A stretch of 55,561 nucleotides of DNA from a virus. Each line of letters opens with the position of its first letter. Position 1 is the stretch's first letter. The notes beneath the pieces are model-generated. The model was not told where the DNA came from. It did no database searches and worked only from the letters and a program-made list of their open reading frames with translations. Where the stretch lies: IMG/VR virus record IMGVR_UViG_3300025112_006453, positions 1 to 55,561 of that record; one strand, 5' to 3'. Below are positions 1-55,561 of the stretch, one piece after another. The position numbers and the translations under genes were made by a program.

Positions 1-1
1 T

Positions 2-775
2 TCTTATATTCCACATGCTGTAAAGCCTAATATTTTTAAGCCCCTAGAAGAAGAAGTAGTAAAAGGATTTAAAGCTCAGAAAGGTCTGGCTGATAAATTT
101 GTTTGCTTTTGGAACAGTCGGAATGCACGAAGAAAGCAATCGGGAACACTAATTTGGTGGTTCAAAGAATTTTTGGACAAAGTCGGGCACGACAAGGCCA
201 CACTCATTATGCACACCGACGTAAAAGATCCTCATGGTCAAGATTTAGAAGCCATCATACACGAACTTGGGCTTACAAACGGGGAGATTCTTTTTTCTCG
301 AGAGAAGATTGATCCGACCAGCCTAGCTATGTTGTATAATATGGCCGACGTTACTATAAACCTTTCGGACGCCGAAGGCTTCGGCCTATCGGCTCTTGAG
401 TCACTTTCTAGTGGCACCCCGGTAATTGTGACGATGACCGGAGGCCTCCAAGATCAAGTTACGGATGGTAAAAATTGGTATGGTATTGGTATTGAGCCGG
501 CATCTAAAGCTATTATTGGTTCTCAACAGGTTCCATATATTTATGAGGATCGATTAAATAAAAATGATTTCATAGTTGCCTTGGAGCAGATGTATGAGAT
601 AGGTTCTGACGGCCGCCGTGAGTGGGGTCTTAAGTGCAGAGACTGGGTGGAGAAGAATTTTAATTTTGAGAATTTTGTGGAAGCATGGGATGAATTATTT
701 GAAAAGATTAATACCGAAAAGGGATCTTGGGATAGCAGAACTGGCTATACGCCCTATGAAGTGAGGACGTTCTAA
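2..775 (+). CDS. Glycosyltransferase, GT4-like, 5' end outside window
   Basis: The open frame is already running at base 2, so the start lies upstream; the ATG at 173 is internal. The visible 257 residues hold the C-terminal half of a GT-B enzyme. It has a motif DAEGFGLSALESLSSGTP near visible residues 124-141, which is the EX7E-type nucleotide-sugar binding signature of GT4 retaining transferases. A short strand-rich segment (ADKFVCFWNSRNARR) precedes it and matches the usual linker into the second Rossmann domain. The role inferred is sugar transfer from a nucleotide sugar to a glycan acceptor in the cytoplasm. It ends on the first base of the next ATG (TAATG), so it belongs to the same transcript as the genes that follow. 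Family-level call is good; donor and acceptor are unknown. Confidence 0.85.
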   Translation, partial: SYIPHAVKPNIFKPLEEEVVKGFKAQKGLADKFVCFWNSRNARRKQSGTLIWWFKEFLDKVGHDKATLIMHTDVKDPHGQDLEAIIHELGLTNGEILFSREKIDPTSLAMLYNMADVTINLSDAEGFGLSALESLSSGTPVIVTMTGGLQDQVTDGKNWYGIGIEPASKAIIGSQQVPYIYEDRLNKNDFIVALEQMYEIGSDGRREWGLKCRDWVEKNFNFENFVEAWDELFEKINTEKGSWDSRTGYTPYEVRTF

Positions 776-2034
776 TGTTACAAAAAATTCTTGTTAAAGG
801 GCCCGCGCTCTCCCGCTCGGGTTATGGAGAACAAACTAGGTTTGCATTGCGAGCACTAAAGTCTCGCGAAGATTTATTCGATATTTATGTTATTAACACC
901 CCGTGGGGAGGTACGGGTCAAATTGTCGAAAATGGAGAAATGCAACAGTGGATCCACGAAGTTATGACCAAAACGAGTCACTATGCTTCCCAGGGCGGCC
1001 AATTCGATCTATCTTTACAAGTTACGATTCCTCCCGAGTTTGAAAAAATTGCTCCAATCAATATTGGGTATACGGCTGGGATCGAGACTACGAAAGTGGC
1101 CCCCCAGTGGATTGAAAAATCAAATGCGGTAGTTGATAAGATAATTACAGTATCGCAGCACTCAAAGACGGTTTTTGAAAACACCAAATATGATGCCACA
1201 AACAAACAGACCGGGGAACAGGTTACAGGGTGGGGGCTGCAAGTACCAGTCGAAGCTGTTGGTTATCCTGTGCGACTGGCTGAGGCTGAAGCCGTCGATA
1301 TTAACTTAACAACAAGTAAGAATTTTTTGACCATTTCTCAGTGGGGCCCCCGAAAAAACTTAGATAATACCATAAAATGGTTTGTACAAGAGTTTGCAGA
1401 CGACGAGGATGCTGGACTTATTATAAAAGCTAATACCGCTTCTGATTCAATTATTGATCGTGTACAAACCGTAAATCGCCTCGAAGCTTTGTTAAGCACC
1501 ACCGGTGATCGAAAATGTAAGGTCTACTTAATTCACGGAGAACTGACTGAAGGCCAGCTGGGGTGGCTCTATCAGCACCCTACAATACAGGCTCTAATCA
1601 ATATTGCTCATGGAGAAGGATATGGACTGCCTTTATTTGAGGCCGCTTATAATGGGCTGCCAGTCATAACTATCACGTGGGGAGGCCAACTAGACTTTCT
1701 TTGCAGGAGCAATAAGAAAGGTAAACAAGTGCCACACGTTATTCGTGTTGACTATGATATTTCGCCTGTGCAAAAAGAGGCGGTTTGGGAAGGGGTTATC
1801 CAAAAAGACTCTATGTGGGCATATGCCAAAGAAGCCTCCTACAAACGAGCGCTGCGTGAGGCCATAGAGAAACAGAAACACTATCGCTCTCGCGCCAAAC
1901 TTCTTCAAAAGACGATACATCAGAACTTTTCTGAGGACGTTATGTTAGAGAAATTTGTAGCATGTGTTCATAAGGAGCCCGACGAAGAAGTAGTTGAGTG
2001 GCTTAAAAAGATCGAGGAAATGGAATCGCTGTGA
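775..2034 (+). CDS. Glycosyltransferase, GT4-like (GT-B fold)
   Basis: This 419-residue protein has a full GT-B layout. The N-terminus KILVKGPALSRSGYGEQTR (residues 4-22) looks like the acceptor-side loop of phage and bacterial GT4 enzymes. A segment SISQWGPRKNLDNTIKWF-like around residues 184-201 opens the donor domain, and HGEGYGLPLFEAAYNGLPVI near residues 278-297 carries the EX7E donor motif. Its length is normal for the family. The start overlaps the preceding stop by one base, with GAGG about 13 bases upstream. Together with the preceding gene it forms a tandem pair of related transferases that probably add successive sugars. Substrates cannot be read from the sequence. Confidence 0.87.
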   Translation: MLQKILVKGPALSRSGYGEQTRFALRALKSREDLFDIYVINTPWGGTGQIVENGEMQQWIHEVMTKTSHYASQGGQFDLSLQVTIPPEFEKIAPINIGYTAGIETTKVAPQWIEKSNAVVDKIITVSQHSKTVFENTKYDATNKQTGEQVTGWGLQVPVEAVGYPVRLAEAEAVDINLTTSKNFLTISQWGPRKNLDNTIKWFVQEFADDEDAGLIIKANTASDSIIDRVQTVNRLEALLSTTGDRKCKVYLIHGELTEGQLGWLYQHPTIQALINIAHGEGYGLPLFEAAYNGLPVITITWGGQLDFLCRSNKKGKQVPHVIRVDYDISPVQKEAVWEGVIQKDSMWAYAKEASYKRALREAIEKQKHYRSRAKLLQKTIHQNFSEDVMLEKFVACVHKEPDEEVVEWLKKIEEMESL

Positions 2035-2879
2035 GCCAAGTAATCTTTTTACAAGATTTCTTTGTTCATCAGCATCTTGGGGGAGGCGAACTGCATGACG
2101 CAGTTGTAATTAATTACTTCAAAAGCAGGGGTCTTCTCTATGATGAAGTAAATACATATAATGTTACGCCCGAGTACATTCTTCAAAACACCGATAAAGC
2201 GTGGTTTATAAGTAATTTTGTAGCACTAAAAAATGTTTGTAAAGCTTTGTTGGCAAAATACTGCAAATATGTGATATATGAACATGATTATAAGTTTCTA
2301 AAAAATAGAAACCCGATCGTTTACCCAAATTTTTTGGCTCCAGATAAAAGTCATAAATATAATTTTTCCTTTTATCAAAATGCAGAAAAGATAATTTGCT
2401 TAAGTAAATTTCACAAAAAGATATTTGATGATAATCTGGGTCTTTCAAACATTGATAACATCAATTGCAGTATGTGGGAGGATTCGGATCTAGAACTAAT
2501 GAAGTCACTTAACAATAGCCCGAAAAATGGAAAATATGCTGTTATTCAATCAGATAACAAAATAAAAAAAACGAAGGAGACTGTCTCATACTGCGAGAAG
2601 GCGCAGATTAACTTTGATTTAATAAAGGCGGACAATCATCATGATTTTTTGAAGATCCTGGCGCCATATCAGGCGTTAGTATTCCAAACCGGACACCCAG
2701 AGCCAACGCCGCGTATAGCTGTGGAAGCTAAAATGCTTAATTGTAATTTTATGTCGCAGAAGAATTTGATCGGTGTTGCTCACGAAGACTGGTTTCATTT
2801 AAACGGAAATGCTTTGATTAAAGAAGTGAGAGATATGCGTGATAAGGCCTGTTTGAAACTAGAAAGCATTCTTTTGTGA
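2031..2879 (+). CDS. Putative glycosyltransferase, phage type
   Basis: The protein has 282 residues and a GTG start that overlaps the preceding stop as GTGA. The N-terminus contains FFVHQHLGGGELHDAVV (residues 9-25), the glycine-rich loop seen at the start of GT-B enzymes. The C-terminal half has YAVIQSDNKIKKTKE, HPEPTPRIAVEAKMLNC and an NLIG/EDWF segment. This matches the reduced donor domain of phage proteins that are usually annotated as glycosyltransferases. A clear EX7E motif is not present; the acidic position sits in AVEAKML. It lies inside a run of transferases with which it is translationally coupled, which supports a sugar-transfer role, but the family assignment is weaker than for its neighbours. 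Confidence 0.6.
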   Translation: MSQVIFLQDFFVHQHLGGGELHDAVVINYFKSRGLLYDEVNTYNVTPEYILQNTDKAWFISNFVALKNVCKALLAKYCKYVIYEHDYKFLKNRNPIVYPNFLAPDKSHKYNFSFYQNAEKIICLSKFHKKIFDDNLGLSNIDNINCSMWEDSDLELMKSLNNSPKNGKYAVIQSDNKIKKTKETVSYCEKAQINFDLIKADNHHDFLKILAPYQALVFQTGHPEPTPRIAVEAKMLNCNFMSQKNLIGVAHEDWFHLNGNALIKEVRDMRDKACLKLESILL

Positions 2880-3580
2880 GGCACAACATATTAACTGTAG
2901 TAAATGAGGGGTATGCCGATTTTGGGAAGCTCTTTTTAAATTCATTATTTGAAAACGTAGACCTTCAACAAGTTGATAAAATATTAGTGCATGATACAGG
3001 ACTCTCCCAGAGTACAATAGAATACTACAATTATTTTCCAAAAGTTGAGATTGTTCCGACCGGCGCCAATTACCGATCTAATGAAATACATGACAAAGGG
3101 TGGAAAGATAACACTTACTCTAAAACAAAATATTTACTCGAGTCGCTAGAAGAAAGAGGACTTCCTACCCTGATGATTGATTCCGATTGTATATTTGCTT
3201 CATCTTTTGACGATTTAATAGATGAGAAAGCAGACATAGTTGTTTGTTCGCGAAATCGAGAAGGGTTTTCGAAATATATTGGTTCTTTTTTTGGCGCCAT
3301 AAACGTTGAAAAATCTAAGGACTTTTTATCGAAATGGATTAAGAATGTTGAATTATTACAGGATACCACCGAAATGAAACATTGCGAAAGCCCCGCGCTT
3401 TCCAAAACTATTGATGAAGAAACTATCGTAGCCCAAGAGTTACCCGAGCAAACAATATCAGCAACTTTTCCCGACAGCACTTCACTTATATATCATTTAA
3501 AATCAGACTATTATGCCACCACCATCGAGCAGCGGCTTTCGTTGCCTCATTCAACACCATTTAGAAAGAGATATTTGTAA
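2876..3580 (+). CDS. GT-A type nucleotide-diphospho-sugar transferase-like protein
   Basis: This 234-residue protein starts at a GTG overlapping the previous stop. The layout fits a GT-A fold: an N-terminal strand-helix unit (ILTVVNEGYADFGKLFLNSL), then PTLMIDSDCIFASSFDDL near residues 97-114, where D102-S103-D104 is a DXD metal/nucleotide-sugar motif. A GSFFGAINVEKSKDFLSKWI segment follows, typical of the acceptor side of nucleotide-diphospho-sugar transferases of the PF03407 kind. Near the end, LIYHLKSDYY matches the pattern where a late histidine helps bind metal. It is probably one step of the glycan assembly encoded by this cluster. The specific linkage is unknown. Confidence 0.65.
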   Translation: MRHNILTVVNEGYADFGKLFLNSLFENVDLQQVDKILVHDTGLSQSTIEYYNYFPKVEIVPTGANYRSNEIHDKGWKDNTYSKTKYLLESLEERGLPTLMIDSDCIFASSFDDLIDEKADIVVCSRNREGFSKYIGSFFGAINVEKSKDFLSKWIKNVELLQDTTEMKHCESPALSKTIDEETIVAQELPEQTISATFPDSTSLIYHLKSDYYATTIEQRLSLPHSTPFRKRYL

Positions 3581-4287
3581 TGTCTCTATCGGTAGTAATA
3601 ACCACGTTCAACAGAAGCGAAGTTCTAAGACAAAATCTTGATCAGTTTAAGAAGCAGACAGACATGGATTTTGAGATTGTCGTAGCCATTGACGGCTCGA
3701 CCGATGATACGAAGGAAATGCTAGCAGGCTACGATGCGCCATTCTCAATTAAATGGGTTGATACCGAAATAAAAGATAAATATTGCTTAGCAAAAGCAAG
3801 AAACATGGGTATAATAGAGACTACAAAGCCTATTATTGTAATATTAGATGATGATAGTTTTCCTGTGGGGGGTTTTGTGGCAGCACACAAATCTAGCGTC
3901 ATGCCGAAAGTATTAACTGGCGGTTATCGTAACTCTCACGATCCAAAGGATTCCTTGCACCCTAAGATGAAAAAGACACTTTTAAAATATGGAATCAAAA
4001 AGCCACAACCTATAACCGAAAGGATTGTAGAAAACAACGCATGCATGCTGCGCAAGGACTGGATTGGTTGTGGCATGTTTTCGGAAAGGTTTGAGGGGTA
4101 TGGCGGTTGCGGACAGGAGTTTGTAGCTCGCTTGGCTCATCAGGGGTTTAAGTATCAATTTAATCCAGAGGCGATGATGTATCACCATCGGGAGTTTGAG
4201 GGAGACAATGGTCTCACTAGAGAAATAAAAAATAGGCAAGCAAGCGAATCAGTTCAAATGATTCAGAAACATTGTTGGAGTTATTAA
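3580..4287 (+). CDS. Glycosyltransferase family 2 (GT-A)
   Basis: The 235 residues show the GT2 signature in order: SVVITTFNRSEVLRQNL at 4-20, AIDGSTDDTKEML at 37-48, AKARNMGI at 71-78, and the metal-binding D90-D91-D92 in ILDDDSFP. The C-terminal third has GMFSERFEGYGGCGQEFVAR (about 165-184), which corresponds to the W-G-x-E-D acceptor/catalytic region of galactosyl- and N-acetylhexosaminyl-type GT2 enzymes. Here the expected G-E-D is replaced by G-Q-E. MMYHHREFEGD near the end supplies the usual histidine. The start overlaps the previous stop by one base. An inverted repeat covers the stop codon. Confident at family level only. Confidence 0.88.
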   Translation: MSLSVVITTFNRSEVLRQNLDQFKKQTDMDFEIVVAIDGSTDDTKEMLAGYDAPFSIKWVDTEIKDKYCLAKARNMGIIETTKPIIVILDDDSFPVGGFVAAHKSSVMPKVLTGGYRNSHDPKDSLHPKMKKTLLKYGIKKPQPITERIVENNACMLRKDWIGCGMFSERFEGYGGCGQEFVARLAHQGFKYQFNPEAMMYHHREFEGDNGLTREIKNRQASESVQMIQKHCWSY

Positions 4288-4303
4288 CAAATGAATTTGT
4301 TAA
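4284..4303. repeat. Perfect inverted repeat at the GT2 stop codon
   Basis: TTAACAAAT and ATTTGTTAA flank a 2-base centre. The repeat includes the stop codon of the GT2 gene and lies just upstream of the sulfotransferase ribosome binding site (GAGGGGAAGGA at 4310-4320). The stem is A/T-rich and no T run follows, so it is not a classic intrinsic terminator. It may be an mRNA-processing hairpin or a protein-binding palindrome, or chance in A/T-rich DNA. Confidence 0.4.
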
Positions 4304-4320
4304 AGTAGAGAGGGGAAGGA

Positions 4321-4989
4321 ATGTCCTTTGTAGATAAAAATGAAGAAATATGTTTCATTCATATTGCAAAGAATGCTGGTAAATCTATTTCTTCTGCTCT
4401 AAAGAAACATTTTGAACCTTCCGAAGCTTCTGCTGGTCGTCACCCCTGGGGACTTGGCTCGGGCCACTGCACGTATTATCAGGCTCTGCGCGATTTTCCA
4501 GAAACATCTAAAAAATGGTATGCTTTTGCAGCTGTGAGAGAGCCAGTTGATAGGCTGGTGTCTGCCTACTATTATTTAAATGGGATCCCATCCCCGGGCT
4601 GGGAAGAAACCCTCAAATTTGATAAATTCGTAGAGGCTATTTACCGACTTTCTTGGGGTGGCGGCAACGATCGCTGGTCACCAGATTTGTGGTGGAAAGA
4701 TTATGCCCGGCGCTCCTTAAGCGGACAAAAATCGCGCTGGGCCCTCCCACATATAGTCCCTCAAAACTTTTATTTTAATGATAATCATAATATTAATTTA
4801 TTTAAGTTGGATAAACTTGATGAAATGTCTTTAGTCTTTAAGGAGAAATTTGACTGTGATCTCCACATCCCGCATCTTGGTGCCAGCGTAAACCGAAAGA
4901 ATATTGAGATTTCAACACATCAACTTAAAATAATTGAAAAAATTTATGAAAAGGATTTTGAAATTTATGGTCGGTTATCGTCGAAATGA
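4321..4989 (+). CDS. PAPS-dependent sulfotransferase (Sulfotransfer_2-like)
   Basis: This 222-residue protein has both cofactor motifs of the carbohydrate sulfotransferase family. FIHIAKNAGKSISSAL (12-27) is the 5'-phosphosulfate loop with the lysine expected to contact the sulfate. FAAVREPVDRLVSAYYYL (69-86) is the 3'-phosphate binding segment, with R73 and S81 in the expected places. Size fits the bacterial and phage members of this family. The role inferred is transfer of sulfate from PAPS to a sugar hydroxyl, modifying the glycan made by the neighbouring transferases. It has a strong ribosome binding site (GGGGAAGGA directly before the ATG), unlike most genes around it. The sugar acceptor is unknown; host PAPS would be needed. 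Confidence 0.85.
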   Translation: MSFVDKNEEICFIHIAKNAGKSISSALKKHFEPSEASAGRHPWGLGSGHCTYYQALRDFPETSKKWYAFAAVREPVDRLVSAYYYLNGIPSPGWEETLKFDKFVEAIYRLSWGGGNDRWSPDLWWKDYARRSLSGQKSRWALPHIVPQNFYFNDNHNINLFKLDKLDEMSLVFKEKFDCDLHIPHLGASVNRKNIEISTHQLKIIEKIYEKDFEIYGRLSSK

Positions 4990-4995
4990 GAGAAG

Positions 4996-5619
4996 TTGCA
5001 ATTAAAAAAATATGTAGTAAATTTGATGAAAAAACTTAACAATTATAAAACTTACAAAGACTATCTTCTTCATCAGGCTGCCAAAACGACAGACCCCTAT
5101 CGTAGGGAAAAGTGGCTCGGTAAAGAATGGGATATAAAACTAGATGGATTTAAAAAGATCTTTATCGAAAAAGAAGAGTTACTTAAAGAATGTCGGAATG
5201 TCCTGTGCGTCGGCGCCCGTACAGGACAAGAGGTGGTGGCCCTCAAAGATTTGGGATATCATGCTGTGGGGATTGATTTAATTCCATGTGCTCCTCACGT
5301 TATTCATGGCGATATGCACAACCTTGAGTTTGAAAATAACTCATTTGACTGCGTTTTTTCTAATGTATTTGATCATTCTTTACATCCAGAGAAAAAATGT
5401 AGCGAGATAGAGAGAGTGTTATCTCCAGACGGAGTTATAATCATGCAATTTCAACTAAATGTTTCACAAGATAAATATACAGAGGTTGAAATCAACAGTC
5501 TCCTTGATGATGTGGTGCCTCTGTTTGATAACTGTACGGTTGTTTCTTGCGGCCCAATTGCTGCTAATTTTGCGGCCATGAATCACGAACTTGTTTTGAG
5601 AAAGAACCTGAGCTCATAA
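4996..5619 (+). CDS. SAM-dependent methyltransferase, class I (Methyltransf_11-like)
   Basis: The protein has 207 residues from the TTG at 4996, or 197 from the in-frame ATG at 5026. The TTG has AGAGAAG directly before it, while the ATG has no ribosome site, so I kept the longer form with low certainty. Motif I is VLCVGARTGQEVVAL (69-83), then VGIDLIP (91-97), HGDMHNLEFENNSFDCVFSN around 104-123, and IERVLSPDGVIIMQF around 147-161. This is the classic order of a class I methyltransferase with motifs I, II, IV and VI. It probably methylates a sugar or a cyclitol of the cluster product, though other small-molecule substrates are possible. Confidence 0.8.
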   Translation: MQLKKYVVNLMKKLNNYKTYKDYLLHQAAKTTDPYRREKWLGKEWDIKLDGFKKIFIEKEELLKECRNVLCVGARTGQEVVALKDLGYHAVGIDLIPCAPHVIHGDMHNLEFENNSFDCVFSNVFDHSLHPEKKCSEIERVLSPDGVIIMQFQLNVSQDKYTEVEINSLLDDVVPLFDNCTVVSCGPIAANFAAMNHELVLRKNLSS

Positions 5620-5620
5620 A

Positions 5621-6283
5621 ATGCTGAAAGACATATTAGATACTCACCTGTCGGAGATAGAGGTACCCCGCGACTACCAGCGAATTTGGGATGAGGTTAA
5701 TCTGCCAACACAAATACGAAAAGCAGAAAGAAACAATCTTCCGCCTGCACAGAGAGAGGCTGTTTTTGAGAGGCTCTCGAAACGTGGCTATTATTTAACC
5801 CAGATAGCTCACAAATATGGCGCCAAAAACATATTGGAAGTGGGAACAGCAGAAGGCTGGCAGTTTTTTAGTTTTGGGGAGTATTGCCGCGGCGAATCTG
5901 GCCATGTCTGGAGTTGCGATGTAGAAGATAAGTACGATAAATCATACGCCCAAAAATATTCCGATGTGTGCACCTTCGTACATGGCGATAGCGCTAAATT
6001 AACTGCTAAGCTTCGCGAAGAAAATGTAAAGATTGATTTATTTTACGTCGACGGATCTCATGAGCGAGGTGCCGTAATAAGAGACGTTTTGAACTTGAAA
6101 GAACTACAATCCGACGAGAGGACTCCTATTTGGATTTTTGACGACTATGATCAAAGATTTGGGTGTTATAATGACATTGCAATGATTCTAGATAAGGTGC
6201 CATCATATTTTGTATACTCAGTTGGCAAGACGGCCAGCAATAATCCAAATCACCAAGTCGTTGTTCGAGGAAGATTTCCATGA
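5621..6283 (+). CDS. SAM-dependent methyltransferase, class I (Methyltransf_24-like)
   Basis: In these 220 residues motif I is NILEVGTAEGWQFFSFGEY (70-88), an acidic strand end WSCDVED sits at 98-104, and HGDSAKL at 121-127. FYVDGSHERGAVIRDVLNL (141-159) is the VDGxH signature of the Methyltransf_24 group, which often modifies sugars. WIFDDYD near 171-177 completes the fold. It follows the previous methyltransferase after a single base and overlaps the next gene by ATGA, so the two methyltransferases are probably co-translated. A sugar O-methyltransferase role is inferred from the family and the context; the acceptor is not known. Confidence 0.78.
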   Translation: MLKDILDTHLSEIEVPRDYQRIWDEVNLPTQIRKAERNNLPPAQREAVFERLSKRGYYLTQIAHKYGAKNILEVGTAEGWQFFSFGEYCRGESGHVWSCDVEDKYDKSYAQKYSDVCTFVHGDSAKLTAKLREENVKIDLFYVDGSHERGAVIRDVLNLKELQSDERTPIWIFDDYDQRFGCYNDIAMILDKVPSYFVYSVGKTASNNPNHQVVVRGRFP

Positions 6284-7227
6284 AAATATTATATATTGAA
6301 AGACAACATACTGATACTTTTTCATATTATAATGAAATCATGAAAGCTGTTGGAAATGAGGCACAAACATATCAATATTCTAATTGGTCTCCAAAACAAA
6401 AACTGAACTTACACGTCCGAGACCTGGCCACATACATTAGAGCCACCAACTTTGTACCAGAAGTATTTTTATTTGGTTTCGGCTGGACCGACTGTTCTTA
6501 TGATTATCCCAACGTTATAGATGGTCTGCGCGAGAGTGGAATCCCCACAGCCGTAATTCTAAACAAAGAATATGCCGCCTTAGATAAGAAGCTTGATTGG
6601 ATAAAAGATTTAAATCCTATATGCGCATTTACAGTTCATCATGATTATCAAGAATATGAAAAAACTACAGGTATTCCATTCTATCAATTACCGTTTGCCG
6701 TCAATCCGAATATCTTTAAAGATTATGGAGAAGAATATGATTGCGACTTTGGGTTTACTGGAATAGTGCGCCCGGAGCAAACAAACAATTGGCGTCAAAA
6801 GATCGAGGAGCGCAGCAGAGAATGGGAAGATATTAATTTTTCGTTTTCTGCCCATCGCCGCGATACTCTGGAAAGCTATGCTAGGCGCATTAGCCGATCT
6901 AAAATATGGCTTAGCACAACTGGACCCGGCGATTTAGTGGGGCCGAGATATTATGAAGTAATGGCAGCCGGAAGAACTCTTTTGATGTGTAATCGATTTG
7001 ATAGAGGATATGAAGGTCTCTTTAGTGAAGACGAACACTGTGTTATGTTTGAAACCCTGGAAGAGCTAGAAGATAAACTTCGGTATTATCTTGCAAACGA
7101 AGACAAGCGCGTACAAATCATACGAAATGCTCAGGCACACACTCTCAAACACCACACATGGCAGGAAAGAGCCCAGAGGGTGATATCAGGTATTACAGAA
7201 AATTTGGAGAAAAAAACAGATGAGTAA
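6280..7227 (+). CDS. Glycosyltransferase, CgeB/Glyco_trans_1_2-like
   Basis: This 315-residue protein has a C-terminal half matching the CgeB-like GT-B donor domain: DCDFGFTGIVRPEQTNNWRQ at about 151-170, LVGPRYYEVMAAGRTLLMCN at about 224-243 (the conserved R-x-Y-E-x-x-A-x-G signature), then MFETLEELEDKLRYYL and the closing HTWQERAQRVI helix. The N-terminal half has the Rossmann start KILYIERQHTDTFSYYNEIM and HDYQEYEKTTG before the linker. The ATG overlaps the preceding stop and AGGAAG sits 6-11 bases upstream. It probably adds one sugar in the pathway. Donor specificity cannot be read. Confidence 0.82.
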   Translation: MKILYIERQHTDTFSYYNEIMKAVGNEAQTYQYSNWSPKQKLNLHVRDLATYIRATNFVPEVFLFGFGWTDCSYDYPNVIDGLRESGIPTAVILNKEYAALDKKLDWIKDLNPICAFTVHHDYQEYEKTTGIPFYQLPFAVNPNIFKDYGEEYDCDFGFTGIVRPEQTNNWRQKIEERSREWEDINFSFSAHRRDTLESYARRISRSKIWLSTTGPGDLVGPRYYEVMAAGRTLLMCNRFDRGYEGLFSEDEHCVMFETLEELEDKLRYYLANEDKRVQIIRNAQAHTLKHHTWQERAQRVISGITENLEKKTDE

Positions 7228-8152
7228 AGGCAAACATAACGCAGCAATTTATTTGTTATCATCTCGAACCTCTATGCTTAAAAAATCTTTAGAATTTTTA
7301 TATTCAAACTGGAATAATGAGTATGATTATCCCGTATATGTACATTATTTCGACAACATCTATAGTCAAGAATTTATTAATAATATTACAAGCACTATTT
7401 CACCGAAGATTTCTTTTCATCAAATTGATTACGAAGTTCCCGAACATATACCCGAAGAGACGTTATTCTATAATCGCAAATATTTGAAATATGTTCGTAC
7501 TTCATTTCCACCGGCAAGAATTGGATACTTGCACATGGAACATTTTGTTAATAATTTCCACAAATATGGTGAAAAGGGCTGTTTAATTAAAGATTTAGAG
7601 AAATACGATTATTTGATGAGGATTGATGACGACTCGTGGTTTAAGGAGAAAATAGATTTTGATCTCTTTGATCGCGTTCAGGATGTTCCTGTGGCCACTG
7701 CGTATAGCTGGCGACACGCGCATTGGCGCCATGAGCAAACTACTGAAAATCTATGGAAATTTTATTTGGCATATTTAAATATTAAAAATATTAAGCCCGA
7801 AAGTATCAAAAACAATATTCTAAGAGAGGCCGCCATGACGCGTAGCACAGAGCTAACATTCCCACAGACAGTAGAAGTTAGTTGTGGTAACTTGAATATT
7901 TATAATATTAAGATGCTCTTGAATGCCGGTTATGAAGACTGGATGAATTTTGTTAATGATTACGGCGGCGCCTACAAGCATCGTTGGGGCGATATTGAAA
8001 CAATAGCATTATTTACTGGCACGATGTTTGAGTATCCTCTTCGAGTTCTGGGGCTAAAAGAAAAGGGACTTTATAATCCCCAGCTCCCTGGCTGGACGTA
8101 TGCTCCGAGTACACTACATAATGAAGGGCCTTCGAGAGGAAAAAAAAGCTAA
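7220..8152 (+). CDS. GT15-like (mannosyltransferase-type) glycosyltransferase
   Basis: The 310-residue protein resembles the Kre2/GT15 family of alpha-1,2-mannosyltransferases in the order of features. Residues about 9-21 (AAIYLLSSRTSML) open the fold, and YPVYVHYFDNIYSQEF (about 39-54) follows. RIGYLHMEHFVNNF at about 99-112 corresponds to the family's GYxHMxRF segment. YDYLMRIDDDSWF at about 129-141 is the family's YYWRxxPDxxF region with a real DDD. GYEDWMNFVNDYGGAYKHRWGD further on fits the acceptor/catalytic part. GT15 is best known in fungi and appears scattered in viruses and bacteria. It overlaps the previous gene by eight bases. I am confident in the fold and less so in the sugar. 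Confidence 0.68.
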   Translation: MSKGKHNAAIYLLSSRTSMLKKSLEFLYSNWNNEYDYPVYVHYFDNIYSQEFINNITSTISPKISFHQIDYEVPEHIPEETLFYNRKYLKYVRTSFPPARIGYLHMEHFVNNFHKYGEKGCLIKDLEKYDYLMRIDDDSWFKEKIDFDLFDRVQDVPVATAYSWRHAHWRHEQTTENLWKFYLAYLNIKNIKPESIKNNILREAAMTRSTELTFPQTVEVSCGNLNIYNIKMLLNAGYEDWMNFVNDYGGAYKHRWGDIETIALFTGTMFEYPLRVLGLKEKGLYNPQLPGWTYAPSTLHNEGPSRGKKS

Positions 8153-8799
8153 TGAAAGTCCTTATATGCGGTAGAGGCGAATCTCTAAAATACTATAAAA
8201 AGCTTAAAGACAAAAAATTTGATTATATATATTTGATAAACGATTTTAATATTTTTATACGTCAGGACGCCGAACTATTATCTTTTTTTCAAGCCAATAA
8301 GAATGCAAAAATAATACAACAAGTTAATATATGCATCACAGGAGTTGATAGTTTTTTGTTGAAAAATTTATCTATACATGAATGCCGCGTAGCACGGTGC
8401 CCTCACATACCAGGTAGTTCTCATTGGGTCGATGACAAGGCGGACACAACAAAGTTTATGAGACAAGGGCTTGATATAGAGGTTAAGCCATACCCGTCTT
8501 TGTTAAGGAACCACATTGTTGATCTAGAAGTATCTAATTCTTTGCCCGTTGCAATAATAGATGCAGCAATTACCAAAGGATGTGAGGAAGTTACCGTGCT
8601 AGGAGCAGATTTTTACGAAACAGGATACTATTTAAATGCGCCGCAAAATTGGACTACTGAAAATACGAAGCCTACCCAAGATAGGCTTAAGAGCGGGATG
8701 ACCAGGGTGTGTAAAGAGTTTTCAGATGTGCGATTTACATTTTATACTTATTCGTCATATAATAGTGGTTTACATAATTGTAATTTTATAAAATTATAA
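8152..8799 (+). CDS. GT42-like (sialyltransferase-type) protein
   Basis: This 215-residue protein has the same outline as the Campylobacter CST-type GT42 sialyltransferases. VLICGRGESLKYYKKLK at 3-19 matches the glycine-rich CMP-binding start (IAGNGPSLKN in CST). FDYIYLINDF follows at 23-32. SNSLPVAIIDAAITKGCEEV (128-147) then VLGADFYETGYYL (149-161) match the family's second conserved block ending in GIDFYE. The catalytic histidine seen late in CST enzymes is not obvious here: the corresponding stretch reads TKPTQDRL. That leaves open a related MptE/DUF115-like fold or an inactive form. The genes directly downstream encode CMP-sugar and nonulosonate synthesis, which supports the sialyltransferase reading. 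Confidence 0.55.
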   Translation: MKVLICGRGESLKYYKKLKDKKFDYIYLINDFNIFIRQDAELLSFFQANKNAKIIQQVNICITGVDSFLLKNLSIHECRVARCPHIPGSSHWVDDKADTTKFMRQGLDIEVKPYPSLLRNHIVDLEVSNSLPVAIIDAAITKGCEEVTVLGADFYETGYYLNAPQNWTTENTKPTQDRLKSGMTRVCKEFSDVRFTFYTYSSYNSGLHNCNFIKL

Positions 8800-8816
8800 C
8801 TAAGTTAATAAAAAAG

Positions 8817-8845
8817 TCGACAAACAGCCTAAAGTGTGTTATATT
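8817..8845 (+). promoter_or_regulatory. Sigma70-like promoter before the neuA-neuB block
   Basis: A -35 hexamer TCGACA (8817-8822, five of six to TTGACA) is separated by exactly 17 bases from a -10 hexamer TATATT (8840-8845, five of six to TATAAT). It lies in the only sizeable gap of the sugar cluster (8800-8877). It would start a transcript near 8852 carrying neuA and all genes to about 13774. Neighbouring sugar genes overlap and show no such site. This is a prediction from sequence alone. Confidence 0.55.
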
Positions 8846-8863
8846 ATAGAAAAAGGATAAATA

Positions 8864-8881
8864 ATGGTATATGTTATATGA
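8864..8881 (+). other. Five-codon leader ORF coupled to neuA
   Basis: ATG GTA TAT GTT ATA TGA reads MVYVI. It has AAGG at 8853-8856, seven bases upstream, a better ribosome site than the real neuA start has. Its TGA overlaps the neuA ATG at 8878 as ATGA. Ribosomes finishing this leader could restart on neuA, as overlapping genes elsewhere in the window do. It may also be a chance ORF that decoys the ribosome site. Confidence 0.4.
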
Positions 8882-9543
8882 GTGCGATTAAAGATAACAA
8901 AGATAATTTATGGATCGTCATCCCCGCACGCCAAGGCTCCGTTGGATTTCCAAATAAAAATAGGCTACTTTTTGAATACACTGCTTTACAGATACCTGAA
9001 TACCTAAGAAAAAGAACGGTAGTAACAACAGACGACGATGTTTTAAAAAAAGAGGCATCCGCTTTTGGATTTATTGTTATCGACCGGCCTGAAATTTTGG
9101 CCACAGCTGAAGCAAGCACAAGAGACGCACTGGATCATGTAAAAGAATATTTGTGCATGTCTGAAAACGATGTTGTAATAATGCTATACTTAACCTTCCC
9201 GGAGAGAAGATTTAAGGATGTAGAAAAAGTGTTTGATTTTTATAAGGATAACGGTGCTAAAAGCGTGCTTTGTAAAAGCAAAGTAGACAAACATCCATAT
9301 TTGTGTCTATATGAGGAACCGGGCAACACCGGCAGACAGATTATAAGACACGATATGTACAGAAGACAAGATTACCCAAAGTGTTTCTTTGTGCTTCATT
9401 ATGTGACTATCTGCAAAGTATCAGAGATCGACAAATTAAACAAAAATCTTTATAATAACGACACACTATATTTTTCAATAGAAAGAAAGATAGACATTGA
9501 TGAACCAGAACATTTTGAGAAATGGAAAAAAGATGACTTTTAG
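8878..9543 (+). CDS. neuA: CMP-nonulosonate (CMP-sialic acid) synthetase-like cytidylyltransferase
   Basis: From the ATG at 8878 the protein has 221 residues. The upstream GTG at 8836 in the same frame lies inside the predicted -10 region and has no ribosome site, so I rejected it. IPARQGSVGFPNKN (15-28) is the CTP-binding loop of NeuA-type enzymes (usually PARxGSKxIPxKN). RTVVTTDDDVLKKEA follows at 46-60, RPEILATAEASTRDALDHV at 70-88, and the C-terminal ERKIDIDEPEHFEKW carries the IDIDxxxD ending typical of the family. The reaction expected is CTP plus a nonulosonic acid giving the CMP-sugar. The usual lysine of the loop is replaced (SVGF). The related KdsB/SpsF cytidylyltransferases remain possible, but the neighbouring NeuB makes NeuA most likely. 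Confidence 0.78.
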   Translation: MSAIKDNKDNLWIVIPARQGSVGFPNKNRLLFEYTALQIPEYLRKRTVVTTDDDVLKKEASAFGFIVIDRPEILATAEASTRDALDHVKEYLCMSENDVVIMLYLTFPERRFKDVEKVFDFYKDNGAKSVLCKSKVDKHPYLCLYEEPGNTGRQIIRHDMYRRQDYPKCFFVLHYVTICKVSEIDKLNKNLYNNDTLYFSIERKIDIDEPEHFEKWKKDDF

Positions 9544-10417
9544 CCCCTATAAAGATACTTTAAACTTGCCGTTTTTTATTGCCGAAATCGGTATTAATCA
9601 TAATGGCGATATAGAGATATGTAAGCAATTAATAGACATGGCCGTTGAGAGCGGCTGCAACGCGGTTAAATTCCAGAAGAGGGAAATCGATACCGTTTAC
9701 ACCCAAGAATACCTTGCATCGGCACGTCAGAGCCCATGGGGAACCACTCAAAGGGATCAGAAAGAAGGGCTGGAGTTTGGCAAAGCCGAATATGATGAAA
9801 TTGATCGATATTGCAAGAAAAAGGGCATCTTATGGAGCGCATCCGCTTGGGATACCCAGAGTCAGTATTTCTTGCGCGGGTACGATCTGCCCTTCAACAA
9901 GGTGGCTTCCGCGATGCTTACTCATCTTGAATTACTCAGGATAATTGCTGAAGAAGGCAAACACACTTTTATTTCCACTGGGATGTCTACCAGCGAAGAT
10001 ATTGAGAAGGCGTTAGCAATTTTCTGCACAGCTACGTGTCCTGTTACCCTCTTTCATTGTGTTTCGACCTACCCGTGCAAAGACGAAGATTGCAATATCA
10101 ACCTTGTCAAAAACCTACAGATTCAATACAACATTCCTGTGGGATATAGCGGTCACGAAGCAGGCATATTGCCTTCGCTATTGGCTGTAGCTGTTGGAGC
10201 GACTGCTTTAGAGCGCCACATCACTCTGGACAAAACTATGTATGGCTCAGATCAGTCGGCGTCTATCGAATGCGAAGCCCTACAAACACTAATTCGTGAA
10301 TCGCGACAAGTTACTAATACGCTTGGCACCGGACAAAAAGAATTCCTTCAGCATGAGATTCCCATAGCCGAGAAATTACGTTATTTTGAGGGAGGAAAGA
10401 GTGCGTCAGACGGATAA
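9533..10417 (+). CDS. neuB: Nonulosonate (sialic acid) synthase, NeuB-like, without SAF domain
   Basis: I chose the ATG at 9533 (294 residues, 11-base overlap with neuA, GGA about 8 bases upstream) over TTG 9497 and ATG 9500. The family pattern is clear: FFIAEIGINHNGDIEICKQL (14-33), NAVKFQKREID (43-53), an S-x-W-D segment, GYSGHEAGILPS (204-215) and ERHITLDKTMYGSDQSAS (227-244). NeuB/PseI/LegI enzymes join phosphoenolpyruvate to an N-acetyl hexosamine derivative to make a nine-carbon acid. The family usually has about 340-350 residues with a C-terminal antifreeze-like SAF domain. That domain is absent here, since the reading frame ends right after the TIM barrel. Which nonulosonate is made cannot be told. 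Confidence 0.88.
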   Translation: MTFSPYKDTLNLPFFIAEIGINHNGDIEICKQLIDMAVESGCNAVKFQKREIDTVYTQEYLASARQSPWGTTQRDQKEGLEFGKAEYDEIDRYCKKKGILWSASAWDTQSQYFLRGYDLPFNKVASAMLTHLELLRIIAEEGKHTFISTGMSTSEDIEKALAIFCTATCPVTLFHCVSTYPCKDEDCNINLVKNLQIQYNIPVGYSGHEAGILPSLLAVAVGATALERHITLDKTMYGSDQSASIECEALQTLIRESRQVTNTLGTGQKEFLQHEIPIAEKLRYFEGGKSASDG

Positions 10418-10760
10418 TATTTCCTTTGTACCCAAAGGATGGGGTTTTGAAAAATGGATTATAAATTGTGAAGAATATTGTGGAAAGCTGTTATACTTTG
10501 TGAAAGGAAAGCGTTGTTCGTGGCACTATCATAGGTTGAAAGATGAAGTTTTTTACGTACAGTCTGGTCGCATTAGGGTGAGATACTCGAACCGTGACGA
10601 TTGGAATTCGGCCGACTCGATCGTACTCGTCCCGGGCGACAACTTTCATGTAGCTCGCGGATTGCGCCACCAAATGGAGGCACTTGAAGATACGGAGTTG
10701 TTTGAGTTTTCAACACAACATTTTGATTCGGATAGCTACCGGATTAAGAAGGGCGATTAA
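10401..10760 (+). CDS. Small cupin-domain protein
   Basis: The GTG at 10401 is the likely start because GGAGGAAAGA lies directly before it; the TTG at 10386 in the same frame precedes that site. The protein has 119 residues and a single cupin fold. SWHYHRLKDEVFYVQSGRIR (40-59) supplies metal ligands H42, H44 and E49, and PGDNFHVARGLRHQMEA (78-94) supplies the second motif with H83. Single cupins next to neuB genes are often sugar isomerase or epimerase-like, or sugar-binding accessory proteins. The 17-base overlap with neuB indicates co-translation. The substrate is not known. Confidence 0.82.
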   Translation: MRQTDNISFVPKGWGFEKWIINCEEYCGKLLYFVKGKRCSWHYHRLKDEVFYVQSGRIRVRYSNRDDWNSADSIVLVPGDNFHVARGLRHQMEALEDTELFEFSTQHFDSDSYRIKKGD

Positions 10761-11086
10761 TGATAATTTATGTTGATATAGATGAAACAATTTGTCACTA
10801 CGAGGACCTTAGGGAATATCCCTTAGCGCTTCCTATTCTTGAGAATATCAAAAAGATTAACGACCTATACGACGCGGGACATACCGTTGTCTATTGGACC
10901 GCACGAGGCGCCAAAACGGGTATCGACTGGACGAAGCTTACCCACCAACAACTAAAGGATTGGGGCGCAAAGTACACCGACTGCTGCTTAGGCAAACCAG
11001 ACTACGATTTATTTATTTGTGATAAAGCTATAAATTCCAACTCTTTTTTTGAGAGTAGAGAAGAAAATTTTTATAATAGGCAATAG
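10760..11086 (+). CDS. Minimal HAD-superfamily phosphatase
   Basis: In these 108 residues IIYVDIDETICHYEDL (2-17) is HAD motif I with D6, D8 and T10. VVYWTARGAKTGIDW (44-58) is motif II with the threonine in TARG. GKPDYDLFICDKAINS (74-89) provides the lysine of motif III and the aspartates of motif IV. There is no cap domain, so this is a compact C0-type enzyme like those in capsule and phosphosugar clusters. It probably removes phosphate from a sugar-phosphate of the pathway. A polynucleotide phosphatase role is less likely given the neighbours. It overlaps the cupin stop by one base (TAATG). Confidence 0.78.
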   Translation: MIIYVDIDETICHYEDLREYPLALPILENIKKINDLYDAGHTVVYWTARGAKTGIDWTKLTHQQLKDWGAKYTDCCLGKPDYDLFICDKAINSNSFFESREENFYNRQ

Positions 11087-11108
11087 CCAGAATTTAAAAG
11101 GAGATAAA

Positions 11109-12068
11109 ATGAAGAAAATTTTTATAACAGGCATTAGTGGATTTATTGGAAAATACCTTTCCAAGAAATTAATTGAAGAGGGAGATTATGAAATCCATGG
11201 TCTGGTGGAAAAAGATCCCGACAGAGATCTTGGGTTTGAATATACCGCCTGGGCCGGCTCCCTAACGGACTTTGATTTAATTGGAAAATATTTGGAAGAG
11301 ATTAATCCGCACTTTATTATTCATCTCGCCGCACGTACCGAGGTTGAAAAAAGCTTTTATGATCCCATTCATTTCCAAACAGTTAACTACGATGGAACGG
11401 TCAACCTTATTGAAAAATCCAAGAATTTGTCTAATTTAGAGTTATTTGTTTTCTCTTCCACCATGGAAACGTATGGTGCGGTGCCAAAATCTGAATGGGT
11501 TGCGTTTGACGAAGACACTAAACAATATCCCAATGCTCCCTACGCTGTGGCCAAGATTGGGTGTGAGTACTATTTGAGATATGCGGAACGCTCCTATGAC
11601 TTTCCGTTCACAGCCCTTCGACAAACCAACACATATGGGAGATGGGATAACGACTTTTTTGTTGTAGAACAGATTATCACACAGATGCTCAATAACCCGG
11701 ACGAAATTAGCTTAGGTTATAGACAGCCGTATAGGAACTTTTTATTTATTGATGATTTAATCAACCTATACACCACTGTACTTAAAAATGTTGATTTGGC
11801 AAAAGGCGAGATCTTTTGCACTGGTCCGGACAACGCAATTCAGATAAAAGAACTTGCGGACGTAATCGGAGAGAAGCTCAACTGGAAGGGCAAGATTATG
11901 TGGGGGACGAAGCCCCCCCGAGCAGGAGAGATTTATTATCTTAATTCCACAGCAGAAAAGGCCCGAAGAATTTTAAATTGGGGTCCGGAAACTGACCTAG
12001 ATAGTGGGCTTGATAAAACAATCGAAATGTGGAGAGGTCGCATTTCGACGAAGGCCACTGATGGCTAG
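11109..12068 (+). CDS. NAD-dependent sugar epimerase/dehydratase (extended SDR)
   Basis: The ATG at 11109 follows a near-ideal site (AAGGAGATAAA) and gives 319 residues; the longer frame from 11049 overlaps the HAD gene and has no site. The features are ITGISGFIGKYL (6-17, NAD loop), IIHLAARTEVEKS around 75-87, FSSTMETYG around 113-121, the YAVAK catalytic Tyr-Lys pair around 142-146, and RQTNTYGRWD plus FLFIDDLINLY further on. This is the architecture of nucleotide-sugar 4,6-dehydratases and 4-epimerases such as GDP-mannose dehydratase-like enzymes. The exact reaction is undetermined; it should feed an activated modified sugar to the transferases. Confidence 0.85.
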   Translation: MKKIFITGISGFIGKYLSKKLIEEGDYEIHGLVEKDPDRDLGFEYTAWAGSLTDFDLIGKYLEEINPHFIIHLAARTEVEKSFYDPIHFQTVNYDGTVNLIEKSKNLSNLELFVFSSTMETYGAVPKSEWVAFDEDTKQYPNAPYAVAKIGCEYYLRYAERSYDFPFTALRQTNTYGRWDNDFFVVEQIITQMLNNPDEISLGYRQPYRNFLFIDDLINLYTTVLKNVDLAKGEIFCTGPDNAIQIKELADVIGEKLNWKGKIMWGTKPPRAGEIYYLNSTAEKARRILNWGPETDLDSGLDKTIEMWRGRISTKATDG

Positions 12069-12933
12069 ATGCTTGGTAACCGGACACAAAGGTTATATAG
12101 GGTCCAGATTATTTAAAAAATTGCAGGATCTTGGCCATGAAGTTGCGGGGATTGATTTGGAAGATAAAATTTCAAAAGACATCATATCTTATCTCAAAGA
12201 AGATAACGATGGTAATTTTCACCCTTACTATACTGCTTTTGAACCAGAATATATCTTTCATTTAGCATGTTGGCCTAGAATTGGATTCAGTCTAGAAAAC
12301 CCGGTCGAAACTATGCGAAACAATGTTATGGGGGGCACTGTTTTGTTAAACTTTGCCAACAAGATGGCGTCTGTTAAAAGGGTAGTCTATTCTTCTTCAT
12401 CATCGGTGGTAGGGAATGGTACCGGGCCTACTAATCCTTATGCCTTGCATAAATTAATAACAGAAAAAGAGTGCGGGATCTACTCTGAGGTTTACGGATT
12501 AGATACAGTATGTTTAAGATACTTTAATGTATATTCAGAAGATCAGCCGGCCGACGGTCCGTATGCGACAGCTATAGCTAATTGGATGCATACCTTGCGC
12601 GAAGGCAACATCCCGTTTATTACCGGCGACGGGGAGCAGCGCCGCGACATGGTGCATGTGGAGGATGTAGTATTAGCCAACATTCATTGTATGGAACATG
12701 CTGAGCGATTTGACGGAAAAGTTTTTGATGTGGGCACTGGTCAAAATATCTCTCTTAATGAAATTAAAAATATTGTTAAGAGGTATCATGACGTAAGATT
12801 TAACTATATCGGTCCTAGACCCGGCGAAGTAGCAACTACGTTGGCAGATACAGAACCACTTAAAAATTGTGGCTGGAAGGCGCAGACCTCTATAGCAGAC
12901 GGTATTGATGGGTGTTTTAATTTTGAAAAATAA
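12061..12933 (+). CDS. NAD-dependent epimerase/dehydratase (UDP-glucose 4-epimerase-like)
   Basis: The start at ATG 12061 overlaps the previous stop by eight bases and yields 290 residues. It has CLVTGHKGYIGSRL (4-17, NAD loop), IFHLACWPRIGFS around 64-76, YSSSSSVVGNG around 110-120, YALHK around 127-131 as the catalytic pair, and RYFNVYSEDQPADGPYA and RRDMVHVEDVVLAN, which match the GalE-like and WbpP-like branch. It is a second, diverged SDR directly after the first, so the two probably act in sequence on a UDP- or GDP-sugar. Its cofactor loop is GxKGxxG rather than GxxGxxG in the usual spelling, which is common for the family. Confidence 0.85.
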   Translation: MARCLVTGHKGYIGSRLFKKLQDLGHEVAGIDLEDKISKDIISYLKEDNDGNFHPYYTAFEPEYIFHLACWPRIGFSLENPVETMRNNVMGGTVLLNFANKMASVKRVVYSSSSSVVGNGTGPTNPYALHKLITEKECGIYSEVYGLDTVCLRYFNVYSEDQPADGPYATAIANWMHTLREGNIPFITGDGEQRRDMVHVEDVVLANIHCMEHAERFDGKVFDVGTGQNISLNEIKNIVKRYHDVRFNYIGPRPGEVATTLADTEPLKNCGWKAQTSIADGIDGCFNFEK

Positions 12934-13774
12934 TAAAACAATTGGTATTGTAGGTCAGGGTTTTGTTGGGACTGCTATTCGCGAGGGAATGAAAAAATAC
13001 TATAATATAGAAACATATGACAAGTATTTTGCCGATCGCTCAACTTGCAATAGTTTAGAGGAGTTATGCAGAAAGGCACAAATAGTATTTACGTGCTTGC
13101 CAACGCCCATGAAAAAAGACGGTTCATGTGACCTGTCCATTTTGGAAGACACGGTATATAAGATTAATCAGCTGGCTCTTAATAGTGTGGTGATAATAAA
13201 ATCAACAGTCATTATAGGCACCACGGCAAGACTGAATAACGAATGTAAAAATATAGATGTAGTTTTTAACCCAGAGTTTTTGACTGAAGCTAATTATATC
13301 GATGATTTTAGAAATCAAAATAGGATTATTATAGGCGGCCCGCGCCCAGCAACCACGCTTGTTAAAAACATGTTTCGAAAAGTCTTTCAAGAGGCGACGA
13401 TAGTTAAAACCGGCTCAAACACGGCTGAGGCCGTTAAGTATTTTACTAATTGTTTTTTGGCCACCAAAGTAAGCTTTGCTAATGAGTTTAAACAAATTTG
13501 TGATGAAACGGATGTTGATTACGATAAAGTAGTAGAATATGCCTTATACGATGGCAGAATCGGAAAGACTCATTTTTCTACTCCGGGCCCAGACGGCAAA
13601 AGGGGCTTTGGGGGCTCCTGTTTCCCCAAAGACTTAAATGCCCTGATGTATTATGCTAATATGTTAGGGATTTCGACAAGCGTTATGGAAGGCGCTTGGA
13701 ATAAAAACCTTGAGGTAAGGCCCGCAAAAGACTGGGAACTACTCATAGGAAGAGCAATTTCAAAAGACCAATAA
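12908..13774 (+). CDS. UDP-sugar 6-dehydrogenase-like protein lacking the C-terminal domain
   Basis: Starts possible are ATG 12908 (used here, 288 residues) or TTG 12923; neither has a clear ribosome site, and coupling to the preceding gene is likely. KTIGIVGQGFVGTAIREG (10-27) is the NAD loop. Then come CLPTPMK, IIKSTVIIGTT, VFNPEFLTEANYIDDF and RGFGGSCFPKDLNAL. C238 is the catalytic cysteine of UDP-glucose/GDP-mannose dehydrogenases. The protein ends about 50 residues later, whereas the family normally continues with a UDP-binding C-terminal domain (total about 400-450). It may be a reduced enzyme or need a partner. If active it makes an acidic (uronic) sugar nucleotide. Confidence 0.82.
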   Translation: MGVLILKNNKTIGIVGQGFVGTAIREGMKKYYNIETYDKYFADRSTCNSLEELCRKAQIVFTCLPTPMKKDGSCDLSILEDTVYKINQLALNSVVIIKSTVIIGTTARLNNECKNIDVVFNPEFLTEANYIDDFRNQNRIIIGGPRPATTLVKNMFRKVFQEATIVKTGSNTAEAVKYFTNCFLATKVSFANEFKQICDETDVDYDKVVEYALYDGRIGKTHFSTPGPDGKRGFGGSCFPKDLNALMYYANMLGISTSVMEGAWNKNLEVRPAKDWELLIGRAISKDQ

Positions 13775-13783
13775 GGAGAAAAA

Positions 13784-14002
13784 ATGAAGTTATCAAATCA
13801 AGCAATTGGCGCCCTGATGATGGCACTGCAGAAATCATTAATGGAACAAAGTGATATTGTTCCAGTTTTAATGGAAATGGATTTTCAAGTCGAGGCCCCG
13901 GAATCGGAGTCGCCGCAACGACACCTAGTCGTGATTAATCCGCCGGTTGTATCACTTGAAGGAGTGACCCCACCATTTACCATAGAAGAGGAGGAAGAAT
14001 AA
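13784..14002 (+). CDS. Small acidic-tailed phage protein, unknown function
   Basis: The protein has 72 residues with a strong ribosome site (AAGGAGAAAAA before the ATG). Residues 1-32 (MKLSNQAIGALMMALQKSLM and DIVPVLMEM) form one amphipathic helix. The middle has LVVINPPVV, and the end is a run of glutamates. Small proteins of this outline, helix then VxNPPxV then acid tail, occur near structural genes in T4-like marine phages, as far as I recall. No catalytic motif is present. It begins a cluster of five short genes ahead of the late sigma factor. Confidence 0.72.
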   Translation: MKLSNQAIGALMMALQKSLMEQSDIVPVLMEMDFQVEAPESESPQRHLVVINPPVVSLEGVTPPFTIEEEEE

Positions 14003-14004
14003 AA

Positions 14005-14184
14005 ATGGCTATGACAAAACGCAAAGAGAAAAGCACCCCAGCGCCCCAGGTAATGGGCGAACTGGCTGTTAGAGACCTTGTAGCGAGTATAGTGAGAGAT
14101 GCGGTTAGGCTGCAAGCAAGAGAATTAGAAAAGCATCTACAAAGTATTCATGAACGTCTGAATGTTTTAGAAAAAGTCCGTTAG
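14005..14184 (+). CDS. Small basic/helical protein, 59 residues
   Basis: The ATG at 14005 is preceded by AGGAGGAAGAATAAAA, one of the best ribosome sites in the window, and the frame is open to TAG at 14182-14184. The N-terminus is basic (MAMTKRKEKSTPAPQ). Residues 19-58 form a long predicted helix rich in Leu, Glu and Arg (ELAVRDLVASIVRDAVRLQA then ELEKHLQSIHERLNVLEKV) with heptad spacing suggesting a coiled coil. It sits two bases after the preceding stop and one base before the next start. Function unknown; oligomeric structural or scaffolding-type roles fit a coiled coil. Confidence 0.65.
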   Translation: MAMTKRKEKSTPAPQVMGELAVRDLVASIVRDAVRLQARELEKHLQSIHERLNVLEKVR

Positions 14185-14185
14185 T

Positions 14186-14434
14186 ATGCCCCGGTATACT
14201 TATCGGTGTACAGAATGTGAAGAATTGTCAATAATTTTTCATTTATCTAATGAACTAGAAAAGGAGTGTCCTAAGTGTGCCGCCTCAAACGGCCTCGTTA
14301 AGATGCTGTCTAGTTTTACTACCTCCCCAAAACACCATAATAAACTTAAAGTTGGTGAGACAACTGAAGAGTTTATACAAGAGGCGCGCGGGGAACTACA
14401 ACAACAAAAAAAAGAACTTGATGAAGGTAGGTGA
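14186..14434 (+). CDS. FmdB-type zinc-ribbon protein
   Basis: This 82-residue protein begins PRYTYRCTECEELSIIFHL, and CPKCAASNGLVKMLSSFTTS follows. The pairs C8-x-x-C11 and C28-x-x-C31 form the zinc ribbon of the FmdB putative regulatory family (PF09723), whose members start MPxYxYxCxxCG and end with a short alpha-helical tail. The C-terminal part (EEFIQEARGELQQQKKELDEGR) is a charged helix. FmdB-like ribbons occur in many T4-like phages, where their exact role is not settled; nucleic-acid or RNA polymerase interaction is a reasonable idea given the gp55-like gene nearby. Confidence 0.78.
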   Translation: MPRYTYRCTECEELSIIFHLSNELEKECPKCAASNGLVKMLSSFTTSPKHHNKLKVGETTEEFIQEARGELQQQKKELDEGR

Positions 14435-14760
14435 TGCTGATCTATATAATACTAACAATATCAATAATAAGTAATATACTATTATTTTGGTACGTAGCCA
14501 GATTGCTGAGAAAGTTTATTTTCATATCTCAGAATATGGCTGACTTGTTTCTTATAACAAAAGCGTTTCAAGTTTTTACAAAATCCTTGTTTAGTATGAA
14601 TTCTTTTAATGGAGAGCCTATAATTGAAGAGCTCATTTATAAAATAAAAGAGGTAAATGAAGAAATAGAGGATTTTAGGAGTATTTTTGAATATTCAATA
14701 GACGCAGAACTAGAGGAAGAACTTAATGCCGCCGAAGAAGAAGCGCAAGAAAAGCACTAA
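14434..14760 (+). CDS. Membrane-anchored acidic phage protein
   Basis: The ATG at 14434 overlaps the FmdB stop (TGATG), with AAGGTAGG upstream; the GTG at 14431 in the same frame is an alternative one codon earlier. The 109-residue product has a single N-terminal transmembrane helix (about residues 2-20, LIYIILTISIISNILLFWY) followed by basic residues (RLLRKF), which predicts the rest is cytoplasmic. The remaining 80 residues are helical and become strongly acidic near the end (DAELEEELNAAEEEAQ). No known domain was recognised. It overlaps the late sigma gene by 35 bases in another frame. Confidence 0.66.
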   Translation: MLIYIILTISIISNILLFWYVARLLRKFIFISQNMADLFLITKAFQVFTKSLFSMNSFNGEPIIEELIYKIKEVNEEIEDFRSIFEYSIDAELEEELNAAEEEAQEKH

Positions 14761-15424
14761 AAATCATTATTTTACAAAGGTTCATGAAGATGCAATAGTA
14801 AAATACGCACGCACTGAAGATAAAGAATTGCGAACAAAGTTGTATATTGAATTTATACAACCTGCGTTTGACCAGATGGTTGATAAAATAATCTATACTT
14901 ATAGGTTTACTAACCTACCGAATATTGCCTACTTAAGAGACGACTGTAAAATCTGGCTCACAACAATTTTAAACAAATATGACCCTTCTAAGGGGTCCAA
15001 AGCATTTTCATATTTTTCTGTTGTAACTAAAAATTGGTTTATTCACAAAGTTAAGAAAAACCAAAAACGAAACAAAGTTGAAGTTTATTTGGAGGATATG
15101 TTAAATGAACTCGACGAAAAAGTGATATCTCAGGAGCCTACATATTCTGAACTTCGAGAAGAAGCTGAATTTTGGAAAGCACTTAATTCGGAAATAGAAA
15201 CCTGGAATTCTTTTATGTTGAAAGAAAACGAACGAAAGGTTTTGATGGCTGTTCGTATTCTTCTAGATTCAGCAGACGAAATTGAAATTTTTAACAAAAA
15301 AGCTATTTACTTATACTTGCGGGAGATCACGGGCCTCAATACTAAACAGGTCGTCAATAATCTAAATAAGCTAAGAAAAAAATATAAGGTTTTTAAACAA
15401 AAATGGGAAAGCGGCAAAATCTAA
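14726..15424 (+). CDS. 55: Late-transcription sigma factor, T4 gp55-like
   Basis: This 232-residue protein has a basic start (MPPKKKRKKSTKNHYFTKVH). It then has IYTYRFTNLPNIAYLRDDCK (about 55-74) and ILNKYDPSKGSKAFSYFSVV (about 81-100) with NWFIHKVKKNQKR (about 104-116). These correspond to sigma region 2 (core binding and -10 recognition) of T4 gp55 and cyanophage homologues. The C-terminal 100 residues are helical with ITGLNTKQVVNNLNKLRKKY, resembling a small helix-turn-helix. T4 gp55 directs RNA polymerase to TATAAATA-like late promoters together with gp33 and the gp45 clamp. I recognise the family well. Its gp45-binding C-terminal motif is not evident. Confidence 0.87.
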   Translation: MPPKKKRKKSTKNHYFTKVHEDAIVKYARTEDKELRTKLYIEFIQPAFDQMVDKIIYTYRFTNLPNIAYLRDDCKIWLTTILNKYDPSKGSKAFSYFSVVTKNWFIHKVKKNQKRNKVEVYLEDMLNELDEKVISQEPTYSELREEAEFWKALNSEIETWNSFMLKENERKVLMAVRILLDSADEIEIFNKKAIYLYLREITGLNTKQVVNNLNKLRKKYKVFKQKWESGKI

Positions 15425-15711
15425 AATTAGAAGATTATATAGAAGAAACAACTACAAATATTCGTGAGGATAGAGCCCTGGCGAAATCTCTTTTAATGGA
15501 TGTTATGTCAGATATGAAGCTGTCACCGGCAGATCGTAGAGAAATGGGATCAATTGCGGCCAAATTTGTAGAGAATCTTCAACGCTCAAACGAGCAAATG
15601 GTTAAGTTGACAGCTTTAATGCAGCGGCAGAAATCTCAACAGTTCGGTCTGTCAGCCGATGATAAAGAAGAATTATTCGATCTCCTAAACGAAGACCAGA
15701 ACAATGAGTAA
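15403..15711 (+). CDS. Acidic-tailed 102-residue protein, possible gp33-like coactivator
   Basis: It overlaps the gp55-like gene by 22 bases. The product is helical and charged: an N-terminal acidic segment, DRALAKSLLMDVMSDMKLSP, SIAAKFVENLQRSNEQMVKL and a C-terminal tail LSADDKEELFDLLNEDQNNE. No catalytic motif is present. Its size, its overlap with the late sigma factor and its hydrophobic-acidic tail (ELFDLL) resemble the late-gene coactivator gp33 of T4. Gp33 has about 112 residues and binds the sliding clamp through a C-terminal hydrophobic-acidic motif. That link is an inference from position and composition, not from recognised homology. It could equally be a virion or assembly protein, since structural genes follow. 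Confidence 0.5.
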   Translation: MGKRQNLKLEDYIEETTTNIREDRALAKSLLMDVMSDMKLSPADRREMGSIAAKFVENLQRSNEQMVKLTALMQRQKSQQFGLSADDKEELFDLLNEDQNNE

Positions 15712-16978
15712 TGAAATTGATAATATTCTAGCAAATTTGGGCGTTGTAAATTCGACGGGGCCTAGCCGAGATTATAGTGAACTTCAAATTGGAGAAAACC
15801 AAATTGATACTCGATTTGAATCTACCTTTGATATAATCCGAAAAGCCGCTCTAGCCGAAAAGACGCCTAATATTCTGGGAAATTCTGATGCTGTAGAGGC
15901 CATTGTACTTCGCTCCGAGCCGTCTTCGCCTTCAGCGACGATGGGCGCACCACCCCCGCCCGGGGGTTTAGATTCAGTTGCGTATTGTAGGGTAATAAGC
16001 GGCCGCCATACCACCCTATTGCCGGATCCGGAAACTTTAGATCCGCCTGATTTTCGTAGTCAGTCTCTTATCTCTGCATTTCCAAAATTTCGTTATTCGT
16101 CCAGGGTCTGGGGGGTAATCCCAGCCGGCCTTCGAGTTCGCGTTGTTTTTGACCCCGGCTCCCTGTCGACCGGGCTCCTAAAGAAAGTAGTTGGCCTAGC
16201 TGCCTCTGGCGCCTCGGCCCATGGACCCATGGCCCCTGGACCCATGGGTCCTCTCCCGGGCCTTCCAAACCACTTTACCAATCCCGCATTTCTTGGGAGC
16301 GTGACAAACGTCGGCGCGTGTCCAAGTGTAGGTCAGGATCCCTCTAATAGTAGTGCGGGAGTCGGCCGGATAAACGGTTCAGATACTCAAACCGGCAAAC
16401 AACTTCATCAAAATAACTGGGAGCACAGTACATGGACGGTAAATCCTGTAAGCAATTTTATTTTGCCGATAAAACCATCCGAAGGAAGGGGCACTTCCAC
16501 CACCCTGGCTGCAGCTTCGGGATATAATCGAAGCTCGGGGAAAAGGCACGGCGGCGTCGATATCAGCGCACACACGGGGACACCTCTTTATGCCATTCAA
16601 GACGGCGTAGTAGTTGATAATCCAGGCATTTGCCGCGGCAATCGACCTAGTACCGGCGGCAACATGTTTCAGTACAAAACCCTTGAAGGGTATTATATTC
16701 GTTATGTTCACATGGATATGCCAAGTCATATACAAAAAGGCCAGCCGATTAAAAAAGGACAACTTGTGGGATATGTAGGAAATACCGGCGCCTCTCAAGC
16801 AGCACATCTTCATTGGGATATATCCACAGAAAGAATCAAGAAAGGTGCGGCGACGCTACACCCTGCAGATTTTTATCCTCCTACAATGATTCTCGCGAAG
16901 TGGGACCAGCAGCCGCTCTCTCAACAGCGACGTGCATCAAGGCCAGACATCCATGTCCCGAGCCGCCGGACGGTTTAA
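15704..16978 (+). CDS. Tail-tip protein: shared hub domain plus M23 metallopeptidase
   Basis: In this 424-residue protein, residues 1-165 are the domain shared with the genes at 16983 and 18503. Its hallmarks are EIDNILANLG at the start, QIDTRFESTFDIIRKAAL around 34-51, VEAIVLRSEP around 64-73, HTTLLPDPETLDP, LISAFPKFRYSS and VRVVFDPGS. A Gly/Pro/Met-rich linker follows (about 166-200). The C-terminal M23 (lysostaphin/LytM-like) domain has H282 and D286 in RHGGVDI, IRYVHMDMPSHI, GQLVGYVGNTG, and H368-x-H370 in AAHLHWDI, all zinc and catalytic positions. It should cut peptidoglycan crosslinks during injection. It is encoded just before the next paralogue. Confidence 0.87.
   Translation: MSNEIDNILANLGVVNSTGPSRDYSELQIGENQIDTRFESTFDIIRKAALAEKTPNILGNSDAVEAIVLRSEPSSPSATMGAPPPPGGLDSVAYCRVISGRHTTLLPDPETLDPPDFRSQSLISAFPKFRYSSRVWGVIPAGLRVRVVFDPGSLSTGLLKKVVGLAASGASAHGPMAPGPMGPLPGLPNHFTNPAFLGSVTNVGACPSVGQDPSNSSAGVGRINGSDTQTGKQLHQNNWEHSTWTVNPVSNFILPIKPSEGRGTSTTLAAASGYNRSSGKRHGGVDISAHTGTPLYAIQDGVVVDNPGICRGNRPSTGGNMFQYKTLEGYYIRYVHMDMPSHIQKGQPIKKGQLVGYVGNTGASQAAHLHWDISTERIKKGAATLHPADFYPPTMILAKWDQQPLSQQRRASRPDIHVPSRRTV
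15800..15849 (+). repeat. 50-base direct repeat, copy 1
   Basis: This stretch within the first tail-tip paralogue is identical base for base to 18599-18648 in the third paralogue. A second identical stretch of 31 bases lies at 15713-15743 and 18512-18542. The matching second paralogue (17082 onwards) is clearly diverged here. Identity at DNA level, including synonymous positions, suggests recent duplication or gene conversion. Confidence 0.85.
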
Positions 16979-16982
16979 CTAT

Positions 16983-18359
16983 ATGGTAAAAACGCCCACC
17001 GCTGTTCAAGTATTATTAGCTGAAGTTGACATGAACGCTCCAGATGCTGGCTCGATATTGGGCATAGGACACTCTGCAATAGATACCCGATTTGAATCTA
17101 CTTTTGATATAATTAAAAACTTTGCATTTAATAAAAGTACACCTAATATTTTCGGAAATTCCGACACGGTTGAAGCCATTGTGCTTCGTTCGGAGCCAGA
17201 TTTGCGATCGCCTCCTGCTCCGTCCCTTGTTCCATCGTCGCCCAGCGCCCAGCCAGAGGCTTCTGCGGGCGCGATGGCTCCTATGGGAGCTAATCTCATT
17301 GCCTACTGCAAAACGATAAATTCCGACCACACCACCCTATTACCAGACCCACAAACCTTAGATCCAACGGACTTTCTTAGTCAAGCGCTTATTTCTGCAT
17401 TCCCAAAGTTTCGCTATTCTGCTCCTAATTTGATGGGGGTAATACCACCAGGAACAGTTGTTAGCGTTACTTTTGATCCGGGGTCCTTACAAGGCGGTGT
17501 TATTAATTTACCAATGGCGCCTCCCTGTATGGATTGCCCTGGTGGCTCCGCCGGCTTTCCTGGCGCTTTTGGGGCATTTGCCCCGGGCGCTTTCCCTCCT
17601 GGTCTGTCCCCGGGAGGATGTAGTGGCCCTTCGGGAGCTAAAGGATCCACGCGTGTCCCTAAGTTTACATATCAGGAACTAAAAACATTAAGGGCCCCGT
17701 TGCAACCACTTTTAGAATATATTGCCGCACACGAATCTAGGGGAAACTATAATGCTGTTAATAGGGGTGTCGGCGGCGATACTCCCGGCGGCGCAAAAGC
17801 CGTTGTCGGAAAAGATTTAACCGAGATGACAATTGGAGAGGTATTGAGTTACATGAAGGGATATAAACGAGGCGACGGGTCGCGCCAACCGGCGGGCGCC
17901 AATGCTGCTCAAACAGGCGCCGGCGGTCAGGGCTCGGTTGGGTTTTTAGCAACAGGTAAATATCAATTAATTCCCGTCACCCTTCGTGCTGCGGTTAACA
18001 GCACGGGCATACCTCTCAGCACAAAATATAATAGAGAAACTCAGGAAATTTTAGGAGTTTACTTGTTGTTAAAGAAAAGAAGGAAGCTTGGAAGCTATTT
18101 AATAGGCGTCAATAACGATGTCTGCACTGCCGGACAAGCAGCTGCCTTAGAATGGGCGTCACTTCCTCTTCAATATGGCAGAGAAAATGGGTGCCCCCGC
18201 GGCTTTAGTGCATATTGTGTTGGTGGCGCAAATGCGACAGGGAAGCTAAGTAGATCTCCAGAAGAGGTTATCCAACAATTAAGCCAGGCCCGGGCTGCGA
18301 TGCTTCGAAATCCTGTGGCGAGAGCTCTTATAACCAACAGGGGGGGCGTTATAGTTTAA
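16983..18359 (+). CDS. Tail-tip protein: shared hub domain plus lysozyme/transglycosylase-like domain
   Basis: I place the start at ATG 16983 (458 residues), four bases after the preceding stop; ATGs at 16932 and 16953 would overlap the previous gene and precede the aligned domain start. Residues 1-175 repeat the shared domain (AIDTRFESTFDIIKNFAFNK, VEAIVLRSEP, HTTLLPDPQTLDPTDFLSQA, GTVVSVTFDPGS). A Gly/Ala/Pro/Phe-rich linker with a CMDCP motif follows. The C-terminal 220 residues hold LLEYIAAHESRGNYNAV with likely catalytic E251, MTIGEVLSYMKG, FLATGKYQLIPVTLRAAV and a helical end. This pattern belongs to the lysozyme/lytic-transglycosylase superfamily and cuts glycan strands. No spanin or holin is adjacent, so it looks virion-borne. 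Confidence 0.82.
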   Translation: MVKTPTAVQVLLAEVDMNAPDAGSILGIGHSAIDTRFESTFDIIKNFAFNKSTPNIFGNSDTVEAIVLRSEPDLRSPPAPSLVPSSPSAQPEASAGAMAPMGANLIAYCKTINSDHTTLLPDPQTLDPTDFLSQALISAFPKFRYSAPNLMGVIPPGTVVSVTFDPGSLQGGVINLPMAPPCMDCPGGSAGFPGAFGAFAPGAFPPGLSPGGCSGPSGAKGSTRVPKFTYQELKTLRAPLQPLLEYIAAHESRGNYNAVNRGVGGDTPGGAKAVVGKDLTEMTIGEVLSYMKGYKRGDGSRQPAGANAAQTGAGGQGSVGFLATGKYQLIPVTLRAAVNSTGIPLSTKYNRETQEILGVYLLLKKRRKLGSYLIGVNNDVCTAGQAAALEWASLPLQYGRENGCPRGFSAYCVGGANATGKLSRSPEEVIQQLSQARAAMLRNPVARALITNRGGVIV

Positions 18360-18362
18360 ATT

Positions 18363-18488
18363 ATGGGCGGAGAAGACAAGCATACAAGACCAAAATCTGT
18401 TCGAAGCCCGGCTGAGCACATCATGCTGCTAGATGGTTCCCATGGCCGCAGCATCGAGGCTGAAAATTCTGATTTAGAAGATAATTAG
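18363..18488 (+). CDS. Possible 41-residue protein between the tail-tip paralogues
   Basis: An ATG at 18363 opens a 42-codon frame ending TAG at 18486-18488. It fills the gap between the second and third tail-tip genes and stops just before the strong ribosome site of the third (AAGGAGG at 18491-18497). The product begins MGGEDKHTRPKSVRSPAEHI and ends acidic (DLEDN). No clear ribosome site precedes it. It may be real, or a leftover of a longer domain. The SPAEHIMLLDG stretch loosely recalls the start of spike-type repeats (SPAGHxIxLxD) but it is too short to claim. Confidence 0.4.
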   Translation: MGGEDKHTRPKSVRSPAEHIMLLDGSHGRSIEAENSDLEDN

Positions 18489-18502
18489 GTAAGGAGGTAG
18501 AA

Positions 18503-19711
18503 ATGGCCAGCGAAATTGATAATATTCTAGCAAATTTGGGCGCCACAAATTCGACGGGGAGAGCCACAGGTTATGACGAGCTTCAAATTGGTGTTTCTCA
18601 AATTGATACTCGATTTGAATCTACCTTTGATATAATCCGAAAAGCCGCGCTGGTTGAAAATACACCCCATATTTTCGGAAAGTCTGATACTTGTGAGGCT
18701 ATAGTACTTCGATCGGAGGGCGACACGGCTGCCCCGTCGACCGGCGGTGGCGCCGCCCTCATTGCCTATTGCAAAATAATAAATTCCCACCACACCACTC
18801 TATTGCCGGATCCAACAACTTTAGATCCAACGGACTTTCTTAGTCAAGCCCTTATTTCTGCATTCCCAAAGTTTCGTTATTCTGCGGTCGACCTAATGGG
18901 AGTTCTCCCCCCGGGGACAAAGGTAAATGTCACTTTTGATCCGGGCTCCCTACAAGGCGGTACTATTAATTTGCCAGGCGCGCCTGCCTGTATTGATGTT
19001 TGTCCAACCGGCTCCGCCTCTTTTCCGGGCGCGCTGGGCGCCTTCGCTGGCGGCGCCCCCGGCGCCTTCTTCCGGTTGCCCCCGGGCAGCCACGATGTCG
19101 GTCTTTTATTTGGAGACAGTCAATCAGACGGGGGAAGCACACTCGGAGGACATTTACCTAAAGAACTTAAGGAGAAGGGTGTTGAATTGAAGGTGGAAGC
19201 GAAATATGGCAAGGGGCTTATAAGCGGGAAGGAACATTGGGATATTGAGAACCCTGCCGGCATCGCCCAAAAAGCATTGGCAGCTGCCCGTCCGGGCTTT
19301 GTTATAGTCGAACTGGGAGGCAACGATTCGTATTGGGTGGGCTCCGGTAATTCAACTGAGAAACAAACTAGATATGCTCAAACTATTCAAAAATGGGTAT
19401 CAACTATTCAATCATATGGGGTTAAAGCAATTATTTGGTTCGGCCCCTCCAAAGCCACCAAAATTGGCTCAAACGGTACCCCCTATGATAGCTTGCGCCA
19501 AAACGTTCGCAATTGGCAGCAGGAGATTCTCGGCAACATGTCGGGGGTGACTTGGCACGATACGGTGCCTTATACTGAAGGCTTACCGATGAAAACTGAT
19601 GGTGTGCACTTTATAGGGTCTTCTTATAAAGAGTGGGCCAATAGGCTGGTACAACTAGGCGCCCCCCTAGGCGGCCTTAAATCCAGCACCAACGCAGGAG
19701 CAACAAGATAA
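18503..19711 (+). CDS. Tail-tip protein: shared hub domain plus SGNH (GDSL) hydrolase
   Basis: This 402-residue protein has a good ribosome site (AAGGAGGTAGAAATG). Residues 1-155 repeat the shared domain, nearly identical in DNA to the first paralogue at its 5' end and closer to the second further on. A linker with CIDVCPTGSASFPGALG follows. The C-terminal domain has all SGNH blocks: GLLFGDSQSDGG with nucleophile S206, IVELGGNDSYW with N274, and KTDGVHFIG with D366 and H369 as the catalytic pair. Members of this superfamily are esterases or deacetylases. Here it would strip acetyl groups from peptidoglycan or surface glycan so the tail can pass. It is the third enzyme type on the same platform. 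Confidence 0.87.
   Translation: MASEIDNILANLGATNSTGRATGYDELQIGVSQIDTRFESTFDIIRKAALVENTPHIFGKSDTCEAIVLRSEGDTAAPSTGGGAALIAYCKIINSHHTTLLPDPTTLDPTDFLSQALISAFPKFRYSAVDLMGVLPPGTKVNVTFDPGSLQGGTINLPGAPACIDVCPTGSASFPGALGAFAGGAPGAFFRLPPGSHDVGLLFGDSQSDGGSTLGGHLPKELKEKGVELKVEAKYGKGLISGKEHWDIENPAGIAQKALAAARPGFVIVELGGNDSYWVGSGNSTEKQTRYAQTIQKWVSTIQSYGVKAIIWFGPSKATKIGSNGTPYDSLRQNVRNWQQEILGNMSGVTWHDTVPYTEGLPMKTDGVHFIGSSYKEWANRLVQLGAPLGGLKSSTNAGATR
18599..18648 (+). repeat. 50-base direct repeat, copy 2
   Basis: Identical to 15800-15849. Downstream, 18821-18849 (29 bases, beginning TTAGATCCAACGG) matches 17358-17386 in the second paralogue instead, followed after one mismatch by another 26 identical bases. 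The third paralogue therefore looks like a patchwork of the other two. Confidence 0.85.
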
Positions 19712-19713
19712 AC

Positions 19714-20664
19714 ATGTCATCTAAAAAATATCTTAAGTACGTTCTTCCTAAAGTAGAGCCTCCTTCTGTTGACATTCGCAATCCACGAAACCCAAAAGAA
19801 GGCCTGGGTCTTAGAAGTTTCTATGATTATGCCGGTGTTGGTTGCGCACCAACTTTGAAGCCACCTCCTTTAAGAAATATAGCTCCTGCTGAAAAACTTT
19901 TGCAGGGCGAGACAAATGCCACTATTTGTTTAGGTGTTGATAGACCATCAGGCAGGGCCACTGGTTACGGCGGTAAAGGCGTCACAGGCGCGGGCGCTGT
20001 AGATATTTGTGCCGGCAACATGGGAGGCTATGAAAGGAGTCATGGTTCTGGCCCTTTGTATAGTGATCCCAGTTATGTTATCGACGCCGCACGCTTCACG
20101 CTTAGTCAAAAATCCGACCCTGATGATAATCTTTTATTGCCCAAAGGAAAAGTGGGAACCGTTACGGGACTGTCGTCTGCCGTATTAAAGGCAGACGCGG
20201 TTCGCATGGTAGCACGAGATGGCGGGATGAAATTAGTAACGGGAGTGGATAACCGAAATTCACAAACTCATAAAATATTGAAAACTCCCGGGATTGATCT
20301 AATAGCCGGGGGCGACGATCAGGGTCTTCAAAAGATGGTGCTAGGAGAAAACTTAGTAGGAGCGCTTACCGAGATGCAGAGCGATGTAGATGATCTTAGA
20401 GAAGCAGTTACTTCTTTTCTAAAATATCAAAGAGGCTTCAACGACAAGATTATATCGCACAATCACCATTCTCCTTTCTTCGGGCTGGTGGGGGCCCCGT
20501 CAATTAATTTGATATTCGAAGGAATAAAAGCAACATTTCAGTTGACCGCGGAGACGGAAACTTCTCTTCTTTTCTCGGGGATCAATAAAACAATGTCTAA
20601 AAATTCATATTTTAATCCAATAGCGGAAAAATATATACTAAGTGCGTTGAACCATAATAACTAA
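19714..20664 (+). CDS. Putative tail-spike or baseplate hub protein
   Basis: This 316-residue protein starts two bases after the SGNH gene. The first 90 residues are Pro/Gly-rich. Residues about 153-178 read SAVLKADAVRMVARDGGMKLVTG, a pattern found in phage and type-VI spike-like proteins where short strands stack into a beta-prism. Residues about 207-247 form a predicted coiled coil (MVLGENLVGALTEMQSDVDD and on), and HNHHSPFFG near 248-256 is histidine-rich and could bind metal at a tip. The position after the three enzymes and before gp25/gp6 suggests the spike of the tail tip, comparable to the C-terminal part of T4 gp5. The family is not certain, and no homologue was compared. Confidence 0.55.
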   Translation: MSSKKYLKYVLPKVEPPSVDIRNPRNPKEGLGLRSFYDYAGVGCAPTLKPPPLRNIAPAEKLLQGETNATICLGVDRPSGRATGYGGKGVTGAGAVDICAGNMGGYERSHGSGPLYSDPSYVIDAARFTLSQKSDPDDNLLLPKGKVGTVTGLSSAVLKADAVRMVARDGGMKLVTGVDNRNSQTHKILKTPGIDLIAGGDDQGLQKMVLGENLVGALTEMQSDVDDLREAVTSFLKYQRGFNDKIISHNHHSPFFGLVGAPSINLIFEGIKATFQLTAETETSLLFSGINKTMSKNSYFNPIAEKYILSALNHNN

Positions 20665-20666
20665 AA

Positions 20667-23600
20667 ATGACTACTTTGACAAAAAGAAATTGGTATGCGA
20701 GAAAGGTCAATAGACCTTATAAAGATGATGATAACTATTATCTTAATGTATACTCTCCTATTATAGAGCGAGGTCTCGCCGATCCCGAAAACGCTGCCTC
20801 GGCCTCTGAATATGTGGACTCTGAACTACAAACATCTGCTTTAAATTCTATATTGTCCTATTATGGTAAACGGCAGACGTCTGCAGAGTACCGTGCCTCA
20901 CTCGACCCGGTGCCCCCGCCCCTAACCCTACAAATAAAGAATATATATTTTCCCAAGAGGGCATTAGTAAATCCGATTGTACTTTTGGCTCTTCCTAAAG
21001 AGCAAATGGAAAATCCCGAACTTATACGGGACTTGGCGCCCCCTGAAATCAACCAGTCCGAGGTAGCACCCGGAGGCCTTGAAAACATTCAAGTAGATCA
21101 AATAAAGCCTTTTCTTGCGCACATAGACACGGCATTCAAGATATATCAACAGCAACTACAATATTTTAATGGATCCATTACTCCTCGTATTAATTTTCTT
21201 GGTCTTTCAAGTAAAGTAAAAGCTTTCTTTGATAACTTAGAAAACTTTATTTCATTTAATGGTTATGACCTTAAAAAATATCAAACAGTAAATTTAGGAT
21301 TTAATGAAGATTTTAAAGTAGTATATGTAAGGCTAAATCTAAAGCCCGGTAGTCCAAGTCCCCCCGAAGCAATCGAAGCCGAGTCGGGGATGGCCGGGGT
21401 GTACATGCCTTTGGGCTCCTCACAAAAAACTCCAAAAATGGTGGTAATGCCCACCAAAGGCCTTTCCTATTATTTTGATGAGCTGCCAGCCGGAAAGAAT
21501 ACGATGGTTAACCAGCTGGTTTCCCAAATGACGAATATTTTTATGGTACGCAGGAGTCAAATTAATTGGACTCAATTTGCGAAGCAGTTTATGCCACAGA
21601 TTGTGGTAAATCATTTTGGGCGCCCGAAGACTCCCGACGTTGTGAGTGAGGCCCGGGCCGCCACCGCTGATGGGGACGCCGGCCCCTTGGGCACCACCGC
21701 GCTACTTCAACAAGATCTGAATAATTATTTTTCAGACGTCAATATTATCTGGAGAGGCTTCCAGGAAGCACGTAAAAAAGATGAAAAAGCTGAAAAATCG
21801 TTGCAGCAACGATTAGGCGATATCACAAAAGATATTCAGAATGCCGGCGAAGAAATGAACAAGGTTTCTGAATTTTTGGGTAAATATAGAATTACTTCTC
21901 TTATTGAGGCCGCCTTAGAGTGTTTGTTATTCAAAATAGGATATAGAGGCGAGATGCCTGCATTTATTCCTGGCATAGACCCGTTTGACCCGACACCTCC
22001 TCGTCTTCTATTGAAATTCCCAGCGATTGAATTAAAATTTCCGATTATTAAGATTAACAAGGAGATGCTGGCTGAAATAGAGGAAGGCTTAAAGCGCGCA
22101 GCTATGAGCGCACTTTTCGGAATCATCGAAGCCATTGCTGATATAATTAGAGAACTTTGTCTTAAAGATGACCATCCCGACGAGTCCACACGGCCGTTAC
22201 AGGATGCTATTGATAACTTTTTAAGCCCGATAGCCCCTCCGGGCGGCGCTAGAAATTGTTATAATGATTATAATTTAACAATTTCGGAGGCCGAGATGTT
22301 TCTTAACTTCTTGGCAAACCAAATAACAGATAAAGAGACCTGTGATTTGGTCAATGGCTATCCTTCAAACGATGTCTTACAGATTATTAGAAGTGTTTTG
22401 GCATATCCTGAGTTGTCTGCCGCTGCAGCTGCTTTGCCGGACGACGATACAGTTAGAGAGTTTTTTATATGCTTGGGAAGTTTTTTGGATCCTAGCTATT
22501 GCGAGGGCGTTTATAATGTGCAGCCTAATCTTACTGCCATCGACCCTTGCGAAATTGAAGACCAGTTAGCAGAGAATCCGGCGTTCCAAGAAATACTTAA
22601 TTTGTTAAATGAAGTGGCGGACTTGACACCAGATATGTCTTGTGGGGGGGGCATCGTCCCTGCGATGGCCGACGTGGCATCTTATAATTATGCTGTCACA
22701 ACATTAATCGATTCAATTCTGCAGCCGTCGCAACAGTTTTTTATTACTGACTTGGGAAATTATAAAGCAATCATAATGAAGCCGGATCCATACAATGAAG
22801 CCAACCAAGCCCGGCTGGACGAAATTAGGGTATTGTCGGGATCTCTCAATCCTCCTAGAGATAATCCTTCCGATACCGGAGGCGGCAAGAAGTTTCTAAA
22901 AGATCTTATACCCGAACAGGTGATCGAGAATTTTGGGGAAGATAGTGAATTTGGACGACTTGGAGCGAGGCTTAAAGCTCTTGCTGATCGTCCCATGGAG
23001 CAAAGATTAGCAGATCTCCAGGCGTCTGTGGTATATGCCGTAGCTCCCGAAACTCGACGATTTTATCAGAATATTGAAGACAATTTCGTGACAAGTAAAC
23101 TATTTGAGCCCGGCCCAAACGTCGGCGATGAACTGGACAGCTGGGAAGCTTCGAAGCGTTATTCGTTTTTAACTAATATTCCTCTCCCACTTGTCGCTAA
23201 ACCTGCCGGCCTATATGACGATTATGGGAAATCGATTGTCTATAGTCTAGATGCGCGCAGAGGGCAATTCGACATCACCCCCAACCCGGATCGAATTCAT
23301 ATTTTTGATGACGTGGTGGGAACGCCAAATGCTGAGATAGATGCTTTGCTCTCGCTTCCTAACCAGCTCGATCTCTTCCCCGGGCTGGAAGAAAATGCTT
23401 CTACGATAGCTTATTATCGTCAACAAGAAGCCAAAGAATTTGGTTCAACAATGACGAGCGCCGCGGCAACGCTTTTTGATTCCTCTCCTAATTTAGATAC
23501 TTATTTTATTCGAAAAGCATATCCGGCTGTTTATTTTTCGCTAATTAATATGTTTGCCTATCAGATAGGCAATTCAGAACTTTTTGATGCCAAAGCAATG

Positions 23601-26600
23601 AGTGCTTTGAGTTTGTTCCCTAAATTTTGTCACGACGGGCGCCAGGCGGATGCCGATCTTTTTGATGCCAACCAGATTAAGAGAGAGGCGTTACAAGAGT
23701 TTGTCGACAATTCTTGCACAGATAGACAAACAGAACTGGGCCCAGTCCGAGACGCGGGCATTTTAGCCTTAGTTAGTGCATATTTGCAGGTTTTGGTCGT
23801 GGACTTAATGCTTAAAAATATTTTTGTTATTAATGAGTTTGGTGCTGATTTCCTGACAGACGCTTCCGAGATTGTGAATGAACTTTTTTCACAAGCATCT
23901 ACTGGCCGAGACACCTCGGCTTATTTGATATCAGACTATGCGCGCATTCCATCAATTGTTAGAAAAGGTGCAGCCCTGGCGGTGAGAAAACTTATTGATA
24001 GAGATCCGGTGGGTTTCAATAGTACAGGATATCCAATTAGTGGCCCGTCACAAGAAATTGAAGATCTTATTGTAAATAATGGATTGATAATACCCGTATT
24101 CCAAACGGCCGGCTTCATCAATCCACTTACAGGCGAGTACACTCCCCCGGAAAATCCTCAAACCTCCACCCCTCCTCTTGAAACACAACTCAAAGCTTTT
24201 GATGCATCTAAGGTGCACCTTGATAATGAGTCTATGCAAAAGGTTGCTATTCGTTATCTTTTTGAAAAGCGACTACTGGGAACGCAAAACACTATAAAAG
24301 AGTATTTCAAGGTGGAGGGAACGAATGTGATAGAAAACTATCTTTTACATGGAATTCCTCACGTTGAAATACCAGTGTTTGATCAGGAGTTCCGCGAAAG
24401 CGCAGGCCTGCCCCGCACGGCGGAATTTGATACTTTGACCCACGAGAATGATAGCACCGTCCAGGTAAGAACAGTCCGCAGCGCGATGGATCACCCGCCG
24501 ACGACTTGGTTTGAACAGCTTGGATATTTTAGCGGCGGATCCACCAGGGAGGAACGACGTTATGAAATGAATTCTATAATGAATTATGGTGGACTTGTAG
24601 CTGAAAAATATATGCTTGTTGAATATAATGCGCCCGCGTATCAAGAGTTTCTTACAAACATAGAAGGCACTCTTCTAGGCTCTCTAGGCGACCAGCTAGC
24701 TCAATTCGGCACCATAATGGAGCGTCAGGAGGGGCTCGTAGCGATGTCATATGCTGATGTGGAAGATCCCTCCTCGACAATGAAGTATTATATCAGCTTC
24801 GACTTTTTTAAGTCGGCCTTTAAAATTTTATTTGATGCAATGCAATTGCAACGCGGCGGCGTCTTTCCGATTCCGTTTGCCCTTCGAGGAAATACCGCCT
24901 ACCAAATCGACCGCAACGTGTTCTCTCACAACAGCACCAACCAGAATGCCAATGATGAGGCCGCGAAGACCCCGTGCCAGGACAACTATAATTTCGGCAG
25001 CCTCAATGATCATGATACTAAAAATTTATATATCCAACTCAGTCCGGCGGGCTCTGAGTGGGGCCTAGGGGACGATGGAAGCGATCCTTACAAGCTGTCA
25101 GATTATGCTCTCATTCGAGGATGGGTTAGAGATATTCAAAGAGGCAATCGGCCTGCTTTCTTGTCTGATGTCCCGGACGACCGCATGTGGCGCGTCCGCT
25201 GCAAGTATGGCGACGACTGGGAAACCATCTGGAGGGAGCGGGGCAACCCGCCTATAAGAGAACTACGCTCACCCCGATCGACCTTCGCAAATGGTAAGTT
25301 TCGTTGGAACCCCATACCCGCCGGCGGGTATGGATCCACGCCCGGCGAGGAAGACGACTACCTGTACAACTGGCCTACGCCCTCGTGGGTCGCGAATCAC
25401 GGCTACGCCTATGCGCCGGAGGCCTTCGGAATTTTTAAGAGCATGGCCATTCAAGGATTAATAAATAAAAGGGCGCAGCACGGCCCCGGCCCCCACGACG
25501 GCTCGCCCACGGGCGATTCGCTCGGCGGCGTACTGTTGGGCACGGCTGCCCCCCGGCATTCGACGGACATCCTGGAAGACGCTTTTCAGAACGACCTCGC
25601 CCGAGGCGAGACCGGCTTCGGCATGGCCCTATTTGAATCAGAAAGTTTTATGATAGTTGTTCGTCTAGAAAAAAATTGGTGGAACATGACCAATGAAGCC
25701 CGAACTCATGATGATTACCAACAGGATGACGTACCTTACAGCAGCATATATTTATATTTGGTTCTCAAGTCAAGAGACCAAATGGACGAAACGACGAACA
25801 GTAATTTTCTCCGAGCTTCAGAGACCTCAAGCAAAACGTTTTATGCTCCTTTCCTCGACTTCGAGAACTCCATGGCCTCCGGGGGCTCAGCTGACGAGTA
25901 TCGAGAGAATTTTGAGATTATGATGACACTATTTGACACGTATAGAACACAAGAAGATTTATTTGATGGAATAGCGGAATTTCATGCCAACACAATGGAC
26001 TTAAGCAGTGCAGGTTCACCGTCAGGCACCGGCAGCCTAAGCCCCACCGTCGAGGAGCACTTGCCCGATTCCACTCCTCCCCCTGAGTTCACTGGCCTCG
26101 CCGCGATTTTTTCAAGTATATTTCCTTCTATTGAGATGGGCATGAGGCTTTCTTATATAACTCCAAAGCTAGAGACCATAAATGAAATGAACGACATAGT
26201 CGAACTCTTCGGAACCTCCGGAGTACAACATCATGAAAATATAATGAAACAATATAAATCTTATTATATGTATGGCCCTATGGGTGAGTCTGGGAAGTAC
26301 TTCGCCAACATGGCGACTAATAAAAAAGCTTCTAGACCGATAACAGATAATCTTTTTTCACAAAAGTTCCAAGATTTTGTTATGCAAAATGGTACTGTTA
26401 ATGGGTTTTCTAGATATGTTGATTTTATATTTAATGAGACAAAGCCGGCGTCCTGGATTCAGACCTCCTTGCCAGGCGAAGAACCGGCCTTTACGGACAT
26501 TCCAGAACAACCGAGCGTTAAGTTAGAAGTTGCAAGAATGCTTGCAGCTCAAACTCAACAGCTTTTCGGCCCTGGTGAGGTCGTAGATGTTGGAAAAATC

Positions 26601-27401
26601 CTTCAATATCTTTATATTACGGGGGAGATAAAGAACTACTATACTCTTTTCCAAAATGAGGAGATTTTTGCAGATACAAAGCATAGCTTGCTCCTGGCTA
26701 TTCAAGCTGCGTTTGCTGGTGATGACTATACGGCGACGTCGGCCTGCGACCAGAGTGCCCTCCAGGCACAAGTCCAGAGCGGCATAAGCTCTGCCCTAAC
26801 ACCGTTTGCTAACATGGGGCAGTCCTTTATAAATAAGATGCTGGATGAGACCCCAAAACACCTTATTAAGGGGATTGCAGAAATGATAGAACCACATGTT
26901 ATTTTAGCTAAATTCATTAAAGATACAACTGGCCAAGTTTTTCAAGGAATGGAGCAGGCCCAAAGTATAGCAAATATGGCTATGGGTCTTGCTTCTGGGC
27001 TAGCGGCCGGCCAAGAACTGGGATTCGGCGGCGGCGTAGATGGAGCTTGTAATGAGAATCCAACTGAAGAAGAACTCGCCCAGGCCATCCCCCCCATCCC
27101 CGCTAATCTTCCGATGACCCTCGAAGGGGTCATGGCTGCAATTCAAGCAAAAATTGATCAAGCGTTTCCTGCTGTGGATCCACTCACTGGCGGCGACTTC
27201 CCTGAGGTTCTCAAGCCACAAGTTTCTGTAAAGGGCTTAGATTTATTGGGATCCCTTCCTTATACTTTTGCGCTGCCCCCCCTTACTCCAATCGGGATGA
27301 TATATTTGCTTTTAAGATTAGGCGATTGGCCAGAGCTTCCCGATCTCGAAACCGATTGTCGAGAAGAAGCTGCAACGTGGCCACCAAATGAGGAAGAGTA
27401 A
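20667..27401 (+). CDS. Very large virion structural protein, 2244 residues (probable baseplate)
   Basis: The 6.7-kb frame is open without interruption. The start is ATG 20667, two bases after the preceding stop, with no clear ribosome site. No enzyme motif was found. There is an amphipathic helix near 366-405, an Ala/Gly-rich amphipathic region near the end (LASGLAAGQELGFGGG), and a proline-rich C-terminal tail (QAIPPIPANLPM; FALPPLTPIGMIY). Residues about 1411-1660 lie in a G/C-rich stretch of the gene (about 24900-25640) and have unusual Trp, Asp, Pro and Arg content; this may be an inserted domain. Its place between the tail-tip genes and gp25 suggests a hub or wedge part, perhaps a cell-envelope-spanning tail component. 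Function unknown. Confidence 0.72.
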   Translation: MTTLTKRNWYARKVNRPYKDDDNYYLNVYSPIIERGLADPENAASASEYVDSELQTSALNSILSYYGKRQTSAEYRASLDPVPPPLTLQIKNIYFPKRALVNPIVLLALPKEQMENPELIRDLAPPEINQSEVAPGGLENIQVDQIKPFLAHIDTAFKIYQQQLQYFNGSITPRINFLGLSSKVKAFFDNLENFISFNGYDLKKYQTVNLGFNEDFKVVYVRLNLKPGSPSPPEAIEAESGMAGVYMPLGSSQKTPKMVVMPTKGLSYYFDELPAGKNTMVNQLVSQMTNIFMVRRSQINWTQFAKQFMPQIVVNHFGRPKTPDVVSEARAATADGDAGPLGTTALLQQDLNNYFSDVNIIWRGFQEARKKDEKAEKSLQQRLGDITKDIQNAGEEMNKVSEFLGKYRITSLIEAALECLLFKIGYRGEMPAFIPGIDPFDPTPPRLLLKFPAIELKFPIIKINKEMLAEIEEGLKRAAMSALFGIIEAIADIIRELCLKDDHPDESTRPLQDAIDNFLSPIAPPGGARNCYNDYNLTISEAEMFLNFLANQITDKETCDLVNGYPSNDVLQIIRSVLAYPELSAAAAALPDDDTVREFFICLGSFLDPSYCEGVYNVQPNLTAIDPCEIEDQLAENPAFQEILNLLNEVADLTPDMSCGGGIVPAMADVASYNYAVTTLIDSILQPSQQFFITDLGNYKAIIMKPDPYNEANQARLDEIRVLSGSLNPPRDNPSDTGGGKKFLKDLIPEQVIENFGEDSEFGRLGARLKALADRPMEQRLADLQASVVYAVAPETRRFYQNIEDNFVTSKLFEPGPNVGDELDSWEASKRYSFLTNIPLPLVAKPAGLYDDYGKSIVYSLDARRGQFDITPNPDRIHIFDDVVGTPNAEIDALLSLPNQLDLFPGLEENASTIAYYRQQEAKEFGSTMTSAAATLFDSSPNLDTYFIRKAYPAVYFSLINMFAYQIGNSELFDAKAMSALSLFPKFCHDGRQADADLFDANQIKREALQEFVDNSCTDRQTELGPVRDAGILALVSAYLQVLVVDLMLKNIFVINEFGADFLTDASEIVNELFSQASTGRDTSAYLISDYARIPSIVRKGAALAVRKLIDRDPVGFNSTGYPISGPSQEIEDLIVNNGLIIPVFQTAGFINPLTGEYTPPENPQTSTPPLETQLKAFDASKVHLDNESMQKVAIRYLFEKRLLGTQNTIKEYFKVEGTNVIENYLLHGIPHVEIPVFDQEFRESAGLPRTAEFDTLTHENDSTVQVRTVRSAMDHPPTTWFEQLGYFSGGSTREERRYEMNSIMNYGGLVAEKYMLVEYNAPAYQEFLTNIEGTLLGSLGDQLAQFGTIMERQEGLVAMSYADVEDPSSTMKYYISFDFFKSAFKILFDAMQLQRGGVFPIPFALRGNTAYQIDRNVFSHNSTNQNANDEAAKTPCQDNYNFGSLNDHDTKNLYIQLSPAGSEWGLGDDGSDPYKLSDYALIRGWVRDIQRGNRPAFLSDVPDDRMWRVRCKYGDDWETIWRERGNPPIRELRSPRSTFANGKFRWNPIPAGGYGSTPGEEDDYLYNWPTPSWVANHGYAYAPEAFGIFKSMAIQGLINKRAQHGPGPHDGSPTGDSLGGVLLGTAAPRHSTDILEDAFQNDLARGETGFGMALFESESFMIVVRLEKNWWNMTNEARTHDDYQQDDVPYSSIYLYLVLKSRDQMDETTNSNFLRASETSSKTFYAPFLDFENSMASGGSADEYRENFEIMMTLFDTYRTQEDLFDGIAEFHANTMDLSSAGSPSGTGSLSPTVEEHLPDSTPPPEFTGLAAIFSSIFPSIEMGMRLSYITPKLETINEMNDIVELFGTSGVQHHENIMKQYKSYYMYGPMGESGKYFANMATNKKASRPITDNLFSQKFQDFVMQNGTVNGFSRYVDFIFNETKPASWIQTSLPGEEPAFTDIPEQPSVKLEVARMLAAQTQQLFGPGEVVDVGKILQYLYITGEIKNYYTLFQNEEIFADTKHSLLLAIQAAFAGDDYTATSACDQSALQAQVQSGISSALTPFANMGQSFINKMLDETPKHLIKGIAEMIEPHVILAKFIKDTTGQVFQGMEQAQSIANMAMGLASGLAAGQELGFGGGVDGACNENPTEEELAQAIPPIPANLPMTLEGVMAAIQAKIDQAFPAVDPLTGGDFPEVLKPQVSVKGLDLLGSLPYTFALPPLTPIGMIYLLLRLGDWPELPDLETDCREEAATWPPNEEE

Positions 27402-27439
27402 TTGACTGAGGAGACTAATTACAATTAACGGGGTACACC

Positions 27440-27832
27440 ATGATTGGATATTCACCAAAATTTCCATTATTAATAAACGATAAGCTTGGCGCTTATGCAA
27501 TAAACGTTACTCTAAGGCAAGTTGCAGTACAAAACTTTAAGAATCTACTTTTAACTTCTCCTGGTGAAAGAATAATGGATGCAAATTTTGGTGTAGGGTT
27601 AAAACACTATTTGTTCGAACAAAATACACAATTTCTAAAGGGGGAGATTGCAAGGAGAATTCAGGATCAAGTAGAAAAATATATGAGTTTTCTTAGTATA
27701 AATTCAATTAACTTTAATTTAGGAGTCACCGAACCAGATGATGGGCTGCTTTTGAATGTTAGTGTAAATTTTTCAATCCCTAGAAGCGGGCCCGCTACTG
27801 TTGGGATTGGCACTACCACAAATAACTTATAG
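27440..27832 (+). CDS. 25: Baseplate wedge protein, gp25-like (GPW/gp25 family)
   Basis: This 130-residue protein is typical in length and pattern: KFPLLINDKLGAYAINVTLR (7-26), QVAVQNFKNLLLTSPGERIM, FGVGLKHYLFE around residues 53-63, then RIQDQVEKYMSFLSINSINF. Gp25-family proteins join the wedge and start the sheath in contractile tails and related injection machines. The conserved stretch ending in FGxGLxxYLFE is plain. The start has GGGG about 9 bases upstream. It is followed after 11 bases by the gp6-like gene, the order found in T4-like phages. Confidence 0.9.
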   Translation: MIGYSPKFPLLINDKLGAYAINVTLRQVAVQNFKNLLLTSPGERIMDANFGVGLKHYLFEQNTQFLKGEIARRIQDQVEKYMSFLSINSINFNLGVTEPDDGLLLNVSVNFSIPRSGPATVGIGTTTNNL

Positions 27833-27843
27833 GATAATGGACT

Positions 27844-29661
27844 ATGGCGCAAAAAACAGCAACTAATAGTATAAAAAAGCTGAAAATTATTGATTATTCT
27901 GGCCGAGACTTTGACTCGATTAGACAAAATTTGCTGGATTACGTAAAAAGATACTACGCAGATTCATATAAAGATTTTAATACGGCGGGCTTCGGTTCGC
28001 TTATGCTGGATACGGTATCGTATATTGGAGACGTATTATCTTTCTACTTGGATTATCAAGTAAATGAAACCTTTTTAGATACTGCCACTGAATATGATAA
28101 CGTAGTAAAAATTGCGCGACAGCTCGGATATAAGTATAATACTGCGTTTTCTTCAATGGGTGAAGCGCAATTTTATGTTTCCATTCCCGCAGACTCCCTT
28201 GGAGGCCCAGATGAGAGGTATATTCCTCTTTTACGTGCCGGCTCAACATTCACGGCTTCAGGGGGTCAATTATTTACGTTGTTCGAAGATGTTAATTTTG
28301 CTGCCACTACAAATCAAATAATTGTCAATCAAATTAATGCCGCAACAGGAGCCCCCACACATTATGCCATAAAAGCCGTGGGAAGAGTTATCTCAGGCCG
28401 CACCGAGCGCCAGGTCGTGTCTGTTGGGGGTTTTTTGAAGTTTAGAAAAGTACGACTGGATAATCCGAGGCCAACAGCAGTACTTAATGTTGTAGATTCT
28501 GAGGGCCACCGTTATTATGAAGTTGAACATTTGTCGCAGGAAATTGTTTTTAAATCTATTAAAAATACCAATGCTGATAAAGATTCCGTACCTTCAATTA
28601 TAAAAGCTATTCCTGTTACCAGAAGGTTTACGGTTGAAAAGACTATCGGCGAGGCGTATTTACAGTTTGGATATGGTTCCGAGCTCGAACTAACAAACGA
28701 ATCGGTGGCTGACCCTAGTAAAATTATATTGAATAGACACGGAAGAGATTATATAACACAAAAGGATTTTGATCCGACAAATATTACGGACACCGATAAA
28801 TTTGGGGTTGGGCCATCGAACACTAACCTTACTATAACGTATAGGGTTAATGACTCCTCAGATGTCAACATAGGAACAGGCGCCTTAAATAAAATATCAG
28901 TTCCATTATTAAAGTTTACCAATAGACAAGTTCTAAATCAAGACGTCGTCAGTTCGGTAAGGAGATCTTTAGAAGTTTCTAATGAGAATCCAATTGTTGG
29001 AGACGTTAGTATCCCCACAGCTACAGAAATTAAACAACGAGTATATAGCTTTTATGCGGCCCAAAACCGAGCCGTAACAATTGAAGACTATAAAGCACTT
29101 GTATACGGGATGCCTTCGAGTTTTGGCGCCGTAAAACGATGCTCGTTTGAGAGAGATTTTGATTCATTCAAAAGAAATCTTAATATGTATGTTATTACTG
29201 CTAATGCGCGCGGCTATTTGATTCCTACAACTCGAACAATTAAAGAAAATCTAAAGGTATGGCTATCCAATTATAAAATGATTAATGATACCATAGATGT
29301 ATTGGATGCAAAAGTAGTCAATTTTGGTATAAACTTTACTGTTGTTGCTGATTCTGAGGTGAATCGTTTCGAAGTTGTGGCTTTGGCTACCCAGCGATTA
29401 AAGAATTTTTATTTAGGAAGACAATTTGATATTGGAGAGGCTCTTTCAGTTGGTGACATTTATAAAACACTACAAAGAACGCCCGGGGTAATCGATGTAT
29501 TGGATGTAAAATTATTACAAAAACAAGGCGGTAATTATTCACGAACTAGTTTTGATTTTGATGCAAATTTATCCAACGATGGGCGTCAACTAAACGCAGA
29601 GACTAATAGTATATTTGAACTTAAGTATCCATCTTCTGATGTGGTGGGGAGCGTTACATAA
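27844..29661 (+). CDS. 6: Baseplate wedge protein, gp6-like (baseplate J-like)
   Basis: This 605-residue protein is close to the size of T4 gp6 (about 660). Near the start come KKLKIIDYSGRDFDSIRQNL (11-30) and FGSLMLDTVSYIGDVLSFYL (50-69), which are characteristic of gp6/J proteins. DTATEYDNVVKIARQLGYK (78-96) and a long strand-rich central part follow, with PTATEIKQRVYSFYAAQNRA and VTIEDYKALVYGMPSSFGAV at roughly 389-427. The C-terminal half ends GEALSVGDIYKTLQRTPGVI, another family marker. Gp6 forms the dimeric ring that holds the wedges together. It overlaps the next gene by one base. Confidence 0.9.
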   Translation: MAQKTATNSIKKLKIIDYSGRDFDSIRQNLLDYVKRYYADSYKDFNTAGFGSLMLDTVSYIGDVLSFYLDYQVNETFLDTATEYDNVVKIARQLGYKYNTAFSSMGEAQFYVSIPADSLGGPDERYIPLLRAGSTFTASGGQLFTLFEDVNFAATTNQIIVNQINAATGAPTHYAIKAVGRVISGRTERQVVSVGGFLKFRKVRLDNPRPTAVLNVVDSEGHRYYEVEHLSQEIVFKSIKNTNADKDSVPSIIKAIPVTRRFTVEKTIGEAYLQFGYGSELELTNESVADPSKIILNRHGRDYITQKDFDPTNITDTDKFGVGPSNTNLTITYRVNDSSDVNIGTGALNKISVPLLKFTNRQVLNQDVVSSVRRSLEVSNENPIVGDVSIPTATEIKQRVYSFYAAQNRAVTIEDYKALVYGMPSSFGAVKRCSFERDFDSFKRNLNMYVITANARGYLIPTTRTIKENLKVWLSNYKMINDTIDVLDAKVVNFGINFTVVADSEVNRFEVVALATQRLKNFYLGRQFDIGEALSVGDIYKTLQRTPGVIDVLDVKLLQKQGGNYSRTSFDFDANLSNDGRQLNAETNSIFELKYPSSDVVGSVT

Positions 29662-31196
29662 TGGCAATTAAGAGATATGGCGCCACTAAAGATAATATAA
29701 TTACGAATGGTTATGATTATACTCTTTCGACTAGAGGTACCGGGTCCAATATGGGCTATGCAGACTCTCTGGAGGTTTACTCTATATATGGCCAGACTTC
29801 TTCATCGACTAATGGTCGTAGTCAAGAGCTAGCGCGGACTTTAGTAGAATTCCCCATTAGTAGCATATCAACCGACAGGGACGCCGGGACCCTCCCGGCA
29901 TCTGGGAGTGTTTCCTTTTACCTTAAATTATTTAATGTCGCGACTGCGTTCACGTTACCACAGGATTTTACGCTCACCGTGCATGCAGTTTCTCGCTCTT
30001 GGGTGGAAGGAACCGGCCTAGACATGGACGAGTATACTGACCTGGGAAACTCTAATTGGATTAACGCGAGCGCTAGCAACGCGTGGTCCAAAGTAGGAGG
30101 AGACTATCATACTGCCTCTGGCGACCCCCACTATACTGCTAGCTTCTCGTTGGGCTATGAGGATCTAGAGGTCGATGTTACCCCGATGGTAGAACAGTGG
30201 ATAGATGGCACGAGGACCAACAACGGCTTTGGGATAAGACTAACAGGAAGCGAAGAGGCTCTCTATTCAAGTTCAACGGGGCTAGATAATGGCAGCCTTA
30301 TCCATAACCCCGGCGGATCCGAGGACACCTATTATACCAAGAGATTCTCTGCTCGCTCTTCCCAATATTTCTTTAAGCGACCCACTCTAGAGGCCCGCTG
30401 GGATTCTCGGATTATTGATGATCGCGGAGATTTTTACTATTCTAGTTCGCTAGCTCCCGCCGCAGATAATCTTAATACTTTATACTATTATAATTATATC
30501 CGCGGCCGCTTGGTAAATATTCCCGCCATCGGTACGGGCGAAATCCTTCTCTCAATATATTCGGGTTCTTCGAATAACTCTTCCCCGACGGGTGCAAAGG
30601 TTTGGCTACCCACCGGTGGTGGCGTAGCTGCCGATCTTGATGTTAATGTTACTGGAGGGTATGTTAGTACGGGCATTTATTCTGCTTCATTTGCTGTAAC
30701 TGCGGCCGCTACTCCACTAACGGCCATGTTCGATGTTTGGCACAGCGAAAATGTGGAGTATTTTACGGGCTCGCTCTATCCCACAAAATTTCCAACCTAT
30801 AATAACGCACCAACTTTTGAGAGAGTTACTTCAATTAAAAATTTGAAAAAGAAGTATTCCAGATCGGAGACTGCACGTTTTAGATTATTTATAAGAGACA
30901 AGAACTGGTCTCCTACAATATATGTTAAAGCTACAGCGAATAATCCAACGGAGGTTTTAGACAGCGCTTCTTATTCTATTGTACGTACTACTGATGGTTA
31001 TGGCGCTGTACCCTATGGGACAGGGTCAGATTATAGTACTTATTTGTCGCACGATGTAAGTGGCAACTATTTTGATTTTGATATGTCGATGTTAGAAGAT
31101 GGGTATATGTACGAAATTAAACTTTCCTATTATAATGATTCAATTTCTACCTGGGTCGAACAACCTTCTACCTTCAAATTTAGAGTTGAAGAATAA
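29661..31196 (+). CDS. Tail structural protein with DNRLRE-like beta-sandwich
   Basis: In this 511-residue protein the N-terminal 250 residues fit a DNRLRE-type jelly-roll: LVEFPISSISTD, SVSFYLKLFNVA, LTVHAVSRSWVEGTGLDMDE (about 104-123), YEDLEVDVTPMVEQWIDGTR (about 169-188), NNGFGIRLTGSEE, and KRPTLEARWDSR. This fold is common in bacterial surface proteins and binds carbohydrate or supports assembly. The remaining 250 residues look like several Ig-like sandwiches (residues 280-510), including a segment AVTAAATPLTAMFDVW. It is translationally coupled to gp6. It may be the analogue of a wedge or fibre-attachment protein. Homology to a named T4 gene is not evident. Confidence 0.62.
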   Translation: MAIKRYGATKDNIITNGYDYTLSTRGTGSNMGYADSLEVYSIYGQTSSSTNGRSQELARTLVEFPISSISTDRDAGTLPASGSVSFYLKLFNVATAFTLPQDFTLTVHAVSRSWVEGTGLDMDEYTDLGNSNWINASASNAWSKVGGDYHTASGDPHYTASFSLGYEDLEVDVTPMVEQWIDGTRTNNGFGIRLTGSEEALYSSSTGLDNGSLIHNPGGSEDTYYTKRFSARSSQYFFKRPTLEARWDSRIIDDRGDFYYSSSLAPAADNLNTLYYYNYIRGRLVNIPAIGTGEILLSIYSGSSNNSSPTGAKVWLPTGGGVAADLDVNVTGGYVSTGIYSASFAVTAAATPLTAMFDVWHSENVEYFTGSLYPTKFPTYNNAPTFERVTSIKNLKKKYSRSETARFRLFIRDKNWSPTIYVKATANNPTEVLDSASYSIVRTTDGYGAVPYGTGSDYSTYLSHDVSGNYFDFDMSMLEDGYMYEIKLSYYNDSISTWVEQPSTFKFRVEE

Positions 31197-31206
31197 TTAG
31201 TAAGAC

Positions 31207-34200
31207 ATGAGTTTAAAGGGCTTATTCCAGGACGTTACTGTAACGAAGACGGTAGCCGACAAAAGCGCAGAACAGATCGGCGGAGTGGTTGAGTCTGCTC
31301 GGTATCATCTAGCCGATATTGTTGATGAGAAAAGATTTATCCCAAGGATAGATTATTCGGAGCCCAAGAACTTTGCAAAGTATGGATCTGCTGAAAAATA
31401 TTATGAGGATTCTTTTTCTTATATCTATTCGTCTTATCCTTATGACGGCTCTCTATATGAGCAAATAGAGTGGAAAAACAGTGGCTCCTATTTAGACATT
31501 TATCTCTTTGAAGATAAATATCCCCGAACACATGGTTATATAAACTTTTCATATGGGGGCTGGGGTACCCACGGAACTGCTCCCGCGTGGCCAGATAATG
31601 CGGGCTACGGGAAGCCCCAAACCTCAGATCTAGAACATATTTCCATTGAAGGCGGTCCGGGGTTAGGCGGCGGCCCCCATAACCAGGGCGCGAATATATG
31701 GGATCCTGCAGAAAAAAGAAAATCAAATCTAGAACTTGATCTGTCTAATGGTGTTACTGTAGAATTCTGGCTTAAAAAAGAGGCCTACAACAATACCGAC
31801 ACAGAAAAAGAAGTAATTTTTGATTTATGGAATAATGAACTTTCAAGTTCCGCAGATTATGGGCGCCTTAGGATAGAGTTAACCGGTGCTGCGCGATCTC
31901 GGGGGACATGGCTCGCGACAGTCATGTCGGGGACGACAGGATTCCAATGGCAAACAATTGGCACCACCCCAACTGGGACCGTCGCAGATGGTAAATGGCA
32001 TCATTATGCTTTTAGTTTTCTGTCTGCATCTGATGGGGTTGATACAAAATATTATATTGACGGCGACCTAGAAACCAATACCACATTAGGCTCAACTGGA
32101 ATAGACTCCATCGGCGGCGATATGTTGGCCTATATAGGAGCCCTGCGAACGTCTGTTTCTGGTAATACTTATTTTGGCCTTGATATGACGGGCTCTGGAA
32201 AGCTGTCAGCCTCTTTGGATGAGTTCAGATATTGGAAAATTCAGAGAAGCTCTAAAGATATTGGAAGATACTGGTTTACCCAGGTTGGGGGCGGCACGAA
32301 CACTGATGTTGCAAATACAGATTTGGGGGTTTACTATAAATTTAATGAAGGGATTACCGGTAAAACTTCTACAGATTCTGTTGTTTTAGATTATTCTGGT
32401 CGTGTTTCTAATGGTGCCTGGGAGGGCTACGCCTCCGGCGCCCGAAGTACGGGGTCGGCTATTATAGAGTCTAGTGCCTCCGCAATCGAGTTCAAAGATC
32501 CAATTATTTACAGTTTTCACCCGGATGTGCAGGCAGAGCTAGAGTCACTTAAGCTTTCGGGGTCTGCTCACGATTTTCAAAATCCATCTAGAATGTTGGG
32601 GTTCTTTCCATCCTGGATCCAGGAATCGGATATCGAAAATGGCGGAGAGCTAACAAGACTAACACAGGTTCTGTCCAGCTATTTTGATACTTTATATCTT
32701 CAAATTGAAAGTATGAGCAATTTGCAGGATATTCAATATGTTAGTGGTTCGACTAAACCTAACACGATTGCAAACCGTCTTTTGGAACACCGAGGCCTCC
32801 TGGCCCCGGAACTATTTTTAGATGCAGACATTCTGGAAAAGCTAGCCGATCGAAGCGAAGATAAGCTATATGAAGAATCATTGACTGATATTAAAAACTC
32901 CATATATCAAAATATTTACAATAATTTAGTAAATATATTTAAGTCGAAGGGGACTCGAAAGTCTTTTCGTAATTTACTTCGTTGTTTTGGCGTAGATGAC
33001 GAAATTTATAAATTTAATGTTTATGGAAATAATGTTGAGTTTCAAGTTCGGAATAATCGAGAACTAAATTCGGTAAAGAAAAGGTTTATTGATTTTAATA
33101 ACACGGAGCGCTTCGCTTCGACTGTATTTCAACAGACATCAAGTCTTAATTCAAACACAGTTTCCTACATTTCTGGCTCTAGTGCTCTTACTGGCGGCTA
33201 TGCCACAACATTAGAAACATACGTATTCTTCCCGGAAAAGCCAAAAGTTTACGATGAAGGATATTCGGACTCACAATATAAAGCGCTCTCTTCTTCGTTA
33301 TTTGGGCAACACACAACGATACCTTTTCAGGATTCCGATCCCACAAACTTAACATGGAATACACTAGACACTGCGAATTTCCAAGTATATGCTGTCCGTG
33401 ACGAATTGTTTTCAAAGGATGTTAAATTTGTATTAACAACGAGTTTGGGGAGTTCGTTCCCAACTTTGTCATCATCGTATTTTGCTGATACCTATGAAAA
33501 CACCAATTGGGTGCTGGGCGTTACAGTTAAGCCTCAGAAATACCCACTTGAACCGACTCTTTCAACCGACGTGTCCGCTTCGGGGGAGTATGTCGTAGAG
33601 TTTAAGGGTTCGAATGTTGATGCTGGGGCGGTCCTTGGTACTTTTTTGGTAACTGGTACAATCGACCCGGCCCAGGTTGGATATAGCTTCTTAACTGAGT
33701 CAAGGCGTGTTTATGTCGGCGCGCACCGAACAAACTTTACAGGAAGCGCCCTTACTAAAACAGATGTAAGAATTGGCTTCTGTAGGTATTGGATGGATGA
33801 TATCACGTTAGAAGGTATTTCGACGCATGCCATGGATATTCAAAATTATGGTACAAAATATCCGTCGATGAGCCCCTACCTTTTCCAAGATGTCCGAACT
33901 TCGAATATTGAGTTCAAGAGCAACGATACTCTCGCATTAAATTGGGACTTTGAAATAGTAAGTTCCTCTAATGCTGCTGGCCAATTTGTAGTGGACGATT
34001 TTTCATCGGGATCGACCACCATTCAAGCAACAAGGTATGGCCCATTAGGAAACCTCTTGGGAGCCCAGCACTCAGCCTTAGGTTTTGCTTTCCCCACTAG
34101 TTCGACAGATGTTATCGACGCCGACTATGTGTTAGCCGCCGAGCTTCAAAGTTTTGAGCACATTAGTTCAACCGATATGATTTCAATAGTGGGTGCTCAA

Positions 34201-37200
34201 GATGATGTTCAGTTTACGCGTGAGTCCAGACCAATTAACTTTAAGTTTTCAATAGAAAAGAGCATGTATCAGAATATTTCTGAAAATATGGTAAGGATGT
34301 TCTCGGTTATTAATGATTTTAACAATATTGTTGGTGATCCTGTTAACAAATATAGAGATAGCTATAAAAACTTAAGAATTTTAAGAAATAAGTTTTTCGA
34401 GTCAGTCCGGAACACCCCAGATTTAGATAAGTATATAGAATTCTATAAGTGGTTTGATTCGTCACTGAGCGCGTTACTACAGCAGCTTATGCCAGCAACT
34501 GCTGACTTTTCTAAAAACATAAAGACAATGGTGGAAAGCCATATGTTAGAAAGAAATAAATATCAGCACAGATTCCCAACCATTGATCTTTATCCGGCTG
34601 TTTTTGAGGGGGTAATAACCTCTCCCCTCCCGCTTAGTCCCGGCTGGCAGTTTACCCATCATCCAATAAATAATCAGGAAAACACCAATGCAAACTGGTG
34701 GAAGACAATGGCGCCACGCGACAAAGGAAGGCTTGCCACCGGCGAGGCGGATCTTGATGCAACCAGGCAGAAAACTTTTGATAATACGACGTCTAAAGAT
34801 CGCAAGGATAAAAAAAGCAATATATTTCGGTTTAACGTTCGAGCCCCCGCCTCCCCCTCCGGCCCGGCACAAAATTTGGTTATTGTGCAGCCTGCCGGTA
34901 CTAATTTCCACCCCTCTAAGTTAGTAAATTACGTTTTCGAAGCAACACAGCCCTATGGTCCCACCCTCGTTGCTAGTAATATTCCACGTAATATAATTTT
35001 AGGATTTTCTGGAGGGGTGGAGAAACTGCCAGATATCGTCGACGATATTAATCCAGGCGCCAAAAAGCGTTTGGGATTTGCGTTAGACCCGACAATTAAC
35101 AAGAAAGATTTGGTCGACCCGGCGCAATATAATGGAAATGTGATAGCTCCATTTAGTTTGTATAGTTCGTCCGTGAACACCGGCTATAATAAAAAAGTTC
35201 AGAATTTTTATGCGTCCGGTACTATGGTTACCAACTTACACGAAGATATAGTACACACCAATGCAACAAGACCTCTTCAGGGGCCTTTTACAGAAAGGTT
35301 TGTTGGGGGCCGTAACTATCGACACGTACCTTTAAATCGTTATGATGAAAGCCGAACAACGCCGAGCTTCTTAGACTATCGAACTACTCGTCCAGAAGGA
35401 TTCAGAATTGACTTTGGAGCATGGAATTTTTCTGGTGCTTTGGGTATTGTGCCTCCCAATTATCCATTCCTTGATTCCCCCCCCGGCTCCGCGCCGAAAG
35501 GATTTTTAAAGGATTTGCCGATTGCAAATCGACTACGCAACGTTGGAACAAAACGTCCGGTTAACATAGGCAACATTTTAATGACAACGGCTTCTGCGGA
35601 TGTAAGGGTACCCGGTACCCTGGCCCACGGCCCGATAGGTAATTATACTAAAAATTATCAAGTCGTCCAAACTGCTGGCCGCACTATTAATGATCCTTAT
35701 TTCCAACGACAGTCCTTTGATTTTGCATCGTATCCACAGAGCCCATACCCTCGGCTGCCGATTGTAGATCGCCATGCACTGCAGGACATTAGAGTTAGGA
35801 ACACCAAGGCCACGTATCTCACTTCGAGCGCTTGCTATGACTTCGATGCGGATCTCGTGCCCGAGATGGACACAAATAGCGCCGAAACGTGGATTTTTTG
35901 GATGAATTGCACACAGACCGGCTCCCTGAATTTTGTTTTTGCGGATGAAGGAGCAGACGAACGTTATATCCTTCTGAGCAACACCCAGCTTTTGGCTTTT
36001 AGAGCTTTCTGGACGGACGGCGGATCAGTCGCCGTACAGTGGAATACAGATGCAGCAGTAACTACGGGTAATGAGTGGGTTCATGTTGCTATAACATATG
36101 ATGGCACATCTACCGCGAATAATCCCGTATTCTACGTTAACGGAGAAGAAGTTGCCTCGTCCCTTATCGGCTCCCCCCCCGTCGGCACGTTAGATCCTTA
36201 TGAGGGTGTTGTAAATATTGGGTTTCATAATGGAAACGGATTTAAAGGGTATATGTCTGATATAGCTTTCTATAATACCAATTTAACTGGTGAAGAGATT
36301 GCGGCAATTTATGGCAACTCAACGTTAGATCTGATTAATTATGGCCCACCCCGAGTTGCTAACAACCTCATAATGTGGTGGAGAATGGGCGACGGCCCGG
36401 GCGATACGGTTAGCACCATCATCGACCAGGTGGGCAATGCAAATCTAGATTCCGTCAATTCTCCAACTATTAATGATATCTCTCCAGGCGTCTGCCTGGT
36501 TACTGCCAACGACAATAACTTCGCTCTTCCAAATCGCGACGGAGCTAACTCAAACCAGACCGTATTTGTTAATAGGTTCTCGGCTCCAGGTTCCTACGAA
36601 GCTTCCTCGCGCGGCTATTTAGATCCAGCACACGAAGAGAAGTCGGTCTACAACGTTCTTCCATATCGCAACCTTGGAGTGCTGAACTATGGACTATCGG
36701 GCTCTGCTTCTGCAGATCCCACGGTAGTTAATTCAATTGTTGTGGTCGACCAAATTGGCAAGAATCGCGGCCTTCGTCAACGCCTGAGCCTGCACTGCGG
36801 CCCATACGGCTCAGACGCCGCGTACGGCTCTGTACCGGCCGACACGTATGTAACGGTACCCTCCTATCATAAAGTCTATAGAAACCGCAAGAGACAGATT
36901 GTAGAGGGCAACTCGTATGTCACCGCGTCGGTATATGACAACTGGTATGTCCGCCATCCCATTCCGCGCTCTGCGCGACAGTATTCATGGATAACGGCAT
37001 CCTTGGACGAAGCTTCGGCAAACGCCAGTGCGCTGCTCTTTGGGTATTCAACGTTGAGTGGTGGAGTATTTGTTGAAAGTTTGCCCACGGTTACTGCAAG
37101 TGACTGGGTGACCGTGACGGCCTATCCAGCGTGTCAGCACCCGGAACTGAGATTTTTTGGTACTGATAAAACCTCTCAATCACCACTATCTTTGGCTACA

Positions 37201-40200
37201 TACCCGCGACCCCTATTCACGGATTTCGTTGGACTTAATTCCAATATTTATGAGCCCATCACATCTAGCACAAATACACTTGGCTATCCTCGTATGGAGG
37301 TCAGCCTCCAATATAACTCTTGCGCGACGGCAAACCTTTATAGGGTAAATTATTATGGAGGCCTGATCAGCGGTTATCCAGGGAGCGCGCCTGATGATGG
37401 ACGATATGTGGCCCCGACGCTTAATGCCATCTTACTTCACCGACAAGGGCCCTACGGCTGGCCCAGTTGGAAACAGATTAAGACTGGTGATCATCCAGTA
37501 AGAAGACACCAGAACGCCCGCAGCACCATTTCTGTGAGAACTAAAACTGCTTATGATGAGAACGTCTATGCCAAGAAAGGCAACGCAATAACGCAGTTTA
37601 TAGAGCCGGCCGCTTATTCTGAAGAAATGCCGATGGTTCATACCATGAGGGTAACCCCAAGCGATGGTGGCCCCGCCTTCGACGCAACTTTAAAAAGCTC
37701 TTTTGGAAACAAGATTGTCAATTATGCCACTTATGAGCTAGACAATCTTCTTGAAACTAACAAAGATTATGATTCATCTGATTTGTATTTTAACCGAATC
37801 AACTCAATGATTTTTGAAGGAACCAATAACGACCCGGCCTTTGAGGGCATGCTATCAAACATCGGGGCGGTATATGCTCAGCGTGTGTATCCGGCGGCTT
37901 ATAATTCCTTCTTAAAGAGAACAAATGCTCGCGGAAACTATTCAATCTCGGCCATATGGGACGATTCCCGCGCAAATCGCAACTCAGGCCCCTCCGGTTT
38001 TAACAACTCACAGGGAAGGCCAACTCCTTCGGCAAGTGTATGGCCGCTTGATGGGCATTCTAATTACAGCTCAACGGCCAGTCTCGCTGGCTATGATGGT
38101 TCTGGCGAACTCCAAAATAATTATTTTAAATATGCATCAGGCAGCGTTTCCCTCGGGCGCGCCTTTACTTCGGCATCCGTGATATATGCAGCACGACTAC
38201 CCCTAGGTCTCAACCCGGCCACCGACGGCGCCGTTTTTGGTGGCGATCAATATTATGAAGTTGCCTCGATGGCCGGAAAAGACCCCTACATGACCTATGA
38301 AGAATATTCCCATAAGATGAGGCTTATAGGCAGAGACTATTCTATAGTTCCTGAATTTAGAATCAGCGAACACATGGACAGATATATTGACGACGATAGT
38401 TCCGAGTTTACGACACTTACGGACATTGCAGACCTGTTAGATCTTACAGGCTCCCTATATGATAATTCCGGAGAAGAAGGTTTCTTCCAGGACTATGCAA
38501 ATTCAGATTTCATGAAGTTCTTTAAGATTGTAAATTCGGAATATGATGGCGCCCAATTAGTCGATGGGTCAAAGATGAAGCAATCCAAGATTGGTCTCCG
38601 ATGCTTTGCTCTTCTCAAGTTTTTGCCGTATAAAGGGTTCTATCCTGCTGAGCGCACACTTGAATTAGCAAGCCTTTTCTCGCAATCCTATGGCTCTTAT
38701 ATGAACCCGTATACATGGGATTGGACCACCCCGAGAGATATATTGGTGCCTTATCCGCGGTCATATCGAGCCATGGTTGAGCCCCTCTTCGGACCGGGCA
38801 TCCTATTTAATACGATAAAATCTGGAATTGCAGTAAGCAACGTAATGCTGCTCAATACAGCTTCCACAAGCCCGGGCGATATCATGAAGAATGACGAATT
38901 GGTCTGCCGCGATATCGAAGCTAATGCTCTTGTAGCCCCCGAAGGCAATATATATTATCCAAACTTGCTCGGCCGCGCATGGCATGCCGAGGATGAAGTC
39001 GACGTTAATGAAAAGGGCTATTATATGGAACAGCTTCCTTTTGAAGCGTTGTATAAGCCCCGCGCTTACCTTACTAAAAAATACATATACGATATTGCAG
39101 TTCACCCATCGGCGTCCCTGTACGTAAAAGACTATTATAGAGGCGCCCATGTATATTGGCCCGGAGAAGGTTCACAGTTATATGAGCTAGCAATTGATAA
39201 TTTTATGTGCGAAACTGTGGACTTTTTTCAACAAGGACTGACAACACTTACGTCAAAAACAGAAAACTATTTTGGTGAAGTTCAGTCCGGTTCGGCATAT
39301 ACAATGACTTTGAAAATGATTCGACCAATGCTGGTTTCATCTTCTATTGGTCCCGACGGAAGATGGCACGGAACCACTGTTAATACTTATACAAGTGGTT
39401 GTCAACTTATAGATCATTCAAAATTTGATATGTATAGAAGAATCTCGGCTTTTGGTCAGCCCCTTGCTGGAGTTAGGTCGCCCGGCGGTGGGCCGCCGGT
39501 CTGTGGTAACTCCGCACTCCGCATTACCGCATCTTTTAGCCATCTTACTCCTTCTTATTTCATGGGCTCGGGCTCTGCCACTTTTACATTTGCGGCTCCC
39601 TATACGGGCCGGCCCACTTTAGGCGAGATATTGGCGAACACAACCATAACCTTTGACCGGATGGAATTGAGTGTTCTCTCTAGTGGCGTATCCTCATTAC
39701 CAGTGCATCTAAGTAATTCCTTTAATCTTATGGATATAGCTTCAAACGTTGTCCCCGGTACCACCACCGAGACCCAACAATGGGTAATTCAATCTAAGTT
39801 TGAGACGCCCGTGATTAACTTGGCCGGAGTAACAGCGTCGGTGCGCGCACCGACGACCAAGAATCCTGCTTTTGTTACGGACAACATCACACCAGCAAAT
39901 CTGTTGACTGGCTCTGGGCTTTGGCACCAATATGGTAGTATCCCCAAACCATCTGAAACTGTATATACTTATATTGAAGAGCCGCTGCGCAATTCTTTGG
40001 CTGATATCGTTGGTATGCCGGCAGGCGTACCTTATCCTCTCGGGGATATTAAGAGAAGTAAACAAATTTTTGAAGCGGTTGTGGCCGTTCCATTCCTCCT
40101 TGGAAAGGATGGAAGAAGAAAGTTCTATAAATTAAGTGCTCCTCCACTCGGCCGCGGCCCGTCATCTACAATTTTGGCTACGATTAGCAAACTCGCAGCA

Positions 40201-40779
40201 CATATGAAGAAATATGTTTTTCCCCCGCGATTTGATTTTGTAATAAACAAAGAGATGGATCCGGTTGCTATGTATGTCTTCGAATTTAATGCAGATTTAA
40301 CACAACAAGATTTGGCAGATATTTGGCAGAACTTGCCTCCCACGGTTAATGAAACTTTTGTTGCGAGAGAGGTTGAGATTGAACATGAATTATTAGTAGA
40401 CGAACTATTAAATAGAACCACTCGTCCCATCACTGAGGATTTAAGATGGCTTGTCTTTAAAGTCAAGCAGCGCGCTCAAAAGGATTATACAAGATATGTG
40501 AAGCGAGGCCTTGTTACGGATCTATCGACAATTCCGAGCAATATTAGAAATGCGTCGTATTCTTACAACTGGCCCTACGATTATTTCTCCCTTGTCGAAC
40601 TAGTTAAAATTGATGAAGCCATTGAATATACATCTGAAAAACCACCAGATAATACAACTCAGATAGTTGGCGATGTAAATGTGGTGATTCCAGATGTTCT
40701 ACAGGTAGATGTTGTTGGGGGCGATCCTCCAGGATCCGGCCCCGGCCCGCTTCCTTTAGAGGGTCTTAACGAGGGATAA
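31207..40779 (+). CDS. Giant virion protein, 3190 residues, with LamG-like domains
   Basis: The 9.6-kb frame is open throughout. Domains seen: a LamG/concanavalin-like lectin at about 174-380 (NGVTVEFWLKKEAYN, GKWHHYAFSF, KYYIDGD, LDEFRYWKIQRS); a tail-protein-I-like segment at about 462-608 (FFPSWIQESDIENGG, NIFKSKGTRKSFRNLLRCFG), the region that in tail proteins contacts the baseplate; a second LamG at about 1539-1705 (SAETWIFWMNCTQ, WVHVAITYDG, PVFYVNGEEVA, GYMSDIAFYN); and a helical C-terminus with FDFVINKEMDPVAMYVFEF. Lectin domains suggest contact with host or environmental glycans. It is probably the largest baseplate or fibre component, made of T4 gp7-like parts. Function is inferred from domains and position. 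Confidence 0.72.
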   Translation: MSLKGLFQDVTVTKTVADKSAEQIGGVVESARYHLADIVDEKRFIPRIDYSEPKNFAKYGSAEKYYEDSFSYIYSSYPYDGSLYEQIEWKNSGSYLDIYLFEDKYPRTHGYINFSYGGWGTHGTAPAWPDNAGYGKPQTSDLEHISIEGGPGLGGGPHNQGANIWDPAEKRKSNLELDLSNGVTVEFWLKKEAYNNTDTEKEVIFDLWNNELSSSADYGRLRIELTGAARSRGTWLATVMSGTTGFQWQTIGTTPTGTVADGKWHHYAFSFLSASDGVDTKYYIDGDLETNTTLGSTGIDSIGGDMLAYIGALRTSVSGNTYFGLDMTGSGKLSASLDEFRYWKIQRSSKDIGRYWFTQVGGGTNTDVANTDLGVYYKFNEGITGKTSTDSVVLDYSGRVSNGAWEGYASGARSTGSAIIESSASAIEFKDPIIYSFHPDVQAELESLKLSGSAHDFQNPSRMLGFFPSWIQESDIENGGELTRLTQVLSSYFDTLYLQIESMSNLQDIQYVSGSTKPNTIANRLLEHRGLLAPELFLDADILEKLADRSEDKLYEESLTDIKNSIYQNIYNNLVNIFKSKGTRKSFRNLLRCFGVDDEIYKFNVYGNNVEFQVRNNRELNSVKKRFIDFNNTERFASTVFQQTSSLNSNTVSYISGSSALTGGYATTLETYVFFPEKPKVYDEGYSDSQYKALSSSLFGQHTTIPFQDSDPTNLTWNTLDTANFQVYAVRDELFSKDVKFVLTTSLGSSFPTLSSSYFADTYENTNWVLGVTVKPQKYPLEPTLSTDVSASGEYVVEFKGSNVDAGAVLGTFLVTGTIDPAQVGYSFLTESRRVYVGAHRTNFTGSALTKTDVRIGFCRYWMDDITLEGISTHAMDIQNYGTKYPSMSPYLFQDVRTSNIEFKSNDTLALNWDFEIVSSSNAAGQFVVDDFSSGSTTIQATRYGPLGNLLGAQHSALGFAFPTSSTDVIDADYVLAAELQSFEHISSTDMISIVGAQDDVQFTRESRPINFKFSIEKSMYQNISENMVRMFSVINDFNNIVGDPVNKYRDSYKNLRILRNKFFESVRNTPDLDKYIEFYKWFDSSLSALLQQLMPATADFSKNIKTMVESHMLERNKYQHRFPTIDLYPAVFEGVITSPLPLSPGWQFTHHPINNQENTNANWWKTMAPRDKGRLATGEADLDATRQKTFDNTTSKDRKDKKSNIFRFNVRAPASPSGPAQNLVIVQPAGTNFHPSKLVNYVFEATQPYGPTLVASNIPRNIILGFSGGVEKLPDIVDDINPGAKKRLGFALDPTINKKDLVDPAQYNGNVIAPFSLYSSSVNTGYNKKVQNFYASGTMVTNLHEDIVHTNATRPLQGPFTERFVGGRNYRHVPLNRYDESRTTPSFLDYRTTRPEGFRIDFGAWNFSGALGIVPPNYPFLDSPPGSAPKGFLKDLPIANRLRNVGTKRPVNIGNILMTTASADVRVPGTLAHGPIGNYTKNYQVVQTAGRTINDPYFQRQSFDFASYPQSPYPRLPIVDRHALQDIRVRNTKATYLTSSACYDFDADLVPEMDTNSAETWIFWMNCTQTGSLNFVFADEGADERYILLSNTQLLAFRAFWTDGGSVAVQWNTDAAVTTGNEWVHVAITYDGTSTANNPVFYVNGEEVASSLIGSPPVGTLDPYEGVVNIGFHNGNGFKGYMSDIAFYNTNLTGEEIAAIYGNSTLDLINYGPPRVANNLIMWWRMGDGPGDTVSTIIDQVGNANLDSVNSPTINDISPGVCLVTANDNNFALPNRDGANSNQTVFVNRFSAPGSYEASSRGYLDPAHEEKSVYNVLPYRNLGVLNYGLSGSASADPTVVNSIVVVDQIGKNRGLRQRLSLHCGPYGSDAAYGSVPADTYVTVPSYHKVYRNRKRQIVEGNSYVTASVYDNWYVRHPIPRSARQYSWITASLDEASANASALLFGYSTLSGGVFVESLPTVTASDWVTVTAYPACQHPELRFFGTDKTSQSPLSLATYPRPLFTDFVGLNSNIYEPITSSTNTLGYPRMEVSLQYNSCATANLYRVNYYGGLISGYPGSAPDDGRYVAPTLNAILLHRQGPYGWPSWKQIKTGDHPVRRHQNARSTISVRTKTAYDENVYAKKGNAITQFIEPAAYSEEMPMVHTMRVTPSDGGPAFDATLKSSFGNKIVNYATYELDNLLETNKDYDSSDLYFNRINSMIFEGTNNDPAFEGMLSNIGAVYAQRVYPAAYNSFLKRTNARGNYSISAIWDDSRANRNSGPSGFNNSQGRPTPSASVWPLDGHSNYSSTASLAGYDGSGELQNNYFKYASGSVSLGRAFTSASVIYAARLPLGLNPATDGAVFGGDQYYEVASMAGKDPYMTYEEYSHKMRLIGRDYSIVPEFRISEHMDRYIDDDSSEFTTLTDIADLLDLTGSLYDNSGEEGFFQDYANSDFMKFFKIVNSEYDGAQLVDGSKMKQSKIGLRCFALLKFLPYKGFYPAERTLELASLFSQSYGSYMNPYTWDWTTPRDILVPYPRSYRAMVEPLFGPGILFNTIKSGIAVSNVMLLNTASTSPGDIMKNDELVCRDIEANALVAPEGNIYYPNLLGRAWHAEDEVDVNEKGYYMEQLPFEALYKPRAYLTKKYIYDIAVHPSASLYVKDYYRGAHVYWPGEGSQLYELAIDNFMCETVDFFQQGLTTLTSKTENYFGEVQSGSAYTMTLKMIRPMLVSSSIGPDGRWHGTTVNTYTSGCQLIDHSKFDMYRRISAFGQPLAGVRSPGGGPPVCGNSALRITASFSHLTPSYFMGSGSATFTFAAPYTGRPTLGEILANTTITFDRMELSVLSSGVSSLPVHLSNSFNLMDIASNVVPGTTTETQQWVIQSKFETPVINLAGVTASVRAPTTKNPAFVTDNITPANLLTGSGLWHQYGSIPKPSETVYTYIEEPLRNSLADIVGMPAGVPYPLGDIKRSKQIFEAVVAVPFLLGKDGRRKFYKLSAPPLGRGPSSTILATISKLAAHMKKYVFPPRFDFVINKEMDPVAMYVFEFNADLTQQDLADIWQNLPPTVNETFVAREVEIEHELLVDELLNRTTRPITEDLRWLVFKVKQRAQKDYTRYVKRGLVTDLSTIPSNIRNASYSYNWPYDYFSLVELVKIDEAIEYTSEKPPDNTTQIVGDVNVVIPDVLQVDVVGGDPPGSGPGPLPLEGLNEG

Positions 40780-40784
40780 GAGTA

Positions 40785-41930
40785 GTGCAATTTTTTGATG
40801 ATAAAGAAGAGGTGTTGGATATAATTGTGACCCCGTACGGCCGCCATCTATTATCACTAGGGCGTTTTAGTCCTGAGTATTACGCTTTTTTCGACGATGA
40901 CATACTGTATGACTCTCAGTGGGCAACCATTACAGACGAAATACAAAATGATATCGAGACCCGGATTCAAGATGGGACTGCCAGGATTAAGCAGCCGTCT
41001 ACATATACGGGGGTTGAAACAACTATAAATGAAAATACTGAAATTATTACAACCGCTCTACAGGACGCCGGCTTTGCATTCGGAGGCGACAAATATGGGA
41101 ACGTCGCCCAAGACACATACAATACCAGCATTTATAATCAAGAGGCCCTCCAAAGATTTGGAGATACTTATGAGTTTTTATCTTCGCCAATTGGTTCCTC
41201 TGAGCTTAGCTCGAAATACTTGCCCACCTGGAATGTCTCTATGCTCAGAGGACATATATCCAGTAGCTCTGGGTCACTTGCAACCGCTAAACAAGGCGGC
41301 GTTAATGATACCGTAAAATATACGTACGAACAAATACCTCAATTAAACATAACACTTACCTATGAGGTGTATGTTGATACAACGGATAATCCTATATTAA
41401 CTAATAATGCGACCACCGTTAATTATAGTCAACAGGGGTTTCCGATATCAGACAGTGAGTGGCCCCCCGAAGATACGGGCCCCCTCGATCTTCAGGACAT
41501 CTCACCGGCCGAATTTGAAAATATAGCCTCAGAAATATTTCCAGAAGATGGTACCTTTTTTCGATTAATTGACGGCAGGGTAGTATTACAAGTAGCAGAA
41601 AATAATACAATGTATAAAAAAGAAAACTTTGAGATTCAGGTTTTTCTTAGCGCTTCTTCGGTGACTGCGGGATCCCCCGGAACCCTAGAACTTTTGAGTT
41701 TTGCTTCAGAAGATGCATTCGAATATACAGCAACAACTGTAGGAAAGTATTTAACTTTGAATGTTGACAAAGAAATACAAGATAGTACCCTCAAGAGCTT
41801 GGTTTCACAAGGCTTGGGGGCCATAAGAAGCGGCGAATTGGTAACTGATTCTTCCACCACTAACGTAATAAGCACCCGCGAATTCTTAATAAGAGATCTA
41901 TATGGGCCCGAACTCGGATGTCCTGAATAA
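40785..41930 (+). CDS. Tail structural protein with DIIxTPxGR start
   Basis: This 381-residue protein has a GTG start with GAGGGATAAGAG shortly upstream. Residues 3-43 (FFDDKEEVLDIIVTPYGRHL and the FFDDDILYDS that follows) match the pattern at the start of the gene at 49264 (F-x-D, LD, T-x-x-GR, L-x-x-G, DD-x-I-x-YD). Both therefore share one N-terminal fold. The rest is strand-rich and Ser/Thr/Tyr-rich with YEFLSSPIGSSELSS and ITLTYEVYVDTTDNP. No enzyme motif was found. Probably a baseplate or tail-fibre-associated protein of the cyanophage/T4-like structural set. Confidence 0.6.
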   Translation: MQFFDDKEEVLDIIVTPYGRHLLSLGRFSPEYYAFFDDDILYDSQWATITDEIQNDIETRIQDGTARIKQPSTYTGVETTINENTEIITTALQDAGFAFGGDKYGNVAQDTYNTSIYNQEALQRFGDTYEFLSSPIGSSELSSKYLPTWNVSMLRGHISSSSGSLATAKQGGVNDTVKYTYEQIPQLNITLTYEVYVDTTDNPILTNNATTVNYSQQGFPISDSEWPPEDTGPLDLQDISPAEFENIASEIFPEDGTFFRLIDGRVVLQVAENNTMYKKENFEIQVFLSASSVTAGSPGTLELLSFASEDAFEYTATTVGKYLTLNVDKEIQDSTLKSLVSQGLGAIRSGELVTDSSTTNVISTREFLIRDLYGPELGCPE

Positions 41931-44900
41931 TGAAACGTATATCTTTTGGTTCGACTAGCGTGGCTGTAAATATTAGCCAAATACGAATTGGCAAAAATCA
42001 TGATTTTCATTCTTTGGCAGTGGAATTGGAGGTTTTAGCGTCTAATAATGCCGGCCCTCGCCGAAATCCATACACTTCAACAGGATCGCGAACAAAAAAT
42101 TTATTTGTGGCGGCCGTAACCAGCGACCAACTCACAGAAAGTTTTTTTGTAGACAATAATAATATTATTCCTTATCTAACTCAGGAAGCAAGTAGCCCCA
42201 GTGTCATTATTATGAAGCGGACTCTCGACGGCGGCCCGTCCCCTCGTAATTATCGAGCAAATTATGGCGGCAATGTGTCTTCTGGGAATTCTTTTTCGTT
42301 GACAATTGATGGTTCGAGCTTGTCAAATTTAACAATATTTGCTGGTGTTCTTACCACCACCTTACGAACTCGCCGAGATATTCACAGTTTAACCTCAATG
42401 GATAAACTTATATGCATCCGAGCCGGACAGAGACAAGAAACTAATATAGTTTTATATACCGATAAGGCAAAGACCAATGTTTGGGTAGGAAAAGCTTACC
42501 AAGATAATTCTGGTAACTGGTTTAAAGCTGTTGTTGGACGAGCCGGCTCCGGTAAACTTTATGCTGTAATCGTTCCTAATACGAAAGTAATTTTTCTCTG
42601 GGACGCAGAGAAAGTACTAAACAGACAATTGGTTAATTTGCCCTCAGTTTTATATAATACTAATAAAGGAATTAATTCTAAAAAAGCAATAGTACAAAAT
42701 ATAAAAAGACACAGCCCAAATTATTTTTCTTCTTTGTATACGTCTAAGATTGATTCGGGCGATTTGGCGCTTACTTTCGCATTTAATAAGATTGATTTTT
42801 TTAGAAATAAGGGTTTGTTTGGGGATTTAATCCAAAACATTCCTGCTCTTATAAGCTCTTTTAGTTTGGCGTCGACAAAGATTCTTAGAAAGCGAGTAAC
42901 AACCAATAGACCGTCCAACGAGCTTACGGGCGGCGGCGCGAACAGCGAATATATTGATTCTGAGAAAATAATTACACAGACGCCTACATTCCCTGCTCTT
43001 GCGGGCCCCCATACCAATGTTCTTATGGTGGCCGCTACTGATGCGGGTGCCAAAGATTTAACATATGGCTATTATGCCTATGGTGTAGAATTTGTATTTA
43101 TTGATAAAACATCTGAAAAAATTAAAGGTTTGGTTGATGATCCTATAAATGGGCTTAGGTTTCATGTTAATATGCTAACGGCTCTCTATAAGCGAGCCTC
43201 TCTGCCTAATAATTATGACAGGTATAGCAGGCGGTATACCCCTCAGTGGAACGCGGCGCAACCTGGGGAGCTTGATTCGGCCCTCGGCGCGATCGCAAGA
43301 TATATTGGCGTTTTAAATGTTTTCTATAAGTCATTAGAGTCGGAACTCGGCAAGCCGCTTCAAAGCCTACAACAAGAAATCTATAATATGACTGCGCGCG
43401 CCAATAATGGCCCAGAAGGAATTAATTTATTGATCCAAATAATTAATAATTTGATTTCGGAAATTAATAATTTCCTAAAGAAAAGGAATATCTACGGGCC
43501 CAATTCTGCAGCCGAACTTAAGACCGGAAGTTCGAGGATAAGTCAGGGAGCTAGAATAATTAAAGTTAAATATTATTTTAATGAATTTGTTGATGCCGAA
43601 GAATTTGTTGATTATGGGTTTGATTATTTAGCGACGGAGGGATCGGAACAGGAAACCTCAGCTTATAATCCTTTTAAAATAGTGTCATATGAAAAGATTA
43701 GATCACTCCTGGCACTTGAAAATACTACTTATAATAATACAACCAACAATGCTTTTAGTCCCATAACCCTAACCCCAAACTTTTTTAATTTATATGGAAA
43801 ACGCCATGCACTTAATACAACGGGCCCCAATCGAGGCAAACAGGATGCCGCATTAGGATCTCTGTTGGCAGCCTCTAATTTATATAGAAATTCGCCAATT
43901 GATCTGGCTCAATTTATGTTACCAGATCCAGGAGCGACTTCTCAATCGGATGAGTTTAATACTATTCGCAATGGTTTAAAAATGATGGAGCATGGTGGCT
44001 GTTCTGTAGAAATCGACGCGACCATCGATGATAAACAGCGGGGAATTTTTAGTACTTATAATTCCTTAGCTTTGGAAGAAGATAATAATCTATTGGATGC
44101 TGCAAAGAAGTTGTCAGAGTCATCTCCGTTTGTTGTTAATAAAAAATCCCCAACGTCGGCGGCGGATTTTATTTTATCCGTGGATAACGCAGGGCAGCCT
44201 AGTCAAGCGCAAGTTATTTCAAAGCTTAATCCTGATTTTGTAGCCTATTTGACACAAACAGATTATTTTGTTTCGGAAACAAGAAATAATAGCACCACTA
44301 TTAAAAATATAACAGATGGGAAGGTTTTTAGGTCAGCCAATAACAGTGTCTCTGCCTTCTTGCAAGAAGTACAAGATCAACCCACTCCCAACCCCAAGCG
44401 TCCGGCGCCTAGGATTAGCCAACTGCTTCTTGATGATGATATATCTCCGCGCACCCCATCGATACAAGAATATACATACGCTCAAATTTTAGAATCTTCG
44501 CAAGTAAAAGCTACCCAAACAGCCACGGTGGCGATGACAATTGGATCAACCAGAAAAACTCAATATCTTGCAGGTTTTGGGCGGTTAAATGATTCTCTTA
44601 TGTTGCAACGACCTATCTGGATTGATCTTACGGCAACTGATATTAATAATTTCGCAGCCGGTGGCAGCTCGATACTTTGCAGATTTGTGGACGAGACGTC
44701 ACAGTTTAGTCCTTTTGAGGGAGTAGCCGCCCCAGTTTATAATTCTATGTTTATATTGTCAAATACTATGTCGCTCCCCGTAGCTCCCCAATTGTTTGTT
44801 CCCGAAAGCGGACTAGTACCAAACGTTTTGCCCCCTACAGTCACTCAAGATGACTCGATGTCTTATTCAACCTCTTACATCCCGGGCACTCAGGAGAACC

Positions 44901-45211
44901 GAGATGAGGCCCCCCCGCTTTCTTCACAAAACGGGGATGAGTCCACGAATAATAGAGAAAGCCTATATACTTCAGGTAAGGACTACATACTCCCTAATGG
45001 CCAGAGATATGCGGGGTATTATCATATTTATATTAGGAATAATGGTACGGCAATTGCGATGGTAGGACCAACTCATGTTGGCACCTCTCACGAAACTTTA
45101 AAGCCAATTTCGCCTATGGCGCGTCGAGAACTACAGCTAGCCGGCCGCAATGCCTCCAGCGGCACAGGCACACCAGCCACTCCGCAGGGCCCCTCGGGGA
45201 TGGGATATTAA
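41930..45211 (+). CDS. Structural protein, 1093 residues, unknown
   Basis: The start overlaps the previous stop (TAATG). The N-terminus KRISFGSTSVAVNISQIRIG is followed by alternating short strands and Ser/Thr-rich stretches. An Asn/Ile/Leu-rich coiled-coil-like helix pair appears at about 461-525 (LNVFYKSLESELGKPLQSLQ; INLLIQIINNLISEINNFLK). The final 80 residues are Pro/Ser/Thr-rich and low in complexity (DEAPPLSSQNGDESTNNRES; RNASSGTGTPATPQGPSGMG). No motif of known enzymes or fibre adhesins was recognised. Codon use matches its neighbours. It is inferred to be a virion protein from its position in the structural run. Confidence 0.6.
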   Translation: MKRISFGSTSVAVNISQIRIGKNHDFHSLAVELEVLASNNAGPRRNPYTSTGSRTKNLFVAAVTSDQLTESFFVDNNNIIPYLTQEASSPSVIIMKRTLDGGPSPRNYRANYGGNVSSGNSFSLTIDGSSLSNLTIFAGVLTTTLRTRRDIHSLTSMDKLICIRAGQRQETNIVLYTDKAKTNVWVGKAYQDNSGNWFKAVVGRAGSGKLYAVIVPNTKVIFLWDAEKVLNRQLVNLPSVLYNTNKGINSKKAIVQNIKRHSPNYFSSLYTSKIDSGDLALTFAFNKIDFFRNKGLFGDLIQNIPALISSFSLASTKILRKRVTTNRPSNELTGGGANSEYIDSEKIITQTPTFPALAGPHTNVLMVAATDAGAKDLTYGYYAYGVEFVFIDKTSEKIKGLVDDPINGLRFHVNMLTALYKRASLPNNYDRYSRRYTPQWNAAQPGELDSALGAIARYIGVLNVFYKSLESELGKPLQSLQQEIYNMTARANNGPEGINLLIQIINNLISEINNFLKKRNIYGPNSAAELKTGSSRISQGARIIKVKYYFNEFVDAEEFVDYGFDYLATEGSEQETSAYNPFKIVSYEKIRSLLALENTTYNNTTNNAFSPITLTPNFFNLYGKRHALNTTGPNRGKQDAALGSLLAASNLYRNSPIDLAQFMLPDPGATSQSDEFNTIRNGLKMMEHGGCSVEIDATIDDKQRGIFSTYNSLALEEDNNLLDAAKKLSESSPFVVNKKSPTSAADFILSVDNAGQPSQAQVISKLNPDFVAYLTQTDYFVSETRNNSTTIKNITDGKVFRSANNSVSAFLQEVQDQPTPNPKRPAPRISQLLLDDDISPRTPSIQEYTYAQILESSQVKATQTATVAMTIGSTRKTQYLAGFGRLNDSLMLQRPIWIDLTATDINNFAAGGSSILCRFVDETSQFSPFEGVAAPVYNSMFILSNTMSLPVAPQLFVPESGLVPNVLPPTVTQDDSMSYSTSYIPGTQENRDEAPPLSSQNGDESTNNRESLYTSGKDYILPNGQRYAGYYHIYIRNNGTAIAMVGPTHVGTSHETLKPISPMARRELQLAGRNASSGTGTPATPQGPSGMGY

Positions 45212-45217
45212 AATAAG

Positions 45218-48200
45218 ATGTCAAACACAACAACATGGCATTTCGCTGATAGAAATTATATAGCTCCCGCGGGCACAGCGCGCTCCAACCGGAATAAGAA
45301 ATATAATTTACAGGATCGGTTCCACCCAATGATATCGCAACCCAAATCCGGTGCCGGGTCCACGACGGCAATTTCATATGATAATACTCCAGATTATTTT
45401 CGCAATTCGGGCGCTCGTTATTATTCTTGGCGCGCCGGCACAGGGCCTGGTTCTTATACAAATTATGGTTATTTAAGTGACTGGGGCAACGACGGCAGCA
45501 TCTATACGGCGGGAGGCCAGCACCACTGGGTAGGCTATACGGTTGCGGGGGACGACACGGACAGCGGCTGGGATAGTACTTTTTTCTTTATTGTGGAGGG
45601 CGCCGGCAACTATTATTACTCGACCCATGGGTGGGGCATCGGGATGTGGACATATATTGAAAACATGTTCGGGGACAGCTTCCAGCAGACGGGCACACCC
45701 GAAACTAACCCTGAAGCTTTTTATCCAAACGTTCCTTATTCGTCGGTCAGCGCGTTCTCCACCCCCACCGACGATGTCCTTAGAGAACACGTAACAATCA
45801 CAATTGAAGCGAACTCGGACGGATGGCTCGCTGCATCGACCACCCCCGGCGTTGGAACCGTAAAACCTCAGTATCATGAATTAGATGCCGGGCCTCCCCC
45901 CGTTGGTGACCCAAATTATGTGGCCAACAATCCGGATGAAATGCTTAACAATTGGCATATGTGGCAGACATATGTTTTAGGATCGGACGATTCTCGGCTC
46001 TCGGAAACGTGGTACGGCAATCAGGGCCCCTCCAATATAAAAATTCCAGGACTTTTTGGCGGTCGAACCCTGGGTAATAGATATTATGATCACAATTTTA
46101 CCATTAATGTCCCTACTAATAACGATACCGCCCAAATAACTCCACAATATACATATTATAATAACAATTATGAAAACTATGGAACATCTCCAACTGCATT
46201 GGAAACCTTAATGCCAAATCATTATGTTGTGATGTCTGTAGCAAAAAATGGCACTGACTGGGCGTGGGGCACCTCTGACCCCGATGATGATACCCCGAAC
46301 ATCTATGAGAATAGCTTATATGCGGGCTACGGCGGCGGGCCTATAAAGGATATATTGGGGTTGTATGGATACATTGGAGGCGATGTAGTCAGCGACGACG
46401 TTGATTTGTTCAACAATGCAGGTATTCCCTTCGGCCAAATTCAAGCAGGGCCACAAACGCCTGATTCTTTGTTAAGTAGGTTTGGTAGGACGAACTTTTC
46501 TGCACTTCCCGCCCCATCAGCCAGTGCCGTCACCAACTTCAATAAGCACATCGGATTTTCATCAAGGATTGTGAGAGGCCAGAATTCGATATTTCAAGAA
46601 ATGGGGGCATCAACAAACACAGCGGTGGTTCCATATGGAATCGATATTAATCTTACGAATATGCCCCAAAGTGAGTTTTTGCGTACTTTTGAAGAAGGCC
46701 CCCTCACCCCGGGATATACAGACGCCATGGTTGATTATTTCTTATATGAGATAATGAAAGCCAATATTTTTGGTTACACTAATCCTGAGGTTCCTATTGG
46801 TCTTCCCTATTCCGACCCCGCGGTGCTGCGCAGAAAATACCCAGCATATCATAATATTTCCTTATCGGCAAAGGAGGTGCGGGGTGATGGGGAGACCGAT
46901 AAGGGAAACTACTATGGATTTGATTGGACGGGCGCCGACGACGCAAATTGGTCAGACAACTCGACAGCCGAGGCCCGGGCGCCCTTCTCTCTCCGTGCGA
47001 TAAATTTCAACCACCTCATACAACAGTGGTATCAACATATAGGTAGGGACTTTGCTGTGGATCAGATTTACAATGGACTTATTGGGCAAACCGAAAATAA
47101 ATTTGTAGCCGATGGAACCGGATTTATAGTCGGCCGCGGCCTCCGAGATTCTCCCACTTCCGAAGAAACTGTTGCTCCCGCCCATTATAAAAACGTACTG
47201 CCGGGCGACACCGCCCTGGAAGATGTGTACGCAGCCCTTGTAGATATGGGTGAATATCTTGAGACTCGTATGCGCACATTCAGGGACGTATATACAGGCG
47301 TCCCATGTTTCACTGACACAATTGCTTACAGAGTTGAAAAATATGCTGTGGACCCCGACGGCCTTGATATAGGGGAACCCATTCAAAACTTCTACATCCC
47401 CGCTGTTGTGGGCGACGATGCAAGCAATTCGACTATTAAATTCTTTGATTCACAAGTATTCTATAATAAAAAATATAGATATAAGGTATATGCTTATAAG
47501 CTGGTTATCGGCAATCAGTACTATTATAGGAATGCCGAGGTGTTCCCCCCGGCTGAGACAGCAGCATATTCAAACAATATGGCCGTCCCTCTCGGGTTTG
47601 ATCCCAACGTAGACTTGATTTTTCCGGCCACCGCTGCCGGGTCCTCGCTTTCAGCAGATGCACCTATCGGCGCGCCGCGCGAGATTCTGGATGGAATGGT
47701 TCACGTTCCGTTCTATGACTACGCCCCGACCTTTAGCCTCGATCCTTCCCAGCCTCACTATGTAGATGTCATGATTAATGGTAAAAGAATGGCTTCGCAG
47801 CAGGTTGGCGCTGGCTCCACCGGCGCGGCGGGCCAATGGGCCCTCCTTGGCTCGCCCGGGGTCGGGCTGGAGAACGAAGTAGAAGAAGCTATCACGGCTG
47901 CAATTCAGGCCTACGTGGCCGCGTTTGTCGAAGGAGATGCCACTAAAAAGTCCAACACGATATATTATAATAGTATTAAGGTCAAGGGGATCCTTCATCC
48001 CGGATACACACCGGGCCAAGTCGGGCATGTAAGTCTAGTATTGGCTAAGGTTAATCACCTGAGGGTTGGAAATCAAGTAAACAACATCTTCTCTGTGGAC
48101 CTTATGAATCGGGTACACGCCATAAATCCAGCTGTGATGCCAAATCCCTGGGACACTGCCGGAGGGATCCAAGTCTCGCCCGGTATCGGGCAGTCCACCG

Positions 48201-49228
48201 TAGTCGATGTCGGGTCGCTGATGACGAACTTCGACGTGTTCTTCGGCCTCGATCATCGCTCCCTCCACCAGGGCCCGCGAGAGAACCTAGAAGTTATGCT
48301 CCAATTCCGGACCGGCCAACATGGCGTCAGTCCTTCTATACCGTGGGATACGGACCAAGAGGGAACCGCCAAAGTAGATGTTAAGAACTATTCTTCTATA
48401 CAAATTATCGAAATCCCATATGTTATAACAAATGCAGTGAACGTCCACGATCTCCCTCCTATGTACCCGGATGTTAATTTTTATCCAGTGAGATACAAGT
48501 CGGACAAGATTAAGATTTTATTAAATCAAAATAATTTTAGATACTCAGCAGTCCCGGTGGCCATTCAAGCAACGGATAATCAACTATTTAATGATATGAG
48601 ACAATCACAGGGCGCCGAACAAGATGCCCCCATCGTCTTTGGCGCGGATGACACGGAGGTTCGATTCCAAATATTTAGACTAGACGCCGTTGTACCAGAA
48701 ACTTATTCAGACTTTGCAAACAAAATAATTCATACGTTAAGCACCAAAACTTCTAATAACCAGTCAGTAACTTCTGCTGCATTAATTGATGATATAAGGC
48801 CAAATACTAATTACTATTATTGCTTTAGGACAATTGATAAGGGTGGGTGGATATCTAATCCAAGTCCCATTATTCGAGTGCAAGTTGTTGATGATAATGG
48901 TCGCAGATATCCAATCATAGAGCCATATGATTTGCAACTCTTGAATCCTCCAAAGACAAAAAAATCATTTAAGAAGTATTTAGAGATAGGCGCTTCTGTG
49001 GAGGAGCAAGTTGTTGTCCCGATAGACCCGGACGCTACATCTGCCGGCAGCCCATATAACTTGGCTGAAGCTTTAGTTGGCCCAGAAGGAGGAATTATGA
49101 GAGACGGCCCTCAGAACAAAGCGCTTAAAATTAGAATAACCAGCAAAGATACAGGCAAGAAGATAGATTTAAATGTTGATTTTAATGTAAATATGATTGC
49201 AAACCCAAATTTGGTGGAGGAGAATTAG
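45218..49228 (+). CDS. Large structural protein with fibronectin-III-like segments
   Basis: This 1336-residue protein starts at an ATG seven bases after the previous stop. The first 450 residues are Gly/Tyr/Asn/Trp/Asp-rich and resemble a surface or tail-fibre ectodomain (e.g. FFFIVEGAGNYYYSTHGWGI). Two fibronectin-III-like stretches are visible. Around 690-785 there is TIAYRVEKYAVDPDG and KKYRYKVYAYKLVIGNQYYY. Around 1143-1225 there is VRFQIFRLDAVVPETYSDF and IRPNTNYYYCFRTIDKGGWI. The last 70 residues become regular (KALKIRITSKDTGKKIDLNV). Likely a virion protein exposed on the tail. The two FN3-like calls rest on pattern only. Confidence 0.6.
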   Translation: MSNTTTWHFADRNYIAPAGTARSNRNKKYNLQDRFHPMISQPKSGAGSTTAISYDNTPDYFRNSGARYYSWRAGTGPGSYTNYGYLSDWGNDGSIYTAGGQHHWVGYTVAGDDTDSGWDSTFFFIVEGAGNYYYSTHGWGIGMWTYIENMFGDSFQQTGTPETNPEAFYPNVPYSSVSAFSTPTDDVLREHVTITIEANSDGWLAASTTPGVGTVKPQYHELDAGPPPVGDPNYVANNPDEMLNNWHMWQTYVLGSDDSRLSETWYGNQGPSNIKIPGLFGGRTLGNRYYDHNFTINVPTNNDTAQITPQYTYYNNNYENYGTSPTALETLMPNHYVVMSVAKNGTDWAWGTSDPDDDTPNIYENSLYAGYGGGPIKDILGLYGYIGGDVVSDDVDLFNNAGIPFGQIQAGPQTPDSLLSRFGRTNFSALPAPSASAVTNFNKHIGFSSRIVRGQNSIFQEMGASTNTAVVPYGIDINLTNMPQSEFLRTFEEGPLTPGYTDAMVDYFLYEIMKANIFGYTNPEVPIGLPYSDPAVLRRKYPAYHNISLSAKEVRGDGETDKGNYYGFDWTGADDANWSDNSTAEARAPFSLRAINFNHLIQQWYQHIGRDFAVDQIYNGLIGQTENKFVADGTGFIVGRGLRDSPTSEETVAPAHYKNVLPGDTALEDVYAALVDMGEYLETRMRTFRDVYTGVPCFTDTIAYRVEKYAVDPDGLDIGEPIQNFYIPAVVGDDASNSTIKFFDSQVFYNKKYRYKVYAYKLVIGNQYYYRNAEVFPPAETAAYSNNMAVPLGFDPNVDLIFPATAAGSSLSADAPIGAPREILDGMVHVPFYDYAPTFSLDPSQPHYVDVMINGKRMASQQVGAGSTGAAGQWALLGSPGVGLENEVEEAITAAIQAYVAAFVEGDATKKSNTIYYNSIKVKGILHPGYTPGQVGHVSLVLAKVNHLRVGNQVNNIFSVDLMNRVHAINPAVMPNPWDTAGGIQVSPGIGQSTVVDVGSLMTNFDVFFGLDHRSLHQGPRENLEVMLQFRTGQHGVSPSIPWDTDQEGTAKVDVKNYSSIQIIEIPYVITNAVNVHDLPPMYPDVNFYPVRYKSDKIKILLNQNNFRYSAVPVAIQATDNQLFNDMRQSQGAEQDAPIVFGADDTEVRFQIFRLDAVVPETYSDFANKIIHTLSTKTSNNQSVTSAALIDDIRPNTNYYYCFRTIDKGGWISNPSPIIRVQVVDDNGRRYPIIEPYDLQLLNPPKTKKSFKKYLEIGASVEEQVVVPIDPDATSAGSPYNLAEALVGPEGGIMRDGPQNKALKIRITSKDTGKKIDLNVDFNVNMIANPNLVEEN

Positions 49229-49240
49229 TTTTATAAAACT
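49227..49240. repeat. 14-base perfect palindrome after the 45218 gene
   Basis: AGTTTTATAAAACT is its own reverse complement and begins in the stop codon of the 1336-residue gene. It is followed by an A/T-rich stretch (TATTTATTTATAAGGACT) holding the ribosome site of the next gene. A TATAAATA match to the T4 late consensus occurs here only on the opposite strand. It could be a weak hairpin or a protein site; chance cannot be excluded in A/T-rich sequence. Confidence 0.35.
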
Positions 49241-49263
49241 ATTTATTTATAAGGACTTATGTT

Positions 49264-50214
49264 ATGGCATTCTTAGACAACTCAGGTGATATTATATTGG
49301 ATGCGGTTTTGACCGATACGGGCCGCATGCGACTAGCAAAAGGTGATGGGACCTTTAGAATTGAAAAATTTGCATTAGGAGATGATGAGATCGATTATGC
49401 GCGGTATGATGTTAATGCAACCACCTCGATTAAGGGCTTAACTGTTCTTCAAACCCCAGTATTGGAAGCATTTGCAAACAATGTGGGGAGCATGAAATAC
49501 AAGCTTATGAGTGGCTTGAATAATAATTTGCTTTATCTTCCAATAATTAAATTATTTGAGAGCGGAGATAGCGCTCGTTTTGGCTCTGGCGACAGTGCTA
49601 AATTTATTGTTTTAGTTGATAATACGACAGTGTTATCGGTGATAGGAGCCGGCGCCGGCGCCGCTGCCAGCGGCCTTCCTGGTGGGGTATTGAATGGAAT
49701 TTTTACGGGAGAAAGCACGCACCTAATTCGTGCCGATCAAGGAATTGATAATAATAAGGTTCTTACTATGAGTCCTGAATTGAGAGAAACTCAATATATG
49801 GTGAAGATGGATAACCGATTTGGTTCTCTTATCCCACCACAAGGATCGACAACGCCTGCGCAGCCCGCCTTTATAGATGACGATAGTATAGCAACATATA
49901 TTTTAACATCAGCAACGGATAGTGGTTATGTGAACGTGGATCCAAATTTCTTAATAAACCCGACACAGGGCAGCCAGCCAACCGGTAAAGCCGTCGCCGG
50001 CGCTTTTGGGTCGAGGGTGGCATTTAGAATAAAGGCCTCAACCTCGGTTGCAACAAGCGATCATTTGTTTGCCGTTCTTGGGAATGTTGGCACAGAAACA
50101 ATTGGTTCTCTAGCCAGTGGGAACTACCGATATGTTGACACCATTGTTAACATTTCTGGGGAAACAACCGGCTATAGTATTGACATACCGCTACGATATG
50201 TCAAACAGACCTAG
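49264..50214 (+). CDS. Tail structural protein, paralogue of the 40785 N-terminus
   Basis: This 316-residue protein follows a site TAAGGA about ten bases upstream. Residues 3-47 (FLDNSGDIILDAVLTDTGRM, then LAKGDGTFRIEKFALGDDEI) share the layout of residues 3-43 of the gene at 40785. The remainder is Gly/Ala- and strand-rich with GAGAGAAASGLPGGVLNG around 135-152, then an extended beta region ending SIDIPLRYVKQT. Marine T4-like phages carry similar proteins in the fibre/baseplate region, as far as I recall. Function unknown. Confidence 0.62.
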   Translation: MAFLDNSGDIILDAVLTDTGRMRLAKGDGTFRIEKFALGDDEIDYARYDVNATTSIKGLTVLQTPVLEAFANNVGSMKYKLMSGLNNNLLYLPIIKLFESGDSARFGSGDSAKFIVLVDNTTVLSVIGAGAGAAASGLPGGVLNGIFTGESTHLIRADQGIDNNKVLTMSPELRETQYMVKMDNRFGSLIPPQGSTTPAQPAFIDDDSIATYILTSATDSGYVNVDPNFLINPTQGSQPTGKAVAGAFGSRVAFRIKASTSVATSDHLFAVLGNVGTETIGSLASGNYRYVDTIVNISGETTGYSIDIPLRYVKQT

Positions 50215-50236
50215 GAAACTAAGATAGGGATACAAA

Positions 50237-51322
50237 ATGGCTTCTACTTTCAAACCACTTAATCAAAATGATATTACCACCGTTAGGGATATGCTCCACG
50301 AAGCAATCCCGATCACGGGGACAATAGTTTCGGGCACATACAATACGGGGCCGACCGATCATAACATCAAAAATTATGAGACTGGCTTATTCCAATCAGT
50401 TTTTGATTATCCTTATTTAAGTTCTTCGGCAAATCATATCTTTGATTTAACAGTTGGCTATTCGAATGTTTCAAGCTTATCGGCCTCCGCGATGGTCGCC
50501 GGCGGCACACAAACAAACAAAAAAATAAATATGTATAATGAGATGGCTCAAATACTTGCTGGGTTCGATGAGACCGGCTCTGTCAGGAGATTCGACAGGG
50601 ACGGGGACCTGACGGGAGGCGCCAAGCTTGATGAAGTTTTTATTGTTAACTTTGCTCGCCTTCTTACAAAAGATGAAATTAAGAAGCAGTCGTTCTCTAT
50701 GACGTTGCTGACCGGGAGCACTGTTTCTACTCCTAGTCTTGTTAGTTCTAATTTATTGATTCAAGATCACGGCGCTCAAACTTCTTATAAAGTTAACTCT
50801 CCTGTGGGCGAATATGGGATTCTTTATACAGCTTCTGCTCCGATCCATAATAATTCAGGCGTCGGTCTAATCTATTATCAGGCTGGTATATGCGTACTCA
50901 CGGCTAGTGTCTTCGACGGCCCGGCGGTTGCAGATTATATTGGCAACAATGGCGCCGGCGGCGAAACAGTAAATTATACTACTGTAGACGATATGCTCAT
51001 TTCGGGCTCAATTTCTGGCTCTTGTGATGCATTTAGGAATCGTTTAGATAATATTTCTTTCAATAATACAACGGAGATTAACTCAACGATTTACTTCTGT
51101 CGGGCAAACTTTAATGAATATAATTATTCTAGTAATCCAACCTATTTGAGTCAAAGTCAGATCGTTGTAAAAACGAGTCCGAATGAATTACCAAGGGCTT
51201 TTGTCACCAGTGTAGGCCTCTACTCGGCTGATAATGAATTGTTAGCTGTTGCTAAGTTGTCGGCACCGCTGCAGAAAGATCCTACGGATGAGCTTATTTT
51301 AAGGGTAAGATTAGATTATTAA
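50237..51322 (+). CDS. Structural protein, paralogue of the 51337 gene
   Basis: The protein has 361 residues. Start has AGGG nine bases upstream. The N-terminus is KPLNQNDITTVRDMLHEAIP, followed by a domain rich in Ser, Thr and Asn. The last 45 residues, containing FVTSVGLYSADNELLAVAKL and ELILRVRLDY, match the end of the next gene in pattern: hydrophobic strand, acidic/Asn turn, AIAK/AVAK, long loop, then a strand ending in LD. The shared tail suggests both occupy equivalent positions in the virion, perhaps in a ring or fibre. No enzymatic motif is seen. Confidence 0.62.
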   Translation: MASTFKPLNQNDITTVRDMLHEAIPITGTIVSGTYNTGPTDHNIKNYETGLFQSVFDYPYLSSSANHIFDLTVGYSNVSSLSASAMVAGGTQTNKKINMYNEMAQILAGFDETGSVRRFDRDGDLTGGAKLDEVFIVNFARLLTKDEIKKQSFSMTLLTGSTVSTPSLVSSNLLIQDHGAQTSYKVNSPVGEYGILYTASAPIHNNSGVGLIYYQAGICVLTASVFDGPAVADYIGNNGAGGETVNYTTVDDMLISGSISGSCDAFRNRLDNISFNNTTEINSTIYFCRANFNEYNYSSNPTYLSQSQIVVKTSPNELPRAFVTSVGLYSADNELLAVAKLSAPLQKDPTDELILRVRLDY

Positions 51323-51336
51323 GAAAATGAACTGAA

Positions 51337-52776
51337 ATGTCGTATATTTTTAAGTTCAAACAAAATGATAAGGTTATTAATCTTGTAAGGACTTATCCAC
51401 GAGTTTCTTTTGCCTTTTACAACGGTACCTCCTCCTACAATAATCAATATAAATTAAGTGGACAGTTTACATCTAGTATATTGGGCGCGCCCAATGGTTA
51501 TATTTCGTTATATGAGCAGAATGTCGACCGGAGTGGCTCTCTAGATTTTGCCACCGCGCAAAGCTTATGGCAATCTGATTGGGTGAACCCGGACACCGGC
51601 GAAGAGATCGACGCCGGGATGGCCGCAAACCCCCAAGATCCTTTTGGGTTTGCGGTGGCTGCCGGTTACGACCCCACCAATTTTTATCAAGGCGCCAACC
51701 CTCGCTATTCAACTTTTAAAGTAAAGGATGGCACTAGAATAAACTTTAAGACAGTCTCCCGTAAGGAGTTTAATATTACACCCGACGGGGAGCCTTTCTT
51801 TAAAGACTACCCCCTAACAGCAACGGTCCAAAAATATTATTATTCGGCCGCAAAAGCGAGGTATACAAATTCATTAGAGGGCGGCACGCAGGAGAACCCC
51901 GGGGATGATGTAACCGGTTCTATTACATTCCTATATGCTCTTAAAAATACGATGAATTACTATAAGGTATTAAATCCAAATTATGCATTTTCGTCTTCTG
52001 TCCGAGACTTGAGTGCGTCGACTGGGATGCCCGGCGGCGACCGGGTCGACCCGGTAGAGGCCTCTTTGCTCACTATTCCAACTATTTTTTATGGGGATTC
52101 AATCAAAAAGGGTACTGTAGATTTAAAATTTTATGTAACTGGTACGTTAGTTGGTCAGCTTAAAGATATTAATAGAAATGGGGACTTGATTCAGATAGGC
52201 CCTTCTGGTTCTGGTGGTTCAGGTTCTGTTGGAGGCGTTGCTCTGTATACTGAAGGATTTTTGGTTCTTACGGGCTCATGGGACCTGACCGCCGCCGGAA
52301 CAAAATTTGCTCCTTCTCACAGTGAGGTACTCGGGTACGGAACAGCCCACAATTATCCAAGTTGGATTAATTTTGCTCAGACCATCTCCGGCTCGACCAC
52401 CGGAAACCCAGCGCCACTATCGAGTTGTCAAATGGATTTTAGTGGCTCACATAAAATTCCCACTATGATGTTGTTTGCGACGGCAGAAAAGAACTTACTC
52501 AATCACTCCAATAATCCGACATATCGCAATCGAGATTCACAACTTTTAATAACGTCCGGCTCTTTGGGGTATGTTCAAAATAATAAAGCTCTGATTAAAA
52601 ATACTACATATTCCCCGTATAATGATCCTACCGGCTCGTTTTCAAAAACAACTTATATTTCAAAAATAGGAATTTATGATCGAAACAAGAATCTTATTGC
52701 GATTGCTAAAGTTGCTAAGCCAGTGAAGAAGCTAGAAGAAAGAGAACTAACTTTTAAACTTAAGTTAGACATGTGA
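51337..52776 (+). CDS. Structural protein, paralogue of the 50237 gene
   Basis: This 479-residue protein has a weak ribosome site. Strand-rich and Tyr/Ser/Asn-rich (RVSFAFYNGTSSYNNQYKLS; VQKYYYSAAKARYTNSLEGG). It has a Gly/Ser-rich loop (GPSGSGGSGSVGG, about residues 287-299). Its C-terminus ISKIGIYDRNKNLIAIAKVA then ELTFKLKLDM aligns with the end of the 361-residue protein just before it. It is longer in the middle. The pair closes the structural block; the DNA-metabolism genes begin 12 bases later. Function unknown. Confidence 0.62.
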   Translation: MSYIFKFKQNDKVINLVRTYPRVSFAFYNGTSSYNNQYKLSGQFTSSILGAPNGYISLYEQNVDRSGSLDFATAQSLWQSDWVNPDTGEEIDAGMAANPQDPFGFAVAAGYDPTNFYQGANPRYSTFKVKDGTRINFKTVSRKEFNITPDGEPFFKDYPLTATVQKYYYSAAKARYTNSLEGGTQENPGDDVTGSITFLYALKNTMNYYKVLNPNYAFSSSVRDLSASTGMPGGDRVDPVEASLLTIPTIFYGDSIKKGTVDLKFYVTGTLVGQLKDINRNGDLIQIGPSGSGGSGSVGGVALYTEGFLVLTGSWDLTAAGTKFAPSHSEVLGYGTAHNYPSWINFAQTISGSTTGNPAPLSSCQMDFSGSHKIPTMMLFATAEKNLLNHSNNPTYRNRDSQLLITSGSLGYVQNNKALIKNTTYSPYNDPTGSFSKTTYISKIGIYDRNKNLIAIAKVAKPVKKLEERELTFKLKLDM

Positions 52777-52788
52777 TAAAATTGACCT

Positions 52789-53322
52789 ATGATCTTAGGT
52801 TTAGACATATCAACTAGTATCACCGGCTATACAATATTAGATAATGAAGGCAACATCGTTGCTTGTGAACATATCGACTTGCGTAAAGAAAAAAACTTCT
52901 TTCTTAAGAGCGCTCAAATCGAGGGAGTATTAAACGAAATTAGATCTCTATATTTTATAGAGCAAATATATATTGAGCAGTCACTTCAATCGTTCCGATC
53001 AGGTTTTTCCTCAGCGCAGACACTTTCATTGTTATCAAAAATCAACGGCGTTGTATCGTGGATCTGTTATAATATTTTCGGAAGCGAACCTCAATATCTT
53101 GCAGCCACATCTGCTCGCAAGCTTTGCGGTATTAAGGTTCCCCGCGGCCAGAAAGCAAAGGCCGTTGCAATGCAATTTGTTGTTGACAACGTACCTGATT
53201 TTAATGTAGAATATACAAGACATGGAAATCCCAAGGCTGGTTATGCCGACCGGTCAGATAGTTATATTATAGCAAAGGCGGGCTGGTTGCGTGAAAGACA
53301 AGAAATTCAAAATACTGACTAA
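52789..53322 (+). CDS. RuvC-like Holliday junction resolvase
   Basis: This 177-residue protein has the RuvC/RNase H fold. MILGLDISTSITGYTILDNE (1-20) has the first catalytic aspartate D6. YIEQSLQSFRSG (61-72) has E63. The C-terminal ADRSDSYIIAKAGWL has D154 and D157. Length is normal for RuvC (about 170-190). The enzyme cuts four-way DNA junctions as a dimer; in phages it resolves branched replication products before packaging. T4 itself uses gp49 endonuclease VII for this job, so RuvC here would be an alternative solution. It overlaps the primase gene by 32 bases. Confidence 0.88.
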   Translation: MILGLDISTSITGYTILDNEGNIVACEHIDLRKEKNFFLKSAQIEGVLNEIRSLYFIEQIYIEQSLQSFRSGFSSAQTLSLLSKINGVVSWICYNIFGSEPQYLAATSARKLCGIKVPRGQKAKAVAMQFVVDNVPDFNVEYTRHGNPKAGYADRSDSYIIAKAGWLRERQEIQNTD

Positions 53323-54226
53323 CGTGTTGGGACCTACTTATCGGACCAATAACGAGTTTCTTTTTAGGTGCCCATATTGCGATCATCACAAACGTAAGTT
53401 TTCTGTAAATCTCGACAAGGGCTATTACAAGTGCTGGGTTTGTGATACTCGGGGTAAGAATTTGTATCGCGTTATCCGACGCTTTGGCACAAATCGCGAT
53501 AAATCCCAATGGCGAGATTTAACATCTGAAATTGATTATAATAAGCTTGAAGATTTATTTTCCGAGAAAGCCGAAGAGAAGCAAATACTTGAGATGCCCG
53601 AAGGGTTTGTGTCCTTGGCCAACAAAGCGGTTCCCCCTACTGGTTTCGCCGCAAGAAACTATCTGAGAAAAAGAGGAGTGAGCAAACAAGATATTGTTTG
53701 GTGGAAGATGGGATATTGCAGCAAGGGAGAATATGAAGGCAGAATCATTATTCCATCGTTTGATGGTGAAGGTGATTTAAATTACTTTGTTTCTCGATCT
53801 TATGATCGAGCCAGTTACCCAAAATATAAGAACCCCTCAGTAAGTAAAAATATTGTATTTAACGATTTATTTGTCGATTGGAGTTCAGATATTATTTTAG
53901 TTGAGGGAGTATTTGATGCTATTGTCGCTGGCCGGAATTCGGTACCCATCCTTGGCTCTACCCTAAATCAACACTCGGTACTGCTCCGCAAGATCGTAAA
54001 AGAAGATGCCGGAGTATACGTGGCCCTCGATCCCGACGCAAAGAAGAAAGAACTTCAAATTATCAAGACTTTGTTGGATTTTGATATTGAGGTTTGGAAG
54101 GTAAATATCGGGGATAACGAAGATGTTGGCTCGATGGAAAAGGAACAATTCCAGAAATGCCTGGAAAATGCGACCCTTATCACTCCAGACAACTATTTAT
54201 TGTTGACACTTGCTATGTCTGTATAG
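53291..54226 (+). CDS. 61: DNA primase, T4 gp61-like (zinc ribbon plus TOPRIM)
   Basis: The protein has 311 residues from GTG 53291; GTG 53324 in the same frame is the alternative start, also without a clear ribosome site. Zinc ribbon: C27-P-Y-C30 then C48-W-V-C51, with KRKFSVNLDKGYYK between. The TOPRIM domain has ILVEGVFDAIVAGRN near 198-212 with the catalytic glutamate, and VALDPDAKKKELQIIKTL near 244-261 with the D-x-D pair. T4 gp61 works with the gp41 helicase to lay down RNA primers. The size is close to gp61 (about 340) and no helicase domain is fused. Confidence 0.86.
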   Translation: MKDKKFKILTNVLGPTYRTNNEFLFRCPYCDHHKRKFSVNLDKGYYKCWVCDTRGKNLYRVIRRFGTNRDKSQWRDLTSEIDYNKLEDLFSEKAEEKQILEMPEGFVSLANKAVPPTGFAARNYLRKRGVSKQDIVWWKMGYCSKGEYEGRIIIPSFDGEGDLNYFVSRSYDRASYPKYKNPSVSKNIVFNDLFVDWSSDIILVEGVFDAIVAGRNSVPILGSTLNQHSVLLRKIVKEDAGVYVALDPDAKKKELQIIKTLLDFDIEVWKVNIGDNEDVGSMEKEQFQKCLENATLITPDNYLLLTLAMSV

Positions 54227-54237
54227 AGGAATAAAAC

Positions 54238-54378
54238 ATGAAACAGCTATTATTAGAGACGGTAGTCTTAGCAAAGCAGCTTTTGTTACTGCAGGGATCC
54301 CGCGAGGTTTATGTTCTTTTGGCGCTTAACAGTGCTGGTGCGCTTGTCGCAGGAATGATCGTAGGCTCACTGCTTTAA
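54238..54378 (+). CDS. Tiny hydrophobic protein, 46 residues
   Basis: The ATG at 54238 has AGAGGA about seven bases upstream. The N-terminus is amphipathic (MKQLLLETVVLAKQLLLLQG) and the C-terminus is hydrophobic (VLLALNSAGALVAGMIVGSL), suggesting a membrane segment of about 20 residues (27-46). This fits a single-pass membrane microprotein. Function unknown; a holin-type role is possible but not supported by context. Confidence 0.6.
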   Translation: MKQLLLETVVLAKQLLLLQGSREVYVLLALNSAGALVAGMIVGSLL

Positions 54379-54388
54379 GGAATATATT

Positions 54389-54652
54389 ATGAAAATCACT
54401 AAACAAAGACTAAGAAAAATTATTAAGGAAGAACTTTCGAACGTTCTCTCCGAAATGAATGAAGATGATTATCATGCTGTTCGCCTGAGGCTACAAGTAG
54501 AATATGGTGTTGGCGCTTCGGGGGACCTAATAGAGGCTGTCTATAGGATTTGGCCAGAATTTGCAACAGAAGCAGTAGAGGTCCCACCCGAGATAGACCA
54601 GGCTATTAAGATGGCCATCATCGAAGACGCTGCAAACCCAGTGAGAATATAA
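54389..54652 (+). CDS. Small protein with shared N-terminal tag, copy A
   Basis: The 87-residue product starts MKITKQRLRKIIKEEL, the tag also found on the three genes that follow. It has AAGGA about ten bases upstream. After the tag come residues 17-87, an acidic segment (NVLSEMNEDDYHAVRLRLQV) and two more short helices (LIEAVYRIWPEFATEAVEVP). The tag is basic with hydrophobic residues on one face (I3, L8, I11, I12, L16), and contains I12-K13-E14, which fits a T4-type prohead protease site (Ile/Leu-x-Glu). The body has no known domain. Confidence 0.72.
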   Translation: MKITKQRLRKIIKEELSNVLSEMNEDDYHAVRLRLQVEYGVGASGDLIEAVYRIWPEFATEAVEVPPEIDQAIKMAIIEDAANPVRI

Positions 54653-54653
54653 A

Positions 54654-55100
54654 ATGAAGATTTCAACCGCCCGCTTAAAGCAAATCATCAAAGAGGAACT
54701 CTTTTATCGAGAGTTTCATCGTGAATCCCTAGAGCTTGCCGAAGCAAAGAAGGCGAAAGCCGCGAGAATTTCGAGGAAGATCGCATATCTAGTTGACAAA
54801 GAGGGGAAAGATCCTAAACAGGCAACCGCTATCGCCCACTCTATGGAGGAACGGGGAGAGTTGGAAGAATCAGAAGATGACTGGAATAAGGCTGCCCGTT
54901 TCGTCGACGCCGAGAAAGAGCGCAAATGGAGAGAAAAATGGGTCCAAAGTATTCCTCCGGAAGATCGCAAGGTTGCGGGGGTTGAATATCCCGAGGACGA
55001 CCCTACGTTGCGGACGATCCGACCCGGAGACCCCCATAGTTTCAGACCCGAAAGAAAGCCTAAGCTCGGAGAAGTTCAGTTTTTTGAGAAAGAAGAATGA
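54654..55100 (+). CDS. Small protein with shared N-terminal tag, copy B
   Basis: This 148-residue protein has the tag MKISTARLKQIIKEEL, then a charged linker. LELAEAKKAKAARISRKIAY starts a helical domain, with LVDKEGKDPKQATAIAHSME and ERGELEE. This domain pattern (R-I-S-R-K-I-x-x-L-V-x-x-E-G then QAxAIAxSM) is one I recall from small marine-phage proteins, though I cannot name a curated family with certainty. Residues 28-31, LAEA, fit the T4 prohead-protease consensus (L/I-x-E then small residue). The tail is acidic, then Pro/Arg-rich (RTIRPGDPHSFRPERKPKLG), ending EVQFFEKEE. Confidence 0.72.
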   Translation: MKISTARLKQIIKEELFYREFHRESLELAEAKKAKAARISRKIAYLVDKEGKDPKQATAIAHSMEERGELEESEDDWNKAARFVDAEKERKWREKWVQSIPPEDRKVAGVEYPEDDPTLRTIRPGDPHSFRPERKPKLGEVQFFEKEE

Positions 55101-55333
55101 AAGTTACCAAACAAAAACTTAAAGAGGTTATCAGAGAGGTACTTGCGGATACGGACCCCACGGCCCGAGCCCGCGAGTTGCATGGGATATTAAGCAGACT
55201 GGAAGAGGACGTTCTTAAAAATGCTTACATTCCCCAAGGGCCTTCCCACGCGGACGAAGAGGCCAGCTATGCGAAACTTATCAGTTCATATCAGCACATT
55301 CTATCGAGCTTAAAGAGGACCTTTGAAAAATGA
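55097..55333 (+). CDS. Small protein with shared N-terminal tag, copy C
   Basis: The 78-residue product starts MKVTKQKLKEVIREVL. The ATG overlaps the previous stop (ATGA) and the sequence upstream is GAGAAAGAAGA. The tag repeats its neighbours' basic-hydrophobic pattern, with I12-R13-E14 at the same place. The rest (ARELHGILSRLEEDVLKNAY and SYAKLISSYQHILSSLKRTF) is two amphipathic helices. No known domain was recognised. Confidence 0.72.
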   Translation: MKVTKQKLKEVIREVLADTDPTARARELHGILSRLEEDVLKNAYIPQGPSHADEEASYAKLISSYQHILSSLKRTFEK

Positions 55334-55561
55334 AAATCACCAAACAAAGACTAAAAGAGATTATTAGGGAAGAACTTGCTTCTTTAGATGAAAAAAATTA
55401 TTATCCGACCGACTATGGAACAGATCCCACGCGTCGGGAGCGTACTCCGGAGGAACGAGATCGTGATCGCCGCGAACGCGAACGACAAAACCAAGACTAC
55501 ACCCGCCGCCATGGAAAGAAACCATTTGGTTCCCGCGGTACCCACCTAGAAGAAGATGGTC
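55330..55561 (+). CDS. Small protein with shared N-terminal tag, copy D, 3' end outside window
   Basis: The ATG at 55330 overlaps the previous stop. It begins MKITKQRLKEIIREELASLD, which is nearly the same as copy A in protein and DNA. After the tag the protein turns strongly charged, with RRERTPEERDRDRRERERQN around 36-55 and SRGTHLEEDG before the window end. About 77 codons are visible and the stop is beyond the edge. The Arg/Glu/Asp-rich tail resembles nucleic-acid-binding or disordered internal proteins. Confidence 0.7.
   Translation, partial: MKITKQRLKEIIREELASLDEKNYYPTDYGTDPTRRERTPEERDRDRRERERQNQDYTRRHGKKPFGSRGTHLEEDG

Follow-up and report, generated by a model that had tools for sequence, protein, structure and literature searches.

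The window analysed here is a 55.6-kb fragment of the genome of an uncultured virus, taken from an IMG/VR record, in which three consecutive plus-strand genes encode proteins that share an N-terminal platform and carry different C-terminal enzyme domains. Upstream of them lie a gene resembling late sigma factors (14726..15424, +; PHROG 234, E 4.8e-5), a conserved marker that served as anchor for finding relatives, and a small gene of about 100 amino acids (15403..15711, +), which is conserved between the sigma factor and the platform genes and likewise placed in the relatives inspected. Directly downstream lies a separate gene for a spike-like protein of 316 amino acids (19714..20664, +), followed in the same operon by a structural protein of 2244 amino acids (20667..27401, +), and then by genes for a gp25-like baseplate wedge protein (27440..27832, +; PHROG 261, E 3.6e-16) and a gp6-like one (27844..29661, +; PHROGs 10646 and 219, E 8e-20 and 1e-18). 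These two wedge genes mark the neighbourhood as a T4-like baseplate operon belonging to a contractile tail, something that an earlier, sequence-only reading of this DNA could not have seen but that agrees with the tail-tip context proposed there. The T4 late promoter motif showed no enrichment, and promoter and terminator counts were no higher than chance.

The N-terminal platform comprises about 160 residues common to all three genes, at approximately 60-66% identity (63 and 65% in the N-terminal alignment). When gene 1 was used as query against the window the other two N-termini were recovered with E values of 3.4e-60 and 1.2e-41 at about 60% identity, far beyond chance, so that the common domain described in the sequence-only reading is indeed present in each gene and where that reading had placed it. 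Past a Gly/Pro-rich linker the three sequences diverge completely, as follows. First, platform protein 1 (15704..16978, +; 424 aa; shared domain ~15704-16192) ends in an M23 peptidase domain (~16544-16828), an assignment supported by the Peptidase_M23 profile of Pfam (E 2.4e-20). Second, platform protein 2 (16983..18359, +; 458 aa; shared domain ~17052-17597), whose ATG start is nested in a longer GTG frame starting at 16932, has a C-terminal domain that had been called lysozyme-like; this call finds backing in PHROG 90 (endolysin, 1e-12) but none in Pfam, where gene 2 was without match, and the same region also matches PHROG 37890 (4e-27), a family of unknown function. Third, platform protein 3 (18503..19711, +; 402 aa; shared domain ~18503-19060) ends in an SGNH/GDSL hydrolase domain (~19103-19645), recognised by the DUF459 and GDSL profiles of Pfam (E 8e-7 and 1e-6). 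All three frames are intact and their catalytic-type residues complete, every one of those previously named being found as given: H282, D286, H368 and H370 in the peptidase, E251 (codon at 17733) in the lysozyme-like domain, and S206, N274, D366 and H369 in the hydrolase. Two of these domains, M23 and lysozyme-like, are of predicted peptidoglycan-active types. Among the relatives described below, the C-terminal part of platform protein 2 is homologous to the protein in the second slot of locus L195 (32% identity, E 1.6e-35), and platform protein 3 to the SGNH half of the platform protein of locus L102 (E 4e-15).

The platform was modelled with AlphaFold2 from a 92-row alignment. The model starts with a helix, after which five strands and a short helix are arranged in OB-like order; most of the core, residues 61-160, exceeds 80 pLDDT. 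Foldseek returned weak matches with this model, mostly to ribosomal OB proteins; among predicted viral structures, matches included a marine M23 protein of uncultured origin (E 6e-5) and proteins annotated as tail lysozymes. With a second aligner, the top match was chain q of the P1 C3 baseplate (9vzk_q, Z 7.5 over 75 residues), which is likely the P1 spike, and matches were also obtained with Anabaena phage A-1(L) (8kea_D, Z 6.3; 104 residues aligned, the helix ahead of the core among them) and with the PVC central spike (9qgm, Z 6.0). These are middling scores, and the ribosomal S12 and IF1 OB proteins score about equal to them. The platform has no gp5 or VgrG family match in Pfam or PHROG, and PDB sequence searches with the platform, the spike, the SGNH domain and the lysozyme-like domain gave nothing useful. 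Based on the model, an OB-like fold is likely for the platform, and a role as hub protein plausible. The comparison of the shared domain with hub OB domains, as suggested in the sequence-only reading, yielded a predicted OB-like core but not a hub-specific match.

The spike-like protein (60-row alignment) was modelled confidently on its own (pLDDT 87); compared with the PDB, the model gave generic helical hairpins and no informative match, and the protein had no match among isolated phages. Its profile shows distant similarity to the C-terminal half of the gp5-like proteins of cousin phages (hhalign E 8.7e-4), while the platform profile against the N-terminus of these proteins was not significant (E 0.38). 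The gp5-like proteins of Flavobacterium phage immuto and Microcystis phage Mel-JY01 resemble the window in their place between a late-sigma-like gene and gp25/gp6, as well as in a spike-like C-terminal half, but differ in that an OB-like N-terminus and the spike reside, by reading, on one polypeptide. Mel-JY01 also has a GH19 chitinase-like protein, which comes from a gene of its own and lacks the window's platform.

Used directly as query, the platform retrieved a single relative, L005. This closest relative has two platform genes and the same neighbours, including a spike-like protein 81% identical and a homolog of the 2244-residue protein 62% identical to those of the window, and enzymes wholly different from the window's, namely, an M15-like peptidase (weak match) and DUF2272. 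Platform searches of isolated phages and species genomes gave no matches, and a scan for the pattern HTTLLPDP gave chance matches only, apart from L014, a duplicate of the L005 contig. The gp6-like and sigma-like neighbours, used as queries, revealed a large uncultured clade, in which platforms were sought by applying an iterated platform profile to every open frame. The order of sigma factor, ~100-aa gene, platform gene or genes and spike is conserved across 147 distinct loci, defined as related viral contigs with both flanking markers. The platform place holds at least one gene in 140 of the 147, with one copy in 125 loci, two in five, three in ten and four in none, and no extra copies were found elsewhere in those loci. 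Where the profile found nothing, most loci nonetheless have a single gene at this position, and many of the genes inspected showed, by reading, an N-terminus of OB-like type together with a wall enzyme that could be recognised.

To place these copy numbers on a phylogeny we used a tree of the sigma and spike proteins, from which L163, a fourth two-copy case, was omitted. On this tree at least five separate changes, each dictated by well-supported branches, are required for the three-copy state, and three for the two-copy state. The window itself nests in a well-supported group with L108 and L020, which have one copy each, and with L005. In the platform tree, copies from one locus mostly cluster together, which indicates that most multiplications were separate events; three copies as the ancestral state are disfavoured by both trees. 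A rough post hoc estimate can be made from the approximately nine multi-copy lineages: if a change from three to four copies occurred as readily as one from two to three (5 of ~9), the chance of seeing none in five would be around 0.02. Few lineages as these are, this suggests that the cap at three copies reflects the filling of three places in a three-fold puncturing device.

Signs of long-lived places, or slots, come from the group formed by L186, L190, L195 and L196, whose three copies descend from one multiplication. Platforms in the same slot of different loci are 64% identical, versus 53.5% for different slots; those of slot 1 fall into a single clade (support 100/99), and the AU test does not reject a clade for slot 2 or for slot 3 (p 0.19 and 0.50, respectively). 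As for the enzymes of this group, the M15 domain in slot 1 of L196 is homologous to slot 3 of L186 and L190 (E ~1e-50 to 1e-60), and slot 2 of L196 holds an M23 domain where the other members have lysozyme-like domains. At the level of sequence homology, the enzymes are thus shown not to track slots and to have been exchanged between slot-specific platforms. Within one locus the enzymes are mutually non-homologous, with the exception of L163, and of a short match only in L199.

Some platform genes carry no enzyme at all, namely, the sole gene of L119, the middle gene of L212 and the second gene of L163, which suggests a structural role for the platform itself. Further, a phosphatase-like (PTP-like) domain with the motif CxHGxDRTG occurs in seven of the 15 multi-copy loci and in none of the 125 single-copy loci, a contrast whose Fisher value of 4e-8 is overstated, as the loci are related and about three lineages are represented. 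The single-copy locus L102 has an N-acetylmuramidase and an SGNH hydrolase, the latter related to the window's, on one chain. Together, the restriction of the PTP-like domain to multi-copy loci and the L102 fusion suggest that enzymes of this accessory kind depend on a lytic partner borne by the same tail.

The third copy of the window looks like a mosaic. Over the first ~60 alignment columns platform 3 is nearer to platform 1 (e.g. 52/60 versus 43/60 bases), whereas past column 100 it is nearer to platform 2 (e.g. 47/60 versus 28/57 bases), a pattern consistent with a mosaic produced by recombination between the older copies 1 and 2. If so, there would be little room in the window for long-established, slot-specific interfaces.

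These observations are best accommodated by a gp5-like hub of mixed composition that has been split from its spike, an explanation of the three genes to which we give an even chance of being right. The three genes would encode paralogous hub subunits that, at the tip of the contractile tail, do the work of the N-terminal half of T4 gp5. In each subunit, a flexible linker rich in Gly and Pro would join a short helix and OB-like platform to a single enzyme. The puncturing spike would have become a separate protein (19714), on which the platforms would sit as a three-fold collar. In most relatives one gene would supply three identical subunits to this collar, whereas in the window phage three paralogs would divide its three places among them, such that one tail would bear an M23 endopeptidase, a muramidase-like enzyme and an SGNH hydrolase, jointly attacking the envelope at contraction. 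We infer the trimer, its mixed composition and its action at infection from the evidence given above. For the heterotrimer of the sequence-only reading, indirect and comparative support comes from copy numbers that stop at three, from the five or more separate changes to three copies, and from the exchange of enzymes among slot-specific platforms. A stricter version holds that hubs in a large clade of marine phages changed repeatedly from homotrimers into obligate 1:1:1 heterotrimers, giving three different enzymes per tail that are shuffled between fixed slots; it is put forward more tentatively and is rather less probable. Since most relatives have one copy and the closest has two, a heterotrimer is no requirement of the family, and a strict 1:1:1 rule fails across it. 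Also counting against the mixed-trimer hub are the middling structural matches, the non-significant comparison of the platform profile with the N-terminus of the cousins' gp5-like proteins, and the mosaic third platform.

Three other explanations deserve consideration. Each paralog may instead form homotrimers, with one kind per tail, so that a mixed population of virions with different lysins would hedge the phage's bets against variable hosts or states of the cell wall. The single-copy relatives do manage with one gene, closely related platforms could compete for one site, and Serratia VgrG1 and VgrG2 have been reported not to heterotrimerise (PMC4924876). Nevertheless, homotrimers predict neither a cap at three copies nor that three should be as common as two; tails armed only with a PTP-like or SGNH enzyme would be unlikely to open the wall, in line with the absence of the former from single-copy loci and the fusion of the latter to a muramidase in L102; and the platform-only middle gene of L212 would yield tails without enzyme. 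This explanation is hence unlikely, although it fares best of the three. Slightly less likely again is attachment of the platforms to other parts of the baseplate, for example to peripheral or multiple sites round the spike, as independent virion-associated lysins whose number reflects useful enzyme combinations rather than three places. OB-like folds occur widely and the structural match does not single out hub proteins, and the platform proteins vary greatly in length, up to 1325 aa in L139, and in enzyme; against this, the platform gene adjoins that of the spike-like protein and occupies the place of the OB-like N-terminal half of the cousins' gp5-like proteins, and the sole, platform-only gene of L119 suggests a structural role. 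Finally, a transient expansion by recombination, with one functional copy and the others decaying or swapped as lysin cassettes, would suit the mosaic third gene and the different enzymes of the two-copy L005, but is improbable in view of the intact window frames, the persistence of three copies with slot-1 orthology across the divergent L186, L190, L195 and L196, and the five separate changes to three copies.

The mixed-trimer hub may be compared with known systems. T4 gp5 is found at the tip of a contractile tail, as is proposed for the window proteins, combines an OB-type domain, for which the platform has a predicted OB-like counterpart, with an enzyme domain and a spike, and likewise has gp25- and gp6-like genes in its company; it differs in being the product of one gene, a homotrimer with one lysozyme, instead of three platform paralogs with three enzymes, and in that the spike is its own C-terminal half and not a separate protein. 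In phage A-1(L), the subunit of the central spike (gp25) consists of an N-terminal helix and an OB fold, and the hub (gp15) has several hydrolases, with lysozyme, endoglucanase and peptidase domains (PMC10966104); unlike in the window, these enzymes lie on one chain of a homotrimeric hub and not on paralogous OB-platform proteins. In type VI secretion, VgrG heterotrimers have been proposed for VgrG-1, -2 and -3 of Vibrio cholerae (PMC3166118) and for Aeromonas dhakensis (PMC8668125), the latter study finding several effectors, not the heterotrimer itself, to be required (PMC8668125). There too a mixed trimer is proposed for three gp5-like paralogs, one of which lacks the kind of C-terminal effector domain that others carry. 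Such a combination of paralogs with and without effector is seen in relatives of the window phage (L212 and L163), whereas the window copies all carry enzymes, and VgrGs belong to a secretion system and not to a virion. By analogy, then, VgrG heterotrimers would be a precedent for a mixed trimer, albeit a debated one, and no solved mixed VgrG trimer was found in the VgrG literature cited here. In the literature we consulted, mostly outside subscription journals, there was no account of this platform family or of a virion with enzyme-diversified hub paralogs. The statement in the sequence-only reading that no virion with such a heterotrimer has been described thus holds within that literature, but the idea of a heterotrimer of this kind had already been proposed for VgrGs.

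Should the mixed-trimer hub be correct, gene duplication would have turned a symmetric, three-fold injection device into an asymmetric multi-tool, several independent times and apparently up to a limit set by the three available places, and the debate on heterotrimeric spikes in contractile injection systems would gain a comparative footing. The family also offers a collection of lysin modules that nature has mounted on a shared platform, the enzyme types seen being VanY/M15, M23, Amidase_2, Amidase_3, N-acetylmuramidase, SLT, Phage_lysozyme, Phage_lysozyme2, GH19, DUF2272 and GDSL.

Within the window, the platform of the third gene (18503-19069) looks like a mosaic, with an N-terminal part from platform 1 and a C-terminal part from platform 2. 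A possible open frame of 41 codons (18363-18488) occupies the stretch that separates the second platform gene from the third, and is followed, ahead of the third gene, by a strong ribosome-binding-like TAAGGAGG.

Among the related viral loci, L163 (L163:8755-10321) has a gene that encodes only the platform and, after it, one that encodes an enzyme but no platform. This platform-less gene shares homology with the enzyme carried by the first copy at the same locus, and the pair looks like a split hub gene. Elsewhere, namely, in L134, L186, L189, L190, L195, L206 and L208, a putative tail-hub platform protein carries a dual-specificity/tyrosine-phosphatase-like domain with the motif CxHGxDRTG, found only at multi-copy loci, that is, those with two or three platform genes. 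Single-copy loci include very long putative hub proteins, of 929 to 1325 aa (L139:10901-14878, L125:10965-14834 and L140:11018-13807), two of these three having a VanY/M15 domain beside much unassigned sequence.

Two loci of the same phage clade, L253 and L254, lie on short contigs within bacterial MAGs, one an Actinomycetes bin and the other a Flavobacteriales bin, and are possibly phage contigs drawn in by binning. Lastly, upstream of the tail operon, a run of genes (window 8836-13774) resembles, as judged by reading, nucleotide-sugar or sialic-acid-type synthesis, with a synthase, a cupin, epimerases and a sugar dehydrogenase; similar genes were read in the upstream region of L005, the closest relative.
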